Source: Shewanella sp. HN-41
GTDB taxonomy: Bacteria > Pseudomonadota > Gammaproteobacteria > Enterobacterales > Shewanellaceae
Assembly (NCBI RefSeq): GCF_000217915.1
Contig: NZ_AFOZ01000002.1
Span: 1-64,000, forward strand
Length of the DNA stretch: 64,000 nucleotides
Direction: 5' to 3'
Shown here: positions 1 to 64,000 of the stretch, one piece after another
How positions within the stretch are numbered: position 1 is the first letter of the stretch
Layout of the letters: each line of letters begins with the position of its first letter
Notes under the pieces: model-generated
Databases searched by the model: none
What the model was told of the DNA's origin: nothing
The model's input: only the letters and a program-made list of their open reading frames with translations
Translations under genes and position numbers: made by a program

Positions 1-21
1 AGTAGGTCATCGCCAAGCGCC
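1..21 (+). rRNA. rrf: 5S rRNA, 3' end only (partial)
   Basis: The first bases (agtaggtcatcgccaagcgcc) match the conserved 3' end of gammaproteobacterial 5S rRNA, where the final helix follows a GAGAGUAGG segment. The rest lies outside the window. A small hairpin (28-41) and a rho-independent terminator follow at once, as expected at the end of an rRNA operon. The identification rests on about 20 bases and on this context. Confidence 0.72.
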
Positions 22-50
22 TAATAAGCTCTGAAAAGAGCAGTAACGAA

Positions 51-75
51 GCCAGCTGAATAAGCTGGCTTTTTT
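51..75 (+). terminator. Rho-independent terminator of the rRNA operon
   Basis: A perfect 7-bp stem (51-57 with 63-69) with a 5-base loop is followed by six T (70-75). It lies 30 bases after the 5S end and points the same way. Confidence 0.85.
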
Positions 76-274
76 GCATTTGATGTTTTTAAATTTGAAT
101 TCCAATTGCTTGCAAATCCGTTATTTTTATTCCATTGCACACAGATGTTTGACCTGAATTTCAAAATTTTGTTGAAGATTGCTATAGGTTTCAATTAAGT
201 CCTTTTGCTTAGTAGCTGTTTTCCCGTTAGCATACAGGGCTATTCATCATTTTGTTAAAGGTTGTCGGGCACCT

Positions 275-2719
275 ATGCTTCGTAAACTTTCTCTCGCGGT
301 ATTGATCCCACTGTGCATGCTGACACTTTATTTAGTGTTAGTCGTTGGTGAGTATCTGTATGAGAGCGATGAAGTTCGTGGTGAACTTGTCGAGCGTCAG
401 GTGAATCAGATTAAGCAACAACTATTCAGAATGCAGACGGTTGTGCAATCGGCACAGGCTTTACAGGATGTGGAGCGTATCGAGCAGGAAGTCTCCTTGG
501 CTGCGCTGGATATGAGTACTATGGTGTATATTTTAGTCGATGCGGATAGTCGAATTCGTTTCGCTAACCATACGGTTTGGCGTGATAGTAATGCCATCCA
601 AGTGATTGATGGCTACGATGTAGTCAAACATCATGCCGTTGTGCAATCCTCCCTGCAGCAGATATCCGTGAACCTCGAACGGTTAAGTATTCAAGCTTAT
701 TATCCGGTAGTACCTCAATACCCTGGTGCTATTGAGTTGATCTATCTTGAATCCGATCTTGCCCCCTTAGTTTCTGAAGCTTCTGCCAAATTACAGCAAC
801 GTTTTATCCGTGTCTGGGGGCTCGGTGGTTTGTTATTGATAGGTTTTACGTTAATTCTTTATTACCTATTGATTCGTCCACTTAAGATTTTAAGTGATAC
901 CGCTAAACAAGTCGGTACACCAACATTTTTGACTCAAATTCCTTGGAGTTCTGCGGAGGTATTATCCCTTCAATCTAGCCTGCAACTGGTTCATGAACGT
1001 TTAGAGCGTGCAGTTAAGCAATTGAATGACAGCGAACTGCGTTGGCTATTTGCAGTGGAGGGGTCACGCAATGGTATTTGGGATTGGGATATAGGTACTG
1101 GCCAGGTGTTTCTCTCCGATCGCTGGAAAGAGATAATTGGTTATGAGCCGGATGAGCTTGAGGGTTCTTTCCAGATTTGGGAGACGCGGTTACACCCTGC
1201 GGACCGGCGAGCGGTTTTAGATAACTTGCAGGAATATCTTAGTGGTAAGAGTAAAGAGTTTGAGAGTGTTCATCGACTTAAGCACAGGGATGGTCATTAT
1301 GTGTGGGTACTCGATCGCGGCATGCTAGTCGATTGGGATCATCAGGGGCGTCCAACACGCATGATAGGTATTCATGTTGATGTCTCTGAGAGTGAGAAGA
1401 ACCATGCTGCAATTGCCCTGCTAGTTGAAAACTCTGTTGCGGGGCATCGAATGCTACCTGCTACATTTATGGAGCATTTGTCTCAATTTCTTATTCAAAG
1501 AAATAGCTCGGGCAATTGGGGCGGTTTTTTCTTTGTTGAGGTTGAGTGCTCCGGGGTGAGTGATTCTCTTACGCCACATGAGCTTGAGCGGTTATTTGCC
1601 CAGCTTGGCGCACGGTTATCGAGCTATTTTGCTGAGAACATTATAGTTGGTCATTTAGAGGCTGGACGTTTTGCGCTGTTGGCAAAAGAGTTGGGTATCG
1701 ATGCAGAAATGGCGGGGCGCCGTGGCTTGGCTTTGGCGACAGAACTAAGGCAAATTATAGCCCGCCCTTTCCATTATGCAGAACATCATTTCGAACTGAA
1801 TGCCAATGTAGGGATTTATTTGCTCGATAGTGTTGAAACCTTAGAGCCTTCAATCGTGTTACATCGCGCAAAACTTGCTAAGCAAACAGCCAAGCTACAG
1901 GAGCAAGCGGGTTGTGCTTTCTATCATACGGGTTTAGATAAACGTCAAAGTCGTGATGAACTCCTGCAGCAAGAGCTGAAGACTTCGATAGAGCAAGATA
2001 AGTTGTCATTGATGTTCCAGCCAGTTGTTGATGTTAATGGGGATATTATTTCTGCGGAAATATTATCCCGTTGGTATCTGCCCAATGGTGATGTCATCTC
2101 ACCCTCCGAATTTATCCTTCTCGCTGAGCGTAGTGGTTTAATTGCTGACTTAGATCTGAGTGTCTTTAGACGGGCCAGTCAGTTATTGCAGCAAGCGAAA
2201 ACCCAAGGCCTACAGTTGCCTCGGATGACAGTCAACATTAGCTCATTATCATTTTGCCAAGTTGGTTTTATCGAGCATTTATTGGAGTTGGTTAGTACTT
2301 ATGCCCTTGATGTGAATCAATTGGGAATTGAGCTCACTGAAACTACATTCTTGATGCAAGAGACCTTTGTGAGTGAACGCATTGGTAAATTGTTCGCGGC
2401 TGGTGTGCCGATTGTCTTAGATAGCTTTGGTGTGGGTCAAAGCGCTTTAAGTTGTCTAATGAAATACCCAATAAGTGAAGTGAAACTAGATATCAACTGC
2501 GCGGCTATGGCCTCATCGCGGTGGCAAAGTGCTTTAATTCAGTCGGTACAGGCATTTGAGATACAACTAGTGGCTAAAGGGATTGAATCGGTTAAGCAGC
2601 AACATGCTTTTGCTGCCCTTGGTTGCCATGCTTATCAAGGCTATTGTTTTAGCCGACCACTCAATTTCGCTGATTTTAAACAGCTTGTTTGTCCTCGTCC
2701 TTTATTACGTAGCATTTAA
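275..2719 (+). CDS. Membrane PAS protein with degenerate GGDEF and EAL domains
   Basis: This 814-aa protein has an N-terminal membrane segment (about 7-25), a periplasmic region and a second membrane segment (about 178-200). A PAS/PAC sensor follows (about 255-375), then a GGDEF-like domain and a C-terminal EAL domain (about 560-800). The GGDEF signature is absent: the equivalent position (about 461-467) reads HLEAGRFALLAKE. In the EAL domain the first motif is EIL (about 595). The loop-6 motif is DSFGVG rather than DDFGTG (about 715), and AEGVE is replaced by AKGIE (about 768), although NIS and ELTET remain. I infer that it neither makes nor efficiently cleaves cyclic-di-GMP and acts as a receptor or scaffold. 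Its last 44 bases overlap the 3' end of the convergent hydrolase gene. Confidence 0.85.
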   Translation: MLRKLSLAVLIPLCMLTLYLVLVVGEYLYESDEVRGELVERQVNQIKQQLFRMQTVVQSAQALQDVERIEQEVSLAALDMSTMVYILVDADSRIRFANHTVWRDSNAIQVIDGYDVVKHHAVVQSSLQQISVNLERLSIQAYYPVVPQYPGAIELIYLESDLAPLVSEASAKLQQRFIRVWGLGGLLLIGFTLILYYLLIRPLKILSDTAKQVGTPTFLTQIPWSSAEVLSLQSSLQLVHERLERAVKQLNDSELRWLFAVEGSRNGIWDWDIGTGQVFLSDRWKEIIGYEPDELEGSFQIWETRLHPADRRAVLDNLQEYLSGKSKEFESVHRLKHRDGHYVWVLDRGMLVDWDHQGRPTRMIGIHVDVSESEKNHAAIALLVENSVAGHRMLPATFMEHLSQFLIQRNSSGNWGGFFFVEVECSGVSDSLTPHELERLFAQLGARLSSYFAENIIVGHLEAGRFALLAKELGIDAEMAGRRGLALATELRQIIARPFHYAEHHFELNANVGIYLLDSVETLEPSIVLHRAKLAKQTAKLQEQAGCAFYHTGLDKRQSRDELLQQELKTSIEQDKLSLMFQPVVDVNGDIISAEILSRWYLPNGDVISPSEFILLAERSGLIADLDLSVFRRASQLLQQAKTQGLQLPRMTVNISSLSFCQVGFIEHLLELVSTYALDVNQLGIELTETTFLMQETFVSERIGKLFAAGVPIVLDSFGVGQSALSCLMKYPISEVKLDINCAAMASSRWQSALIQSVQAFEIQLVAKGIESVKQQHAFAALGCHAYQGYCFSRPLNFADFKQLVCPRPLLRSI

Positions 2720-3659
2720 AGAAGTCGAGCGCATAATTTAAGGCCTGATTTCGATAGACGTCTTTTTCCATAAAAATCTCATGGGCAGCACCCGCAATTA
2801 TTTTTAATTGACAGTGAGTGCTGACGGCAAGATTTTGTGCTGCATTATCAACAATTTTATCTTCGCTGGCTTGCAGGATCAGTATAGGCGTGCGGATATG
2901 TGCCGTGGCCAATACGCAGGAATCCGCCGCATCTAAAGACTCTGTTAGCCAGTGATTGGTCGGCGAGCCGAGTTGGAGTTTAGGAGCCGCATCATATAAT
3001 TCCCTATAGGCTTGGTATCTTGTCTGACTGTGGGTTAAGTCATTTCCTTTAAAAGGCACGGCTTTGTAATTTTGCCCACTGAGCACAAAGTTAGGTTCAC
3101 CACCATTAAGGCTGGTGTCTAACCTGCTTGCTAACCAGCGAACAAACCCCTTTGGCATTGGCAGTTTAATACCGTACATAGGCGCAGAAAATGCTGCTGC
3201 AGTGAAAATATCGGGATGCTGTTTTAAATATAAAGTACCAATCGCCCCCCCCATTGAATGTCCGAGTAGAAACAGAGGTTGTGCTGCTTGTTTTAGTACG
3301 ATTTTGTGCATGAACAGCGCAAAGTCATCGATATAATCATTGAATCTGCGTACGTGGCCCATGTGTGGATTGATTGTCATGCGAGCAGATAGCCCTTGGC
3401 CGCGGTGATCTAGGGCATAAACAGAGTAACCCTGTTGGTATAAGTCAAATACCAGTTCTTGATACTTTAAATAGGATTCTACCCGGCCACTGCTAAGGAC
3501 TATGCTGGCGTGTGCTTTGGGATGTAATGCCACCATATAAGCCAAAGTGATGCCATCGGCTGCTGTTAATGTTCTTTGCACTACGGTTTGCCAGAAGGCT
3601 TGCTGCTCTGAGGTATTTAAATCGTGTTCGGTTGAAAATGCAGGGGTAGCTTGGCTCAT
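2676..3659 (-). CDS. Alpha/beta hydrolase, lysophospholipase (PldB) / S33 type
   Basis: Predicted cytoplasmic serine hydrolase of about 327 aa with the Hydrolase_4 fold shared by lysophospholipase L2 and monoacylglycerol lipases. The nucleophile elbow GHSMGG is clear, preceded by an oxyanion-region segment (YALDHRGQGLS). The C-terminal motif GAAHEIFME supplies the catalytic His, and ILQASEDKIV precedes it with the likely acid. I place the start at the ATG at 3659 (MSQATPAF); an in-frame TTG at 3683 would add eight residues. Neither has a good ribosome binding site. It lies 69-93 bases downstream of the DUF885 gene on the same strand. The substrate cannot be set from sequence. Confidence 0.8.
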   Translation of the reverse strand: MSQATPAFSTEHDLNTSEQQAFWQTVVQRTLTAADGITLAYMVALHPKAHASIVLSSGRVESYLKYQELVFDLYQQGYSVYALDHRGQGLSARMTINPHMGHVRRFNDYIDDFALFMHKIVLKQAAQPLFLLGHSMGGAIGTLYLKQHPDIFTAAAFSAPMYGIKLPMPKGFVRWLASRLDTSLNGGEPNFVLSGQNYKAVPFKGNDLTHSQTRYQAYRELYDAAPKLQLGSPTNHWLTESLDAADSCVLATAHIRTPILILQASEDKIVDNAAQNLAVSTHCQLKIIAGAAHEIFMEKDVYRNQALNYALDFFKCYVIKDEDKQAV

Positions 3660-3713
3660 ACGCAGTCGCACATATCTTGGCAAAAAAGGTTTGCTAGAGT
3701 GTAACAGAGAACC

Positions 3714-3741
3714 ATAGGAGTCTGAAAATGTAGACTCCTAT
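3714..3741. terminator. Strong hairpin between DUF885 and hydrolase genes
   Basis: A perfect 10-bp inverted repeat (3714-3723 with 3732-3741) with an 8-base loop lies between two minus-strand genes. No U-tract follows on the minus strand, so it could be a processing or attenuation structure rather than a full terminator. Confidence 0.45.
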
Positions 3742-3751
3742 GCTGTTAGTT

Positions 3752-5569
3752 TTATGGCTTGGCTTTTTGAGTTGCTATAAAGCCATCTATCTGCTCTTCG
3801 AGTATCCGCATAGGGACGGAACCATTTTCAAGCACGGCATCGTGGAAGGCGCGAATATCAAATTTGTCCCCGAGCTCCTGCTGCGCTTTTGCTCTTAATC
3901 GCTTAATCGTTAATTCACCAATTTTGTAGGACAATGCTTGCCCTGGCCAAGTGATATAGCGGTCAATTTCAGTGGTGACATTGTGTAATGATAAGGCGGT
4001 ATTACTGGCCATAAAGTCGATTGCCTGCTCCCGACTCCATCCTTGGGCATGCATGCCAGTGTCAACCACTAGCCTAGCTGCACGCCACATCTCATAGGTG
4101 AGACGGCCAAAGTTGCTGTAGGGATCTTGGTAGAATCCGGCTTCTAGCCCTAAATATTCACTATACAAACCCCAGCCTTCACCAAAGGCAGAGATATAGC
4201 CATAACGGCGGAAATCGGGGAGTGACGTTAGCTCAGAGTTGAGTGATATTTGCAGGTGATGTCCTGGGACTGCTTCATGCAAAGTTAAGGCTTCTAATTC
4301 GTAAAGCGGTCGTTTATCTAGGGCATAGGTGTTAACCCAATAATAACCGGGTTCGTCATCACGGTTAGATCCCGAATAGCGACCAGAAGTATATTTAGGT
4401 GCGATTTCAGCGGGAACGGGGGCGATTCCATAGGGTTGGCGAGGCAGTTTACCAAAATATCTTGGGAGCATGGCATCGGCTTTTTTAGCTATAAATGCGG
4501 CTTCTTTGAGTAACTGATCTGCACTGGTGGTGTAGAACTGAGGATCGGTGCGTAGGAAATGTAAAAAGTCGGCAAAATTGCCTTTAAAGCCAACGGATGC
4601 GATGACTTGCTCCATCTCTTGGCGGATGCGTTTCACTTCTTTTAAACCCAGTTCATGCACCTGCGTCGATGTCATATTGAGTGTGGTGTAGTAACGAACA
4701 CGATTTTCATAAAACGCTTTCCCTGAGGGCAGACTGCTGGCGGCAATGTTTTCCCTCGCGTTTGGCATATATTCCCGTGTCATAAAATCATAAAAACTCT
4801 GATATGCAGGCAAGACATTTTTTGAGACCAAGGCTCGGCCTTCTTGTGTTAATTGGGCTTTCTGCGCTGCAGTAAAATAGCTTGGGTATTGAGTAAATGG
4901 CTTGAAATAACTGCTTTTTTCAACGGGAACTATATAGGCACTGATACTGTTTTCAAAGCCAGTTAGCGTGGCTTTAGGCGGCGTTATTCCCTCGGCTAAA
5001 CCTTGTTTTAACCAATGGGTCTGCTGGGCAAAGTAAGTTGGTAAGGCTTTTAGCTTGCCGATGTAATTTTGATAGTCTTCTAGGGTGTTAAAGCGAGCCT
5101 GTGCAATCGATGAAATATAGGCGTGGAAGCCGCTTTCAGCCGTGATTGGCAGGTAATAATCTTTGTATTTATAGAGATCTACATCGTTTTGGATCTGATC
5201 TTCGAGTATCTGAGCGTTAATCCTATCTTCTTTACTCAGTCGGCTGCGTTCGAGCGCTTTCAATTGGGTTAAAACCGCAATCTGGCCTTGATTGAGTTTG
5301 GTTAAGGCTTCGGGTGAAAGATCTTGAAGCTTTCCTGCTGCACTCTTGTCACCCATGCTATAGGCCATCTCAGGGCTAGCACTGAGCTGTAATTGCCAGC
5401 TTTGGTCAATAATGGCTTGTAGTGCGGGCGAGATAGGGCTGGTTTGAGATTGGGATGTTGTGATGGCATTTGACGCTGATGCGGGGTTTTGTATCTGAGG
5501 AGAGCCGGCGCTACAGGCGCTTAAAGCACAAATCAAGAGGCTAGGGGTTAAGAATTTATGCATGATCAT
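3752..5569 (-). CDS. DUF885 family lipoprotein, predicted zinc peptidase
   Basis: A 605-aa protein starting with a lipoprotein signal (hydrophobic stretch ending LSAC, Cys at about 19), so probably anchored on the periplasmic side of a membrane. The body matches the DUF885 (PF05960) family. The conserved TLHEAVPGHHLQ segment (about 428-439) carries an HExxxxH-like metal site, and AFGEGWGLYSE about 32 residues later carries the probable third ligand. The length is typical of the family. The start could be the ATG at 5569 or the in-frame ATG at 5563; the second has the better-spaced AGAG. It is transcribed away from adenosine deaminase, with a 204-base gap serving both promoters. Peptidase activity is inferred from the metal motif only. 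Confidence 0.85.
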   Translation of the reverse strand: MIMHKFLTPSLLICALSACSAGSPQIQNPASASNAITTSQSQTSPISPALQAIIDQSWQLQLSASPEMAYSMGDKSAAGKLQDLSPEALTKLNQGQIAVLTQLKALERSRLSKEDRINAQILEDQIQNDVDLYKYKDYYLPITAESGFHAYISSIAQARFNTLEDYQNYIGKLKALPTYFAQQTHWLKQGLAEGITPPKATLTGFENSISAYIVPVEKSSYFKPFTQYPSYFTAAQKAQLTQEGRALVSKNVLPAYQSFYDFMTREYMPNARENIAASSLPSGKAFYENRVRYYTTLNMTSTQVHELGLKEVKRIRQEMEQVIASVGFKGNFADFLHFLRTDPQFYTTSADQLLKEAAFIAKKADAMLPRYFGKLPRQPYGIAPVPAEIAPKYTSGRYSGSNRDDEPGYYWVNTYALDKRPLYELEALTLHEAVPGHHLQISLNSELTSLPDFRRYGYISAFGEGWGLYSEYLGLEAGFYQDPYSNFGRLTYEMWRAARLVVDTGMHAQGWSREQAIDFMASNTALSLHNVTTEIDRYITWPGQALSYKIGELTIKRLRAKAQQELGDKFDIRAFHDAVLENGSVPMRILEEQIDGFIATQKAKP

Positions 5570-5764
5570 TCTCTGATATTTTCGTTGTTATTGAAGTCAT
5601 TATGCCTGAGGACTTAGGCAGATTCTCGTATGGATATTAAGCGGAATTGTGACTGAATGTGAATTTAAATACCTTTGACTCATAAATGCCCCTAAAAATG
5701 CGTGTTAAACTTAGGGTCCGCCCGCGACCAAATAACAAAAGCATTGGCTGGGTAGTTCAAATAG

Positions 5765-6769
<1,005 letters not shown>

Positions 6770-6771
6770 GT

Positions 6772-7053
6772 AATACCAATCACATTTAAATATCTAATCA
6801 GTTCAGAGCCTCACAGGCATTTCAATCCGAGGCGCATTGACGCAGAAATGGTTATTCCCTTTTAAGTCAATGCAACACGGGAGTGGGATGCCTGTGTGGC
6901 TCCCAAAGGGCGGCCGATGTTAAATACATGGCAACACGCTTTATACTGCGTTTAAGGCTTTCGACAGAGCACCACTATGCCTTTAAGCCTTCGTCTTATC
7001 TAAAGCGCGTTGAACTCCCGCTGAATGAACAGATATTTAATACGATTGGTATA
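6772..7053. repeat. MITE-like intergenic repeat with about 33-bp terminal inverted repeats
   Basis: The left end (6772-6806) and right end (7021-7053) are imperfect inverted repeats. Both begin outward from ATACCAATC and continue through TTAAATATCT to TTCAG. A nested inverted pair occurs near 6808-6821 and 6889-6902 (ATGCCTGTG core). The 280-bp element has no convincing coding capacity and starts three bases after the add stop codon. From memory, TAATACCAAT-ended repeats are common between genes in Shewanella and relatives. It fits a non-autonomous element that moved in between convergent genes. Confidence 0.7.
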
Positions 7054-7085
7054 AGCTCTGAGTCGTTACTAAAAATAGCCACCGA

Positions 7086-7117
7086 TAAAAAATCCGACTC
7101 TAGAGTCGGATTTTTTT
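7086..7117. terminator. Bidirectional terminator between add and hemN
   Basis: A palindromic stem (7091-7112, centred on CTAG) is flanked by A-rich sequence on the left and seven T on the right. It can therefore end transcripts from both strands and separates convergent add and hemN. Confidence 0.85.
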
Positions 7118-7148
7118 ATGAACGTTCGCGAGTGCTGCGATAGTCGTT

Positions 7149-8525
7149 TTAGATCACGCGGGAGAACTGCTGCTGACGTGCTTTTTGGCGATAGTAAAGG
7201 TCGAAGCACATACAGATATTGCGGATCAACAGGCGGCCCGTAGGGCTGATGGTGATCTTTCTGTCGGCCACTTCGACTAATTTATCATTGATAAAGGTTT
7301 GCAGTAGTTTTAAATCTTCGGCGAAGTATTCTTCAAACTTAATCCCGAGTTTTTCGTCCATTTTTGCCATATCTAAATCGAAGTGACAGATCAGTTGTTT
7401 GATCACAACACGGCGAATTTCATCGTCACGATTTAGGCTGCAACCTTTCCACAGCGCATGTCCGTCTTTGTCGATGGCTTCATAGTAGGGACGGATGTCT
7501 TTTTGATTTTGGGCATAGCAATCACCGATTTGACTGATTGACGATACCCCAAGACCGAGCAGGTCGCATTCTTCTTGGGTGGTATAACCTTGGAAGTTGC
7601 GGTGCAGTTTGCCTTCGCGTTGTAACTTAGCGAGCTCATCGTCAGGCTTAGCGAAGTGGTCCATACCAATGTACTGATAACCTGCGCCAGTTAAGGTCTC
7701 GATAGTTTGGTGCAACATCTCAAGCTTTTGTTTAGGCGAAGGTAAATGCTCATCTTTGATCTTACGTTGAGCGGCAAAGCGCGCAGGTAAGTGAGCATAG
7801 TTAAATACCGACAGACGGTCAGGCGATAAATCTAAAACACGTTGCATAGTTGCTGCAAAGGTTTCTGGTGTTTGGTGTGGCAAGCCATAGATTAGATCTA
7901 TGTTGGTAGACACAAAACCCATGGCTTTCGCTTTGGCCATCAAGTCGAAGATGAACTGTTCATCTTGCTCACGGTTTACGGCTATTTGCACTTCTTTATT
8001 GAAATCTTGTACGCCGATGGATATCCGGTTAAAGCCCGCTTCTTTCAAAGTGTCGAGCATTGAAAGCTCAATCTCGCGGGGATCGACTTCAATCGAGTAT
8101 TCTCCTTCTTCCGCAAAGTTAAAATTGGCCTTAATTAAAGCGGTAAGTTTAAGAATTTGCTCTGGATTTAAGAAGGTAGGTGTACCCCCACCCCAATGCA
8201 TTTGGGTCACACTGTAATGCTTAAATAGCGGTGCGCGTTTAATAATTTCTTGGCTTAAATATTCAATATACTGATCGGCTTTGTGTTGGTGGCGGGTGAT
8301 GACTTTATTACAGCCACAGTAATAGCAAAGTTTAGCGCAGAAGGGGATATGAATGTACAGCGATAGTTTGTCACTCTTGCTGTTTTCAATCGCCGTTAAC
8401 AGGTTTTGTTCTGTGAATGAATCATCGAACTCCAGCGCCGTTGGGTAAGACGTATAACGGGGACCGCTGTAGTTATATTTTTCGATCATCGATTGATCCC
8501 AGCTAATCTGAGTGGGCTGCTTCAA
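7149..8525 (-). CDS. hemN: Oxygen-independent coproporphyrinogen III oxidase
   Basis: Radical SAM enzyme that decarboxylates coproporphyrinogen III to protoporphyrinogen IX in anaerobic heme synthesis. The 458-aa length matches E. coli HemN. The 4Fe-4S cluster motif CxxxCxxC is at Cys63, Cys67 and Cys70, followed by Cys72, which is typical of true HemN rather than HemW. GGGTPTFL, the SAM-binding motif, follows. The C-terminal HemN domain is complete. It closes the minus-strand series methyltransferase, yihI, DUF2489, hemN, with a 260-base gap upstream that probably holds its own promoter. A possible CRP-like site lies in that gap. Confidence 0.96.
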   Translation of the reverse strand: MKQPTQISWDQSMIEKYNYSGPRYTSYPTALEFDDSFTEQNLLTAIENSKSDKLSLYIHIPFCAKLCYYCGCNKVITRHQHKADQYIEYLSQEIIKRAPLFKHYSVTQMHWGGGTPTFLNPEQILKLTALIKANFNFAEEGEYSIEVDPREIELSMLDTLKEAGFNRISIGVQDFNKEVQIAVNREQDEQFIFDLMAKAKAMGFVSTNIDLIYGLPHQTPETFAATMQRVLDLSPDRLSVFNYAHLPARFAAQRKIKDEHLPSPKQKLEMLHQTIETLTGAGYQYIGMDHFAKPDDELAKLQREGKLHRNFQGYTTQEECDLLGLGVSSISQIGDCYAQNQKDIRPYYEAIDKDGHALWKGCSLNRDDEIRRVVIKQLICHFDLDMAKMDEKLGIKFEEYFAEDLKLLQTFINDKLVEVADRKITISPTGRLLIRNICMCFDLYYRQKARQQQFSRVI

Positions 8526-8680
8526 GGCGTGTCCTCCGAGGGTAAATTAGCAACAAGCGAAGTATGCAAGGTTCTTTGGTAAATAACCTTGATCTAGGTT
8601 GTAAAAATGACGTCTGTCTTTTTAGAAGTTACGCAATATCTATCAAAAAAGTACGCTTGTCTGTCGATATGTGGTGGTTT

Positions 8681-8696
8681 TGTGCGCAGGCTCACG
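8681..8696. promoter_or_regulatory. Candidate CRP-like site upstream of hemN
   Basis: TGTGC-GCAGGC-TCACG matches 8 of the 10 conserved positions of the TGTGA-N6-TCACA consensus. It lies about 155 bases before the hemN start. Shewanella CRP is known to control anaerobic metabolism, which would fit, but one 16-base match is weak evidence. Confidence 0.3.
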
Positions 8697-8785
8697 GGGG
8701 GAGGAGCGTAAGATGGGTATGAGCTTTATCGGGAAGACTTCAAAACCACTGTATAAGTGATCTTGAAGTATCGAAATCCGTTTGT

Positions 8786-9252
8786 TCAATGCATTGCTTT
8801 GGGTTGGTAAGCCGACAGTTTTTTCGCATCATTGCTAATGTCTTGCTCTAATGTGGCTTCTGACTTCATTCTGATCAAGTCTAATCTCATCCTTTCCTGT
8901 TTAGGTAAGGCTTGACGGGCCTCCATAATAGGATGATCTTTAATTAGCTCAAAGTGTTGGAATAATGCAGGAAACTCAGGTGCGACCCGTTCACTCAGGG
9001 ATAAAATTTCAAATAATCGCCCAATTCTGACCACGCCTTCGGAGATTTCACAGCGGTCTTCAATCATAGCTGTAGCGATATAGCGAATATCATCTAAAAC
9101 TTGGGCGCGTTTCGCGCTTGCTATGGCTTCGCGTTCCGCAAGTGCTGCCTGCTGACGTTGTTTTTGCCGTTGCAACTTTAAGAGTAGGTAAGTGGCGTAG
9201 CTGCTGAGTGCCACTATGATAAAAAACCGAGAATGATAATGGCTGTAGACAC
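8786..9252 (-). pseudogene. DUF2489 family membrane protein, broken by a one-base frameshift
   Basis: Small inner-membrane protein of unknown function: one N-terminal transmembrane segment followed by a charged helical cytoplasmic domain (DUF2489). The natural start is GTG at 9252, preceded by AAGGAG at 9263-9258 with 5-base spacing. Read from there, VSTAIIILGF runs into a stop at codon 13. If the T6 run on the coding strand (plus positions 9221-9226) were T7, the frame would join FIIVALSSYATYLLLKL and give a normal 155-aa protein. The uninterrupted reading frame instead runs upstream to 9319 and has an unnatural N-terminus. It lies between yihI and hemN, its usual neighbours as I recall. Either a recent mutation or a base-calling error in a homopolymer explains it. 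Confidence 0.8.
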
Positions 9253-9326
9253 AAAGACTCCTTATATGAACGACATAAGGAGCACAGCTTGCCAACTGAG
9301 ACCCCCTATGCCTTAGCACTGAGAGG

Positions 9327-9887
9327 TTAGAACTTGTCTTGATAATCTTTTAATAAGTCAGCGCCTGATTCGAACTTGTCGAACAACTCATCGTCAGACA
9401 AAGACTTAGCAGGTGATGAAGGTGAGTCATCATTCATATCATCGCTGATACCTAACTTAACCATCAGAGCCTCAATCTTATTCAGTTGTTGATCTAACCA
9501 TTTTTGGTCAACATCGTTGAGATCACGGCCTTCTTCAAGCATATCTAACAGCTGATTTAGTCTTGGATCTTCTTCCAATTTCAGCAGTTTCTGCTCGTCA
9601 GTCAGCTTAGCTTGTTTCACTTTTGGCTGAGCGGCTTTATCTGTTACCACTGCCGCAGGAATCGCTAAAGCAATAGGCTTTTTACTGCCATGGCGAGGAT
9701 CCTTCTTTTGCGTTGCATTTTGCTGGGGCGCTTGGGCCAAGATAAGGCCTTCGTTATGACGACTGCCAGATTTATTGCCCGTTTCTTTACGTTTGCCTGT
9801 GGCTACAGCGCGATCTTGCTTCTTCACTCTTGGCTGTAACTTCGGGCTGTTCTCGCCGCCCTTGCGTGTTTTCTTGCTACGAGACAT
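9327..9887 (-). CDS. yihI: Der GTPase-activating protein YihI
   Basis: YihI stimulates the GTPase Der (EngA) and so tunes 50S ribosome assembly. The 186-aa protein starts MSRSKKTRKGGEN and has a very basic, disordered N-terminal half. A conserved acidic C-terminal domain follows (about 90-165; segments LNQLLDMLEEGRDL and WLDQQLNKIEALM). Its position near engB and hemN matches the E. coli order. It lies 74 bases ahead of DUF2489 on the same strand and 90 bases after the methyltransferase gene, so the three may be co-transcribed. Confidence 0.92.
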   Translation of the reverse strand: MSRSKKTRKGGENSPKLQPRVKKQDRAVATGKRKETGNKSGSRHNEGLILAQAPQQNATQKKDPRHGSKKPIALAIPAAVVTDKAAQPKVKQAKLTDEQKLLKLEEDPRLNQLLDMLEEGRDLNDVDQKWLDQQLNKIEALMVKLGISDDMNDDSPSSPAKSLSDDELFDKFESGADLLKDYQDKF

Positions 9888-9977
9888 GGTTTTCTCAATT
9901 GTTTACAACGTGTGGCCTTGCAGAGATGGAATCACCCCATCTACAAGGTGCTAAATTAGGTCGGGTGTTATACCAGA

Positions 9978-10616
9978 TTATGATGTTTTTTGCATCAAAA
10001 CGAGGTCTTTCGCGGCAAATAATAGTTCAAAATGGCTATTTTGAGCTAAGTGCTCAAAGGTTTGTCTTTGATAGAAACTCACATGGGTAAGGTTGTTTTT
10101 ATAGTGCCACTTAGCAAAACCTTCCAAATCAACTAATAAAGGTGTGCTGATCGCTAACCAGCCGCCGGGTCGGAGTAAACGAGTGAGTAGATTCCATTCT
10201 TTGATCGGGTACTGAAAATGCTCAAACACTCGGTAGCAACAGATAAAATCATATTCTTGTTTTAGGGTGTCATGATCCGGCGCAAAAAAAGGGTCGTATT
10301 GTTTTAGGGTGTGTCCCGCTGATTCGATAGTGGTCAGACTCGTCTGATCGAGTATACGCCCAAAATTGAGTCCCAATAAACTGCCTGCTTGCTGATATTG
10401 AAGCTGTTCTAGTAATGGCAAAATAAATTGTGATAATTGCCGCTGTTTAGATGCGACCCTAGAGCGGCCATATCTTTGTTTTTCTGCTGCAGGGGGAAGA
10501 TGACTACTCGCATCGGCAAAGGTTAATCCACAAGTCATACAAACATAAAAACTCCGCTTTTTATCCTGAAGGAGTATGTAAGTTTGGCTGTTATGACAAA
10601 GGGGGCATTTGCGCAT
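9978..10616 (-). CDS. Zinc-ribbon SAM-dependent methyltransferase (Methyltransf_23 type)
   Basis: A 212-aa protein with an N-terminal zinc-ribbon-like pair, CPLC (4-7) and CMTC (about 26-29), followed by a class I methyltransferase-like domain. YDFICCYRVFEHF (about 121-133) and LLRPGGWLAIST (about 147-158) match motifs II and III of this fold. Motif I is degenerate: LLGLNFGRI in place of a glycine-rich loop. The ATG is preceded by a short spacer with no strong ribosome binding site. The substrate is unknown. It sits between the CsrC-like RNA and yihI, an insertion relative to the E. coli order. Confidence 0.75.
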   Translation of the reverse strand: MRKCPLCHNSQTYILLQDKKRSFYVCMTCGLTFADASSHLPPAAEKQRYGRSRVASKQRQLSQFILPLLEQLQYQQAGSLLGLNFGRILDQTSLTTIESAGHTLKQYDPFFAPDHDTLKQEYDFICCYRVFEHFQYPIKEWNLLTRLLRPGGWLAISTPLLVDLEGFAKWHYKNNLTHVSFYQRQTFEHLAQNSHFELLFAAKDLVLMQKTS

Positions 10617-10712
10617 TGAGTCAGCTAGAAAGATTATTAAGGTGTTGATTGTATCAATTATATTGGGTTAGTGCACATTTTCGAAACAGCAGTGGGTTAC
10701 AAATGACAACAA

Positions 10713-11050
10713 AGAAAAAGGCGGCAGTTAAACTGCCGCCTTACAAAGGGTGCATCTAGCACCTTATCCTGATTCCAAGTATCCGTACTTGCTATGTGAC
10801 TTTCCCGGTCAGTATCCTTCTTTTTTTACTGCTTTCCCTGCAACATTTTAGTTATCGGTCTTCCAGACACTTAATTTATTTTCTGTCGCCATCCTGACCA
10901 CAGTTTCCGTAGATGGTCTCAAGACACATCTTGTTTAGCAGCGTCATCATTGACGTTCAGTTAACCATCCATGTTGCTTAAGTACCTTCCAGTGATAACA
11001 AGCTTCCAGCCAGTGCATCCTAAGCTTATTAGCTTCCTTTGCTACAATTT
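10713..11050 (-). ncRNA. csrC: CsrB/CsrC-family small RNA (CsrA-sequestering)
   Basis: Read on the minus strand, about 340 bases with no plausible gene contain 14 GGA triplets, many in AGGA, TGGA or CGGA contexts and several at hairpin tips. A strong terminator follows: a 12-bp stem (10718-10729 with 10731-10742) and then UUUUU on the minus strand. This is the hallmark of RNAs that titrate the translational regulator CsrA. E. coli csrC lies between yihA (engB) and yihI; this element lies in the same interval. The 5' end is estimated from a weak promoter (TTGCCC and AATGAT spaced 17 bases) and could be off by tens of bases. The csrC name rests on position; the family assignment rests on sequence. 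Confidence 0.85.
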
Positions 11051-11092
11051 GAATCATTCAAACTGTGTCCTGATGGGGCAAGTTACCCTGAG

Positions 11093-11142
11093 TGTAAGGC
11101 GTTTTGCTTAGTGCAAATTGGCGTTATCGGCCATCCCTTACA
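11093..11142 (-). promoter_or_regulatory. Candidate UvrY/GacA half-sites upstream of the CsrC-like RNA
   Basis: On the minus strand, TGTAAG (11142-11137) and CTTACA (11098-11093) are the two halves of the usual UvrY/GacA palindrome, but separated by 38 bases instead of about 6. They lie about 43-92 bases before the estimated RNA start, where the BarA/UvrY system acts in relatives. They could be two independent half-sites. Confidence 0.4.
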
Positions 11143-11373
11143 AAAATGTACTGACCTGGACTTCAACACGAAATCACGACTCTTATTATTATTAGAGAGT
11201 GGTCTTAATTATATTATTGTTATTGAATATATTTATTCTTATATCTTGAATGTTAATTATACCGAAATCTGCAAGTTATTATTAATCTTTTTGTACAAAC
11301 AGATGGGTTTATCTCGGTACGGGGCTTATTAAACCCTAAATCTGTGATCTATGTCAAGCAGGAATCTTTGCCA

Positions 11374-11391
11374 GTTTACGTTAACGTAAAC
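11374..11391. promoter_or_regulatory. Perfect 18-bp palindrome, operator-like
   Basis: GTTTACGTTAACGTAAAC is a perfect palindrome. The TTTACGT/ACGTAAA halves resemble, from memory, operators of the MerR-family regulator LiuR of branched-chain amino acid catabolism in Shewanella. No catabolic gene adjoins it here, so the assignment is tentative. Confidence 0.4.
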
Positions 11392-11613
11392 ATGATGGGC
11401 CCAAAGCCAATGACAATGCCGTCTTTCCAGTGAAAACAATAGGGGAGTTTTTTAGGTTTTTCTTCGTTGAGCCGATATTTGCATGCGGTAATTCATGGAA
11501 TGGCTTTTGATGCTTTGAAAAATGTTAGAGGTTGGGCAACTAGGCTAATGATACTTTCTTGCGGGTAAGTATGACTCGAAGCGGGCTGGCAGAGTGTATT
11601 AGGGGGAGGTGAT

Positions 11614-11648
11614 CGCAAGGACGATTTATAACATAAATCATCCTTGCG
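11614..11648. other. Long hairpin downstream of cytochrome c4
   Basis: A 16-bp stem with one mismatch (11614-11629 with 11633-11648) and a 3-base loop. There is no T-tract on either side. It may stabilise the 3' end of the cytochrome transcript. Confidence 0.5.
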
Positions 11649-11660
11649 GGTCTGGTGCTC

Positions 11661-11686
11661 ACAAAATCTCTTTGACTAAAGAGATT
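11661..11686 (-). terminator. Probable terminator of the cytochrome c4 gene
   Basis: A 9-bp perfect stem (11665-11673 with 11678-11686) with a 4-base loop lies 19 bases after the stop codon. On the minus strand it is followed by a short, weak T-run. Confidence 0.5.
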
Positions 11687-11704
11687 GGACTACACTGCTT
11701 AGCC

Positions 11705-12328
11705 TTATTTCAGGCTAGACAGATATTTAGAAAGAGCGTCAATATCGCTGTCGCTTAACTTTTTAGCGACATCTTGCATCATGCCGTTGAGATCATTATT
11801 ACGGCCTGCATCACGGAACTTAGTCAGTTGGATTTTGATATAGTTAGCGTGTTGACCAGCTAAAGCGGGGAAGCCGGCAAGCTCAGCACCTTTACCATCA
11901 GGACCATGACAAGCCATACAGGCTGTAATGCCGCGCGAAACATCCCCACCTTTGTATAACTTGGGACCAAGCTCTGGCACTTCTTTCACATCTGCGACTT
12001 GTAAGGCTTGGCTGGAGAAATATGCGGTAATATCGAGAATATCCTGATCGCTTAGAGCAATCGACATGCCACCCATGATAGGATCCATACGGCCATCTTT
12101 ACCACCTGTTTGCGCAGCGCTACGGAAGTCATGTAGTTGCTTTTGTAGGTAGGTGGCGTGTTGGCCCGCAAGCTTAGGGTACATATCGATCATACTGTTA
12201 CCGTCCATACCATGGCAGGCAGAGCAAACGATAATTTTAGTTTTTCCCGCTTCAGCATTACCTTCTGCAATCGCAGGTGAAGATATGGCGGCAACTACAA
12301 CAGACAGCGCAAGAGCTAACTTTTTCAT
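11705..12328 (-). CDS. Di-heme cytochrome c4
   Basis: Periplasmic electron carrier of 207 aa. It has a cleavable signal peptide (about 1-21, ending AIA) and two c-type heme sites, CSACH (Cys35, Cys38, His39) and CMACH (about 137-141). Each sits in a cytochrome c domain, so the protein is a tandem duplication. Methionine ligand candidates lie in the PIMGGMS and LNGMMQDV segments. Cytochrome c4 proteins pass electrons to terminal oxidases such as the cbb3 type. The gene is divergent from engB; the 169 bases between them hold both promoters. This gene next to engB and polA is a familiar Shewanella arrangement. Confidence 0.95.
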   Translation of the reverse strand: MKKLALALSVVVAAISSPAIAEGNAEAGKTKIIVCSACHGMDGNSMIDMYPKLAGQHATYLQKQLHDFRSAAQTGGKDGRMDPIMGGMSIALSDQDILDITAYFSSQALQVADVKEVPELGPKLYKGGDVSRGITACMACHGPDGKGAELAGFPALAGQHANYIKIQLTKFRDAGRNNDLNGMMQDVAKKLSDSDIDALSKYLSSLK

Positions 12329-12497
12329 GGCGTTCCAACTTCTGGTTAAGATTATTATCCTGAGCTTACTAGGGTGACCCGCAAGCGTGGTAAAATATGT
12401 TTAATGTGATCGGGGTAATATTTTACACGAAAACGTGGAAAAGTAAGCAATTCTTCATTAATTATGGTATTGCGCAGAAAATATTTTGGAGTAAATA

Positions 12498-13157
12498 GTG
12501 ACTGAATCTCATATAGATTTTCGCAGGGCGAAGTTTTTAATTAGTGCACCCGACATTGCACATTTGGATCAATATCTGCCCGGTGATGTTGGAGTTGAGA
12601 TTGCTTTTGCTGGTCGCTCAAACGCCGGAAAATCAAGTGCACTCAATGCATTAACTGAGCAAAAAAACTTAGCAAGAACCAGCAAAACCCCAGGTCGAAC
12701 TCAGCTTATTAACGTATTTGAGTTAGATGCACAGCGTCGTTTAGTGGACCTGCCGGGTTATGGTTTTGCACAGGTGCCATTGGCGATGAAAAATAAATGG
12801 CAACAAGCGCTTGGAGAATATTTACAGAAGCGTGCCTGCTTAAGTGGTGTAGTTGTGTTGATGGATATCCGTCACCCGCTCAAAGATCTGGATATGCAGA
12901 TGATAGAGTGGGCGGTAGCGAGCGAGATACCTGTGTTGGCACTGTTGACCAAGTCTGACAAGTTAGCACAAAGCGCTAAGATGAAAACCGTAAATGAAGT
13001 CCGTAAAGCCTTAACTGATTTTGGGGATTGGGTCCAAGTTGAACCGTTTTCATCACTCAAAGGAACTGGAAAACCTAAAGTATTAAGCATACTAAATGAA
13101 TGGTGTCATCCACAGTGGCTGACCGACGCATTAGATGCTGCAGATAGTGCAGAATAG
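12498..13157 (+). CDS. engB: Ribosome biogenesis GTP-binding protein EngB (YihA/YsxC)
   Basis: Essential GTPase needed for late 50S ribosomal subunit assembly. The protein is 219 aa. G motifs in order are G1 GRSNAGKSS (39-47), G2 with TPGRTQ, G3 DLPGYG, and G4 TKSDK. The start is a GTG at 12498 with TTGGAG about six bases upstream. Its convergent partner on the other strand is the Spot 42 RNA, as in E. coli. Confidence 0.96.
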
Positions 13158-13450
13158 TTGAATTGACAGCATATACAGCCTAAAACTTAGGTTTAGCTGT
13201 GTATGTGCATCTCTACTCTTGTCCAATCTTTCCCCAATGTTATCTAGCTCTCACCATCATAAATTTCAGGCAAAAAAATAGCCGATAACTATGTATCGGC
13301 CAAAAATATTAGCTCTTTTGGGGAGAAGCTAAATTCAACAAGACTCAAGCACCATTAAATACCTTTAACGGTTCTCAATGCAGACAGCATACATTGGATT
13401 TACTTTTTATTAAAGTAAATACTCTAAAATATATTTGCCAAAAAAAGAGC
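13158..13450. other. Interval between engB and Spot 42
   Basis: No gene is visible. It contains a minus-strand terminator-like hairpin (13272-13300) and an imperfect dyad around 13310-13332. Whether a transcript starts within it or these act as backup terminators cannot be decided from sequence. Confidence 0.5.
13272..13300 (-). terminator. Second minus-strand terminator downstream of Spot 42
   Basis: A 7-bp stem (13281-13287 with 13294-13300) is followed on the minus strand by TA and seven U (13278-13272). It lies about 150 bases after the Spot 42 terminator and points the same way. Confidence 0.65.
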
Positions 13451-13557
13451 AAAAAAAAAGCCTCAGCAAACAAGTTGCTGAGGCGCCAGAATTTGGCTCA
13501 TCACTATAAGTGAAATAAAGGTCTGAAAGATAGAACATCTTAACCTCTGTACCCTAC
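13451..13557 (-). ncRNA. spf: Spot 42 small RNA
   Basis: The minus strand from 13557 reads GTAGGGTACAGAGGTTAAGA, then GTTCTATCTTTCAGACCTTT. This is almost identical to the first 45 nt of E. coli Spot 42, with one extra T. It ends in a GC-rich hairpin (13460-13484) and a run of nine U. The total of about 107 nt matches the 109 nt of E. coli. The location between polA and engB, in polA orientation, is also conserved. Spot 42 is an Hfq-dependent RNA that represses carbon-use genes under CRP control in enteric bacteria; targets in this organism may differ. Confidence 0.95.
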
Positions 13558-13636
13558 GCAGAGCATAATACGCTATTTATCTTTAAATGGAAAACAGTTT
13601 TTTCAAAAATGATGTAATTGTGTGCGCTTGATCTCA
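13558..13636 (-). promoter_or_regulatory. Spot 42 promoter with candidate CRP site
   Basis: On the minus strand a -10 element TATTAT lies at a suitable distance from 13557, with a weak -35 (TTTTCC, 18-base spacing). TGTGC-GCTTGA-TCTCA at 13621-13636 matches 8 of 10 CRP consensus positions and is centred about 71 bases upstream of the RNA start. Confidence 0.55.
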
Positions 13637-14156
13637 GGTTTTGAGTGAAAAAACATCTCAAATTGATCTAAAAATTTCATTTAAAACGCTTAATCGGCTG
13701 ATTTAGCGGAATAATTAGAAATTTATATACGAAAGAGATCAATACTCAAGATTTAATGTTTTTACTCTAAATTCAGCTAAATGTTCTAATGTACGCCTGA
13801 GAGAACAGCAGTTTTGGCACTTTTGAACATATACAGCACGACTTGAGCGCATTTGCGATTGAAGCGTAATTAGGAGCCGCTAAATGTATTGAGGGGATGA
13901 TTGTGTTGCTGTGAGTTATGCATAGCGCTGCTGACTAAGATGCTAGCTTATAGGACGCTAAATATTATTCTATACCACAGGAGATGGCATGCAGGCGCGT
14001 CAGCGTTTGATCTCGCCAGAAACTCCTCTGAGGGAGACACTGCGATTGACAATTCGGAGCTGCTATTGAGTGAACTAACCTGAACTCAAAAAGTGGTTCA
14101 GGCTAGCTTTATCTTCTGTTCAATCAGATTGGTTGTTTTATGGGGATATCGAGGGA
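13637..14156. other. Interval between Spot 42 promoter and polA
   Basis: No gene is supported. A 60-codon frame at 13901-14083 has no recognisable features. A 7-bp dyad with a 10-base loop (14079-14102) could end the polA transcript on the minus strand, but its U-tract is poor. Confidence 0.45.
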
Positions 14157-16919
14157 CTAGTGAGCCTGATCCCAGTTATCACCAATACCCGCCTCAGCCA
14201 GTAACTCGACATCGAGATTGGCCGCTTGAGCCATAAGTTCACAAACTCTCAGCTTGAGAGCCTCAGCCTTATCTGCGTCTACTTCGAATACCAATTCGTC
14301 ATGCACTTGCATGATCATCGCGATTTCGCCTTGGGTTTCTGTTTTTATCCAATTGGCAATGCTGATCATGGCTTTCTTGATGATGTCGGCAGCCGTGCCT
14401 TGCATTGGTGCGTTAATCGCGGCTCGTTCGGCGGCCTGGCGGCGCATCGCATTTCGGTCACGAATTTCGGGTAGGTAGAGACGGCGCCCAAACAGCGTCG
14501 ATACATAACCTAAGTCGGCGGCACCTGCGCGGGTTTCCTCCATATATTTTAAGACGCCCGGGTAGCGGGCAAAGTAAGTGTCGATATAGGTTTGGGCCTC
14601 ATGACGAGGGATATCAAGCTGACGCGCCAAACCAAAGGCTGACATACCGTAGATTAAGCCGAAATTGACCGCTTTAGCGCGGCGGCGTTGCTCGGTTGTC
14701 ACATCGTCAAAGTCGGTACCAAACACTTCCGCAGCCGTCGCTCTGTGAATATCTTTGCCTTCGGCAAAGGCTTTGAGTAAACCAGCATCCTGGGATAAAT
14801 GTGCCATGATCCTGAGTTCAATTTGCGAGTAGTCGGCTGCTAATATTTTGCGACCTTGTGGTGCGATAAAGGCTTGGCGAATACGGCGTCCTTCTTCCGT
14901 ACGAATAGGGATATTTTGCAGATTAGGCTCGCTCGAGGATAAACGCCCTGTGGCGGCATTGGCTTGATGGTAACTGGTGTGCACGCGGCCAGTTTTGGCA
15001 TTGACCATCAGTGGCAGTTTATCCGTATAGGTACTCTTTAATTTAGTCAGACTTCGATGTTCGAGAATGACTTTGGGGAGTGGATAGTCTAATGCCAATT
15101 CGACGAGCACTTCTTCTGCCGTCGATGGTGCCCCCTTTGGGGTCTTTTTCGTGATTGGATAGCCCAGTTTTTCAAAAAACAGCACTTGCAATTGTTTCGG
15201 TGAACTTAAATTGAATTTCTCGCCTGCAATATCATAGGCTTTAGACTCTAGTTCATCGATTTTACGCGCTAACTCTTCACTCTGTTGTCCGAGTAACATG
15301 CTATCAATTAATACGCCCTGGCGCTCTATGTCCGAGAGTACTTGGATAAGCGGTAATTCAATTTCAGTGAAAACGGAGGCCAACTCGGCTTCTTTCTCAA
15401 GCCTTGGCCAGAGGTGCTGATGCAAACGCAGGGTGATATCGGCATCTTCGGCGGCGTAGGGCGCGGCATTTTCCAGCGGAATTTGATTGAAGGTGAGTTG
15501 CTTAGCACCTTTGCCTGCAATATCTTCGAAGCCAATGTTTTTATGGCCTAAGTATTTGAGTGCAAGGCCATCCATATCATGGCGCGAAGCGACCGAGTTA
15601 AACACATAGGATTCGAGCATAGTATCGAATGCGACCCCCTGTAGTTTAATGCCTGCATTGGCAAGGATACTCATATCGTACTTAAGGTTTTGGCCGACTT
15701 TTTTAAGGTTTGCATCCTCAAGAATGGGGCGAAGCTTTGCTAATGCGACGGTTTTATCGATTTGAGTGGGGGCTCCAACATAATCATGGGCCAAAGGTAA
15801 GTAGACCGCTTTTCCCGCTTCGACTGCAAATGACATTCCGACGAGCTCAGCCGCCATATAATCTAAGCTGGTGGTCTCGGTATCCACCGCCACTAAGTCG
15901 GCTAGCTTAAGCTTAGCAATCCAAGTGTCTAATTCTGCTTCAGTTAGAACACAATCGTATTGGGTTTCAAGCGTTCCGGATGAGGTGGATGTTTCCTCTG
16001 TTTCAACTTTGGTGGCTGTGGTTTTGGTGATTGATTTATTATCTAATACTTCCGCTAGCCAGCGTTTGAACTCCATTTCACCATAACATTGGATCAGCTC
16101 ATCTCTGTCTGCGGGTTTAACCGTGAGTTCATGCCAGTCTTGCTCGAGTTCAACATCGGTTTTGATGGTGGCGAGTTCATAGGAAAGTTTGAGCATGTCG
16201 GCATTTTCAATGATCTTCGCCGCCATGGTTTTTGCGCCCCTAAAGCCCAATTCGGAGACTTTTTCGGGTTCGGCTAATAAGTTGTTAACACTGCCTGCAC
16301 CCGTCAACATTGCTAAGGCGGTTTTTTCACCGACACCGGGTAAGCCGGGGATGTTATCGGCCTTATCTCCCATTAATGCCAAAAGATCGATAATACGCTC
16401 AGGGCCGACGCCAAATTTTTCAGTGACTTCTTTTGGCCCCATGATGGTATCTGTCATGGTATTGATCAGCGTGATATTGTCATCCACGAGCTGCGCCATA
16501 TCTTTATCGCCAGTACTGATCAATACCGAGCGTTTTTCGAGGCTTGCTTGGCGGGCGATGGTACCTATCACATCGTCGGCTTCAACACCCGGAATAGAGA
16601 TAAGCGGTAATCCTAAGGCGTGAATAATGCGATATAAGGGCTCGATTTGTGAACGCAGATCATCGGGCATCGGGGGGCGATGTGCCTTATATTCGTCGTA
16701 TAAGTCATTACGGAAAGTCTTGCCTTTGGCGTCGAATACCACGGCGATGTGGCTGGGCTGGTAACGCGTCAATAGACTACGGAGCATATTGACTACGCCA
16801 TAAACGGCTCCCGTTGCTTCGCCCTTTGAGTTTGTCAGATGAGGAGGCGCATAATAGGCGCGGTACAAATAAGAAGATCCATCCACAAGGACAAGTGGGT
16901 TATTGGCAATAGTCGGCAT
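14157..16919 (-). CDS. polA: DNA polymerase I
   Basis: Repair and Okazaki-fragment processing polymerase, 920 aa (E. coli 928). The N-terminal 5'-3' exonuclease domain (about 1-290) includes [13 protein letters not shown] and the acidic cluster [10 protein letters not shown]. The 3'-5' exonuclease domain has the proofreading acidic motif VDTETTSLD (about 346), so proofreading appears intact. The polymerase domain has motif A DYSQIELR (about 693), the O-helix [14 protein letters not shown] and motif C VHDE (about 872). It is transcribed toward Spot 42. A 386-base gap separates it from divergent elbB. Confidence 0.97.
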
Positions 16920-17305
16920 AGGTAATTTTCGTTTATCGATGACTTAGATGGCGGTTAGCATGCCACAGATGCACTATTTCAGCCACGGCAAATTGACTCT
17001 CAGCCTGTGGATAAGTCTGTGAGTGAAAAAGTCAACTGTGAATAATGGCGTTGTTTACGGCTTAGTGCGATATTTTTAAGTTGTTGATTTTTATATTTAT
17101 AAAATATTTTTGTGAGTTCAATACTGTTTCTTGAAAAATCTTCCTGATTTGTGGATTTTTTATTGACTCCGTAAAATACATCTAAGGCTGGCTTAATTTT
17201 CATCGTCCGTCAGATTCGACGAATTAAGTTAGCACGATTTTTAATCAGATCAACCAATTTGTTTATGGTTTGTTAAAATCAAATGGCATAAGAAGGATAT
17301 TTTTA
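16920..17305. other. Divergent promoter region polA / elbB
   Basis: This 386-base AT-rich gap must hold the promoters of both flanking genes. I see no clear operator, repeat or small gene. A 67-codon minus-strand frame (17000-17203) has no features of a protein. Confidence 0.5.
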
Positions 17306-17962
17306 ATGAAAAAAATCGCAGTGTTACTCAGTGGGTGCGGTGTTTTCGATGGAACAGAGATCCATGAATCGGTTTTAACCTTATTGTCCTTGTCAAAGGC
17401 GGGCGCTAGCTACCAGTGTTTTGCCCCCGATATTCAGCAGATGCATGTCGTTAATCATTTTTCTGGTGAGATTGAGAAGGCGACACAGCGTAATGTATTG
17501 GTGGAGTCGGCACGCATTGCCCGGGGAGAAATCAAAGCGACCACCGAGCTGGATGTGGGTGAATTTGATGCCTTGATCATTCCCGGAGGTTTCGGGGCGG
17601 CGAAAAATCTGTGTAATTTCGCCACTAATGGCAGCGAGTGTGAGGTAAACCCCTTAGTCGCTGATTTTATCAACGAGTTTATTTTGGCGAGAAAACCCGT
17701 TGGTTTTATCTGTATTGCACCTATGATGATCCCGCGCTTATATGGACACGGAGCAAAGGGCACAATTGGCAATGACGTTGATACTGTCGCGGCATTTAAT
17801 CTGATGGGCGGCGTTCATCAAGCTGCAACAGTGCACGATATTGTAATAGATGAAGCAAACAAGATAGTCAGCACACCCGCATACATGCTGGCGGGGAATA
17901 TTGCTGAGGCATATTCAGGTATCGAGAAGCTGGTCGCCAAAGTGCTGGAATTGACAAAGTAA
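17306..17962 (+). CDS. elbB: ElbB, isoprenoid-associated DJ-1/PfpI glyoxalase-like protein
   Basis: A cytosolic DJ-1/PfpI superfamily protein, named in E. coli for raising lycopene yield and later reported as a glyoxalase. Starting at the ATG at 17306 (MKKIAVLLSGCGVFDG) gives 218 aa, matching E. coli ElbB, with AGAAGG about ten bases upstream. An upstream in-frame start at 17270 would add 12 residues without family support. Motifs include the Asp-Gly-Thr-Glu loop near 15-18, IIPGGFGAAKNL and the nucleophile region GFICIAP, where the Cys is expected. It is monocistronic. Confidence 0.93.
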   Translation: MKKIAVLLSGCGVFDGTEIHESVLTLLSLSKAGASYQCFAPDIQQMHVVNHFSGEIEKATQRNVLVESARIARGEIKATTELDVGEFDALIIPGGFGAAKNLCNFATNGSECEVNPLVADFINEFILARKPVGFICIAPMMIPRLYGHGAKGTIGNDVDTVAAFNLMGGVHQAATVHDIVIDEANKIVSTPAYMLAGNIAEAYSGIEKLVAKVLELTK

Positions 17963-17977
17963 GTGGTATCGGAATAG

Positions 17978-18027
17978 GACCAAGATAACGCTTTATGTGG
18001 TTATCTTGGTCAAGCGCTGATGCGCTT
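17978..18027. terminator. Paired hairpins between convergent elbB and glpG
   Basis: A perfect 12-bp stem (17978-17989 with 18000-18011) with a 10-base loop, then a 6-bp stem (18012-18017 with 18022-18027). U-tracts are absent. The position between convergent genes suggests shared termination. Confidence 0.5.
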
Positions 18028-18865
18028 AGTGTGTCACTTTACGGCTATCGAACAGACCTTGGGCTAAGCCGATAATGAGGCCACCGATATGGGCGCCGTT
18101 TGCTACCGAAATTCCCAGCACGTCGGTAAAACCTAACACTAACCAAATCAGCATAAATCCCATATAGGATGGCGGTAAACCTATCCCCGCTGCGGGTTTG
18201 CGGATCCCCATCACCCAAGTGTAACCAGCAACCGCATACACTACCCCCGATAGCCCGCCAAAGTTGGGGCCGCTAACATAGTATTGGACGATATTGGGCA
18301 AAGTACCCGCGACCAGTAGGAGGATTAACAGTGGCGCAGTGCCTATACGTGTCTCGATTTTTCCACCCAAATACCACCACCAGAGTAAATTGAAGATGAT
18401 ATGCATGGCCGAAAAGTGCAGCAGGCTCGGGGTAAAAACGCGCCAGAACTGGCTGAAATCTGCATTAGGTACAGCACCAAAATAGGACAGAGCTTCGTAG
18501 GTTTGGTTCGCAAATCCTAAATTCATCGCCGCAAAAATAATGCTACAGAGTGCAAATATGATTAAGGTGATTGGTCCCGCACCAGTAATAAATTGGGTAA
18601 AAAGCTGTAATGACGGTGCGCCATAATCGAGCTTAGTATGAGTATCGCCGTGTTCCCACGAGGCCTGTAGGTACTTGCTATCGTAGGGATGGGCAATAAA
18701 GTGAGCAAACTCTTTGCGGGCTCGCTCTATATCTTTGTCGTGGACAACTAGAATGGCGACTCCTTGCATCTGTGGCTCAATTTGGCAGTCAATATGCTCA
18801 CCCTTAAGGTAATCGACAAATGCCTGTGCGGCTCTGCTGTTTGGGAGTCGGCCTATTTCAATCAT
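18026..18865 (-). CDS. glpG: Rhomboid intramembrane serine protease GlpG
   Basis: Inner-membrane rhomboid protease that cleaves transmembrane substrates. The 279-aa protein has the cytosolic GlpG N-terminal domain (about 1-75) and six membrane segments. The catalytic Ser lies in GLSGVVYA (about 201) and the His in GAHIGG (about 255); the L1-loop WR motif (FWRVFTPSLLH) is also present. Its ATG overlaps the glpE stop (18862-18865), so the two are translationally coupled. Confidence 0.95.
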   Translation of the reverse strand: MIEIGRLPNSRAAQAFVDYLKGEHIDCQIEPQMQGVAILVVHDKDIERARKEFAHFIAHPYDSKYLQASWEHGDTHTKLDYGAPSLQLFTQFITGAGPITLIIFALCSIIFAAMNLGFANQTYEALSYFGAVPNADFSQFWRVFTPSLLHFSAMHIIFNLLWWWYLGGKIETRIGTAPLLILLLVAGTLPNIVQYYVSGPNFGGLSGVVYAVAGYTWVMGIRKPAAGIGLPPSYMGFMLIWLVLGFTDVLGISVANGAHIGGLIIGLAQGLFDSRKVTH

Positions 18866-19167
18866 GCATTCGCCCCATGCCAGGCACTAAAGCCGCCATC
18901 TAGGCTGTAGACATCATCAAAGCCTTGCTCACAGAGATACTGCGCCGCATTTTGGCTGCTGATGCCGTGGTAACAAACCACAACCAGTGGTCTATCCATA
19001 TCGGCTTGGCTAATAAATTGCGCTAGATTCTCGTTATTCAAATTGAATGCGCCGTCAATGTGGCCGTTGCTAAAGCTATTGCCATCGCGGATGTCGACGA
19101 TTTGTACTGGCTTTGACTCGGTCATTTGCACTAATTGATTAACGCTTAGATGTTTAAAGGAAGACAT
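18862..19167 (-). CDS. glpE: Thiosulfate sulfurtransferase GlpE (rhodanese)
   Basis: Single-domain rhodanese that transfers sulfane sulfur from thiosulfate to cyanide or thiols. Starting at the ATG at 19167 (MSSFKHLSV) gives 101 aa, close to the 108 aa of E. coli; an upstream in-frame start at 19221 is unlikely. The active-site loop VVCYHGISS holds the catalytic Cys, and IVDIRDGNSFSNGHI is the conserved N-terminal rhodanese motif. It overlaps glpG by four bases. The glp neighbours glpD and glpR of E. coli are not here. Confidence 0.93.
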   Translation of the reverse strand: MSSFKHLSVNQLVQMTESKPVQIVDIRDGNSFSNGHIDGAFNLNNENLAQFISQADMDRPLVVVCYHGISSQNAAQYLCEQGFDDVYSLDGGFSAWHGANA

Positions 19168-19221
19168 AATAGAACCTGAAATTGCTGAGAAATGGTAAGC
19201 GATGAGATAAGTGTGCAACAA

Positions 19222-19243
19222 GGGGCTGTGAGTGTACAGCCCC
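19222..19243 (-). terminator. Possible terminator after tdh
   Basis: A perfect 8-bp stem (19222-19229 with 19236-19243) with a 6-base loop lies 32 bases after the tdh stop. The minus-strand U-tract is interrupted (UUGUUG). Confidence 0.5.
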
Positions 19244-19274
19244 GTGATAGGAGTGACGTATATCTTCTAGATAA

Positions 19275-20300
19275 TTAGTCCCAGCTAAGGATGACTTTAC
19301 CCGATTGACCCGAGCCCATTGCCTCGAAGCCCTGTTGGAAATCATCAATCTTGTAGTGGTGGGTGATGATTGGGGAAATATCTAACCCCGATTGGATCAA
19401 GCTCGCCATCTTGTACCAAGTTTCGAACATTTCACGGCCATAAATGCCTTTAATGACCAGACCCTTGAAGATCACTTTGCTCCAGTCGATGGCCATTTCG
19501 CCACCCGGAATACCGAGCATAGCAATTTTACCGCCGTGGTTCATGGTATCTAACATGGCGTGGAAGGCCGATGGCACGCCTGACATTTCTAGACCGACGT
19601 CGAAACCTTCGGTCATGCCGAGCTCTTTCATCACGTCTTTCAGGTTTTCTTTGGCCACGTTGACTGCGCGAGTCGCACCCATCTTGCGAGCCAACTCTAA
19701 GCGGTATTCGTTAACGTCGGTAATGACCACATGGCGGGCGCCAACATGGCGACATACGGCCGCAGCCATAATACCGATAGGGCCCGCGCCAGTGATTAAT
19801 ACGTCTTCGCCCACTAAGTCGAATGACAGTGCGGTGTGTACTGCGTTACCGAATGGGTCGAAGATAGAGGCTAAATCATCGCTGATATCATCGGGAATTT
19901 TGAAGGCGTTAAAGGCTGGGATAACCAAATATTCGGCAAATGAGCCTTCGCGGTTTACGCCCACACCTGAAGTATTACGGCATAAATGGGTGCGGCCTGC
20001 GCGACAGTTACGGCAGTGACCACAGGTGATATGGCCTTCGCCAGAAACGCGGTCACCAATGTTAAAACCGCGAACTTCTTGACCAATATCAACCACTTCG
20101 CCCACATACTCGTGACCAACAACCATAGGCACAGGAATGGTTTTTTGTGACCATTCGTCCCAGTTGTAGATGTGCATATCGGTGCCGCAAATGGCGGTCT
20201 TTTTAATCTTGATCAGCAGATCGTTATGGCCCATTTCAGGCTTAGGCGCATCGACTAACCAAATGCCTTTTTCGGCTTTTAACTTGCTTAGTGCTTTCAT
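19275..20300 (-). CDS. tdh: L-threonine 3-dehydrogenase
   Basis: NAD-dependent zinc alcohol dehydrogenase family enzyme oxidising L-threonine to 2-amino-3-ketobutyrate. The 341-aa length is identical to E. coli Tdh. Catalytic zinc ligands are in [15 protein letters not shown] (Cys about 38) and GHEYVGEV. Structural zinc cysteines are in [15 protein letters not shown], and the Rossmann motif is GAGPIGIMA. It follows kbl by 11 bases, so the two form the threonine-to-glycine pathway operon kbl-tdh. Confidence 0.97.
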
Positions 20301-20311
20301 TTTGTAGGGTC

Positions 20312-21505
20312 CTAAATAATCGCCATTTCTTTAGCGATACGGGTAAAGGCTTCAATCGCTTTGTCGAGTTGCTCACGGGTGTGGGCCGCCGACATTTGCG
20401 TACGGATACGGGCTTGCCCCTTTGGCACGACAGGGAAGGAGAAGCCAATCACGTAGACATGTTCGTCTAATAAACGGTTAGCAAAATCGCTCGCCAGTTT
20501 GGCATCGCCAATCATCACCGGGATAATCGCATGGTCGGCGCCGCCTAAGGTAAAGCCTGCCGCTGACATCTTTTCGCGGAAATAACGGCTGTTTTCCCAT
20601 ACCGCTTCGCGCAGTGCTTGGCCCGATTTGAGCATCTCTAATACATGGATAGAGGCCGTTACAATCGAAGGCGCTAATGAGTTAGAGAATAGGTAAGGGC
20701 GAGAGCGTTGACGTAACCAGTCGATGACTTCTTTTTTACCTGAAGTGAAACCGCCCGAAGCGCCGCCTAGGGCTTTGCCTAAGGTGCCGGTGATAATATC
20801 GACACGGCCCATCACGCCACAGTGTTCGTGTGAACCGCGACCATTTTGGCCAACAAAACCCACGGCGTGTGAGTCGTCTACCATCACGAGTGCACCGTAT
20901 TTATCGGCTAAATCACACACGCCTTTAAGGTTGGCGATTACGCCGTCCATGGAGAATACGCCGTCGGTGGCGATCAGGATGTTACGCGCGCCAGCTTCTT
21001 TCGCTGCGATAAGTTGCGTCTCTAAATCCGCCATATCGTTGTTGGCGTAACGGAAGCGTTTAGCCTTACATAAACGCACGCCGTCGATGATAGAGGCATG
21101 GTTTAAGGCGTCGGAGATGATCGCATCTTCGGCATCTAACAGGGTTTCAAACAGACCCGCATTGGCATCGAAACATGAGGAATACAGAATAGTGTCTTCC
21201 ATGCCGAGGAATTCACTCAGGCTAGACTCTAGCTTTTTATGGATATCTTGGGTGCCACAGATAAACCGTACCGATGCCATACCAAAGCCGTGGCTCTCTA
21301 AACCTTGCTGGGCGGCTTTGATCAGTTCAGGATGGTTCGCTAGGCCTAAATAATTGTTCGCGCAAAAGTTAATAACTTCTTGGTGATTAACTTGAATGGC
21401 TGTCTGTTGCGGTGAGGCAATAACGCGTTCGCTTTTGTATAAGCCTTCGGCTTTAATATCTGCAAGCTGTTGATTAATCTGTGCGTAGAATGAGGTAGAG
21501 GCCAC
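20312..21505 (-). CDS. kbl: 2-amino-3-ketobutyrate CoA ligase (glycine C-acetyltransferase)
   Basis: PLP enzyme that splits 2-amino-3-ketobutyrate with CoA into glycine and acetyl-CoA, using the Tdh product. It is 397 aa, as in E. coli (398). The PLP lysine is in [14 protein letters not shown] (about 244). [10 protein letters not shown], which positions the cofactor, and the N-terminal [11 protein letters not shown] are also present. It is the first gene of the kbl-tdh operon. Confidence 0.97.
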
Positions 21506-21837
21506 CTGATATCTCCTTAGTTAACTTTATTCTGATTCTGGGAGTGGCGGCATTCTAACTCTAAACCTAATTGGCCTACAGCCTTTTTTTCATGCAGCTT
21601 AGCCAGATAAATTAGTTTAGGGGTAAAACTGTTTTTACATTATAAAAACTAATGTGCAACATCAATTAATCGTCATTCGAAAATACCACTGTTGACCTTT
21701 CCGAGTGGCTTATTGATAAGCTTGTTACCTCGCTGGCAAAGGATAATTCCAATGAATTTGGCCGCCCGCACCAGTGCTATGACTGGACTTAAGTCTAGTA
21801 CCTAATGCGGGCTTCCCGTATAGGGATTCGGGGATAT
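21506..21837. other. Interval upstream of kbl with a nested palindrome
   Basis: The kbl promoter lies here. Toward the TetR gene a cloverleaf-like dyad is seen: outer arms GCCCGCA (21764-21770) and TGCGGGC (21806-21812), with inner pairs CAGT/ACTG and the near-perfect palindrome CTGGACTTAAGTCTAG (21783-21798). It may end the TetR transcript or be a repeat remnant. Confidence 0.45.
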
Positions 21838-22485
21838 TTAGATGGGATCTTGGTTGGCTAAGTCGTGGTAATGCTGCTCTAGGCGTGTAAAAGTCGCGAC
21901 TGAAGTCGGTGTCGCATAGGCTTTGAAAATCATCAGTACCCTTAACACACCTTCGTAGAGGGTCGCTTTAGTGATGGTCGAGGTGCTCGACTGGGTGAGC
22001 TGATAGCCAATCCAAAAGCTGACGAGCATCTTGATGGTGTCCGCGAGCGGGGTGATTTTATCGGTATCGACGTTTAAAAAACCATCCTGTTTGAGCTGAT
22101 GCAGCACTTGGCTCGAATGGGTCAAAACCTGTTGCTGGGCATGTAGATAGCGTTTTTTTAACTCTTCATCACGGGCGAGGATATCGGCAAGATTGGCGTA
22201 CATAAAGCGAAATTGCCATAGGGTATAAAACATCGCATCGAAGTAGCCTATTAACAGTTCCACATTCACCTGCTTGCCTTCGTAGGGTTGGAACCCTGAT
22301 TCGAGGTGATTTTCATAGAGGCTGAAAATGGAGCGAATAATGTCTTCTTTATTGCGGAAGTGATAATAAAGATTCCCGGGACTCATATTTAAGTGGGCGG
22401 CAATATGATTAGTCGTGATATTTCGTTCGCCGTGCTCATTGAACAGCTCCAGGCTGGCATAGATGATTTTGTCGCGGGTTTTCAT
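21838..22485 (-). CDS. TetR/AcrR family transcriptional regulator
   Basis: A 215-aa DNA-binding repressor-type protein. The N-terminal helix-turn-helix (about 1-55) reads MKTRDKIIYASLELFNEHGE, then HIAAHLNMSPGNLYYHFRNKEDI, a very typical TetR signature. The C-terminal ligand-binding part appears to belong to the group with a conserved long helical region starting near the YFDAMFYTLWQFRFMY segment. It is divergent from waaA with a 183-base gap and could regulate itself or its neighbour. No ligand can be predicted. Confidence 0.88.
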   Translation of the reverse strand: MKTRDKIIYASLELFNEHGERNITTNHIAAHLNMSPGNLYYHFRNKEDIIRSIFSLYENHLESGFQPYEGKQVNVELLIGYFDAMFYTLWQFRFMYANLADILARDEELKKRYLHAQQQVLTHSSQVLHQLKQDGFLNVDTDKITPLADTIKMLVSFWIGYQLTQSSTSTITKATLYEGVLRVLMIFKAYATPTSVATFTRLEQHYHDLANQDPI

Positions 22486-22668
22486 AAGTTATCCAAATTG
22501 CGAGTGTAATTGAGAAAGCTAACCAACGACCGCCATACTGCTGGTAAATTATCCCTAAATTAAATCGTACCGAATGTTTGATTTGATGAACGAACAAAAA
22601 TTCAATGTGATGGCTATTATGCTAACATTGCCGCTATTCATCAGGCAAAACCCATAAGCACGTTTTTC

Positions 22669-23934
22669 ATGAATCGTTTTCTCTATAGCGCGATCTTATA
22701 TTTATTTTCTCCCTTGCTAATCGTTTATTTAGCCTTTCGTGCTATCAAAAGTCCCGATTATCTTGGCCGTTGGGGGGAGCGTTTTGGCTTAACGGGACTT
22801 AAATCGACGGATTTGCTGATCCACTCAGTGTCTATGGGGGAAACGCTCGCGGCGATCCCGCTTATTCGCTTAATTCAGCAATCCCATCCGGAATTGAGTA
22901 TTACTGTCACAACCAGCAGCCCCACGGGATCGGCTGAGGTGCACAAAGCCTTTGGTGACAGAGTACAGCACTGCTATTTGCCCTTCGATCTGCCTTGGTG
23001 TGTGAATCGGTTCTTACAGCAGTTATCCCCTAAATGGTGCATCATCATGGAGACCGAGCTGTGGCCTAACTTGGTAGCGATTACAGCCAAACGTGGTGTG
23101 CGTTTGATGTTGGCCAATGCTCGCTTGTCGGCTAAATCGGCGGCGCAATATGCTAAGCGCCCAAAGCTCAGCCAGCCGATGCTACAACGACTCGATATCA
23201 TAGCGGCGCAGACACAAGTTGAAGCGCAGCGCTTTATCGAATTAGGCGTGTCACCGGATAGGGTAACAGTCTGTGGAAGCTTGAAGTTCGATCTCAGTAT
23301 TACGCCCGAGCGTTTAACCAATGCTAAGTTGCTGCGTCAGATTTGGGAACGCGAAACATCACCGGTTTGGGTCGCTGGCAGCGTACACCCGGGTGAATTT
23401 GACGCTATGCTCACAGCCCATAGGCAATTATTAGCCCAATGGCCCGACGCCTTATTGATCATCGCGCCGCGCCACCCTGAACAGTTTAATGCTGTTGCTC
23501 AAGCGGTTGTAGATCAAGGCTTTGAATCTGTTCGCCGCAGTGAAAATCATCCCGTGACGGCTAAGACCCAAGTGCTGGTGGGCGATACCATGGGTGAACT
23601 TCTCACCTTTTATGGTGCTGCGGATCAAGCCTTTGTGGGCGGTACCTTGATCAACAACGGTGGTCACAATCCCTTAGAGCCTGTGGCCATGGGCGTGCCA
23701 GTCATGGTGGGGCCGAACCATTGGGACTTTGCTCAAATTACCCAAATGCTGGCTGACGCGGGTGGCCTGCGGATTGTGAGTTCGGCGCAAGAATTGGGGA
23801 TAAACCTTATCCAATACTTTGAAAACCCTTCACAACGCCAGAAAGCAGCGAATGCAGGCCTTGCCGTGGTGGAGGCGAATCGTGGTGCCTTGCAGCGGCA
23901 ATTTGCCCTAGTACAATCCCTAATAAAGGTTTAA
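22669..23934 (+). CDS. waaA: 3-deoxy-D-manno-octulosonic acid (Kdo) transferase
   Basis: Inner-membrane GT30 enzyme that attaches Kdo to lipid IVA in LPS inner-core synthesis. The protein is 421 aa, with an N-terminal membrane anchor (about 1-23, YLFSPLLIVYLAFRA). The acceptor-domain catalytic Glu lies in HSVSMGETLAA (about 60), and donor-domain segments VGGTLINNGGHNPLEP and MGVPVMVGPNHWDF are present. The convergent kdkA (13 bases away) suggests a single-Kdo type core in which the Kdo is phosphorylated. The stop is followed by no terminator. Confidence 0.95.
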   Translation: MNRFLYSAILYLFSPLLIVYLAFRAIKSPDYLGRWGERFGLTGLKSTDLLIHSVSMGETLAAIPLIRLIQQSHPELSITVTTSSPTGSAEVHKAFGDRVQHCYLPFDLPWCVNRFLQQLSPKWCIIMETELWPNLVAITAKRGVRLMLANARLSAKSAAQYAKRPKLSQPMLQRLDIIAAQTQVEAQRFIELGVSPDRVTVCGSLKFDLSITPERLTNAKLLRQIWERETSPVWVAGSVHPGEFDAMLTAHRQLLAQWPDALLIIAPRHPEQFNAVAQAVVDQGFESVRRSENHPVTAKTQVLVGDTMGELLTFYGAADQAFVGGTLINNGGHNPLEPVAMGVPVMVGPNHWDFAQITQMLADAGGLRIVSSAQELGINLIQYFENPSQRQKAANAGLAVVEANRGALQRQFALVQSLIKV

Positions 23935-23947
23935 TTCGGTTGGTAAA

Positions 23948-24703
23948 TCAAATGCTTGTCATCGCTGCTTGGTAGCCCTGCATCAACGATGACCAGTTAT
24001 CAAGGTTAAAGGCAAGGCTTGGCAGCTTGCCTTGTTCTTTATGGAAGGAACGTAACAGTCTGTCTAGATTGGCTTTTTGCCATTGTGGGTTCGGTGTTTT
24101 TAATTCACCCCGATCGAAATCGATAAGATAAAAGCGCTCCGGCGTCACTTGTTCAGTTTGAGCAGACTGGAGCAGAATATTTTTGGCATTGAGATCGGCA
24201 TGGTAGACGCCACGCCAGTGGAATTGAGCAATAGCAGCGCCCAATGCCTGCCATTGCGCCGTGCTCATTGCCCCTTTACTGAGTTTAGCGACTAAATCTT
24301 CGGCGCCTTTGACTCGCTCGATAATAATATCGGCGCGGTAAAATAACCCGTCGCGCACTATGTTGGCGGCTATGGGTTTAGGTACGGCAAAATCTTCACG
24401 ATACAAAATGTCTAATAAGCGTAACTCAGCCATGGCGCGGGTGTTTTCGAGGCCAGTATAAAAGTAGGCGTCTTTACTGAATTTCTCCATTAAGCCGCCG
24501 CGCCAATAGTGGCGTAATACCCAATGGCTAACGCCAGATGCTACAAACCAGGTAGTGTAGCGGCCCTTGGATGAACCGACGACAGCCTCTTTAGCGCGCC
24601 AAAAATCCACTGAGAACCAAGTCGGAGTGATCGTTGTTGGCGTATCTTGGCAAAGTGCCATATGGCCTTGGGCGGTTTTTATGATCTGTATCTGAGCATT
24701 CAT
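23948..24703 (-). CDS. kdkA: Kdo kinase KdkA
   Basis: Protein-kinase-like enzyme that phosphorylates Kdo-lipid A at the Kdo 4-position, as in Haemophilus and Vibrio. The protein is 251 aa. The catalytic loop is GVYHADLNAKNILL (about 166-179) and the metal-binding motif is LIDFDRGE (about 192-199). An N-terminal basic region (FSKDAYFYTGLENTRAMAEL) precedes the kinase core. It is convergent with waaA and divergent from the GT9 gene. Confidence 0.93.
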   Translation of the reverse strand: MNAQIQIIKTAQGHMALCQDTPTTITPTWFSVDFWRAKEAVVGSSKGRYTTWFVASGVSHWVLRHYWRGGLMEKFSKDAYFYTGLENTRAMAELRLLDILYREDFAVPKPIAANIVRDGLFYRADIIIERVKGAEDLVAKLSKGAMSTAQWQALGAAIAQFHWRGVYHADLNAKNILLQSAQTEQVTPERFYLIDFDRGELKTPNPQWQKANLDRLLRSFHKEQGKLPSLAFNLDNWSSLMQGYQAAMTSI

Positions 24704-24784
24704 CGGAGATTTGTTGACTTAAGCGTGGCACCTCGGGCCATTCTACATTAAGATCCTTAGCTTGCGCCAAATAACCTTAAAGCT

Positions 24785-24820
24785 ATGAGCTTCAATCCCA
24801 ATGAGTTTAAATCCCAATAG
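24785..24820 (+). repeat. 16-bp tandem duplication creating a short upstream reading frame
   Basis: ATGAGCTTCAATCCCA (24785-24800) is followed directly by ATGAGTTTAAATCCCA (24801-24816). The first copy opens an 11-codon frame that stops at 24820, one base before the ATG at 24822. It looks like a duplicated start region and may couple translation. Confidence 0.6.
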
Positions 24821-25844
24821 CATGAATTCCCTTTGTTTGCTGCGGCTATCGGCTATCGGTGACGTCTGTCATGCCGTGGCTATGGTGCAGGCGATTCAGC
24901 GGCAATATCCCGAGCTAAAAATCACTTGGGTGATAGGCAAGCTTGAGTATCAATTATTGAAGCACTTACCCGGCATTGAGTTTGTTATTTTCGATAAATC
25001 TCAGGGATGGCGCAGCTATTTTAACTTGCGTAAGGCGTTACTGGGCCGACATTTTGACGTGCTGCTACATATGCAGGTTGCCCTACGCGCAACTTTGGCA
25101 TCCCTAGCCATTTCGGCAAAAGTACGCATAGGTTTCGATCGTGCCCGTGCTAAAGAAGGCCAGTGGCTGGTCACTAATCGTAGGGTTGAGCCCTTAACCA
25201 ATCCCCATGTACTCGATGGCTTTATGGGATTTGCCAAGGCGATTGGAGTTAAAGATCTCACTCCACAGTGGCATATTCCCGTCCCCGTTGCGGATACTGA
25301 ATTTGCCCTGACGCAGATTAAAGATAATGACAAAGTCTTTATCATTTGTGCCGCCGCCAGTAAGGCTGAGCGCAACTGGTTGCCCGAGCGTTATGCCGCC
25401 GTCGCCAATCATGCAATTGCTCAGGGGTTTAGGGTGATGCTCTGTGGTGGCCCAACTCAGCTTGAGAAGGATTTAGCCGAGCAAATTTTGCAGGCTTGTC
25501 CCGCTAAGATAGATAATTTAGTGGGTAAGACCAGTTTGACACAATTACTGGCCCTGCTAAAACGCGCGAGCTTAGTGTTAGCGCCCGATACGGGACCCGC
25601 ACATATGGCCGTTACTCAGGGCACTCCTGTCATTGGCTTATATGCCCATTCCAACCCCGGTCGCACCGGGCCCTATCTATCGCGGCAATATGTGGTGAGC
25701 GTCTACGATGAGGCGATAAGATCCCAGCATAGCGGCGAGGTAAAGTGGGGAACTCGCGCTAAGGGAGAGCATCTTATGGCATTAATTAGCGTTGAAGCCG
25801 TGATTGAGAAGTTTGATCTGGCAGTTCAGCAGACGCTCAGTTAA
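24801..25844 (+). CDS. Glycosyltransferase family 9, LPS heptosyltransferase-like
   Basis: A 347-aa GT9 protein, the family of ADP-heptose:LPS heptosyltransferases (WaaC, WaaF, WaaQ, OpsX). N-terminal LLRLSAIGDVCHAV is the family's acceptor-side signature. The donor-side segment LAPDTGPAHMAVTQGTPVIGLY (first part at about 253-262) is also clear. It probably adds a core heptose on the cytoplasmic face of the inner membrane. The start may be 24801 or the ATG at 24822 (MNSLCLLRL). It heads a plus-strand run of three core-sugar genes. Exact donor and linkage are not predictable. Confidence 0.88.
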   Translation: MSLNPNSMNSLCLLRLSAIGDVCHAVAMVQAIQRQYPELKITWVIGKLEYQLLKHLPGIEFVIFDKSQGWRSYFNLRKALLGRHFDVLLHMQVALRATLASLAISAKVRIGFDRARAKEGQWLVTNRRVEPLTNPHVLDGFMGFAKAIGVKDLTPQWHIPVPVADTEFALTQIKDNDKVFIICAAASKAERNWLPERYAAVANHAIAQGFRVMLCGGPTQLEKDLAEQILQACPAKIDNLVGKTSLTQLLALLKRASLVLAPDTGPAHMAVTQGTPVIGLYAHSNPGRTGPYLSRQYVVSVYDEAIRSQHSGEVKWGTRAKGEHLMALISVEAVIEKFDLAVQQTLS

Positions 25845-25922
25845 GGCTTGTTAGATTAGGTCTTAGGTATTTAACTGTACCGTATTTGTCGTGCGTTTTT
25901 AGATTATGTTAGGAGACAAGTC

Positions 25923-27008
25923 ATGCGGATAGCCATTGCCATCGACAGTTTAGCGGGTGGCGGAGCCGAAAAGGTCATGATTACCTTAGCTAAGCAATTT
26001 ATTCACTTAGGGCATGAGCCGCATTTCTTAGTCATGGAAGATAACCGTTACTATGAAACACCGGATAATTTACCTGTCCATCAATGTTTCGTCCCTAAGG
26101 ATAAAGATTTCGACCACTTTGGACGATTAACGGCTTCGGTGAACAAACTGCGGGCGAAAATTGGAGAAATTGAGTCCCAAGTGGGCAAATTCGATTTGTT
26201 CCTCTCGAATCTGGATAAAACTAATTTGATGATGACTAAAACAGGGGTGTCGCCACTCTATGTGATCGTCCATTCATCGGTTGAAGAAGAGTTGAGTCGC
26301 CAGTTTAAGTTGGGCCCCTTCGCCTATTTTAAAAAGCTAAGGGCCAAAAAATCCCTCAATGGCCAGCATTTAATTACCGTGTCTAACGGCATAGCAAAAG
26401 AGATTAAAGAGAAAGGTCGTTTGCACCCTGCATCCATGCAAACTATTTATAATCCCTTTGAATTTAATGAAATTAGTGCTCAGTCGCAGCAAGATAATCC
26501 GCAAATTCCTCAGGGAGAATACCTCATTCATGTCGGCCGTTTTGCCAAGCAGAAGCGCCATGATGTGTTGTTTGAAGCCCTTAAGCTCACACAAAATCAG
26601 CTGCCTGTTGTGCTTTTGTGCCATAACCACAAAAAAGCGATAAAAGTGGCGAAAAAGTACGGCATTGAGAAACGCTTAATCATTCCGGGGTTTCAGAGTA
26701 ATCCCTTCCCTTGGATAAAACGCGCTAAGGCGCTCGTGCTCAGCTCTGATTTTGAAGGCTTGCCGACAGTCTTGATTGAGTCATTAGCCTGCGGAACCCC
26801 AGTCGTGAGTACCGATTGTCCCCATGGGCCGAGTGAGATTCTGACTGGAAATCTGGCTCCCTATCTTGTGCCTCGCCGCAATCCAGCTGCCTTGGCCAAG
26901 ATGATTGACGCCGTCGTTGCACAGCCGCCATCCCTCGAAAATGTTGAGATTTTAGCTAAGGTGGATGCCACTGCGATTGCCGAGCAATATTTAGCGCTAG
27001 CGAAATAA
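25923..27008 (+). CDS. Glycosyltransferase family 4 (GT-B), LPS core type
   Basis: A 361-aa retaining GT-B glycosyltransferase. N-terminal DSLAGGGAEKVMITLA is the typical GT4 glycine loop. HVGRFAKQKRHDVL marks the donor domain, and SDFEGLPTVLIESLACGTPV carries the nucleotide-sugar binding Glu residues. AGGAGACAAGTC precedes the ATG. It is a close paralogue of the frameshifted GT4 gene at 29632-30703: both share HDVLFEALK/HDILFKALR and STDCPHGP-type segments. It probably extends the LPS core; the sugar is unknown. Confidence 0.88.
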   Translation: MRIAIAIDSLAGGGAEKVMITLAKQFIHLGHEPHFLVMEDNRYYETPDNLPVHQCFVPKDKDFDHFGRLTASVNKLRAKIGEIESQVGKFDLFLSNLDKTNLMMTKTGVSPLYVIVHSSVEEELSRQFKLGPFAYFKKLRAKKSLNGQHLITVSNGIAKEIKEKGRLHPASMQTIYNPFEFNEISAQSQQDNPQIPQGEYLIHVGRFAKQKRHDVLFEALKLTQNQLPVVLLCHNHKKAIKVAKKYGIEKRLIIPGFQSNPFPWIKRAKALVLSSDFEGLPTVLIESLACGTPVVSTDCPHGPSEILTGNLAPYLVPRRNPAALAKMIDAVVAQPPSLENVEILAKVDATAIAEQYLALAK

Positions 27009-27027
27009 TTTACCCGAGGAGAAAGCG

Positions 27028-28104
27028 GTGGAAGCGTGCAAATCAAGCAAAAGACGTTATTTGTTATACATAGCACAGAACTATTCCTATGCGATGTTAA
27101 GACCAATCCAGCAAGTTATTTTGGATAGAGGCGATGAAGTCTGCTGGTTTCTAGAGGGGAAGGAGGTCGATCCTAAGTTTCTAAAGGCCGATGAGCTGCG
27201 CTTACTGAGTATCGACGCCGTTAAGGCATGGAAACCCGATGCAGTATTTGTCCCTGGTAATGTCGTACCCAGTTTTATCCCTGGGGTAAAAGTCGGTGTA
27301 TTCCATGGCTTTAATGCGGGGAAAATGAATCATAAGGGCCGTGAAGATCACTTCGAGATCCGCGATTGCTTTGATCTATATTGCACTCAAGGCCCTGCGA
27401 CGACTCTGCCTTTCCTTGAGCTAGAGAAAAAGTTCGGTACTTTTACCGTCACCGAAACGGGCTGGCCTGCGTTAGATCCCCTCTTTCTTGAGAATAAAGA
27501 TAATCCCTATATTAAGCAGGATGACCCAAGGCCCGTCGTACTCTTTTGCTCGACATTTTCCCCCAGCTTGACCTGTGCGCCAGCGGTATTTGAGCAGATA
27601 AAAGCCCTGTCGCAAAAGAGCCAATGGCGCTGGTTGGTACAATTCCATCCAAAGATGAATCCTAGGATTGTTGAGCAGTACAAGGCGCTGGAAAACGAGA
27701 ATTTACAGTTTGTTGAAACCGATAATGTGATCCCACTATTGCAGGCGGGGGATGTGATGCTGTGCGATACCTCATCGATCCTGTTGATGTTTTTAATGCA
27801 GCGTAAGCCGGTTGTGACCTTTAAAAATCAGTCGCCGAAGGCGCATTTAATCGATATTAGCCGAGTCGAAGATATTGAGCCTGCATTAGCCAGAGCCCTC
27901 AGCCGCCCCGATGATTTAATGGCGCATATCCATGATTACTGTAATCAAATTCATCCTACTGGAGATGGCCAGTCTAGCCAACGCGTACTCGCGGCCACCG
28001 ATGCCTTGATTGATAAAGGAACCGCTTGGCTTAAACCTAAGCCATTGAACCTACTGCGACACTTTAAAATGCGCCGTAAGCTAGGTTATTGGAAGCTGTT
28101 TTAA
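27028..28104 (+). CDS. CDP-glycerol glycerophosphotransferase family protein
   Basis: A 358-aa protein of the CDP-glycerol:poly(glycerophosphate) glycerophosphotransferase family (TagB/TagF-like). In Gram-positive bacteria these enzymes build teichoic acid; in Gram-negatives, homologues decorate LPS or capsule with phosphoglycerol. Visible features are GVFHGFNAGKMNHK (about 90-103), VTETGWPALDPLF and the C-terminal VMLCDTSSILLMFL, in which Asp-Thr-Ser-Ser matches the family's substrate-binding motif. The start is a GTG at 27028, 19 bases after the GT4 stop, with GAGGAGAAAG upstream. The nearby cytidylyltransferase could supply CDP-glycerol. Confidence 0.82.
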   Translation: MEACKSSKRRYLLYIAQNYSYAMLRPIQQVILDRGDEVCWFLEGKEVDPKFLKADELRLLSIDAVKAWKPDAVFVPGNVVPSFIPGVKVGVFHGFNAGKMNHKGREDHFEIRDCFDLYCTQGPATTLPFLELEKKFGTFTVTETGWPALDPLFLENKDNPYIKQDDPRPVVLFCSTFSPSLTCAPAVFEQIKALSQKSQWRWLVQFHPKMNPRIVEQYKALENENLQFVETDNVIPLLQAGDVMLCDTSSILLMFLMQRKPVVTFKNQSPKAHLIDISRVEDIEPALARALSRPDDLMAHIHDYCNQIHPTGDGQSSQRVLAATDALIDKGTAWLKPKPLNLLRHFKMRRKLGYWKLF

Positions 28105-28131
28105 CCCTAGAGCAGTATGGATAATGCCATC

Positions 28132-28168
28132 CGAGCCGAATGATTTGCATGTTCGGCTTTGGCTATTT
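28132..28168 (+). terminator. Probable terminator after the glycerophosphotransferase gene
   Basis: A 7-bp stem AGCCGAA (28134-28140) with TTCGGCT (28152-28158) is followed by TTGGCTATTTT, an imperfect T-tract. It lies about 30 bases after the stop. Confidence 0.5.
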
Positions 28169-28226
28169 TGATCTAAAACCCGTAGGATTTATCTCAGATT
28201 GAGCACATGGGATCGGAAAGTAGTAT

Positions 28227-28622
28227 TTATAGTTTTCTCGCAATTTCAATGATTTCAGTTGTTGATATTGATGGTGTTCTAGGGAAGTAGGTGACTTCAC
28301 AGATATCCCTTAAATCATCAAAACGACCTTCCCAATCATCACCCATTGCTAGAATATTGGCCCGATAATAATTAATGTAGTGACGCTTTTGTTCCAAAGA
28401 CTCTTCAATGAAAACCTCGTTAACAAATTTTAACGATTTAATAATTTTCAAGCGGCTGTATTCATCGTAAACTGGATAGCGATTTTTCTTTTTAAAATTC
28501 AAGGCATCACTCGATACGCCAACGATTAGTTCAGAGCCTAATTGGGAACATTTTTCTAAAATATTAACATGCCCAACATGGAACACATCAAATGTTCCAA
28601 ATGTAATTACCCTATTACCCAT
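28227..28622 (-). CDS. Glycerol-3-phosphate cytidylyltransferase-like protein (TagD family)
   Basis: A 131-aa nucleotidyltransferase that probably makes CDP-glycerol from CTP and glycerol 3-phosphate. The signature GTFDVFHVGHV (8-18) contains the HxGH catalytic motif, and STTEIIE near the C-terminus matches the conserved (S/T)T-x-I/L end motif. The size equals TagD (129 aa). Its start overlaps the stop of the licD-like gene by eight bases (28615-28622), so they form one unit. The region is visibly more AT-rich than the flanks. A related CDP-activated substrate cannot be excluded. Confidence 0.82.
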   Translation of the reverse strand: MGNRVITFGTFDVFHVGHVNILEKCSQLGSELIVGVSSDALNFKKKNRYPVYDEYSRLKIIKSLKFVNEVFIEESLEQKRHYINYYRANILAMGDDWEGRFDDLRDICEVTYFPRTPSISTTEIIEIARKL

Positions 28623-29415
28623 TATTATTCTCTCGATGAATATTAAACTCTATTTGTATCGGGTTATGATTAATTCGTTCACTCTCTTTGGGGATTGTCA
28701 TGTAATCACCATATTTTTCAGTAAGGTATCTCTCTACGTTTTTTGGACACGGCAATTCAATTGATTCAAATTTGAGCATTTGTAGAGGATAAAGATCCGT
28801 GAGGTATATAGTATCATTAAATGTGACATTGCCTATTTTACCTGTGTCTACATCATTGTGCTTTTTATATAGCATATCAATTTTTTTAAAAAGAGTATCT
28901 TGACAATACTCCTTATAAAACCAGCGATAAAAATAAGTTTTAAATTTGCGTAAAAAATTTTCCTCCTTATATTTTGTCATGGATATTCTGCGGAATTTGT
29001 GTGAAAGACTTTTTATTTCATTTTTATCATTATTCGGTTTACTTATATTATCCCAAGGAAATATATCTATAAAAATCCCATGGTTTATATTTTTATTCTT
29101 CTTTGAGTTTTCTATAAATAATGTATTTTTATCTCTTATTTTTGCAAAATATAAAGGATATTCTTTTTCAGTATAAAAATGCTGTATAAATAGGTGTGAA
29201 GGCAATTTATTTTGAAGTTGTAAGAATCTTTCATAATCAGCTCTAGGCATCGCAATATCTATATCATCGTCCCAAGGGATAAATCCTTCATGTCTAACTG
29301 CACCAAGGGCTGTGCCTCCGATAGCAAAATAGGTAAGATTCTCTTCGCGGAATATTTTTTGCAGTTCTGATACCATTTGCATCTGATGTAACTGCACTTT
29401 TCTAACTAAATTCAT
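28615..29415 (-). CDS. LicD family phosphotransferase
   Basis: A 266-aa LicD family (PF04991) protein. Relatives transfer phosphocholine, or other CDP-activated phospho-alcohols, to surface sugars. The N-terminal FAIGGTALGAVRHEGFIPWD (first part) and DDDIDIAMPRADYERFL (about 43-59) contain the family's Gly-Thr and Asp-x-Asp metal motif. The rest is lysine-rich and AT-rich. Paired with a CDP-glycerol synthase, it probably transfers phosphoglycerol or a similar group to LPS. Base composition differs from the neighbours, suggesting horizontal acquisition. A 216-base AT-rich gap (29416-29631) precedes it and contains no gene. Confidence 0.85.
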   Translation of the reverse strand: MNLVRKVQLHQMQMVSELQKIFREENLTYFAIGGTALGAVRHEGFIPWDDDIDIAMPRADYERFLQLQNKLPSHLFIQHFYTEKEYPLYFAKIRDKNTLFIENSKKNKNINHGIFIDIFPWDNISKPNNDKNEIKSLSHKFRRISMTKYKEENFLRKFKTYFYRWFYKEYCQDTLFKKIDMLYKKHNDVDTGKIGNVTFNDTIYLTDLYPLQMLKFESIELPCPKNVERYLTEKYGDYMTIPKESERINHNPIQIEFNIHRENNNG

Positions 29416-29631
29416 AGACTAGATATTATAAAATAAGACGATGAATGGATTCTAATCCAAGTGGACAGTTAAAAACACAAAAATGATAAACTTTCTATGG
29501 ATATATAATTTCTAGATTGTAGTTGATGCATATGTTACTTTTTCTTTAAGTATTTTAATTTATATGAATACCTATCAAAAATGACTCTCTAACAAGCTTT
29601 CTTTAGGCAACGATTTTATTAGCGAGTACTT

Positions 29632-30703
29632 TTATTCAGTTAATTTCAAATATTGCTGTGCAATATATTTACTATCAACGGCTTTGAGAATTTCAAGATC
29701 CTCAAGTGAAGGTGGAGATGCCAGACACTCGAGCGCCTTTTGTGCTAATAATGCAGGCTGACGCACTGGTACTAAATATTTGGCTAAATGGCCTGTGAGA
29801 ATTTCATTGGGACCATGGGGGCAATCTGTGCTCACGACTGGCGTGCCGCAGACTAATGATTCAATGACAACTGTCGGTAAGCCTTCAAAATCAGAGCTCA
29901 GCAACATCAACTCGGCTTTGGCAATCCAGGCATAGGGGTTGTGTTGAAATCCAGGGGTGATGATACGGTGTTCAACACCATATTTTTTAGCTAATTTTCG
30001 TGCCTTGTTTGGTCTATTGCACAGTAGGACTAATTTAGGCGCCGTTGGCATGTCCCGCAAAGCTTTGAAGAGAATATCATGGCGCTTCTGGCGAGTGACT
30101 CGACCAACATGGATCATAAAAGGCTCGTTGGGAATTTCAGCGATGACCTCTTGAGCCTTGTTTTGGATTTCTGCGAGGCGAAATGGGTTGTATATGGTTT
30201 GCACACTCTGGGGTTTTAGCCATGAGGTGGCTCTTAGTTCATCGGCAATACCATTAGAGACGGTGATAATTTTTTTGCCGATCAGAGCCTTGGCTTTTTT
30301 CCAGCGTCGCCAAAAATGCACTGGACCGCGTTTTAGCTCCATCAATAATTCTTGCTTTAACGCACAGTGGCAGAAGTAGTAACAAGGTTCAAAATGGCAA
30401 CCGGAAACAACCACATCACAGTCGGTCGAGTTGCTTAAAAATAGTGAAAATTTACCCGTTTTCTCAACCTCGTTCACTTTAGCCTTGAGGCGTGACCTTT
30501 GTTCATCTAACGAGGTTTTTTGACCTGCTTCAAATAGATAGTGAATGGTTACATCTTTAGGGGGGATAAAATCGCCTTCTTTGTGAAACACAAATAAGTG
30601 AACGTCTTGTCCGGCTTCCTGCAGCACTTCTGCCTGGGATAAGGCAATTTTTACTGTGCCGTTGGAGAAAAAGTTATGGCAAAAAAATCGCGATTTTTTT
30701 CAT
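29632..30703 (-). pseudogene. Glycosyltransferase family 4, frameshifted near its start
   Basis: Second GT4 (GT-B) enzyme, a paralogue of the gene at 25923. The open frame from 30627 (331 aa) lacks the N-terminal glycine-loop strand. Upstream, an ATG at 30703 reads MKKIAIFLP and then stops. Removing one T from the T7 run (plus 30681-30687) gives MKKIAIFCHNFFSNGTVKIA, which joins the open frame at VLQEAGQDVHLFVF and yields 356 aa, close to the 361 aa of the paralogue. The run is half of a perfect 20-bp palindrome (30681-30700). C-terminal domain motifs HVGRVTRQKRHDIL and SDFEGLPTVVIESLVCGTPV are intact. Phase variation, mutation or sequencing error are all possible. Confidence 0.8.
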
Positions 30704-30903
30704 AGGAATGCTCTAATTGTGTTGCTCTGTAAGCCTTTGCTTTTAATAAAGTTGTTTAAGCTACAACCTCAAGTAAAGACGGGGTGCCATTTAGGGTGAT
30801 GTCATCCCCTATGCTAAGTGGTTGCATTATATCAGTTCGGACCTTTACATGGGCTTAATCCCAAGTATTCTTGCCATTTTTTTAGTTTTTTATGGGTATT
30901 TAA

Positions 30904-31488
<585 letters not shown>

Positions 31489-31573
31489 AACCTGCAAAGC
31501 TGATGATTTTCTGTGGTATTTCTATGTTAATTTTGAGGTATTGTGACCTCGCGATGATAATTAAAAGGATGTT

Positions 31574-33046
31574 ATGAAGGCTTTTTTTTCCCCCACTATC
31601 CTCGCTACTAGCGTTGTCTCAGGCTTATTTTTTTGCTCTACACTCGCCGCTGCGCCTTGGGTGGATGCCTCGGATATTTATCTTCGAGCCGATATTCAAG
31701 CATTGGCCGATGCGGGTGTTATCACCGTGCCTGTGAATACTTTCCCCTTGATGTGGTCGGGAATCGGTGGCGATTTAGCGAACGTCGAGCCAGAACTTCT
31801 TTCGCCTGCATTAGTGCAAGCCTTTGCCCGCGTTAACTTCTATTACCACAATGCGGTCGAGAATCGTGGCAATACCAGAGTAAAAGTGTCGGCGGCAACG
31901 GATCCGGCAAGGTTTCAGCACTATGGTTCTGACTACCGTGAGAAGGGTGAGGTCAAAGGTTCTTACGAATACCTAGGCTCACGCGTGGCCTATAAAGCCA
32001 CAGTCGCCGAGACGTACGATCCGCAAGATAACAAAAATTTCCGTCTCGACGAGTCTTATTTTGCGGTGATCATGGGGAACTGGATTGCCACCTTAGGTAC
32101 GGTTGAGCAGTGGTGGGGCCCAGGATCCGATTCGGCATTGCATCGCTCTAATAATGCGCGTCCAATGCAGTCACTGTTGCTGAGTCGCAATAATGCCGCC
32201 GCCTTTGAAACGCCATGGTTATCTTGGATTGGGCCTTGGACCTTCAAAACTGGTTTTAGCATGGCTGAAAATGAGCGCGCCGTGCCTAAAACGGCGGAAT
32301 GGGATATGCGCTTTACCGCAAAACCGATCCAGCAGTTAGAAATTGGCTTATCTTGGTCGACGCTCTTTTGCGGTGAAGGGCAAAATTGCGACTTCGATTC
32401 CTGGAGGGATTCAGTGGCAGGCAATGAGGTATGTATCGACGGTGCGGATTCTTGCCTTGCCGATCAACGCCGTGACGCGGGCCATAGGACACAAAGCATC
32501 GATTTACGCTATGCGGACACTTGGCAGGATATTCCCGTTGGTTTGTACCTAGAGCACAGCTGTGAGAATGGCAGCGATTGCGGTTCACTCTGGGGTATAG
32601 ATACCCATTTCGGTACTTCGGGTAAACAGTTCAAGCTGTTTATGGAATACTCGGATACCTTTGTGGAGTGTGGTGGCAAGGCGAATTGCTTCTATGAGGA
32701 CCCTGTTTACCTGAGTGGGGCGCGGTACTACGGCAGATCCTTAGGCTCGACCTATGATAGCGATGCGCAAGTCTTTGTGTTTGGTTTGGTTGGCCAGTTC
32801 CATAACAGCCGTGGTTTTACCTCACTGTTGCGTTATGCCAAGTTGAATAAAGACGGCACCAATGTGGCGACCACTTGGGCGCCGCAGCCACCGAAGGAAG
32901 ATTTGTTGATGTTAGAACTGTCCTACCGCATGCCCGTATGGAAGGGTATGTGGAGTTTAGGGGGAACTGTGTCCAGATCGGAGTTTGATATTCAAGAAAA
33001 CGATACCAATGCCACTCTCTTTAGCAGTTTCGAATATCGTTTTTAG
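31574..33046 (+). CDS. Wzi-like capsule assembly outer-membrane protein
   Basis: A 490-aa outer-membrane beta-barrel related to Wzi (PF14052), the lectin that holds capsular polysaccharide at the surface. It has a signal peptide (about 1-26, ending LAAA) and an N-terminal helical stretch (SDIYLRADIQALADAGVI) typical of the family. The barrel region has many alternating aromatic strands and ends in a terminal Phe (SSFEYRF). An even number of cysteines in the middle (CGEGQNC, CIDGADSC, CENGSDC) suggests disulfides in extracellular loops. It stands between coaD and a strong terminator. A role in surface polysaccharide attachment is inferred. Confidence 0.85.
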   Translation: MKAFFSPTILATSVVSGLFFCSTLAAAPWVDASDIYLRADIQALADAGVITVPVNTFPLMWSGIGGDLANVEPELLSPALVQAFARVNFYYHNAVENRGNTRVKVSAATDPARFQHYGSDYREKGEVKGSYEYLGSRVAYKATVAETYDPQDNKNFRLDESYFAVIMGNWIATLGTVEQWWGPGSDSALHRSNNARPMQSLLLSRNNAAAFETPWLSWIGPWTFKTGFSMAENERAVPKTAEWDMRFTAKPIQQLEIGLSWSTLFCGEGQNCDFDSWRDSVAGNEVCIDGADSCLADQRRDAGHRTQSIDLRYADTWQDIPVGLYLEHSCENGSDCGSLWGIDTHFGTSGKQFKLFMEYSDTFVECGGKANCFYEDPVYLSGARYYGRSLGSTYDSDAQVFVFGLVGQFHNSRGFTSLLRYAKLNKDGTNVATTWAPQPPKEDLLMLELSYRMPVWKGMWSLGGTVSRSEFDIQENDTNATLFSSFEYRF

Positions 33047-33060
33047 ATTTTTTTATAAAC

Positions 33061-33090
33061 AAAGGCCTGCATATTAGCAGGCCTTTTTTA
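33061..33090 (+). terminator. Terminator after the Wzi-like gene
   Basis: A 10-bp GC-rich stem (AAAGGCCTGC with GCAGGCCTTT) and a 6-base loop, followed by a T-run. It can also serve the convergent epimerase gene because A residues precede the stem. Confidence 0.88.
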
Positions 33091-33104
33091 TGTCTTAAAC
33101 GAGG

Positions 33105-34112
33105 TTACTGCGGGTAAAACTCGCGGTACCAATTCACAAACCTTGTCACCCCTGTATTGATATCCACTTGGGGTTTATATCCCACCGCCTTAAACAGATC
33201 ACTGGTATCCGCCCAAGTCGAGTGCACATCGCCGGGCTGCATTGACAAGAAATTCTTCTTGGCCTCTATCCCGAGTGCATGTTCGAGTGCAGTAATAAAA
33301 TCGAGTAATTGCACTGGGCTACCGTTGCCTATGTTAAAGACACGGTAAGGAGCACTGCTGGTGGCGGGTGAGCCTGTTTCCACTGTCCAGCCTGGCGTTG
33401 GGCGAGGTGGCTTGTCCTGGACTCTAATTATTCCCTCAACAATATCATCAATATAGGTAAAATCACGGCTAAGGTCGCCATGGTTATACACATCGATAAC
33501 TTCACCTGCGAGTATGGCTTTAGTGAATTTAAATAACGCCATATCCGGGCGCCCCCAGGGGCCATAGACGGTGAAAAAACGCAGTCCAGTGGTGGGCAAC
33601 TGATATAAATGTGAGTAAGTGTGGGACATTAACTCATTGGCTTTTTTCGTTGCGGCATAGAGGGAGATTGGATGATCTATGCTGTCTTCGGTGGAGAAGG
33701 GCATCTTCTGATTTAACCCATACACAGACGAAGAAGAAGCATAGACGAGATGCTCAATTTGGTGATGGCGGCAGCCTTCTAAAATCGTCAGATGCCCCAC
33801 TAGGTTGCTATCGGCGTAGGCCAAGGGATTGTCGAGTGAGTAACGCACACCCGCTTGGGCTGCCAAATGAATCACCCGTTGAAAACCATGTTGGGCAAAC
33901 AGGGCGGCAATACCTTCTCTGTCGGCGAGATCCAGTTTGATAAAACGGAAATTATCCAAGATTTGTAAGGGCGCAAGACGGGCCTGTTTGAGTCCTACAT
34001 CGTAGTAGTCATTAAGATTATCAATGCCGATAACGTCGTGGCCGAGGGCACATAGACGTTCACTGACTTTGGCGCCAATAAAACCTGCGGCACCTGTGAC
34101 TAAGTATTTCAT
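33105..34112 (-). CDS. UDP-glucuronate 4-epimerase (SDR family)
   Basis: A 335-aa NAD-dependent extended SDR that probably interconverts UDP-glucuronate and UDP-galacturonate. The Rossmann motif is TGAAGFIG (6-13). The substrate loop IDNLNDYYDVGLKQARL is diagnostic of the UDP-GlcA epimerase subgroup. The catalytic residues are in YASSSSVYG (Ser) and YAATKKANE (Tyr-x-x-x-Lys). It follows ugd by 35 bases, so the pair converts UDP-glucose to UDP-GlcA and then to UDP-GalA, a sugar commonly found in Shewanella LPS. Confidence 0.9.
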   Translation of the reverse strand: MKYLVTGAAGFIGAKVSERLCALGHDVIGIDNLNDYYDVGLKQARLAPLQILDNFRFIKLDLADREGIAALFAQHGFQRVIHLAAQAGVRYSLDNPLAYADSNLVGHLTILEGCRHHQIEHLVYASSSSVYGLNQKMPFSTEDSIDHPISLYAATKKANELMSHTYSHLYQLPTTGLRFFTVYGPWGRPDMALFKFTKAILAGEVIDVYNHGDLSRDFTYIDDIVEGIIRVQDKPPRPTPGWTVETGSPATSSAPYRVFNIGNGSPVQLLDFITALEHALGIEAKKNFLSMQPGDVHSTWADTSDLFKAVGYKPQVDINTGVTRFVNWYREFYPQ

Positions 34113-34147
34113 GTTAAACCTTTTACTGTCGGCTCAATGGCTGAGCA

Positions 34148-35311
34148 TTAATCCTGATGGAACAGATCTCGGGTATAGACTTTGTCTGCAACATCGTTGA
34201 GTTCATCAACCATTCGATTGGAGACGATCACATCACACATGGCTTTAAATTCATTTAAATCTCGAATCACTCTCGATTTAAAAAACTCATCTTCCTTGAG
34301 TACAGGCTCATAGACTACGACTTCGATACCTTTGGCCTTGATACGCTTCATCACGCCTTGCACGGCGGAGGCCCGGAAGTTATCTGAGTCGGCTTTCATG
34401 ATCAAACGGTATATACCGACGCATTTGGGGTGCTTGCGGATAATCGCATCGGCAATAAAGTCTTTGCGAGTGGTGTTCGAGTCGACGATGGCGCTGATGA
34501 GATTATTGGGCACATCATTGTAGTTTGCCAGCAACTGTTTAGTGTCTTTCGGTAGGCAGTATCCACCATAACCGAAGGAGGGATTGTTGTAATAGTTTCC
34601 GATACGGGGATCGAGGCTCACCCCCTCGATAATTTGGCGCGTGTTTAAGCCTCGGCTCTGGGCGTAGGTATCGAGTTCATTAAAGTAAGCGACTCGCATA
34701 GCGAGAAACGTATTGGCAAACAACTTTATCGCTTCGGCCTCTGTGCTGTCGGTGAGCAAAATAGGAATATCTTGCTTGATTGCCGCTTTGGCTAAGAGAT
34801 CGGCAAAGGCTTGGGCGCGGGGTGAACGTTCCCCTACAATAATGCGTGAGGGATAAAGATTGTCATACAGTGCCTTGCCCTCTCGTAAAAACTCAGGGGA
34901 AAACAGTATATTATCACTGTTGAGTTTTTGTCTTAGGGTCGCAGTAAAGCCAACGGGGACGGTCGATTTAATGATGACAGTCGTATTCGGATTTGCGGCT
35001 AGGACATCCCTAGCGACATTTTCAACCGACTGGGTATTAAAGTAATTAGTCTGGGGATCATAGTCCGTTGGGGTGGCAACAATTACAAAGTCGGCCGATT
35101 GAAAGGCCACATTCTGTGTGGTTGCCGTTAAATTCAGCGGTTTGTTTTTCAGGTAATCTTCGATTTGTTCATCGACAACGGTTGACCTATGTGCGTTAAC
35201 TTGTGCGACACGTTCCGGCGATACGTCGATGGCGGTGACTCGATTTTGCTGGGCTAACAGGACAGCATTTGATAGGCCAACGTAACCCATACCCACAACA
35301 ACGATATTCAT
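34148..35311 (-). CDS. ugd: UDP-glucose 6-dehydrogenase
   Basis: Oxidises UDP-glucose to UDP-glucuronate with two NAD. Start at the ATG at 35311 ([12 protein letters not shown]), preceded by GGAG, gives 387 aa (E. coli 388). An in-frame start at 35329 would add six residues. The NAD motif GMGYVGLS (7-14), the FSPEFLREG segment and the active-site Cys in [14 protein letters not shown] are present. It forms an operon with the downstream epimerase and is divergent from the GT2 gene (about 240 bases between starts). Confidence 0.94.
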
Positions 35312-35549
35312 AGATAGCTCCGGTGACATACCTTTTGTTCTTAGTAAATTAACATAGTCTTATTGCAAAAAAGTACAATCTAATGAAAGTGACAGTTCCA
35401 AATTCAGTCTTCTTCTAGAATATTTTCCTAGTTTACAATACCCGGCTTGCATTCTGTTTGATTCAAATAACACTCGATCAAGACAGATTTTTATTTTGCA
35501 ATAATCATATGATACCGTATTGATGGTGTTAAAGTTTTGGAGCCTTGAA

Positions 35550-36281
35550 TTGATTTCTATCGTGATCCCCGCTAAAGATGAGGTAGGTAATATTGGTCCT
35601 CTGATGGAAGAGATATGCCATGCTCTCAAAGGTGTGACTGAGTTTGAAATTCTTGTTGTCGATGATGGTAGTCAAGACGATACCTTTGGCGAAGTGATGC
35701 GCACCGCCACTGAGCAGCAATGCGATGCTAAAGCGATTCGCCATGAGCGCAGTACGGGGCAAAGCACCGCGATTTCCACCGGTGTCTTACATGCTCGCGG
35801 TAAATATATCGTCACCTTAGATGCCGATGGACAAAATGACCCCGCGGATATTCCCGCCATGTTGGCACAATTGCCGCAAATCCATGCCGAACATTTTTGT
35901 ATCGCAGGCTACCGTAAGAACCGTAAAGATACGGCATGGAAGCGATTTCAATCTCGCTTCGCCAATAAGGTTCGTGATGCGCTCTTGCACGATGGTGTGC
36001 CAGATACTGGCTGCGGCCTTAAACTCTTCCCCCGCGAAACCTTCCTGCGTTTGCCTTATTTCGATCATATGCATAGATACATTCCTGCATTAGTGCGCCG
36101 TATGGGTGGAGAGATTTTTATTTCTGTAGTTAATCATAGGGATCGCCAAGTGGGCGTTTCCAAATATACCGCTTGGAATCGGGTCTGGGTTGGGATTGTC
36201 GACATTATGGGCGTGATGTGGCTCGGTCGCAGGGCAAAAATCGCTAAGGTTGCTCGCAGTCAAGCAAGCTGGCGTGACTGA
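35550..36281 (+). CDS. Glycosyltransferase family 2, ArnC/dolichol-phosphate mannosyltransferase-like
   Basis: A GT-A enzyme of about 243 aa that probably transfers a sugar from a nucleotide donor to undecaprenyl phosphate at the inner membrane. Motifs: SIVIPAKDEVGNI at the N-terminus, VVDDGSQDDT with the metal Asp pair, LDADGQNDP, and TGCGLKLFPRE. I prefer the TTG at 35550 (MISIVIPAKDE), which has GGAG seven bases upstream; an ATG at 35523 without a ribosome binding site would add nine residues. It leads an operon with a TVP38-family protein and a GT39 transferase. Confidence 0.87.
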   Translation: MISIVIPAKDEVGNIGPLMEEICHALKGVTEFEILVVDDGSQDDTFGEVMRTATEQQCDAKAIRHERSTGQSTAISTGVLHARGKYIVTLDADGQNDPADIPAMLAQLPQIHAEHFCIAGYRKNRKDTAWKRFQSRFANKVRDALLHDGVPDTGCGLKLFPRETFLRLPYFDHMHRYIPALVRRMGGEIFISVVNHRDRQVGVSKYTAWNRVWVGIVDIMGVMWLGRRAKIAKVARSQASWRD

Positions 36282-36283
36282 CA

Positions 36284-36944
36284 ATGAAGCGATTCTATAA
36301 GGCGATTTTTATCGTCTGCATCCTGCTGGTGTTGATGTTTGCCGTCCAGAAGGGGATGTTTGAGCATTTAACCGATAGCAACTGGGTGGCGCATTTTTAT
36401 TGCTGCCCAAGGGGTCTATGCGCTGGCGGTGTTGCTGGTGGTGGGCGGCTTGTTTACTGCTGTGGGAGGGCCAAGGCAGGTGATTGCCTTTGTATTTGGC
36501 TTTGCCCTCGGCGGTCTCTATGGCGGTTTATTTTCCACCTTGGCTGCTTTACTCGGCTGTGTGCTGGCGTTTTATACCGCGAGATTGACTATCCGCAGCA
36601 GTTTGCAACGCCGTTTTGGTAATCGTCTCCAAAAGTTTGAGGCCCTGATCATCAACAAAACTTGGTTGAAAGTCTTGATGATCCGTCTGTTGCCCGTTGG
36701 CAGTAATTTACTCACTAATCTGTTCGCGGGGGCAACCCACGTTCCTGCTGGGGGATTTATGCTGGGCAGCGTATTAGGTTATTTGCCACAGATGCTGATC
36801 TTCAGTTTTGCGGGCGCAGGCATTGGCTTGTCTGATCATAACCAACTGGGGATCAGCATCGGGTTGTTTATTATCTCGAGTCTTATCGGCGCTTACCTTT
36901 ACCGTTCGAGCCTGCGCAAGCAGGTGGATGAATTGGAAAACTAA
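36284..36944 (+). pseudogene. TVP38/TMEM64 family membrane protein, frameshifted
   Basis: Inner-membrane protein of the SNARE-associated/VTT (DedA-related) group. The first part (MKRFYKAIFIVCILLVLMFA...NWVAHF) and the second part (AAQGVYALAVLLVVGGLFT, FGFALGGLYGG, MIRLLPVGSNLLTNLFAG) are in different frames. Removing one T from the T5 run at 36394-36398 joins them as HFIAAQGVYAL and gives 219 aa, the normal family size. The essential loop and conserved glycines are intact. It begins two bases after the GT2 stop. TVP38/DedA proteins have been linked to undecaprenyl-phosphate or lipid flipping, which fits a gene between two polyprenyl-phosphate sugar enzymes. The break may be a sequence error. 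Confidence 0.78.
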
Positions 36945-36957
36945 ATAGGGATTAGGA

Positions 36958-38682
36958 ATGGATGCATTGAATCGTCGTTTCAATAGCGAAGATTATTACC
37001 AAGTACTCTGGCCGCTGCTGTTGATGAGTTTGCTTATCTTACTGGTTGGCATAGGTTTTCGTTCTCCTTGGCCCGCCGATGAGCCACGGTTTGTTGAGGT
37101 CGCGCGGGAAATGGTGGCATCGGGACAGTGGTTATTTCCTACTCGAGGTGGTGAATATTATCCCGATAAACCCCCCGTATTTATGTGGGCCATCGCCCTA
37201 TTTTACCAACTGACGGGTTCCCTTAAGTTCGCCTTCTTATTACCCAATGCCCTGTGCGGGCTATTGACCATATTCCTCGTTTACGATCTTGGTGCAAAAC
37301 TATGGAATGTGCGCGTAGGCCGCAATGCCGCATTGCTACTCTTGATTGTGCCGCAGTTTTTAATGCAGGTTAAAAATGCTCAGATAGATGCCATGGTGAT
37401 GTGTTGGATAACCGTGGGATGCTATGGCCTGATACGCCATTTTATGCTCGGCCCCCAGTGGCGCTGGTATTTTATTGGTTGGGGGTTTATGGGGCTTGGG
37501 GTGATCACTAAGGGGGTTGGCTTTTTACCCTTATTGTTGCTCATTCCGATTGGGATTTATGCCATCAAAGATAAAACCCGTTTCGAGGGCCGCTTAACTT
37601 GGCTCTGCCTCGCGGGGCCTTTGGCTATGCTCGCCGTGATCGCCTGTTGGTTAGTGCCTATGGTGATGACGGTGCAAGCCCATGGCACGCCTGAGCTTGT
37701 CGCTTACCAAAACAATATTTTGTTTAAGCAGACGGGCGAGCGTTACGTCAATGCTTGGCATCATATTAAGCCTTGGTATTTCTTTATCTTAAGTGTTATT
37801 CCGTGGATGTGGTTCCCGATTTCTCTGCTGGTGGTCGCCTATTGGAAGCAATGGGTACAAAAGGTTAAGGCCGATCCCACTATTGCGATTCTGCTGATTT
37901 GGGTGGGACTTGTGGTGCTGTTTTTTAGCATCAGCCCGGGTAAGCGCAACGTGTATATTCTGCCCGCATTACCAATGTTGGCTTTAGTTGCATCGGCGGT
38001 ATTAACGGGTGTTTCACCGAAAGCTTGGTTTGAAAAACTGGTCACAGGTGTGCTGTGGTTCTTAGGCGCGCTTGTGTTAGTTGCTGGCGTGCTGGCATTT
38101 ATTCATCATCCTGCATTAGTTAAAGCCCTTGCCGACTATACCGATGATCTGACTGGTATTGGCTATCTCTTTATTTTGCTTGGTTTACTCTGGTTTTTGT
38201 TACTTTGGCTTGCTCGCAAACAGTTTGTCCTCGTGAAGGTGGGTATTGTCTCTGCCTTAGGTTGGGTGCTGGTGAGTACTTGGGGTTATTCGATGCTCGA
38301 TGAGATGCGCACCCCAAGAAGCTTGATGCTGCACACCGCCGAAGTGATAGGTGAAGATGCCGAGTTAGGTCTAGTAAACTTTAAAGAGCAGTTTATTTTG
38401 TTCTCGCCCATGAGCGTGACGCACTTTAGTTATCTCGCGCCGGTAGAAGAACAAGAGCGCAACGCCTGGCAATGGATGCAGGAGAACAAACAGCGTTATG
38501 TGTTAGTGCCTAGCGGTGCTGAGCTGAGTTGTTTCGATATCAAAGGCGGTAAGAGCATGGGGATTGCCCACCGTGATGAGTGGATTTTGCTCTCGGCCTC
38601 GGACATGACACCAGAGTGTGTCTCACCAACGCGGGAATACCGCTACTTTACCGATCATCCTGGGCGCTGGTTAAAAGAGTAA
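36958..38682 (+). CDS. Glycosyltransferase family 39 (ArnT/PMT-like)
   Basis: A 574-aa multi-pass inner-membrane transferase. It uses a polyprenyl-phosphate sugar as donor and acts on the periplasmic face, like ArnT. N-terminal PWPADEPRFVEVAREMV has the conserved Asp-Glu of the first periplasmic loop, followed by YYPDKPPVFMW, a strong ArnT/PMT signature. About 10-12 membrane segments are visible, and a soluble C-terminal tail (from about 460) follows. The GT2 enzyme two genes upstream would make its donor. With ugd and the epimerase next door, a hexuronic acid is an attractive but unproven substrate. Confidence 0.88.
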   Translation: MDALNRRFNSEDYYQVLWPLLLMSLLILLVGIGFRSPWPADEPRFVEVAREMVASGQWLFPTRGGEYYPDKPPVFMWAIALFYQLTGSLKFAFLLPNALCGLLTIFLVYDLGAKLWNVRVGRNAALLLLIVPQFLMQVKNAQIDAMVMCWITVGCYGLIRHFMLGPQWRWYFIGWGFMGLGVITKGVGFLPLLLLIPIGIYAIKDKTRFEGRLTWLCLAGPLAMLAVIACWLVPMVMTVQAHGTPELVAYQNNILFKQTGERYVNAWHHIKPWYFFILSVIPWMWFPISLLVVAYWKQWVQKVKADPTIAILLIWVGLVVLFFSISPGKRNVYILPALPMLALVASAVLTGVSPKAWFEKLVTGVLWFLGALVLVAGVLAFIHHPALVKALADYTDDLTGIGYLFILLGLLWFLLLWLARKQFVLVKVGIVSALGWVLVSTWGYSMLDEMRTPRSLMLHTAEVIGEDAELGLVNFKEQFILFSPMSVTHFSYLAPVEEQERNAWQWMQENKQRYVLVPSGAELSCFDIKGGKSMGIAHRDEWILLSASDMTPECVSPTREYRYFTDHPGRWLKE

Positions 38683-38697
38683 CTAATACAAAATCAT

Positions 38698-38727
38698 ATA
38701 AAAATGCCTGCAATTGCAGGCATTTTT
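38698..38727. terminator. Bidirectional terminator between GT39 and mutM
   Basis: A palindromic stem AAAATGCCTGCAA/TTGCAGGCATTTT (38701-38726) has A and T flanks on either side. It serves both convergent genes. Confidence 0.9.
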
Positions 38728-38734
38728 ACGGCGA

Positions 38735-39550
38735 TTAGCGTGTCTGGCAAATACCACAAAAGACGGTGGTGCGCTGACCTAAACGGATTTCGCTGAGTAG
38801 ATTGCCGCACTGAGTGCAGGTTTCACCGCCGCGGCCGTAAACATGGAGTTTTTGGGCGAAGTAGCCGGGTTTACCATCGGCGTTGGTGAAGTCTTTTAGC
38901 GTAGTGCCGCCCTGTTTAATGGCATGGGCGAGGATTTGCTTAACCTCGGTAACCAGCAAAGTTAACCGCTCAATATCGATATTACCCGCCTGTGCCTCTG
39001 GATGAATGCCAGCGGCAAAGAGGGCTTCGTTAGCATAAATATTGCCCACTCCGACGACGATGTGATTATCCATCAAACAAAGCTTAATGGCCTTTTTCTT
39101 GCCCGCTAATGCTGCGGCTAATTGATTGACATTAAACGCATTGGTTAAAGGTTCCGGTCCGAGTTTTGCGAGTAATGGATGGGCTTCTTCTGGAAGTTCG
39201 CACCAGAGCCAAGCGCCAAAACGTCGCGGGTCGTTAAAGCGTAGTATTCGGCCGTTGGCAAGCACTAAGTCGATATGGTCATGCTTTTCCACTGGGGTGT
39301 CATGGGGCAGAATTCGTAAACTGCCCGACATGCCTAAATGCACTATGCTAGTGCCCGCATCGGTGTCGATTAACAGGTACTTGGCCCGGCGGCGCACTTG
39401 GCGTATGACTTGGCCGATAATTTGTTTGGCGATTGCTGGCACTGGCCAGCGCAGCGAGCCATTGCGGATCACAAGATCAACCACGGTTTGCTCGACAAGG
39501 AAGGGGGCAATACCCTGACGGGTGACTTCAACTTCTGGTAATTCCGGCAT
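38735..39550 (-). CDS. mutM: Formamidopyrimidine-DNA glycosylase
   Basis: Bifunctional glycosylase/AP lyase that removes 8-oxoguanine and FaPy lesions. The 271-aa protein begins MPELPEVE with the catalytic Pro2 and Glu3. [13 protein letters not shown], the helix-two-turn-helix, is in the middle. The C-terminal zinc finger has CTQCGNLL and CGICQTR. The length matches E. coli (269). The small hypothetical gene on the same strand ends 34 bases upstream of its start. Confidence 0.97.
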
Positions 39551-39584
39551 GGATTCTTTCTTATCTTAAGTCGAATGGACCGCA

Positions 39585-40040
39585 TTAAGCCGCGGGTTTG
39601 GCATCGATGATAGGTTGTAGTTTGGCACGTAAACTAGGGGGAACTTGGTACCAATTGGCTGCGGGGGATTTTAGGGCGCCCTCAATGGGGAAATAAAGCC
39701 ACAGCTGTGAATGGGGAATGTCCGCAATCTGAATCACTAATTCCTGTGGTTTATCTGTAAGTTGTGGCGCTATCGCTAAAGGAGATACCAGTACCGTTTG
39801 CCACGCATTTGCCCATTCATCACAGTTGAGTACTTTAGTATCGCACTCCCATTGTGCGGCTTGCTTATGTAGCCACAAGCCATCGAGTTGCAACTGTGCC
39901 AGCGGGGCATTGTCGTCAAACAGGCGCTGTGCATCACTGGGGATATTATGGGTTTTTCTATCCATAAAAGTAAGCACTGCAATCATAAAGATGCAGGCTA
40001 AAATGATGATGTTATTCCACTGTTTACGAGTTAGGGCCAT
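39585..40040 (-). CDS. Hypothetical protein with one membrane anchor
   Basis: No family recognised. From the ATG at 40040 (MALTRKQWNNII) the protein is about 151 aa, with one N-terminal transmembrane segment (about 9-26, IIILACIFMIAVLTFM). The rest is probably a periplasmic domain with conserved-looking tryptophans and two cysteines (WECDTKVLNCDEW) that could form a disulfide. An in-frame start at 40091 adds 17 residues before the membrane segment and seems less likely. It lies just ahead of mutM and may share its transcript. Confidence 0.68.
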   Translation of the reverse strand: MALTRKQWNNIIILACIFMIAVLTFMDRKTHNIPSDAQRLFDDNAPLAQLQLDGLWLHKQAAQWECDTKVLNCDEWANAWQTVLVSPLAIAPQLTDKPQELVIQIADIPHSQLWLYFPIEGALKSPAANWYQVPPSLRAKLQPIIDAKPAA

Positions 40041-40130
40041 GATAATGCGCGACAACGAGTAAGGGATAATACCCGAGTTTATCACGCCCAAAGTGAGATG
40101 CTAGCCCTGCGAGCGCTTTCAACTCAGAGG

Positions 40131-41114
40131 TTAGCCGCCCGTTGCATTCATAAAACGTAGGATTTGTACTGCGTTATGATTGAACTCATGTTGTTTGGGC
40201 TTAAGGTTAATGCCCGTGAGAATGGCGGCTTTAAGCCTCTCAATATCCCCTGGGAACTTACGCACTATGCTTTTAAGATCAACGGCATGCTCATTACCCA
40301 AACAGAGTAGCAATTGGCCTTCGACTGTGACTCTGACCCTGTTGCACTCATGGCAAAAGTTGTGGCTATGGGGCGAGATAAAACCGATATGGATTGGGCT
40401 ATTGGCCATAGTGTAATAACGCGCTGGGCCACCGGTGCGCTTATCCGAGAGTGTGAGTGGATAGCGTGCTTCTATGATGGCTTTTACTTCATCACTGCTG
40501 CAGTGGCGGGCGCGCTTACGTTCATCGATTTCGCCGAGGGGCATTTCTTCGATAAAGGCGATATCTAAGCTGCGCTCGCGGCAAAAATCCACTAGATCAA
40601 TGACTTCATTATCATTTTGCTGTTTTAAAATAACGGCATTTATCTTAATACGCTCAAAGCCTGCGGCAATGGCGGCATCGATGCCTTCGATAACTCGCTC
40701 GAGCTTACCGTTGCGGGTTAATTGAGTAAAAAGTGTGGGATTTAAGGTGTCCAGGCTGATATTGAGGCGTGTTAATCCCGCATCGAATATAGGTTTAGCA
40801 AACTTGGTCAGCCTCGAGCCATTAGTCGTCATGGACAAATCCTTAAGTCCAGGAAGTTTGCCGAGCAGACTGACAAGCCGATCGCAATCGGTGCGCACTA
40901 AGGGCTCGCCCCCCGTTAGGCGGATTTTAGTCACGCCTAGCTCGGTAAAGGCTTGGGCAATCCAAGCTAACTCCTCGAGGTGCAGCACTTGCTCCCTTGG
41001 CAGAAAACAGGGATCTTCGGTCATGCAATAGACACAGCGAAAGTCGCAGCGGTCGGTGACCGAAAGCCTTAAGTATTCGACCCGGCGGCCAAAGGGATCC
41101 ACTAGTAAACCCAT
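40131..41114 (-). CDS. moaA: GTP 3',8-cyclase MoaA
   Basis: Radical SAM enzyme starting molybdenum cofactor synthesis by converting GTP to 3',8-cyclo-H2GTP. The 327-aa protein has the N-terminal SAM cluster CDFRCVYCMTE (24-34). The C-terminal GTP-binding cluster comprises CHECNRVRVT and a later Cys in LLCLG. The conserved Gly-Gly end (NATGG) is also present. It is downstream of the mobB-moeA fusion by 16 bases. MoaC, MoaD and MoaE are not in the window. Confidence 0.95.
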   Translation of the reverse strand: MGLLVDPFGRRVEYLRLSVTDRCDFRCVYCMTEDPCFLPREQVLHLEELAWIAQAFTELGVTKIRLTGGEPLVRTDCDRLVSLLGKLPGLKDLSMTTNGSRLTKFAKPIFDAGLTRLNISLDTLNPTLFTQLTRNGKLERVIEGIDAAIAAGFERIKINAVILKQQNDNEVIDLVDFCRERSLDIAFIEEMPLGEIDERKRARHCSSDEVKAIIEARYPLTLSDKRTGGPARYYTMANSPIHIGFISPHSHNFCHECNRVRVTVEGQLLLCLGNEHAVDLKSIVRKFPGDIERLKAAILTGINLKPKQHEFNHNAVQILRFMNATGG

Positions 41115-41130
41115 AGGTGCTCACCGGCTC

Positions 41131-42936
41131 CTAAAGCAAATCGGCAAAGGGTTGAATAAATACGGTTTCGCCTGTATTCACCACTTCAGCCTCATCGCCA
41201 ATAATGATAAGGCAATTCCCTTTGACCATGGAACTTAACATGCCTGAACCTTGGTTGCCTGTGCTGCTCACGTGTAGGCGTCCGTCTTTGCCTAGGTGAT
41301 AAATACCGCGAATAAACTCGGTGCGACCCTGGCGGCTTCGCAAGGTTTCATCAGTGATGGCTGGAAATAATGGCGCTTGCCAATTGAGTTCACCACCTAA
41401 TTTACGCAGCGCTGGTTGCACAAATTGCAGGAAAGACACCATAACGGCCACGGGATTGCCCGGCAGACCGAAGAACAGTGTCTCCCCAATTTTACCAAAG
41501 GCGAGCGGGCGGCCTGGACGCATATTGATCCGCCAGAAATCGATATTACCGAGGCGGGCGAGCACAGTCTTAATGTAATCGGCATCACCAACGGATACTC
41601 CGCCTGAGCTAATCACCACATCGGCCTGGGTCGCTGCCTGTGCAAGGGTGGCTTCGAGGGCGGCCTCAGAATCTTCGATAATGCCTAAATCTATGACATC
41701 ACAGCCTAAACGCTTTGCCATCGCCTTGATAGTAAAGCGATTTGAATCATAGATGCAGTTAGCCTTAAGCTCATCGCCGGGTTGGCTCACCTCATCGCCC
41801 GTAGAAAACACGGCAACCGTGGGGCGGCGATAGACACTGACACTGTTGAGACCAAGGGATGCGAGCAAACCTTGCTCCGCGGCGCCTAGGCGGGTGGCTT
41901 TTTCGAGGGCGACTTGCCCCTTGGCGATATCCTCCCCCGCGAGACGTACATGTTGACCCGCCAGAATACGACCGTCGAAGCTAACATTACCGTCGACTTC
42001 CTTGGCAAGTTCTCGGGGCTGCACAGTGTCGGCGCCTGCGGGTACTGGCGCGCCCGTCATAATTCGAACCGTCTCGCCCGCCTTAAGAGTGCCCGAATAT
42101 TGATGTCCGGCTAAGACCTCACCGACTAAAGTGAAACTCTCTGGCATTGGCTCTTGATAGGCGAAGGCATAGCCGTCCATTGCCGAGTTAGTCTGCTGTG
42201 GCACGTCGATGGGTGAAATGCTGTCACTGGCGAGCACGCGATTATCTAAGGCGTCTAAGTCAAGCACTTCAACCTCTGCTACGGGGGACACATGGGATAA
42301 AATCTGTGCTAACCCTTGGCTCACGGTGAGGTTTTTATCGTTGCCTATGGTGCAGGCATCCACAGTGTGGATCGGCAGATTGATATTGGGTGCTTGCCAG
42401 TTGTGGGCATATTCCATCACAAAGTCGGCAATTTGGTTGACATTGTTCAGATCGAGTCGGCGCAGCTCGCTTGGAAGCTCAGTGTCATCGCAGCAGGCGA
42501 TGGCAAGAATATTGTCATCTTGGGTGTAGATAAAAGGTTTGCCGTGGGCGGCGCGGTGCAATTCAATCTTAGGTAATGCGAGTTTCTTAAAACCTTCGAC
42601 GAGGACGATATCGACTTTGTCGGCTTCGATTTGCTTGAGCAAATGGACTAACTCAGGGTCGCCATCGCGTGCATCTTCCGTCATCAGTGCCCAACGTACA
42701 TGGGAAGCAACCAGCATTTGCCGCGCGCCAGCCTTACGCATTTCGTAACTGTCTTTGCCGGGAATATCCACATCGAAATTATGGTGGGCATGTTTAATAA
42801 CGGCTAAGCGCAGGCCACGTTGGTTCAATTCGGGGATCAATTGCTTGAGTAAGGTGGTTTTCCCCGTGCCACTGTAGGCACAAAATCCGAGAACGGGAAT
42901 AGCGAGCGGATTGACAAAGGGGTTACTCATTTGCAC
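41131..42936 (-). CDS. moeA: MobB-MoeA fusion, molybdenum cofactor biosynthesis
   Basis: A 601-aa two-domain protein. Residues about 12-170 are MobB, a GTP-binding adaptor for guanylylation of the cofactor, with P-loop AYSGTGKTTLL (about 19-29) and VEGFKKLALPK. Residues about 205-600 are MoeA, which inserts molybdate into adenylylated molybdopterin, with QQTNSAMDGYAFA, IMTGAPVPAGADTV, FSTGDEV and SSGGVSVGDADY. The start may be 42936 or the ATG at 42930 (MSNPF). It lies between mobA and moaA, 16-23 bases from each, so the three are co-transcribed. The fusion joins two consecutive late steps in one chain. Confidence 0.93.
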   Translation of the reverse strand: MQMSNPFVNPLAIPVLGFCAYSGTGKTTLLKQLIPELNQRGLRLAVIKHAHHNFDVDIPGKDSYEMRKAGARQMLVASHVRWALMTEDARDGDPELVHLLKQIEADKVDIVLVEGFKKLALPKIELHRAAHGKPFIYTQDDNILAIACCDDTELPSELRRLDLNNVNQIADFVMEYAHNWQAPNINLPIHTVDACTIGNDKNLTVSQGLAQILSHVSPVAEVEVLDLDALDNRVLASDSISPIDVPQQTNSAMDGYAFAYQEPMPESFTLVGEVLAGHQYSGTLKAGETVRIMTGAPVPAGADTVQPRELAKEVDGNVSFDGRILAGQHVRLAGEDIAKGQVALEKATRLGAAEQGLLASLGLNSVSVYRRPTVAVFSTGDEVSQPGDELKANCIYDSNRFTIKAMAKRLGCDVIDLGIIEDSEAALEATLAQAATQADVVISSGGVSVGDADYIKTVLARLGNIDFWRINMRPGRPLAFGKIGETLFFGLPGNPVAVMVSFLQFVQPALRKLGGELNWQAPLFPAITDETLRSRQGRTEFIRGIYHLGKDGRLHVSSTGNQGSGMLSSMVKGNCLIIIGDEAEVVNTGETVFIQPFADLL

Positions 42937-42959
42937 CTCTAATCTGGGTTATGGGGGCT

Positions 42960-43553
42960 TTAGCTTTTGATTATTTCCGCCGCCAGTCGTTGTTTTTGTT
43001 CCGGCGTATTCACATTCACAAAGGCGTTGGCCTGGTCGGCGAAAGATTCAACGACAAAGTGATGCTTGGCATACCAAAAGTCTACTTTACGCTCACCCGC
43101 CTCGAGAAAGGCTTTCATCGAGTCACGTAAGCTAGGTTTTAACAGTAAGACGACGGGTTGTTCATATTCACCGTCACTGGCGACGGCGATCTCTGCATCT
43201 TCCGTCTTAATCGCTGCCAACATCCGTGGCACAAGATCCAATGGTAGTAGTGGGCAGTCACAGGGGACGACTAATAAATAGTCTGCCTCGGTCTGGCCCA
43301 TAGCGGTAACCATGCCCGCGAGGGGGCCGAGAAAACCACTATGCTCATCGCTTATCACCTTAAAACCAAACTCAGCATACCGTATCTGGTTGCGATTTGC
43401 GTTGATCAGGATCTCCTTAACCTGAGGTTTTATCCTGTCAATCGTGTGTTCAATCATGGTCTTGCCATTTAATTCGACTAAACCTTTATCGTCCCCGCCC
43501 ATACGGCGTGCCATGCCACCGGCGAGAATTACAGCATCAATGTGCAACGGCAT
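42960..43553 (-). CDS. mobA: Molybdenum cofactor guanylyltransferase MobA
   Basis: Attaches GMP to molybdopterin to form the MGD cofactor used by DMSO-reductase family enzymes, which are abundant in Shewanella anaerobic respiration. It is 197 aa. N-terminal [21 protein letters not shown] (GG-rich nucleotide loop with Arg and Lys) is the family signature. VPCDCPLLP supplies the metal-binding Asp. Its start overlaps the end of the tungstate ATPase gene by 17 bases, linking cofactor synthesis to metal uptake. Confidence 0.94.
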
Positions 43554-44247
43554 ATAAAGATCCCTCGATTGGAGCTGTGTGTATGGACTGAGGTGAGATT
43601 AGCACTCGCTCACCCTCTATGTACCATTGTTGCTTGCAGATGGCGGTTAAAGCGCAATTTTGGTGACTACTGAGCAGCATGCCTGTGCCTTCTTGTTTTA
43701 ATTGTTGGATCATCTGCAACACCAGTGCTTGGGAATCCTTGTCCATATTGGAGGTCGGTTCATCGAGCATCAATAGTTTAGGTTGCAGTATCCAGGCTCG
43801 TGCAATGGCGAGGCGTTGCCTTTCGCCGCCGGATAGATTGCTGGCACTGGCGTGTAATAGCGAACCTAGTTGAGCCATTTCGATGGCTTGCGCTGTGCGC
43901 TGTTTCGCCTTGGCCTTAGCTTCAGCGTTGAAACTGAGGCCATAGTTAAGATTGTACTCTACTGTGCCATCGAACAAATAAGGGTGCTGATGTAGGTAAA
44001 CAGCTTTACCTAGCAGAGGATTATGCTGCCACCACGCGTCAGTAGCAAAGCCAACGGCCTCGATATTCCCCTTGGTGGGTTGCATTAACCCCGCCAGAAT
44101 TTTCATTAGGGTGGATTTACCCGACCCATTATCACCTTGAAGATAAATTACATCTCCTTGATGTAATTCGAGCAACTTAGCTTGAAAAAGTCGGCGCGAG
44201 CCAAATGACACTTCCAAGTCTCGGGCGGTGAGTTTTACCTGAGTCAT
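43537..44247 (-). CDS. tupC: Tungstate ABC transporter ATP-binding protein TupC
   Basis: Cytoplasmic ATPase of a tungstate or molybdate importer. It is 236 aa. Walker A is [11 protein letters not shown], the signature is [15 protein letters not shown] and Walker B is LMLDEPTSN. It lies four bases after the permease and overlaps mobA by 17 bases. Specificity for tungstate is assigned from the TupA-type binding protein; molybdate transport cannot be ruled out. Confidence 0.88.
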
Positions 44248-44250
44248 AGG

Positions 44251-44958
44251 TTAATGGCTCCTTGGCATGGCTTTGCCACGTAAACTACCCAAAGCAAAGT
44301 TAAGGATCAAGGCCAAGATGAGCAGCACGAGTCCAAGGGCGATAGCTTGAGCAAAATCACCTTTGCTGGTTTCCAGCGCGATGGCGGTGGGGATATTACG
44401 GGTCACGTTTAAAATATTGCCACCAACCATCATAGAACAACCTACTTCGGTCAGAATCCGGCTAAATGCGGCGACAATGGCCAAGAGTAGGGGCATTCGT
44501 AGCTCGCGGCATACTGTCCATACGGCTCGTCCCCATGAGGCGCCTAAGGTGCGTGAGGTTTCCCATGCCCTGCGATCGACGCTGGTAAAGGCGGCTTGGC
44601 TCATGGCGATCAGCACTGGCGCGCAGATCAACATCTGCCCTAGGATCATGCCTTCTTGAGTGAATAACCACTTTAAATCACCCAGTGGACCATTGCGGGT
44701 CAGGAGTAGATACACCAGCAAACCTATTACCACAGTGGGGATAGATTGCAGAGTTTGGACTAGGTTAGTGACTAACCATTTGCCGCGAAAGGGTGCAAAG
44801 GCCAGCACAAAGCCGAGTACCATTGAGGGGACTAAGGTGATCAGTAGCGCCGCGAAAGAAACTGAAAACGAGACAGATATGATGGACCAAACGTCTGGGT
44901 CCAGTGAAAACAGCAGGCTCAACGCCTGCTGTAACAGTGCTAGCCAGCCGTCGTTCAT
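44251..44958 (-). CDS. tupB: Tungstate ABC transporter permease TupB
   Basis: Inner-membrane permease, 235 aa, with about six hydrophobic segments. The EAA-like loop is SRTLGASWGRAVWTVCRELRMPLL (starting at about 137), and TEVGCSMMVGGNILNVTRN resembles the conserved region of TupB permeases. It overlaps tupA by four bases (44955-44958), a typical coupled arrangement. Confidence 0.9.
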   Translation of the reverse strand: MNDGWLALLQQALSLLFSLDPDVWSIISVSFSVSFAALLITLVPSMVLGFVLAFAPFRGKWLVTNLVQTLQSIPTVVIGLLVYLLLTRNGPLGDLKWLFTQEGMILGQMLICAPVLIAMSQAAFTSVDRRAWETSRTLGASWGRAVWTVCRELRMPLLLAIVAAFSRILTEVGCSMMVGGNILNVTRNIPTAIALETSKGDFAQAIALGLVLLILALILNFALGSLRGKAMPRSH

Positions 44959-45779
44959 TCGCTATAGGTTGCCTTGAACAGTTGCTCGCCTTCAACTTTG
45001 AAGTTGTTGATCATGCTTTGGCCTTCCTTGCTGATTAACCAATCGCTGAACGCTTTAGCACCCTTGTGGTTCAGATCTGGGTATTTCGCAGGGTTGATAA
45101 GGATAACTTGGTATGGGTTCGCTAGGGTTTTTCCACCATCGAAATCTACGCCCAGATCCAGCTTAGTCTTGTAAGCCACAAATGTACCACGATCCGATAG
45201 GGTATAACCTTGTAACTCATTTGCCATCAGCAGGGTTTTACCCATGCCTTGGCCTACCGAGGTATAGCCTTTAAAATCGGGAGTCACGCCAGCGGCTTTC
45301 CATACTTCTAACTCTTTGATGTGAGTGCCAGAGTTATCACCACGAGAGACGAAAGGTAAGCCTGATTGGGCTATTTTCGCAAAGGCTTCTTCGGCGGTTT
45401 TACTGTCGCGCAGTTTAGCTGGATCGTTTTTAGGGCCTAAGACAACAAAATCGTTTTCCATAATGCCACGGGGTTCAACACCAAAACCATTGGCAACAAA
45501 TTTTGCCTCGGCACTTGGGGCGTGGGTCATCACTAGATCCACATCACCTTGCTCACCCAGTTTCAGCGCCTTACCTGTACCCGTTGCGATAACTTGGACT
45601 TTATAACCCGATTCGCTCTCGAACTTAGGCAGGAGTTCTTTTAACAAACCTGAGTTGTCGGTACTTGTGGTGGTCGCTAGCTTAATGACTTCAGTAGCTT
45701 GAGCGGGTAATACTGTGAGCATGCTGGCAGCAATAACCAGGCCCAGTAGTGACTTCATATGGGATTTCATGTTTAGCAT
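44955..45779 (-). CDS. tupA: Tungstate-binding periplasmic protein TupA
   Basis: Periplasmic binding protein, 274 aa, with a signal peptide (about 1-28, ending AQA). IKLATTTSTDNSGLL (about 32-46) is the oxyanion-binding TTTSTxxSGL signature of TupA proteins, distinct from ModA. VTHAPSAE and SRGDNSGTHIKE are further ligand-contact regions known in the family. AAGGAG lies five bases before the ATG. It is the first gene of the tupABC-mobA-mobB/moeA-moaA run, so metal uptake and cofactor assembly probably share a transcript. The gene is divergent from the sigma-54 regulator. Confidence 0.92.
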   Translation of the reverse strand: MLNMKSHMKSLLGLVIAASMLTVLPAQATEVIKLATTTSTDNSGLLKELLPKFESESGYKVQVIATGTGKALKLGEQGDVDLVMTHAPSAEAKFVANGFGVEPRGIMENDFVVLGPKNDPAKLRDSKTAEEAFAKIAQSGLPFVSRGDNSGTHIKELEVWKAAGVTPDFKGYTSVGQGMGKTLLMANELQGYTLSDRGTFVAYKTKLDLGVDFDGGKTLANPYQVILINPAKYPDLNHKGAKAFSDWLISKEGQSMINNFKVEGEQLFKATYSE

Positions 45780-45921
45780 GGATACTCCTTGGCAAAAAAA
45801 ATAGATTTCCGGCTCAAATGCCTATTGAGCGGAGGGGGGGTAAATTGTAATGCGTTCGATTGAAAGCAATTTAGATGCCAAGCCGATAATTGCCGTTTTT
45901 CCTTCACAGGCAGATCTAAAC

Positions 45922-45937
45922 TGTGAGCTTGATCTCA
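45922..45937. promoter_or_regulatory. Candidate CRP site between tupA and the response regulator
   Basis: TGTGA-GCTTGA-TCTCA matches 9 of 10 consensus CRP positions. It lies 143 bases from the tupA start and 128 bases from the regulator start. The spacer and right half (GCTTGATCTCAGG) are identical to the candidate site upstream of Spot 42. Confidence 0.45.
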
Positions 45938-46064
45938 GGCTCAACAAATAGTCGGCAGACAAATTGTCTCAGCACACGCTTCTCATGGTTCATAGTGACC
46001 TATTAACCGAGTTTCAATGCTAGAATTGGTCGCAATTGAGTCAAAATGTCCAGAAGTGACCACT

Positions 46065-47447
46065 ATGAGCCAGATAGATAATAACCTCAAGCCTCTTCCT
46101 TCGGCCGTTTCAGTGCTTATCGTCGACGATGAGCCCGGGATGCGTAGTTTTTTAAATAAGGCACTTTCAAAGAAATTCGCCTTAGTTGAAACCGCGGGCA
46201 GTATTGAAGATGCGGAGCAGTTGCGTAGCCGGTGCCACTTCGACCTGTTGATTGTCGATATTCGCCTACCGGGCCGTTCTGGGATCGAATGGCACGAAGC
46301 CCTAGATGAGCAGGGCCGTCGTTCGGATATTATTTTTATGACGGGTTATGCCGATATGGAAGTGGCTATTACTGCGCTTCGTGCCGGGGCTTCTGACTTT
46401 ATCATGAAGCCTTTCCATCTTGAGCAGATGATGTCGGCGGTCGACCGTTGTATCGAGCGCCGCTTGCTTAAGCGTGAAAATCTGATGCTGCGCCGCGAGG
46501 TCTCTATTGGTTATTCCTCGACCATTATTGGCAGCAGTGAGGCCATGAAATCGGTCAAACATGTTATCGAGCGGGTGGCGCCAACCAATGCCGTAGTGCT
46601 AATCCAAGGCGAATCGGGTACGGGTAAAGAATTGGTTGCAAGACAACTGCATCTACTCAGTGGCCGTCAGGGGCCATTTGTGCCCGTCAATTGTGGCTCC
46701 ATCGCCCCTGAGTTACTCGAGAGCGAGTTATTTGGCCATACGGCGGGGGCCTTTACGGGGGCGAAAGGCAATCGTGAAGGGTTATTTAGTTTTGCCTCCG
46801 GTGGCACGATTTTCCTCGATGAAATTGGTGAGATGCCCCTGAAAATGCAAACGGCTCTACTCAGAGTGTTGGAGCAGAAAGCGATTCGTCCCGTGGGCAG
46901 CGAGAAGGAGGTCAATATTGATGTCCGCGTGATTGCCGCGACTAACCGTACACTTGTCGAGGAGGTCGAAGCCGGAAATTTCCGCCGTGATCTATATTAT
47001 CGTTTGAATGTGCTCGATATTTTAATTCCTCCCTTGCGCGAGCGTCCTGAGGATGTGGTGGAATTGACCCATCATTTTACTCGGCAATTGGCCGCCGAAT
47101 TGGGTGTGAGGGAAGTCGTGTGGAGCCATGAAGATATGGTGAAGTTACAACAGCATGAGTGGCCAGGAAATATCCGTGAGCTGCGAAATATGATTGAGCG
47201 CTGTATTTTACTCGGCAAGCCTCCGGCGGAATATTGGAAACAACAGATTAAGAGCGAGTCCTTACCTTCCCAGGGTTACCCCCTAGATTGGCCATTGAAA
47301 GAGGTTGAAAAACACCATGTTACTAGTGTGGTGGATCTGCACTATGGCAATAAGTCGGCCGCCGCGCGTGATCTAGGCGTATCCCGCAAGACCTTAGATC
47401 GCAAATATAAAGAATGGTTTGACTTTAGCGGCGAACAGGAGTCCTAG
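46065..47447 (+). CDS. Sigma-54-dependent response regulator (NtrC family)
   Basis: About 460 aa from the ATG at 46065 (MSQIDNNLKP). The N-terminal receiver domain has the acidic pair in IVDDEPG and the phospho-acceptor Asp in LLIVDIRLPG. The AAA+ domain has Walker A GESGTGKELVA, the sigma-54 contact loop GAFTGA, and Walker B GGTIFLDEIGE. The C-terminal Fis-type helix-turn-helix is NKSAAARDLGVSRKTLDRK. It activates RNA polymerase-sigma54 promoters. The cognate kinase starts two bases after its stop. An earlier in-frame start (46017) would add 16 residues ahead of the receiver. Targets are not visible; the divergent tup genes are candidates. Confidence 0.93.
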   Translation: MSQIDNNLKPLPSAVSVLIVDDEPGMRSFLNKALSKKFALVETAGSIEDAEQLRSRCHFDLLIVDIRLPGRSGIEWHEALDEQGRRSDIIFMTGYADMEVAITALRAGASDFIMKPFHLEQMMSAVDRCIERRLLKRENLMLRREVSIGYSSTIIGSSEAMKSVKHVIERVAPTNAVVLIQGESGTGKELVARQLHLLSGRQGPFVPVNCGSIAPELLESELFGHTAGAFTGAKGNREGLFSFASGGTIFLDEIGEMPLKMQTALLRVLEQKAIRPVGSEKEVNIDVRVIAATNRTLVEEVEAGNFRRDLYYRLNVLDILIPPLRERPEDVVELTHHFTRQLAAELGVREVVWSHEDMVKLQQHEWPGNIRELRNMIERCILLGKPPAEYWKQQIKSESLPSQGYPLDWPLKEVEKHHVTSVVDLHYGNKSAAARDLGVSRKTLDRKYKEWFDFSGEQES

Positions 47448-47448
47448 G

Positions 47449-49578
47449 GTGTCATTTTTTACTCACTTTTTTGGTGTCAGTTGGCAGCAAATGCAGGCCA
47501 AAGTGCGCTATCGCATATTAATCCTGACTTTACTGCCTATTCTGCTGACCTTAGTGAGTTTAGTGTTTATCACTATCTACTGGAATATCAGCTATACAGG
47601 CAAACAGCTGTTTATGAAGGTAAAGGCCGATCTCGCCGTGGCCGAAAACACCCTGCAGCAAGTGCAAGTCCGCCAAGAAAAACAGCTCGAGCGGGTGATG
47701 ACGTCGTGGACCTTTCAGAATGACTTCCGACCTATCTTAGGGGGAGACTTGGGCCATAGGGCGAGTATTGATACCTTCCTTCACGAGCAGAAAATGCTGC
47801 TCAATCTCGATTATTTGCGTTTAGTCAGTGTCGATGAAGCGGCTGCGGATCCCGATCTACGGTTGATATTGCCCAAGATGGGAGGCTTATTGCCTTACTC
47901 TGGGCTGATGGTGTTATCGCCAGAACGTTTATCCCGCATTGATCCTGAGTTAGTAGCCACGGCCAGTATTCCCATTGTGGCGACATTAAGAGCGCAGAAT
48001 CCGAGCAAGGCAGTGGAAGAGCGAGGCTTACTCAGTCGTAGCCTGTTACCCGTGCCGGATGCCGAGGGGAAAGTGGCTTGGTATCTCGACGGCGGCATTT
48101 TATTTAACCGCGATACTCGGATTGTCGATCATATTCGTGATCTGGTATACGACAAAGGGACGCTGCCCGAGCGTTCGATCGGCACAGTCACGATTTTCTT
48201 AGACAATATTCGTGTTTCAACCAACGTACCGCTGCACTTTTATCCAACGGGCACTGAGACCCAAGGGCGCGCGTTGGGGAGTTTAGTGTCTGAGGAAGTG
48301 CGTGAAAAAGTATTAGTGCAGGGGGACTTATGGGTCGATAGAGCGTTTGTGTTTAACGATTGGTTTATCTCTGCCTATGCGCCCTTAGAGGATATTCGGG
48401 GTGAACGGGTAGGCATGATCTATACGGGTTTTTCTGAGTCGCCTTTTATCCATAATTATCTACTTAATATTATTGAGTTAGGTACGATTTTGATGTTAGT
48501 GCTGCTGGTATCTGGCCTACTGGTTTACCGTGGTGCTTACAGCCTGCTGCAACCGATAGAACGTATTCACCACGTGGTACAGGCGGTGCAGTCTGGCCGT
48601 AATATTCGTATTGGCGCCCTAGGGTTAGATAGGGATAACGAGCTATCTAACTTAGCGGAGCAGTTCGATAGTATGCTCGATCTGTTGCAGCGGCGTAATG
48701 CACAGATCCAAGCGGCGGCAGAGCAACTTGAAATGAAAGTTGAAGAGCGAACCCGCAGCTTGCAGGATAAGACCCTAGAGCTGCAACGGAACGTGGCGCT
48801 ACTCAACGAGACCCGTCAGCAGCTAGTCACCAACGAGAAGCTCACCGCCCTAGGTGAATTGACGGCGGGCATCGCCCATGAAATTAACAATCCGACCGCC
48901 GTTATTCTCGGCAATATGGAACTACTACGCTACGAACTTGGCGACAATGCCGAAGTAGTAAAAGAAGAAATAGATCTCGTTATTCAGCAAGTTGGACGGA
49001 TAAGCACTATTATCCGCAGCTTATTGCAATACAGCCGCCCAGGTGAATTCAATGCGCCTCTAGAGATGCACCCTATTACGCCTATTATCGAAGAAATGTC
49101 AGTGTTAGTGCGACATTCAATTAAAAAACAAGAAGTTGTGCTTATCACTGAACTTAATGCCACTTGTCCTGTGCAGGTTAATCGGCCGCAATTACTGCAG
49201 GTCTTGATTAATCTAGTGGTGAACGCGGCACATGCTATGGATGGCAAGGGCCGAATTTGGGTGCGGACCTATGACTGGCTGCAGCAGGATATGCCGATTG
49301 GCGTCAAAATCGAAGTAGAGGATGAAGGTTCTGGGATTGCACCTGAACAACTTGGGCGGATTTTCGACCCATTTTACACCACACGCAAAGATGGCACTGG
49401 CCTAGGGCTTTCCCTTAGCTACGGTATTATTAAGCGAATTGGCGGCACTATCGAAGTGAGTTCCATATTAGGCAAAGGCTCTATCTTTACGATAGGTTTG
49501 TACCATGAAGCTAAGGAGGAACAGCAAAATAATCCCTACGAGGGCTTACATTTTTCAGGTTGTTCTACCGAGATTTAG
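47449..49578 (+). CDS. Membrane sensor histidine kinase, partner of the sigma-54 regulator
   Basis: A 709-aa sensor from the GTG at 47449 (AGGAG seven bases upstream). Membrane segment one is about 26-48. A large periplasmic sensor of about 290 residues follows, probably double-Cache type. Membrane segment two (about 345-367), a HAMP and a long coiled coil (AAEQLEMKVEERTRSLQDKT) come next. The phospho-acceptor His is in LTAGIAHEINNPTAVILGN. ATP-binding boxes are LINLVVNAAHAM (N), DEGSGIAP (G1), FDPFYTTRKDGTGLGLSLS (F/G2). This NtrB/DctB-like layout goes with sigma-54 regulators that respond to small carboxylates or ions. The ligand is unknown. Confidence 0.92.
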   Translation: MSFFTHFFGVSWQQMQAKVRYRILILTLLPILLTLVSLVFITIYWNISYTGKQLFMKVKADLAVAENTLQQVQVRQEKQLERVMTSWTFQNDFRPILGGDLGHRASIDTFLHEQKMLLNLDYLRLVSVDEAAADPDLRLILPKMGGLLPYSGLMVLSPERLSRIDPELVATASIPIVATLRAQNPSKAVEERGLLSRSLLPVPDAEGKVAWYLDGGILFNRDTRIVDHIRDLVYDKGTLPERSIGTVTIFLDNIRVSTNVPLHFYPTGTETQGRALGSLVSEEVREKVLVQGDLWVDRAFVFNDWFISAYAPLEDIRGERVGMIYTGFSESPFIHNYLLNIIELGTILMLVLLVSGLLVYRGAYSLLQPIERIHHVVQAVQSGRNIRIGALGLDRDNELSNLAEQFDSMLDLLQRRNAQIQAAAEQLEMKVEERTRSLQDKTLELQRNVALLNETRQQLVTNEKLTALGELTAGIAHEINNPTAVILGNMELLRYELGDNAEVVKEEIDLVIQQVGRISTIIRSLLQYSRPGEFNAPLEMHPITPIIEEMSVLVRHSIKKQEVVLITELNATCPVQVNRPQLLQVLINLVVNAAHAMDGKGRIWVRTYDWLQQDMPIGVKIEVEDEGSGIAPEQLGRIFDPFYTTRKDGTGLGLSLSYGIIKRIGGTIEVSSILGKGSIFTIGLYHEAKEEQQNNPYEGLHFSGCSTEI

Positions 49579-49591
49579 ATAAATTTAAGGC

Positions 49592-49719
49592 AAAAAAAAA
49601 GCCGGATGATGAATCCGGCCACAAAAGAGTGTGTGAGCAATGTCGTGCTTGCAAACTCAGGAGCACTTTAACCACTTCAGATTACCAGTCATCGGTGTTA
49701 AAGATGAGTTTTGGAACGC
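49592..49719 (-). ncRNA. ryhB: RyhB iron-regulated small RNA
   Basis: The minus strand contains AAGCACGACATTGCTCAC (plus 49633-49650), identical to the conserved target-pairing core of RyhB from enteric bacteria. Downstream is a 7-bp GC-rich hairpin (49601-49607 with 49613-49619) and nine U (49600-49592). Upstream, TTGCAA and TATCGT are spaced 17 bases, and the -10 is covered by a Fur box. The estimated length is about 128 nt. RyhB, with Hfq, lowers synthesis of non-essential iron proteins when iron is scarce. RyhB has been reported in Shewanella. The 5' end is an estimate. Confidence 0.93.
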
Positions 49720-49721
49720 AC

Positions 49722-49740
49722 GTTAACGATAATCATTCTC
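49722..49740. promoter_or_regulatory. Fur box controlling RyhB
   Basis: GTTAACGATAATCATTCTC matches 16 of 19 positions of the consensus GATAATGATAATCATTATC. It overlaps the predicted -10 region of ryhB, so iron-loaded Fur should block transcription. Confidence 0.85.
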
Positions 49741-49813
49741 AATTGTGTTTGCAAGTTATTTAATGAAAAAATGCAAATCTTTACAATAGAGTGGTACTGG
49801 TCTCCCTTAACCC

Positions 49814-50272
49814 TTAGATAGTCTTGCTTAAATGCAGTTTATGGTCGATAAGGTTTTTGGGGTCGGTTTTGAGTTCAGTAATCAAATACTGGTTACTGAT
49901 CAATAAATTAAGCATCGCAGGAAAACGGTTCATCGTCTTAACTTGAATATGGCGATAACCTTGGCGATGGGCCCAAGTCTCTTGATATTCCAGCAGACTC
50001 TGCGCCAGCCCTAAACGCCTAAAGTCGCTGGCAACTCCCCCTAACCAACTGTAAAAATGGGTTTCATCTTGTCCGTATCCCAGCTTAAAACCCGCGAGTT
50101 CACCCTCAACATAGGCTAATAGAATCAAGCATGTTTTGTCTGTCAGCCGCTCCGCTAGGACTTGGCCAGTTAGTGGGCGATCGAGTTCTGGGATCTGCTG
50201 GCTAAGTGCAGCGAGTTGCTCGGTTAGCTCGGGGGTCAGTGCTGTCAGCGCTTTGATTTCAATAGAATACAT
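49814..50272 (-). CDS. GNAT family N-acetyltransferase
   Basis: A 152-aa protein with the GCN5-related acetyltransferase fold. The acetyl-CoA loop is RRLGLAQSLLEYQETWAHRQG (start at about 86), a variant of Q/RxxGxG/A. The preceding strand is GFKLGYGQDETHFYSWLGGV. The conserved C-terminal NRFPAMLNLLISNQYLI resembles the region where family members position a Tyr. The substrate is unknown. It ends 95 bases before the RyhB promoter on the same strand, so read-through into RyhB is conceivable. Confidence 0.85.
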   Translation of the reverse strand: MYSIEIKALTALTPELTEQLAALSQQIPELDRPLTGQVLAERLTDKTCLILLAYVEGELAGFKLGYGQDETHFYSWLGGVASDFRRLGLAQSLLEYQETWAHRQGYRHIQVKTMNRFPAMLNLLISNQYLITELKTDPKNLIDHKLHLSKTI

Positions 50273-50287
50273 AATTTTCTCTCATGA

Positions 50288-50322
50288 AAATCGACCCCAT
50301 TGGACTGCGATATGCAATGGGG
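50288..50322 (-). terminator. Terminator after yhhQ
   Basis: An 8-bp stem CCCCATTG (50295-50302) with CAATGGGG (50315-50322) is followed on the minus strand by TCGATTTT. It lies about 50 bases after the yhhQ stop codon. Confidence 0.55.
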
Positions 50323-50370
50323 CCGAGGATAAACTGGCTAAATTATAACAGGTCTGGCCAGTTGAGTTAA

Positions 50371-51030
50371 TCAGGAAACTATTTTTTGCGGGCTGGTTTG
50401 CAAAATCTTGTCTTGTAAGACTTTTAGCAAAACACCGTAGGCAGGAAGGAAAAGACCTAAGCTCACGAGTAACTTAAAACCGTAATCGACACTGGCAATC
50501 TCAGGCCAATTGGCGGCCATAAAGCTGTCGGACGAGGCATAAAACGCGACGCTAAAGAAAACTAAGGTATCGACTAAATTACCCACTATGGTGGATGCAG
50601 CAGGTGCGACCCACCAAGAGCGGCTGGCCCGCAGGCGGGCGAAGACTGTGATATCCATCAGTTGGCCAATCAAGTAGGCGGCAAAACTTGCAAAGGCGAT
50701 GCGGAACACAAAAGTATTCCACTGCGCAAGTGAATCTGCGCCTTGGAAGCTGCCTTGGTGAAACAGCACACCCATTACGTAGGAAATCATCAGTGCAGGC
50801 ACCATGGCCTTAAGGATAATGCTACGGGCAGCCGTTTGGCCGAAAATACGTACCGTGAGATCTGTGGCTAAATACACAAATGGAAAGCTGAATGCGCCCC
50901 AAGTGGTGTGGTAACCAAATAGCTGAAATGGTAGTTGTACTAAGTAGTTGCTGACGCAAATAATCAGTATGTGGAATCCTACTAATAGGAGTAGGGCGCG
51001 GCGGAGCTGCGCTGTGGTTAACATTAACAT
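50371..51030 (-). CDS. yhhQ: Queuosine precursor transporter YhhQ (VUT family)
   Basis: Inner-membrane importer for 7-cyano- or 7-aminomethyl-7-deazaguanine, precursors of queuosine in tRNA. It is 219 aa with six membrane segments. YHTTWGAFSFPFVYLATDLTVR (start about 40) and AYLIGQLMDITVFARLR are the diagnostic family motifs. STIVGNLVDTLVFFSVAF is a further conserved helix. Start candidates are 51030 and the ATG six bases later. It is divergent from the periplasmic binding protein gene. I see no preQ1 riboswitch in the short leader. Confidence 0.92.
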   Translation of the reverse strand: MLMLTTAQLRRALLLLVGFHILIICVSNYLVQLPFQLFGYHTTWGAFSFPFVYLATDLTVRIFGQTAARSIILKAMVPALMISYVMGVLFHQGSFQGADSLAQWNTFVFRIAFASFAAYLIGQLMDITVFARLRASRSWWVAPAASTIVGNLVDTLVFFSVAFYASSDSFMAANWPEIASVDYGFKLLVSLGLFLPAYGVLLKVLQDKILQTSPQKIVS

Positions 51031-51293
51031 TCTGTGGCCTTTTTAGTTGTGTAGGGCGGGGTGAGGGAACCCGCTAATGATCATTTTATTATATTGACTC
51101 GCCTATGGACCGATCCCAGTACACTGCAATCGGAGGGCCGCCATTATAATGACTGCCCCTTAAGATGCAAGCTAACGTTATATACCCAACCGATTCCTAG
51201 CGATGTGGCGGAGGCGCTCTATGCTTTAGGTATATTACACAACACAGATATAGAAACTATCCTACACTTCTAATACATCGAAGGAGGGGCGCG

Positions 51294-52019
51294 ATGAGAT
51301 CATTCCTTACTGTATTTTGCTTGTGTTTATTGAGTTTTTTTACTTCGGCGGCGCCCACCAGTCCTGTTGTTATTAACCTAGTGACAGCGACATGGGAGGG
51401 CTTCGCTAATCCCGATGAAACCGGATACTACTTCGATATTCTCAACCGCGTTTTTCCGGCGCCAGAATGGCAGCTCAATGTGCAGTTTATTCCCTTTGCG
51501 CGCACGCTTTATCTTATTGAAAACAATCGAGTCGATATGATACTCAGCGTGTATAAGGGGGATATTAAAAAGAGTCTTTTGAGTGAGAATGCGGTCGAGA
51601 TCGATTCTATTGATGCCGCAGTGACTCCTGCCATTGCCGACAATTGGGTGGGGATTGAGAGTTTATCCCATAAGAAAGTGCGGGCCATGTTGGCCTATCG
51701 CTACAATATGCTGACACCCGTACCCATGTACTATGAAGAAAGCAGTGATATGCTCACTATGCTTAATAGCTTAAATGCGGGTCGTATCGATGCCGTGCTG
51801 GACTATCGGAAGGATATTCTATCTCTAGTCCCTAAGCTAAAAGACCAGCAAAATTTTGTAATTATTCAAGGCGTACTAAAGACGGAAAGTTTTTTTGCCT
51901 TTGCTAATACCGAAAAAGGCCGCATGTTGAAACAGCATTTTGATATAGTCCATAGGCGCTTAATTGACTCGGGTGAACAAGAGCGGCTCTTTAATGAGAC
52001 AAAGGCGAATGGCTATTAA
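51294..52019 (+). CDS. Periplasmic substrate-binding protein (SBP_bac_3-like)
   Basis: A 241-aa exported protein with a signal peptide (about 1-20, ending SAA) and a bilobed amino-acid-type binding domain. Recognisable segments are the N-terminal INLVTATWEGFANPDETGYY, FIPFARTLYLIENNRVDMIL (ligand loop) and the later LNAGRIDAVLDYR hinge. AAGGAGG lies eight bases before the ATG. No permease or ATPase adjoins it, so it may act as a stand-alone receptor or serve a distant transporter. Many Shewanella have such orphan proteins near sensory genes. The ligand is not predictable. Confidence 0.85.
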   Translation: MRSFLTVFCLCLLSFFTSAAPTSPVVINLVTATWEGFANPDETGYYFDILNRVFPAPEWQLNVQFIPFARTLYLIENNRVDMILSVYKGDIKKSLLSENAVEIDSIDAAVTPAIADNWVGIESLSHKKVRAMLAYRYNMLTPVPMYYEESSDMLTMLNSLNAGRIDAVLDYRKDILSLVPKLKDQQNFVIIQGVLKTESFFAFANTEKGRMLKQHFDIVHRRLIDSGEQERLFNETKANGY

Positions 52020-52060
52020 AACCGCATTAACGGTAGCTCTAGAAGCGATAGTACTAGAAG

Positions 52061-53431
52061 TTACAGTTCGATCAGAATCGACATAATCGTCGCGAGTTTA
52101 TTCTCCAGCTCTTGCCACTCGGCCTGTGGATCTGAACCTGCAATAATTCCCGCACCGGCAAATAGATTAATTCGACCGGGCTCGATGAGGGCACTGCGAA
52201 TTGCTACCGAAAACTCACTCTCGTACTTATTGAAATAACCACAGGCCCCAGCATACCAACCGCGCATATAACCTTCGCGCTGACGAATGAAGTTCATCGC
52301 CGAATGCCGAGGTAAGCCCCCAACTGCGGGTGTGGGGTGTAGTGCCTGCAGGAGCTGAAAATCATTTACCCCCGCCTTTAGTTCGGCCCGAATAGCGCGG
52401 TGTAAATGTTGAATATGGGTCAGTTTAAAGATAGTGGCCGATTCCTCTGCGCCCACATAATGGCTCAGAGGCGTGAGCATATTCACTATATGGCTGCGTA
52501 CTAACTGGTTTTCGACACTATTTTTATTGTCTTCGAGTAGGGCATTCGCCAGGGCAATATCCTCCTCCTGATTTAACCCTCGCACTGTCGTACCCGCTAA
52601 AGCCTCGGTAAACAGCTCCTGTTGGCGGCGGCGGAATAAACGCTCGGGTGAGCAAGAGATAAAGGTGCTATCTGGGCTAAATTGAAAACCAAATTGGAAA
52701 CTATTGGGATTACGTCCCTGCCAACAGGCGAGCACCATCCAAGGGTCAACCCGCTCATTGACCTCGAGCTGTGTTAATCGGGATAGCACCACTTTTGGGG
52801 TGTCTTGGTTAAATTTGGGATCGACCACTTGCTCGACTAATGTCTTCCAGCGCTGAAAGTCGGGTCTATCGCTACGCCCCAATAATGCGAGTTTGTTTGG
52901 GGGGGCTAAGGGTCTCGCGGGCAAAACGGCTTCGATGGCCGCGATCGCCTTATCTATTTCCGAGTGGGGATCGTTATCGGCAAAATTGAGGTTGATCCTC
53001 AAACTGTATTGAGCCCCGCTGCGCCTAAACTCGATACGAGGCAGCACAAAACGGCTATTACCGAACTCGGGCCAAGATTCTATGCTGCGATCGAAGGCCA
53101 CGCCGCCATAGTAGCGAATGTCCTGATTGGTCGAGAGCGCGCGTTGTGCTTGGTAAGCCTGCACCAGTTGCTGATCATCGACACCGGTTTCAAATTTAAA
53201 GTCTTTACAAGCGCCTATGGTCGCTACTTCTTCAATTCGATCGCGCCCATGCCAGTAGATTCTGGGGTATTGGGTCTGGGATGCCAGCCATGAAATTAAA
53301 GGCATAGATACAGTTGGTTGGGATAGCTGTACTATCGGTTCAGTGGGAGGAACCCGCTTTAATTGAATGAGTTTGTCGATGAGACTCTTGAGGTCTTCAG
53401 ACAGGGCATGGACGGGCAAATAAAACTCCAA
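52061..53431 (-). CDS. menF: Isochorismate synthase MenF
   Basis: Converts chorismate to isochorismate, first step of menaquinone synthesis, which anaerobic respiration depends on. It is 456 aa. The C-terminal chorismate-binding domain includes FISCSPERLFRRR, LAGTTVRG, HPTPAVGGLPR (conserved His-Pro-Thr) and GWYAGACGYFN. The conserved Glu residues in ENQLVRSHI and FAGAGIIAGSDPQAEW bind Mg. It stands alone; menD is not visible. A related salicylate or siderophore synthase is less likely given length and motifs. Confidence 0.94.
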   Translation of the reverse strand: MEFYLPVHALSEDLKSLIDKLIQLKRVPPTEPIVQLSQPTVSMPLISWLASQTQYPRIYWHGRDRIEEVATIGACKDFKFETGVDDQQLVQAYQAQRALSTNQDIRYYGGVAFDRSIESWPEFGNSRFVLPRIEFRRSGAQYSLRINLNFADNDPHSEIDKAIAAIEAVLPARPLAPPNKLALLGRSDRPDFQRWKTLVEQVVDPKFNQDTPKVVLSRLTQLEVNERVDPWMVLACWQGRNPNSFQFGFQFSPDSTFISCSPERLFRRRQQELFTEALAGTTVRGLNQEEDIALANALLEDNKNSVENQLVRSHIVNMLTPLSHYVGAEESATIFKLTHIQHLHRAIRAELKAGVNDFQLLQALHPTPAVGGLPRHSAMNFIRQREGYMRGWYAGACGYFNKYESEFSVAIRSALIEPGRINLFAGAGIIAGSDPQAEWQELENKLATIMSILIEL

Positions 53432-53832
53432 AGATAATGAATGAAGGCTCAGTGCCTATGGACACCAGTGGTTTTTTGATTAAGTGAATACATTCTTTTT
53501 ACAGTACTTTGAATCTTTTCGGTATCCGTTCGTAAATAAGAATCTTTCGCTCAAATTAAAGGCCGTGGCCTTGGGTGTCAAGATGTAAGCCGCAGGCCTG
53601 TGACTTTTGCCATAGTCTCATTTTGTGATGATAAAAAATGTGACTTAAGTGGGTCTTTTTGTCGGTGAGCGATCCATTGATGGACATTTTGTCTCTTAAC
53701 TGTGTATAGGCTTTCCCCTTTTGTTTCAATTAGTCGATCTGGGTTGGTTTTTGACAGTTTTTTGGTTGAGACAGAATAGCCACAGCCCACAATAAGCGAC
53801 ACATCTTACATTTTCTATGTGACAACAATAAC
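53432..53832. other. Divergent promoter region menF / TonB receptor
   Basis: A 401-base gap with no convincing gene; a 74-codon minus-strand frame (53578-53802) has no features. I found no clear Fur box, B12 or TPP riboswitch core. Since it holds the promoter of the six-gene uptake operon, its regulatory elements would point to the substrate. Confidence 0.5.
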
Positions 53833-55914
53833 ATGATTACCACGAATACCCTCTTTAGCGTGTCGTCTTTAGCCTTGGCTATTGGTCTTAGTTTTGTGGC
53901 TCAAGCCGATGATATTTCCCGAGATCCGCTACTCAATATCGGTGAAGTGATCGTCGTTCACGGTGACGGCGAGGAAGCCAGTGAAATGGCGACAACCCAC
54001 TGGAGCATTAGTGAGGAGGAAATCCGCGCAACGGGAGCACAGACCTTAGATCAAGTCTTAAAGAATGTGCCTGGTGTGTACATTCGCGTGGGGGGAGACG
54101 GCACTCCGAGAGTCGATATTCGTGGTTTTAAAACTCGCCATGTCACTCTTTTAGTCAATGGTGTGCCTATGGGTAGCGCCGATGATGGGCAATTCGACCC
54201 GAGTGTGATCCCTACCAGTCAAATCGCCTCGGTGGAGGTTTCTGTGGGGCCGACGTCGGTACTCTATGGTCCGAGTGGTGCGGGCGGGGTGATCAATATT
54301 ATTACCAAGCAAGGCGATATGGCTCCTGCGCTTTCCGGGCGTTTGGAGGCGGGTAAGGATAATACCTTCAATGGTGATATGAGTGCCGCGGGTGCAGGAG
54401 ATGATTGGCAGGGGTTAGTCAGTGTCAGCCGCCAGCAGACGGACGGCTTCCCAATGTCGAGTGATTTTGAACCTACGCCATCTCAAGATGGGGAGCTGCG
54501 AGTGAACTCGGATAAAGAAGTCACTAACTTCTATGCTCAAGGCAGCTACTGGTTATCCGATAAGACGCAGTTGATTGCAAATATGGCGTTGCGCAGCGGT
54601 GAATGGGGTAAACCCGCCCGTGACGGTACTGGCAGTGGCAAGATGAAATATGAACGTACCGATGACTATGACTCACATACTGCCCAGTTAGGTTTGGCAC
54701 ATCGGTTTGATGACACTTTTACGCTGCGTGGATTTGGTTATCACAACCAAAGCGATACCTTAGAATCCTCCTATGCCGACGAAACCTATCAGGCGGTGAC
54801 TCAGTCCCAAGATGGCCGCTCGGTAGTCCAAGGTATTAATCTACAATTAATCACGGATTTACATGCAGCAGGCTTGTTGACCACCTCGGTGATTGCAGAA
54901 GAGCAACGTTGGAAGTCGACAGTCACTACTTATACACCAGATACAGGCAGTAATAGTGGCTCAGGTACGGGCTCTGGTGGCGGTAGCGGCGGTGGAAGTG
55001 GCTCTGGTGGTGGAACTGGTGGCGGTACGGGCTCTGGCAGCGGAAGTGGCAGTGGAACCAGCGGCGCCGAAAAGTTAAATGATTCCGCATGGTTATATAC
55101 AGCGGCGGCTGAATATCAATATCGGTCTGAGCATCAATACGGCTTTACCTTAGGCGGTGCTTATCATTCACTCGATGCCAGTGATGGCACGGATGATAAC
55201 TATTCGGCCATGGCCTCTAGCTATTGGCAGTTGCTGCCAGATTCGCGCCTGAGTTTGAGTGTTGCACGTAAGGTACGCTTCCCCTCTATGGTGAACTTGT
55301 ATTCACAACTCTCTGGTAATAGCGATTTAGAGGCCGAAGAATCTAAACATTTGGAGTTGGGCTTAGAGCAGGATCTGCCCGAGGGCACGGACTTTTCTGT
55401 TTATGGTTACTACACGGATGCGGAAAATTATATCGCTAAGGATATCGATGGTGTTTATCAAAATATGGGGCGCTATAAGTTCAAAGGAATTGATTTTCAA
55501 ATTAATAATCACGCCATTGAACATTTAGATCTGAGCCTCTCCTACAGCTTCCTAGACTCGGAAGAGATGGACGGTGACGATACCTTAGATGCGCTGCAAT
55601 ACCGCCCTCGCCATCAATTACGCTGGCAGATGAGTTACGAGTTTCCCTTCGAAACTCAAATTCATTTGAATGTGGAGCGTATTTTGGATCAAGTCTATGC
55701 GACTCAAGTGAAGGTTAACGGCCAGACACAATATCAACAACAGTCTCTGGACAACTACACCTTAGTCGATATGAATCTGGTACAGCCATTAATCCATGAC
55801 AAATTAGATGTTTATCTACGAGCAACTAACCTGCTTGATGAAAATTACTACCAGAGTGAAGCGTTGCCACAGGCGGGACGCCAGATCTTTATCGGTGTGA
55901 ATTGGCAGATTTAA
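53833..55914 (+). CDS. TonB-dependent outer-membrane receptor
   Basis: A 693-aa energised outer-membrane importer. It has a signal peptide (about 1-25, ending AQA), a TonB-box-like GEVIVVHG, a plug domain (ATGAQTLDQVLKNVPGVYIR, GPTSVLYGPSGAGGVINIIT) and a 22-strand barrel ending GVNWQI. Residues about 371-411 are almost only Gly, Ser and Thr (start GSNSGSGTGSGGG) and sit where an extracellular loop is expected. It is the first gene of a tight operon: the ATPase gene starts one base after its stop. It probably brings an unknown scarce nutrient or metal complex to the ECF importer encoded next. Confidence 0.92.
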   Translation: MITTNTLFSVSSLALAIGLSFVAQADDISRDPLLNIGEVIVVHGDGEEASEMATTHWSISEEEIRATGAQTLDQVLKNVPGVYIRVGGDGTPRVDIRGFKTRHVTLLVNGVPMGSADDGQFDPSVIPTSQIASVEVSVGPTSVLYGPSGAGGVINIITKQGDMAPALSGRLEAGKDNTFNGDMSAAGAGDDWQGLVSVSRQQTDGFPMSSDFEPTPSQDGELRVNSDKEVTNFYAQGSYWLSDKTQLIANMALRSGEWGKPARDGTGSGKMKYERTDDYDSHTAQLGLAHRFDDTFTLRGFGYHNQSDTLESSYADETYQAVTQSQDGRSVVQGINLQLITDLHAAGLLTTSVIAEEQRWKSTVTTYTPDTGSNSGSGTGSGGGSGGGSGSGGGTGGGTGSGSGSGSGTSGAEKLNDSAWLYTAAAEYQYRSEHQYGFTLGGAYHSLDASDGTDDNYSAMASSYWQLLPDSRLSLSVARKVRFPSMVNLYSQLSGNSDLEAEESKHLELGLEQDLPEGTDFSVYGYYTDAENYIAKDIDGVYQNMGRYKFKGIDFQINNHAIEHLDLSLSYSFLDSEEMDGDDTLDALQYRPRHQLRWQMSYEFPFETQIHLNVERILDQVYATQVKVNGQTQYQQQSLDNYTLVDMNLVQPLIHDKLDVYLRATNLLDENYYQSEALPQAGRQIFIGVNWQI

Positions 55915-55915
55915 G

Positions 55916-57280
55916 ATGACACTCCTAGAGCTAAAAGGCGTTAGCTTCAACTATGGTAGCCAGTTGCCGGCTGTACTGCAGGAGGTCAACTTAAGGATTG
56001 GCCCCGGCCAATGCCACTGTGTGAGCGGGCCTACGGGGTCTGGGAAGTCGAGTCTGTTAAACCTACTGGCGGGGGTGTTAAATCGCCCCCATGAAGGTGA
56101 AATCTGGCGTAAGCCTAAGCTAGTGACGGGGCTGGTGATGCAGGACCCGCAAATTCAACTCATTAGGCAGACCGTGGGGGCTGAGGTTGCCTTTGCGCTG
56201 GAAAATCTCAGCATTCCCACAGAGAAAATGCTACCTAAGGTGCAGCTTGCATTGCGACGGGTGGGGTTGTATTTGCGCCTCGATACCCCAGTGAATACGC
56301 TGTCACTCGGTCAGAAATATCGGCTAATGATTGCCGCCCAACTGGTGTGTGAGCCCCATTTACTGTTACTCGATGAGCCTTGGGCGCAACTAGACGATCA
56401 CGGCGTAAGCGAGCTTTTAAGCGTACTGCGCAATCTTATCCAAGAAGGGATGGCGCTGGTGTTGGTCGAGCATAATGCCTCCGCCTTCTCCGAAATTATT
56501 CAATATTACTGGCAGTTAGAGACGGGCAAGCTATCCGAGGGCATTTATACAGTGAAGGATACGCCGCCAGTTGAGACGCCCGTGTGGCACAGTCAGTTTA
56601 ATCACTTAGGTAAAGTGCTCGTCAGTGCCGAGGCCTTCGATTTTGGTTTCGATGGCAGTCCAGTGCTCTTTGCTTGTCCACGGGGATTTCAACTACGGGC
56701 GGGTGAAGTCGTGGCCTTAGTGGGGGATAATGGCTCAGGCAAAACCAGCCTATTAAAAACCATCGCTGGCGTGTTGTGTTTAAGGCAGCGATTACCCCTC
56801 AAAGTGCTAGGGCGAAGACCTAAGCTTGGGATCTATGGCGCCGAACTGGGGTTGCTGATGCAAAGGCCGAGTCGACAATTATTCGAGACCAGCGTGCTAG
56901 CCGAAATGCAGTTCAGTCTTAAGCGGTTTGCACTCCCCAAAGAGCGCGCGGCGCAGATGTTGGACGAGTTGCAGTTATCCGACTTAGCTGAATTGTCGCC
57001 CCATAAATTATCCTACGGCCAACAGCACTTGATTGCCTTAGCCTCATTAGCCTGTTTATGCCCTAAAGTGTTGCTACTTGATGATCCTTTAGCGGGAATG
57101 GACAAGTATTACCACGGCAAAGTATGGCATTTGCTGCAGCGTCTCAGTGCTCAGGGTACTGCTATCTTACTCACTAGCCATAGACACATTGAGCATAGGG
57201 CTGTGTCACGGCAACTTAGCCTACGTAATGGCCAATTGGCGGAAGACCCTGTGGGGATGGAGGCACGTTATGTGGGTTAG
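55916..57280 (+). CDS. ECF transporter ATPase, two ABC domains fused
   Basis: Energising subunit of an energy-coupling-factor importer, 454 aa, combining what are usually two separate proteins (EcfA1 and EcfA2). Domain one has Walker A GPTGSGKSSLL (about 40-50), signature LSLGQKYRL and Walker B LLLDEP. Domain two has GDNGSGKTSLL (about 271-281), signature LSYGQQHLI and Walker B LLLDDP. The second domain therefore has Asp where the catalytic Glu is usual. Q-loops VMQDPQIQLI and LLMQRPSRQLF match cobalt/ECF ATPases. Its end overlaps the T-component gene by 11 bases. Confidence 0.9.
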   Translation: MTLLELKGVSFNYGSQLPAVLQEVNLRIGPGQCHCVSGPTGSGKSSLLNLLAGVLNRPHEGEIWRKPKLVTGLVMQDPQIQLIRQTVGAEVAFALENLSIPTEKMLPKVQLALRRVGLYLRLDTPVNTLSLGQKYRLMIAAQLVCEPHLLLLDEPWAQLDDHGVSELLSVLRNLIQEGMALVLVEHNASAFSEIIQYYWQLETGKLSEGIYTVKDTPPVETPVWHSQFNHLGKVLVSAEAFDFGFDGSPVLFACPRGFQLRAGEVVALVGDNGSGKTSLLKTIAGVLCLRQRLPLKVLGRRPKLGIYGAELGLLMQRPSRQLFETSVLAEMQFSLKRFALPKERAAQMLDELQLSDLAELSPHKLSYGQQHLIALASLACLCPKVLLLDDPLAGMDKYYHGKVWHLLQRLSAQGTAILLTSHRHIEHRAVSRQLSLRNGQLAEDPVGMEARYVG

Positions 57281-57956
57281 CTGTCGCCGTTTGCGCCGGC
57301 GAACACGGGGGCATTGGAGTCACGAACGGCGTGAAACTATCATCTGCAGTTTGTCATTGCTATTCGCCTGTGTGCTCTCGGCCTGTGCTTTTGTATTACC
57401 GACATATTTACTCCTGCCACTCGCAGGGCTTAATGGGCTCTTAGTTATCCACGGTTTGCTGCGTCGTGGCAGTATTTTGGGAGTGCTAAAGCTAAGTTTA
57501 GTGCAACTGTGCATCACCCTGAGTCTGTACTTAATCTTCTATGGCATAGCGCATTTAGCTCAAGGCGCCGTAGTGGTTGCACGTATTGTTCTGGCCACCA
57601 TTCCCGGTTGGTGGCTTTGTATTACGGCGGCCCCCGAGCGCATTGGCGAAGTGTTAAGTGTGTTTTTACCGACCAAGTGGGCCTTTGTGGTCGCGGCTTC
57701 CTTAAGTTTATTGCCCTATATGGCCGATGAGATCCGCGAGATATATCACATCCAATGTCTGCGCGGGGCACATATTACCTCCAAGGCGTTGCGTAACCCT
57801 AAAAATTGGTCCGAATTGGTGTATTGCGTGTTGTTTCCCGTTTTGATCCAATTACTTAAATTATCTCGTCAAATGGCTATTGCGGCGCAGAGTCGTCATT
57901 TTGGCTTGAACCCACACCCAACCCATTGGCACTCACCGAGGGACAACAATGACTAA
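57270..57956 (+). CDS. ECF transporter transmembrane T component (EcfT/CbiQ family)
   Basis: From the ATG at 57270 (MWVSCRRLRRRTRG, with GGAGG six bases upstream) the protein is 228 aa with about five membrane helices. The cytoplasmic coupling region includes LVIHGLLRRGSI and, nearer the C-terminus, EIYHIQCLRGAHI. The latter resembles the A-R-G coupling motif of CbiQ/EcfT (here L-R-G-A). It overlaps the ATPase gene by 11 bases and the S-component gene by 8 bases (57949-57956), so translation is coupled. Confidence 0.85.
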   Translation: MWVSCRRLRRRTRGHWSHERRETIICSLSLLFACVLSACAFVLPTYLLLPLAGLNGLLVIHGLLRRGSILGVLKLSLVQLCITLSLYLIFYGIAHLAQGAVVVARIVLATIPGWWLCITAAPERIGEVLSVFLPTKWAFVVAASLSLLPYMADEIREIYHIQCLRGAHITSKALRNPKNWSELVYCVLFPVLIQLLKLSRQMAIAAQSRHFGLNPHPTHWHSPRDNND

Positions 57957-58491
57957 AAAGCTTCCCCTTAGCCTACAAGACTCGCTCTTTGTTGGTTTCT
58001 GCGCCACCTTGCTGGTGGCATTAACTGGCATGTTAAGGCTAAAACTCGGTATATCTGGGCACAGTATGTTTTTAATAAGCTTTTTTTATCTGATTTGCTA
58101 CGGGGTGTTGGGGCGCTTCGGTGGCATGACGGCCTGTGGCGCCATTGCTGGCCTTGTGGCTATGGCTTTGGGAGTCGGAAAAGGCGGGCCTATGATTCTG
58201 TTAAAGTTTGTTTTACCCGCCATAGCGATGGATCTCGTTGCCTTACTCTTGCCTCTCACTATGAGCCTGCATTGGCGCTGCGTGATCTTAGGCATTGCGG
58301 GTTGCATCGCCTGGGCGGGTAAAGTGGCGCTGACTAATATGTTGGCGGGCATGGCGCTGGATATCGTGGTGATTCAATGGGGTATGAGCGTATTAAAAGG
58401 CGGATTCTTCGCCACCTTGGGTGCCTTGCTTGTGCCGCCCGTACTGACTCGACTAAAGGCCCACGACCTGTTGCACAGAGACAAATTTTAG
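57949..58491 (+). CDS. ECF transporter substrate-binding S component, unknown specificity
   Basis: A 180-aa hydrophobic protein with about six membrane helices and short loops, the size and layout of ECF S components. Segments such as LGRFGGMTACGAIAGLVAMAL, MILLKFVLPAIAMDLVALLL and WAGKVALTNMLAG are seen. I do not match it to a named S family (BioY, ThiT, RibU, CbiM and QueT motifs are not evident). Specificity must be set by this gene and the receptor. Confidence 0.78.
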   Translation: MTKKLPLSLQDSLFVGFCATLLVALTGMLRLKLGISGHSMFLISFFYLICYGVLGRFGGMTACGAIAGLVAMALGVGKGGPMILLKFVLPAIAMDLVALLLPLTMSLHWRCVILGIAGCIAWAGKVALTNMLAGMALDIVVIQWGMSVLKGGFFATLGALLVPPVLTRLKAHDLLHRDKF

Positions 58492-58507
58492 AACCCTAGG
58501 AATTCAG

Positions 58508-59245
58508 ATGAAAAATTGGCTGATTTGTATCGACGATACCGATGATATTGGCACTAAGGGCACGGGGGAAATTGCCGAGGAAATCGCGCTCCTCCTCGCG
58601 AATATTTCGGGCGGTAAGGCTTCCTTCGTGACGCGGCACCAATTATTTGTGCACCCCGATATTCCTTACACATCCCATAATAGTGCCATGTGTTTTGCAC
58701 TGCGTTCGCCATTGACTCGGGCCGAGATCCACCAATATGCCGTTGCCCATTTAATTGCTGAGTCGGCGCCTAAGGCTGATCCTGGCCTCGCCATACTCGA
58801 TTTAGGATCCCAATACGATGCAACGGCCCTAATGGATTTTGGTCGTAGAGCAAAAACCGAGGTGCTCACTAAGCTTGCAGCCTATGAATTAGCCGAACAA
58901 CTTAATATCCAGTTAACTGAACATGGCGGCACAGGCCAAGGTGTTATTGGTGCGCTAGCGGGATTAGGGCTGCGTTTGATGGGTAGCGATGGCCGGGTAA
59001 AAGGACAAATTAAGCTTGGCCAGTTTGAAGATGTTGCACTCGAACTCAGTGTTGCCGATATCCTCGAGCAGACGGGGCTCGATGCTGTGATGAGCACAGA
59101 GCGGCATCTTCTCGCGGCGGATGATCGAGTCTTGCTTAAGGGTAAAGTGAAAGCCGTTTACCTTGGGCATCAGTTTGTACTGTTAGTCGATAGAGAAGCC
59201 CAAACATGGCGTAATGCGGGTAAGCGAGCATTACAGGCATATTAG
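58508..59245 (+). CDS. TiaS-like DDTD-motif protein, unknown function
   Basis: A 245-aa protein whose start MKNWLICIDDTDDIGTKGTG carries the DDTD motif of archaeal tRNA(Ile2) agmatidine synthetase TiaS, in which it forms part of the nucleotide-binding kinase-like domain. Later segments are HPDIPYTSHNSAMCFAL, GGTGQGVIGALAGLGLR (glycine-rich, about 138-154) and a C-terminal VLLKGKVKAVYLGHQFVLLVD beta domain. TiaS's agmatine and RNA-binding zinc parts seem absent. It follows the S component by 16 bases. Inference: it could phosphorylate or otherwise modify the imported compound. Confidence 0.72.
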   Translation: MKNWLICIDDTDDIGTKGTGEIAEEIALLLANISGGKASFVTRHQLFVHPDIPYTSHNSAMCFALRSPLTRAEIHQYAVAHLIAESAPKADPGLAILDLGSQYDATALMDFGRRAKTEVLTKLAAYELAEQLNIQLTEHGGTGQGVIGALAGLGLRLMGSDGRVKGQIKLGQFEDVALELSVADILEQTGLDAVMSTERHLLAADDRVLLKGKVKAVYLGHQFVLLVDREAQTWRNAGKRALQAY

Positions 59246-59257
59246 ATTGAGGTTTAA

Positions 59258-59494
59258 ATGGATCCTATATTGGCCGAAAAAGCATTTAAATTCATCGATA
59301 GTCGCTGGATTTTCCGGACGGGATTGGGTCAGTATTCAGCGGCGAGGCGAGTAGCACAGCGGTGCACAGGTTTTGTCCCCGATGATGAAGATGAGCAAGT
59401 TGATGACGAGCTTCGCTCCTGTTACAACTGTCAGTATCGGCGCTGGCTGGTCGAGAGTTTTGAATGCCTACTACTAAAAAAGCAGCATTATTAG
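59258..59494 (+). CDS. Small cysteine-containing protein, unknown function
   Basis: A 78-aa soluble protein 12 bases after the TiaS-like gene and probably the last of the operon. It has an aromatic N-terminal part (FIDSRWIFRTGLGQY), an acidic stretch (VPDDEDEQVDDE) and four cysteines: one in AQRCTGF, a pair in CYNCQYRRW, one in FECLL. The four could bind zinc or an iron-sulfur cluster. I do not recognise a family. Being tightly linked, it is likely to act on the same substrate as the TiaS-like protein. Confidence 0.72.
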   Translation: MDPILAEKAFKFIDSRWIFRTGLGQYSAARRVAQRCTGFVPDDEDEQVDDELRSCYNCQYRRWLVESFECLLLKKQHY

Positions 59495-59711
59495 ATGATT
59501 AGCAAAATTTTGTGCGATAGCTCCTCTTTTGACTTGGCAGCTAGATGTTCTTCTCGGCTTGTAACACCGTGTATGGTGATTTTGCCATCCTCAGCATAGA
59601 ATGCCAATGGACTGTTCTATACTACCAAGAGTAAGACACGCTTAACTGCTCTGATGTTGTTTGGTTCAATTATGGTTTCCTATTAAGTTAGTTATCCTTG
59701 GGGTTGCAGAT

Positions 59712-59978
59712 ATGAGTGAGCCAACTGAATCAGTTGACCTTATCAAATTGCCAGTGTCGCAATTGACATTAGGCATGTTTGTCAGTGCTATAGATAAAAG
59801 TGATAAGGGTCAACTTGCTATTGCCAATGCTGGGCAAATAAAGCACAAGGATGCGATTTTAAAACTTGCTAGAAGTGGTATCAAATTCGTTTGGGTCGAT
59901 ACGGGGCGCTCGGCGGATCACTGTGTTTTTGGGAAGAAAACTAGTAATGATGCCTCTGCAGGCAACAAAAAAACCTAA
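59712..59978 (+). CDS. DUF3391 domain, N-terminal part of a split HD-GYP protein
   Basis: From the ATG at 59712 (MSEPTESVDLIKLPVSQLTL) 88 residues match the DUF3391 domain that normally precedes an HD-GYP domain in one polypeptide. The frame stops at TAA 59976-59978, which overlaps the next ATG (TAATG). The break follows an A7 run (59967-59973). One more A would join the frames as GNKKNLMTREKQQ and give about 396 aa, the usual family length. Sequence error, true split with translational coupling, or -1 slippage on the A7 run are possible. Confidence 0.75.
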   Translation: MSEPTESVDLIKLPVSQLTLGMFVSAIDKSDKGQLAIANAGQIKHKDAILKLARSGIKFVWVDTGRSADHCVFGKKTSNDASAGNKKT

Positions 59979-60901
59979 TGACCCGTGAGAAGCAACAAGA
60001 GCAAGCCCAAATTATTCTCACCGAAGCGAAGGATCTTATTCGTAAAGTGTTATCCGAAACCTTCGAAGGCAAAGCCATCGAAGTTACGCCCTTCGAAGCG
60101 TTAGCCGATAGCATGATAGAGTCTGTCATGTTAGATGCAGATGCGCTTAAGTGTATGTCTGCGCTCCGTTCAAAAGATGCCTATCTACTCGAACATTCAG
60201 TGAATGTCGCCTTTTTGCTAGTCACCTTCGGTAAATATCTAAATCTTGACCGTGCTATGCTGCAGGATATGGCTGTAGGTGGTATTTTGCATGATATTGG
60301 CAAGATTAAAGTCGACAATAAAGTGCTGCACAAACCGGGCAAACTGACACCGGAAGAATTTGAGCATATGAAGCTTCATCAAGTGTATGCGATTGAAATT
60401 ATTAGAGAAACTAATGGGTTGTCACAGATCAGTAAAGATATCTGCTTAATGCACCACGAAAAGTTAGATGGTCGCGGTTACCCAAAGGGGCTGAAGGGTG
60501 ATGAAATTCCCCTCCATGGTCGCATGAGCTGCATCGTCGATATCTTCGATGCCTTGACGGCGACACGTTGTTACAAAGAGGCCATGAGTCCAGCCGCCGC
60601 CTTTAGAATTTTACTCAGTTTGACGCCATTTCACTTAGATCAACAATTGGTCTACGAGTTTATTCGTTGTATCGGTATTTACCCTGTGGGCTCCTTAGTT
60701 GAATTATCGGACGGCCGAATTGGTATTGTCTGGGCTTCGAAGGACAGAGATGCACTGCATCCGATCGTGAAGTGTTTTTATTCTTTAAAAGTAAAACGTT
60801 ACACCGATGTCGCTATGGTAGATTTATTAAAATCTGAGCTGTATATCGAGCGTGGCATATCACCAGGTTCATTGGATATCGATCCAACGCCTTTCTATTA
60901 A
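59978..60901 (+). CDS. HD-GYP domain cyclic-di-GMP phosphodiesterase
   Basis: This 307-aa frame holds a complete HD-GYP domain. The metal-binding HDIGK (about 105) and the signature HHEKLDGRGYPKGL (about 158), followed by IVDIFDALTATRCYKEAMS, are intact. It should therefore hydrolyse cyclic-di-GMP. In relatives it is fused to DUF3391, encoded just upstream in the -1-related frame. The C-terminal extension (from about 225) is typical of this group. It is not linked to the preceding uptake operon (218-base gap with no terminator I can identify). Confidence 0.85.
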   Translation: MTREKQQEQAQIILTEAKDLIRKVLSETFEGKAIEVTPFEALADSMIESVMLDADALKCMSALRSKDAYLLEHSVNVAFLLVTFGKYLNLDRAMLQDMAVGGILHDIGKIKVDNKVLHKPGKLTPEEFEHMKLHQVYAIEIIRETNGLSQISKDICLMHHEKLDGRGYPKGLKGDEIPLHGRMSCIVDIFDALTATRCYKEAMSPAAAFRILLSLTPFHLDQQLVYEFIRCIGIYPVGSLVELSDGRIGIVWASKDRDALHPIVKCFYSLKVKRYTDVAMVDLLKSELYIERGISPGSLDIDPTPFY

Positions 60902-61013
60902 TCCTCAAATTCTGTCCCTAACGCCAGTCATCTGAATGGATGGCTGGTGTGAACGATTGCAGAGCCTGCGCTAAAAACCGTAAACTGACTGTCTTCTCCG
61001 GTCTGGCAATGCG

Positions 61014-61649
61014 ATGAACTGTGCAATGAAATCCCTATTTCCTATTTTTATCATTCTTTTATCTTTGGCTTTATTAATCCCTGGGGTGACTCAACCTATT
61101 TTGAGTATCAGCGGCAGTATCGATAAGGCCAAGCTGACCGAGCAGGGCATAGAGCAAGTTGCCCAACATTTCGATGAAGACTCGGGGCGCGACAGTGCTC
61201 GCGGTATGCTGAGTATGGTCAGTGGCTTACTTGGGCTCAATAGCCTTAAGGGCGAAGTCGAAGTGCTGCAGAAGACCCGCAGTATTTGGGGGACGGTAAC
61301 CGAACTTTATCACTCAGGAAATGGACTCGTCGCGGGCTTAATCATGTTATTCAGTGTGGTGGTGCCTGCCTTGAAATTGAGTTTAATGCTGGCACAGCAA
61401 TGTGTTAGCTCTATTGGCCTGAAACTGAGGATTAATGCCTTCGTCAACGTACTCGCTAAGTGGTCGATGGCCGACGTGTTCGTGGTGGCGCTGATCATCA
61501 CCTTTATGGCAGGGAACGCCTCAGGTGGTATGGGGGAAATGTTGCAAACCCAAGCGCAATTTGAAAACGGTTTTTACTTCTTCACCGCTTACTGCATTTT
61601 ATCGATTTTGAGTGGTTTTTTAGTGCGTCGTCCAACGCCAATTTTGTAG
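61014..61649 (+). CDS. PqiA-family inner-membrane protein
   Basis: A 211-aa protein with an N-terminal membrane segment (about 5-25), a periplasmic loop and three further segments. KWSMADVFVVALIITFMAG (about 143-161) is the recognisable core of the paraquat-inducible protein A family. Classical PqiA has two such domains and zinc-ribbon cysteines; here there is one domain and no zinc ribbon. A start at 61014 or the ATG at 61026 (MKSLFPIF) is possible. PqiA proteins go with lipid-transport MCE proteins, but none is next to it here. Confidence 0.75.
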   Translation: MNCAMKSLFPIFIILLSLALLIPGVTQPILSISGSIDKAKLTEQGIEQVAQHFDEDSGRDSARGMLSMVSGLLGLNSLKGEVEVLQKTRSIWGTVTELYHSGNGLVAGLIMLFSVVVPALKLSLMLAQQCVSSIGLKLRINAFVNVLAKWSMADVFVVALIITFMAGNASGGMGEMLQTQAQFENGFYFFTAYCILSILSGFLVRRPTPIL

Positions 61650-61663
61650 CGAGTTTATAAGGT

Positions 61664-61691
61664 ATCCCGACCTTAGCGATAAGGTCGGGAT
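61664..61691. terminator. Hairpin between convergent PqiA-like and DUF3240 genes
   Basis: A perfect 12-bp GC-rich stem (61664-61675 with 61680-61691) with a tetraloop. No U-tract on either strand, but its strength and position suggest shared termination. Confidence 0.55.
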
Positions 61692-61715
61692 GCCGAGATT
61701 TAACCGCGTAGCGAG

Positions 61716-62021
61716 TTAGGACAGAGTACCATTTTGGTAGATGGGCATAATCCAATAGCGACAGGGATTATGTTTGCAGACCAAAGCCAGTGCGGCGAGC
61801 AGCGCCGCTTGCTGCGCAGCGGGGTGCATGATCTCGAATTTGCAAAACTCCCGATAACCTTCCACTTGTTCCTTGATATTAAAATGGCTGTGTTCGCGGC
61901 TAAAACCACAAATATTCCCTAGGCTAAAACCCGACAGAAACTCCAGCTCTATCAAGGTATCGACTATGTCGTCCTTAATATCATTTTGGGCGATCAGGAC
62001 TAACAGTTGTTCTGTGCTCAT
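61716..62021 (-). CDS. DUF3240 family protein linked to metal efflux
   Basis: A 101-aa soluble protein, DUF3240 (PF11582), with a PII-like ferredoxin fold expected from family knowledge. Segments: LLVLIAQNDIKDDIVDTLIE at the start and GFSLGNICGFSREHSHFNIKEQVEG in the middle. Two His and two Cys could bind metal. Its start overlaps the stop of the RND pump gene by four bases (62018-62021), so the two are translationally coupled. It typically accompanies CusA/CzcA pumps and may sense or modulate metal export. Confidence 0.88.
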   Translation of the reverse strand: MSTEQLLVLIAQNDIKDDIVDTLIELEFLSGFSLGNICGFSREHSHFNIKEQVEGYREFCKFEIMHPAAQQAALLAALALVCKHNPCRYWIMPIYQNGTLS

Positions 62022-64000
62022 TTACGCTTCTCCAGCCAAAAATACAGAATTGGCAGTAAATACAGTGTGGTAATAGTTGAAGTGAGCAGACCGCCAATCA
62101 CCACAATCGCTAAGGGTTTTTGAATTTCTGCCCCAGGACCCGAGGCAAATACCAGCGGGATCAGGCCAAACATGGCCGTCGTCGCCGTCATCAAAATAGG
62201 GCGTAAACGCCGCGCGGCACCCTGTTCCACCCGTTCGTGCAGGTTGCTGAACATGTGCTTGGTTTGTTCGTAATAGCTGACCATCACCACGCCATTGAGC
62301 ACGGCAACCCCGAGCAGGGCGATAAAGCCAACCGAGGCGGGCACTGACAAATATTCCCCCGATAAATACAGACTAACGATCCCGCCCATCATCGCGAAGG
62401 GAACGTTGGCGAGGATTAAGCCCGCTTTGGCAAGCGAGCCAAATGTCGTGAATAAAATCAAAGTGATCAGTGCGATAGCTATTGGGATCACTAGTAGTAA
62501 ATTGCTGGTGGCCCGCTGTTGGTTTTCAAACTCGCCACCAAAACTCACGCTATAGCCGCTCGGGAGTTTAATTTCCTGCACGATTTTTGCGTTGAGCTCT
62601 TCTACAAAACTCACGATATCGCGCCCCTGTACGTTAGTGGTGATCACTGAAAAGCGATTCCCTTGCTCACGTTCGATAAGAATGGGACCTTGCTTATAGC
62701 TTAAGGTGGCGACATCACTCAGGCGTTTTAAGGAGTGATCTGGCATCACCAATAGCTGATTTTTAAGTTCATTGATATTGCTTAAGTGGCTCTGATTGTT
62801 AGTTATCAGCACGGGCGTGCGTTTCTTACCCTGTAACACTTCGGTCACTATCACGCCTTCGAGCTGGCTCTTTAGGTAGCGAGCAAACTCTATGGTGCTC
62901 ATGCCAAAGCCGCGGGCGAGCTCGTTATCTAAGGTGAGATTGATAAAAGGGCTGCCTTCGATCATCGCCATTTTCACATCGACGCTGCCGCTGGTGGCAT
63001 TAACCAGCTGTTGGATCTGGCCAGTGAGCTGGCCTAAGGTGTCGATATCGTTACCAAAGACCTTGATCGCCACATCGCCAATGCTGCCGGTGAGCATTTC
63101 AGACACGCGCATTTGTATCGGTTGAGTAAAGTTAAAATTAACGCCGGGATAGTCCAATAACACTGTGCGGATCGCATCGATAAGCGCTTCTTTATTTGCA
63201 AAGCGCCATTCGCTGCGGGGCAAAAGTTCTAAGAACACATCGGTTTCATTGAGTCCCATGGGATCTAAGCCGATTTCATCCGCGCCAGTACGCGCCACCA
63301 TCTGCCTTATTTCAGGTACTTTAGCGAGCAAGGTTTGCTGAATTTGCTTGTCGATGGCAATCGAAGCCTCGAGCGAAATCGACGGAGACTTCTCCAACTG
63401 CAGGATAATGTCGCCCTCATCTAAGGTCGGCATAAAGGTTTTTCCCACTAACCCGAACAAGCCTAAGCTGACGATAAGCAAACTAAAGGCGATCACCATA
63501 AAGCGTTTTTGATGACTAAAAGCCCCCTTAAGGCTGCCCAGATAAAGCTGTTTAAGCTTTTCAATCGCCTTAGGTTCCTTGGCGGCCTTCTCGTTGACGA
63601 GGTAAGAGGCAATAACCGGAATAACAGTTAACGACAACACCAGCGCCGACAGCATGGCAAACACGATAGTGACCGCAACTGGGGTAAAGAGTTTGCCTTC
63701 GAGCCCGCTTAAGGTCAGTAAGGGCGAGAACACTATCATGACGATCACTGTGCCCGACACCACGGGGATAGCAACGTCTTTAGTCGCACGAAAAATCAAA
63801 TGCAGCCGCGGTAATCTCTGCTTAGTGGCGATAAGATTCACCATGTTTTCGACCACGACCACGGATGAATCCACTAACATGCCTATGGCGATAACTAGCC
63901 CGCCTAGGCTCATTAAGTTCGCAGAAAGATTGAAGTAATCCATCATCAAAAATGTCATCAACGCGGCGAGTGGCAGCGAGAGTGATACGACTAATGCGGC
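62018..64000 (-). CDS. CusA/CzcA heavy-metal efflux RND pump (5' end outside window)
   Basis: Inner-membrane RND transporter, C-terminal 661 codons present; the reading frame is open to the edge of the window, so about a third is missing. The fourth membrane helix reads AIGMLVDSSVVVVEN, in which Asp and Glu form the proton relay typical of heavy-metal pumps. Porter-domain segments include SISLEASIAIDKQI and ADEIGLDPMGLNETDVFLEL. The C-terminal half has the expected helices (GFIALLGVAVLNGVVMVSYY, LRPILMTATTAMFGLIPLVF). Substrate group (Cu/Ag versus Co/Zn/Cd) cannot be fixed, as key residues lie partly outside. DUF3240 follows in the same operon. Confidence 0.92.
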   Translation of the reverse strand, partial: AALVVSLSLPLAALMTFLMMDYFNLSANLMSLGGLVIAIGMLVDSSVVVVENMVNLIATKQRLPRLHLIFRATKDVAIPVVSGTVIVMIVFSPLLTLSGLEGKLFTPVAVTIVFAMLSALVLSLTVIPVIASYLVNEKAAKEPKAIEKLKQLYLGSLKGAFSHQKRFMVIAFSLLIVSLGLFGLVGKTFMPTLDEGDIILQLEKSPSISLEASIAIDKQIQQTLLAKVPEIRQMVARTGADEIGLDPMGLNETDVFLELLPRSEWRFANKEALIDAIRTVLLDYPGVNFNFTQPIQMRVSEMLTGSIGDVAIKVFGNDIDTLGQLTGQIQQLVNATSGSVDVKMAMIEGSPFINLTLDNELARGFGMSTIEFARYLKSQLEGVIVTEVLQGKKRTPVLITNNQSHLSNINELKNQLLVMPDHSLKRLSDVATLSYKQGPILIEREQGNRFSVITTNVQGRDIVSFVEELNAKIVQEIKLPSGYSVSFGGEFENQQRATSNLLLVIPIAIALITLILFTTFGSLAKAGLILANVPFAMMGGIVSLYLSGEYLSVPASVGFIALLGVAVLNGVVMVSYYEQTKHMFSNLHERVEQGAARRLRPILMTATTAMFGLIPLVFASGPGAEIQKPLAIVVIGGLLTSTITTLYLLPILYFWLEKRK

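Follow-up and report, generated by a model that had tools for sequence, protein, structure and literature searches.

A Shewanella operon encoding a TonB receptor, an ECF-type transporter and a TiaS-like protein, with a predicted place in molybdenum and tungsten metabolism

A 64,000-nucleotide stretch of DNA from Shewanella sp. HN-41 (hereafter the window) carries a six-gene operon that, judging by gene context and a predicted shared operator, very probably belongs to molybdenum/tungsten (Mo/W) metabolism. Our main reading, held at a probability of about 0.5, is that it encodes an uptake and activation system of a Mo/W regulon, with a pterin as the likeliest substrate. A receptor/S-component/kinase module of many phyla would thereby be tied to molybdenum and tungsten. 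This would be new relative to PMC11980592, the available part of which assigns Mo/W oxyanion uptake to three kinds of ABC transporter (TupABC, WtpABC and ModABC) and names no importers of other kinds. Among open-access titles and abstract openings, we found no link between a TonB receptor, an ECF transporter or a TiaS-like protein and Mo/W uptake. An earlier note on this DNA had proposed an uptake-plus-enzyme set, which held up as a conserved unit; it missed the Mo/W theme, visible in other genes of the window and in the common operator.

Operon layout and gene products

All six genes lie on the forward strand, in the order TonB-dependent receptor, fused ECF ATPase, EcfT, S component, DDTD protein and four-cysteine protein, separated from 5' to 3' by 1 base, an 11-base overlap, an 8-base overlap, 16 bases and 12 bases; the genes and spacing given in the earlier note were thus confirmed exactly. 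The receptor (53833..55914, 693 aa) has plug and barrel domains (Pfam PF07715 plug, 1.1e-24), a signal-peptide-like N-terminal stretch followed by a TonB-box-like EVIVV, and a Gly/Ser-rich insert at residues 375-411. The eight best matches to it among receptors beside DDTD genes in other Proteobacteria show 28-35% identity. The ATPase (55916..57280, 454 aa) matches PF00005 (ABC_tran, Pfam) over two stretches at 8.6e-44 and the NCBIfam models TIGR04521 (3.6e-62) and TIGR04520 (1.2e-61), both under cut-off; each half has Walker A, signature and Walker B motifs, with DEP in the first and DDP in the second. EcfT (57270..57956, 228 aa) matches PF02361 (CbiQ/EcfT) at 5.7e-11, with LRGA at residue 164. 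An EcfA pair, EcfT and an S component are therefore encoded together, as an ECF transporter would be; transport itself is predicted.

The S protein (57949..58491, 180 aa), for which the first reading of the DNA could name no family, gave no match at E <= 1 in Pfam or NCBIfam and none to a PDB sequence, and only 3 of 39 aligned relatives (from 66 S-like genes) weakly matched PF09819 (best 0.004). Its AF2 model (pLDDT 89.6) has the six helices of an S-component fold. The top six Foldseek matches were all ECF S components, the nearest solved fold being 5edl, YkoE (TM 0.63, E 1.2e-3, the best value). S components of the YkoE/ThiT type are thus the closest solved folds, but they lack a sequence-family match to the window protein, and no thiamine gene context was noticed. 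We conclude that the protein has a predicted S-component fold outside all named S families searched. Profile comparison, and not BLAST alone, joined it to an S-like family encoded beside DDTD genes in other phyla.

The DDTD protein (58508..59245, 245 aa) is of a TiaS/methanogenesis-marker-11 type. Its best-matching named family is methanogenesis marker 11 (TIGR03280), for which we know of no function; the match (4.9e-9) covers the DDTD domain, spans only profile positions 133-282 of 292 and, at 35.7 bits, falls far below the cut-off of 255.8. All 68 relatives in our alignment matched the same profile (best 3.2e-16). Matches to TiaS were obtained with NF040849 (1.7e-5, under the curated cut-off) and with PDB profiles (about 1e-8); PF22641 gave 0.054, also under cut-off. 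The likeness to TiaS, proposed earlier from sequence, was borne out in structure: the AF2 model (pLDDT 94.5) superposes on the TiaS kinase domain with Z 23.2 and rmsd 1.8 over 155 residues. T19, which is invariant, pairs with the Thr that follows the DDTD motif in TiaS, the residue that is autophosphorylated there. The protein thus has a TCKD kinase domain with the DDTD motif and a putative phospho-acceptor Thr, and is probably an ATP-dependent phosphotransferase.

Shared fold, motif and Thr notwithstanding, TiaS, the archaeal tRNA-Ile2 agmatidine synthetase, differs in several respects. It has 417-422 residues, about 175 more than the DDTD protein, and the latter, whose only two cysteines are residues 7 and 62, has no zinc ribbon. 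The last 80 residues of the DDTD model are strand-rich and may form an OB-fold, the tRNA-binding domain type of TiaS; the alignment stops at TiaS residue 247. DDTD proteins also occur in bacteria of many phyla, in Mo/W gene context. Given the length, the missing ribbon and this context, tRNA modification is not our main reading, and neither length nor zinc ribbon gave it any support. A fold likeness of the model to HPPK (Z 7.3, rmsd 4.0) lies in the chance range and was set aside as too weak to argue for a pterin substrate. The marker 11/TiaS-like family, kinase-like enzymes so far unexplained, gains a functional lead.

The last gene (59258..59494) encodes a 78-aa protein with the motif C-x(18)-C-x-N-C-x(11)-C and a DDEDE stretch, and with no convincing Pfam family. 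It is conserved: of 21 aligned homologues, 20 retain Cys 36, 55, 58 and 70. It may act as a metal or Fe-S helper, the role suggested in the earlier note. A motif search of 82 loci outside Shewanellaceae found none.

The six-gene order was kept in 19 of the 20 other Shewanellaceae regions fetched, and in the twentieth only the receptor went undetected, the other five genes being present. Identities across these regions fell as low as 31% (EcfT) and 48% (DDTD). Uptake genes and enzyme therefore travel as a set, with the DDTD and cysteine genes beside the transporter in other genomes, as the earlier note's proposal required; in one locus the four-cysteine gene is apparently frameshifted. General synteny fails to account for the block, because in 10 of the 20 regions neither of its flanking genes in the window, menF and an HD-GYP gene, was seen beside the operon. 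The grouping is not due to chance.

Predicted operator and regulon

A palindromic operator, GGACATTTTGTCT, lies at 53682..53694, its first base 151 bases before the receptor start. The comparison of upstream regions that had been suggested earlier revealed this palindrome as a common element: a site with at most one mismatch to GGACA-N3-TGTCC, starting 84-155 bp ahead of the receptor gene, occurs in 19 of the 20 receptor-bearing operons scanned (window included), the operator having originally been defined on upstream regions of this operon. The relaxed pattern RGACAWWWTGTCY, whose final form was chosen once sites had been seen, has five sites in the 4.41 Mb genome: one each at this operon, tupA and modA, and two in the fdhD/formate dehydrogenase locus. 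One predicted operator is thus common to the operon, modA, tupA and fdh genes in a single genome. Its exact form is found again at modA and in the fdh locus; at tupA only the relaxed form is present (AGACAAATTGTCT, 45957..45969, two mismatches to GGACA-N3-TGTCC), between tupA and a sigma-54 regulator gene. Together these sites and their defined operator outline a compact Mo/W regulon predicted for Shewanella.

The tupA site adjoins a Mo/W gene group 8-14 kb upstream of the operon. On the reverse strand are moaA (40131..41114; TIGR02666, 8.2e-109, above cut-off), a mobB-moeA fusion (41131..42936; NF011060, 1076.7 bits, above cut-off), mobA (42960..43553; PF12804 MobA-like, 4.3e-42), an ATPase and a permease gene named tupC (43537..44247; PF00005, 9e-30) and tupB (44251..44958; PF00528, 7e-11) from position, and tupA for a tungstate-binding protein (44955..45779; NF041772, 4.7e-67, below cut-off). 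Divergent from tup, on the forward strand, are genes for a sigma-54 response regulator (46017..47447; PF00158, PF00072) and a sensor histidine kinase (47419..49578; PF02518, PF00512). Background on tup and moe genes is given in the available part of PMC10102598.

The evidence for the operator is the location of its sites and not the frequency of the exact pattern, which per genome was no commoner than a reversed control (2 versus 3 in the window's own genome). Exact sites were counted in nine genomes, and those inspected were picked for an A/T core or one close to it: 4 of the 6 in G313, 2 of the 4 in G290, 3 of the 15 in G300 and 2 of the 12 in G354. One of those in G300 (L153) had no recognisable target. 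Since [NiFe] hydrogenase genes also have the operator in front of them, the regulon is broader than Mo/W alone. A gene for a PBP_like regulator adjoins fdhD, and its product may bind the operator; regulators with HTH and PBP_like domains in Mo/W control are named TaoR in the part of PMC11980592 available to us. Riboswitch searches of the window and of 8 of the 80 DDTD loci described below gave no match at gathering score. The window also held no E. coli-type ModE box at up to three mismatches.

Gene neighbourhoods and co-occurrence in other genomes

We sampled the best 80 of 470 DDTD relatives, those nearest to one query, of which L033 and L039 duplicate L003 and L002; their loci span several phyla. 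Within 6 kb of the DDTD gene there was an S-like gene in 66 of the 80 loci, a receptor-type gene in 47 (42 and 5, from two clusters) and a Mo/W marker in 40, or 46 when a TupA-like family is counted, leaving 34 with no Mo/W marker. Markers comprised a PBP_like or ModE-like regulator, the WtpA family, MoaC, MoaE, Mop, Oxidored_molyb and storage protein. Neighbour families were named by profiles run on representatives, several under cut-off, giving TupA, WtpA, WtpB, Mop, MoaC, MoaE, ModE_repress, PBP_like and Oxidored_molyb. Single loci added a molybdenum storage protein beta (L104, 1.8e-78) and an AOR-like gene (L061). A lipoprotein family (f10) first read as SUOX-like was dropped from the marker count because that fold was not confirmed, which lowered the totals from 42 and 47 to 40 and 46 of 80; a Bacteroidetes lipoprotein (f3) had no convincing match. 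Some DDTD neighbours, such as a nucleoside phosphorylase, are unrelated to Mo/W.

The count of 14 loci lacking a called S-like gene in this 6-kb range is an upper bound, since mechanical ORF selection missed at least the one in L033/L003. These loci, together with neighbours such as storage protein (adjoining DDTD in L090 and L104) and a WtpB-type transporter (adjoining it in L107), mean that the DDTD reaction need not involve an imported compound.

It is very unlikely, in our estimate, that the operon serves vitamin or nucleoside salvage outside Mo/W, its Mo/W neighbours and operator being coincidental or due to anaerobic co-regulation. TiaS acts on cytidine, unrelated neighbours such as the phosphorylase do occur, hydrogenase genes share the operator and the exact pattern shows no excess over its reversed control, all of which would suit salvage. 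However, all five relaxed operator sites lie at the operon or at Mo/W genes, and the Mo/W neighbourhood link is repeated in several phyla.

For genome-wide tests we used 50 of the 80 DDTD genomes (MoaA, MoaC and AOR). A MoaA-type match was present in all 50 (47 above cut-off) and MoaC in 49, the exception being a MAG (G460) whose MoaA-type match is below cut-off. AOR was found in 36 of the 50 (11 of the 22 titled proteobacterial) and in 38 of 274 genomes of a class sample, including all three DDTD genomes there, a comparison with no matched control for non-proteobacterial DDTD genomes. Within Shewanellaceae, a DDTD match occurred in 29 of 33 genomes with AOR versus 60 of 113 without (Fisher p 2e-4, ignoring kinship).

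Proposed mechanism and substrate

From the computed gene set, its conservation, the predicted S-component and TiaS-type folds and the genomic and predicted regulatory Mo/W link, we infer transport, substrate and phosphorylation as follows. The TonB-driven receptor would move a scarce organic, Mo/W-related compound across the outer membrane; the S component would capture it, and EcfT with the double ATPase would power its entry into the cytoplasm. There the DDTD protein, as a TiaS-type ATP-using enzyme, may phosphorylate the compound, which would trap it or activate it for Mo/W-cofactor metabolism. The substrate could be molybdopterin or the Mo/W cofactor, probably dephosphorylated or partly degraded, shed by other cells, and the small cysteine protein may be a lineage-specific helper. 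That the substrate is of pterin type, and not a chelate or oxyanion, we hold tentatively, at somewhat under even odds. Slightly more speculative still is the specific form of the idea, in which importer and salvage kinase are dedicated to pre-formed Mo/W pterin cofactor or dephospho-molybdopterin, scavenged from the surroundings through the TonB receptor and S-type protein and restored to cofactor by the kinase. If it is right, marker 11 of methanogens would be a Mo/W-pterin enzyme.

Against a pterin, DDTD genomes apparently make their own molybdopterin: they keep MoaA/MoaC, so reliance on imported pterin is not seen. None of the 50 was a convincing case of Moco auxotrophy with DDTD retained, which counts against the strong version of the pterin idea.

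This retention of a MoaA-type match in 50 of 50 genomes suits the main rival, which we rate as rather unlikely, namely that molybdate or tungstate is imported on an organic chelator (a siderophore-like molybdophore), which DDTD then modifies at the expense of ATP so that the metal is released. Metal chelates are typical cargo of TonB receptors, and TonB-siderophor is the best subfamily profile of the window receptor, below cut-off. A siderophore/heme/B12-type binding protein adjoins DDTD in L071 and in a haloarchaeon (L133), and the storage-protein and Tup/Wtp neighbours suggest the metal itself. S components of the same fold, however, are known for vitamins, it is not evident what a TiaS-type kinase would do in oxyanion release, and inspection of the DDTD loci for other features brought no chelator-synthesis genes to notice. 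No connection to the operon could be established for SO4743 of S. oneidensis, an iron-regulated TonB receptor described in the available part of PMC2667191.

Links of DDTD to Tup, Wtp and storage protein, and the L107 case of a DDTD gene beside a WtpB-type transporter with no called S gene, could also mean that the S component passes molybdate, tungstate or a thio-derivative, with DDTD activating either this oxyanion or the pterin when the metal is inserted. We regard this as improbable: tupABC (in the window) and modA are already in the same genome, and small oxyanions cross porins with no need of a TonB receptor. TupABC, WtpABC and ModABC share the predicted regulon (modA, tupA) and neighbourhoods (Tup, Wtp) with the operon but, unlike it, are classical ABC oxyanion importers.

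Uptake of a pterin cofactor would raise the idea that bacteria scavenge or exchange Mo/W cofactor, as with B12. BtuB with BtuM or ECF-CbrT likewise pairs a TonB receptor with an S-type protein for a metal-bearing cofactor; unlike these, the operon has no visible B12 link and includes a kinase-type gene and a dedicated Shewanellaceae ECF module. For a receptor with a lone S-type protein, the precedent is BtuB/BtuM (PMC6072759, in the part available to us), and the S-like family appears similar to BtuM in this respect: an EcfT match was absent from 29 of the 42 genomes with an S-like family member that we tested for EcfT.

A conserved, putative import operon in Shewanellaceae

The plus-strand operon at 53833–59494 encodes a TonB receptor, a fused ECF ATPase, EcfT, an S component (180 aa, 57949–58491), a TiaS-like protein, DDTD (245 aa, 58508–59245), and a 78-aa cysteine protein (59258–59494). 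The genes, strands, gaps and overlaps described in the earlier note were exact on re-check, and family searches upheld its identification of the receptor, ATPase and EcfT. Gene order was kept in 19 of 20 fetched Shewanellaceae regions, the twentieth (L132) having every operon gene except the receptor. The note had joined the DDTD and cysteine-protein genes to the transporter in one system, and both lie beside it in all 20 regions. Because neither menF nor an HD-GYP gene flanks the operon in 10 of these, we regard the operon itself as the unit under conservation. Of 146 genomes from the family, 89 had DDTD matches (fragmented and apparently decayed in three, G370, G416 and G417), as did 3 of 274 genomes sampled from the class.

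The cysteine protein had no convincing family match in Pfam or NCBIfam and was absent, by motif search, from 82 loci outside Shewanellaceae; C36, C55, C58 and C70 are retained in 20 of 21 aligned homologues, and at locus L115 it looks frameshifted across its cysteines. The receptor carries a Gly/Ser-rich low-complexity insert (residues 375–411; 54955–55065). Downstream of the operon, the HD-GYP-type gene (59661–60901) appears as two ORFs that overlap in different frames, presumably a frameshift or assembly error, since all ten fetched relatives having the gene carry a single ORF of 389–419 aa.

The DDTD enzyme and the S component

DDTD matched the methanogenesis marker 11 (4.9e-9) and TiaS (1.7e-5) profiles, both below cut-off; among 68 aligned relatives, all matched the former and 61 the latter. 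Residues D9, D10, T11, D12, G18-T19-G20, R43-H44-Q45-L46, T55, N58, S59, D91, G93, G141, G145, I147, G148, L155 and D161-G162-R163 are invariant in these 68. The note's TiaS-like assignment was borne out by a structure model (mean pLDDT 94.5), for which TiaS was the top match (Foldseek 2.8e-10; Z 23.2, rmsd 1.8 over 155 residues); the fold groups that followed, including HPPK, had Z about 7, in the chance range. In sequence alignment, T19 corresponds to the first threonine past the DDTD motif of TiaS, the autophosphorylated residue of that enzyme. A 3.8 kb plasmid of Pimelobacter, with three annotated genes in all, also carries a DDTD homologue (L134).

The S component, which the note could place in no family, had zero Pfam or NCBIfam matches. 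Its model (pLDDT 89.6, six helices) retrieved ECF S components at Foldseek ranks 1–6 (best E 1.2e-3, TM 0.63; none below 0.001). For comparison outside Shewanellaceae, the best 80 of at least 470 DDTD relatives from a scan of genome contigs were kept, and mechanically picked ORFs within 6 kb of DDTD were clustered, each cluster being named from one to three representatives. In the search for DDTD beside EcfT and S genes that the note proposed, an S-like gene occurred in 66 of these 80 loci, and EcfT relatives, with the window protein as BLAST query, in none. BLAST did not join the window S protein to this S-like family; profile comparison did (probability 93.7 and 86.8, E 1.8e-7 and 4.3e-6). 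Because the 80 loci and 29 of 42 genomes with an S-like gene (many of them MAGs, possibly incomplete) gave no EcfT match, it seems that many hosts use the S family without EcfT, and that in Shewanellaceae it is served by an ECF module of its own. In the former it would resemble BtuM, an S-type protein described as working alone for B12 (PMC6072759).

A predicted molybdenum/tungsten regulon

Footprinting upstream of the operon, as the note had advised, revealed a conserved block in the aligned regions. A predicted palindromic operator, GGACA-N3-TGTCC (≤1 mismatch), starts 84–155 bp 5′ of the receptor in 19 of 20 receptor-bearing operons, window included, and is missing at this tolerance upstream of the L117 receptor; the 64-kb window holds two such sites. 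The exact pattern, defined solely from operon upstream regions, has two sites in the window's own genome (GCF_000217915.1), 164 bp 5′ of modA and inside an iron–sulphur gene of the fdh locus; this count is not unusual, since the reversed control gave three. In genomes G320, G410, G299 and G275, every exact site lies at the operon or in the fdhD/fdh locus; in G313, G290, G300 and G354 the survey covered a subset of the sites. A second receptor-like gene in G313, named by eye, has an exact operator ~120 bp 5′ (L146:2880–3058).

A relaxed operator (R/Y ends, A/T core), in a form picked after sites were seen, gave five sites in the own genome versus two for the reversed control: at the operon, the tupA/regulator, modA and fdhD/DUF3305 promoters, and in the fdh iron–sulphur gene. 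Seven further genomes gave 33 sites (controls 11), distributed among the operon (6), the tupA (6) and fdhD/DUF3305 (6) promoters, the inside of the fdh iron–sulphur gene (3), modA (2), a second formate-dehydrogenase-like gene with 30–31% identity (2), [NiFe] hydrogenase (4, including one at a distance of 755 bp) and other positions (4). The FdhD match scored slightly under cut-off. Directly after fdhD lies a gene for an HTH and PBP_like protein, a candidate regulator of the operator; TaoR is described with the same HTH and PBP-like domains (PMC11980592). Six genomes of Shewanellaceae also have the operator upstream of the gene for a [NiFe] hydrogenase small subunit (L145, L154, L155, L156, L161 and L169; in L155 at 755 bp), and the hydrogenase may share the molybdenum/tungsten (Mo/W) regulator.

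Within the window, 40131–49578 encodes MoaA, MobB-MoeA, MobA, TupCBA, a sigma-54 response regulator and a histidine kinase, a cluster that stops 4.2 kb upstream of the operon and that the earlier finding omitted. A YhhQ-type queuosine-precursor transporter is also nearby (50371–51030), with no demonstrated connection. The single Rfam match in the window was Spot 42 (13452–13567, minus strand).

Genomic associations and candidate substrate

Among the same 80 best loci, receptor clusters occurred near DDTD in 42 and 5 (the smaller one identified by eye), a PBP_like regulator in 23, TupA-like in 21, ModE-like in 18, a lipoprotein cluster whose SUOX-like reading is unconfirmed in 12, the WtpA family in 7, MoaC, MoaE, Mop, Oxidored_molyb and storage protein in 3 each, and FdhD in none. 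Leaving out the SUOX-like lipoprotein, at least one Mo/W marker was found in 40 of 80 loci (46 with TupA-like) and none in 34. These counts miss some true cases, since ORF choice dropped from L039 the PBP_like regulator that adjoins DDTD in L002, the same locus. At L061, an AOR-like gene is one gene from DDTD. Because marker loci span, by record titles, Chloroflexi, Bacteroidetes, Gammaproteobacteria, one cyanobacterium and one acidobacterium, the DDTD–Mo/W link is not a single-lineage accident.

Of 50 DDTD genomes tested, all had a MoaA-type match (47 above cut-off), 49 MoaC and 36 AOR, the last including 11 of the 22 with proteobacterial titles; the AOR background, for the class sample only, was 38/274, with all three DDTD genomes therein AOR-positive. 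Within Shewanellaceae, DDTD matched in 29 of 33 AOR genomes (one broken) versus 60 of 113 others (Fisher p 2.2e-4, kinship uncorrected). TupA-type matches, every one below the curated cut-off, occurred in 130 of 146 family genomes.

On genomic grounds, the system can be assigned to Mo/W metabolism: it is predicted to share its regulation with modA, tupA and formate dehydrogenase, it lies near the moa/mob/tup cluster, and gene neighbourhoods in several phyla point the same way. Since oxyanion importers are already in the same predicted regulon, the TonB receptor and S component suggest an organic form of the substrate, and the kinase type of DDTD suggests, by analogy with other salvaged vitamins, that the imported compound would be captured by phosphorylation. 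A pterin cofactor or a remnant thereof would fit best as the putative substrate, the main rival being a Mo/W chelate instead of a pterin. The system's parts are of known kinds, and salvage of a cofactor would be the bolder case; searches of open-access literature turned up neither this combination, nor the S family, nor an assignment of the DDTD family to Mo/W.

The reaction of DDTD may extend beyond uptake, because DDTD adjoins a storage protein or tungstate-type transporter where no S gene was called. A molybdenum-storage-protein-type gene lies directly 3′ of DDTD in L090 and L104 and ~5 kb off in L060 (profile match in L104 only). At the haloarchaeal locus L133, DDTD is divergent from a siderophore/heme/B12-type binding-protein gene. 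Bacteroidetes-type loci (L045–L112) carry an unnamed lipoprotein and a type IX-sorted protein (clusters f3 and f9) between or after the S-like and receptor genes.
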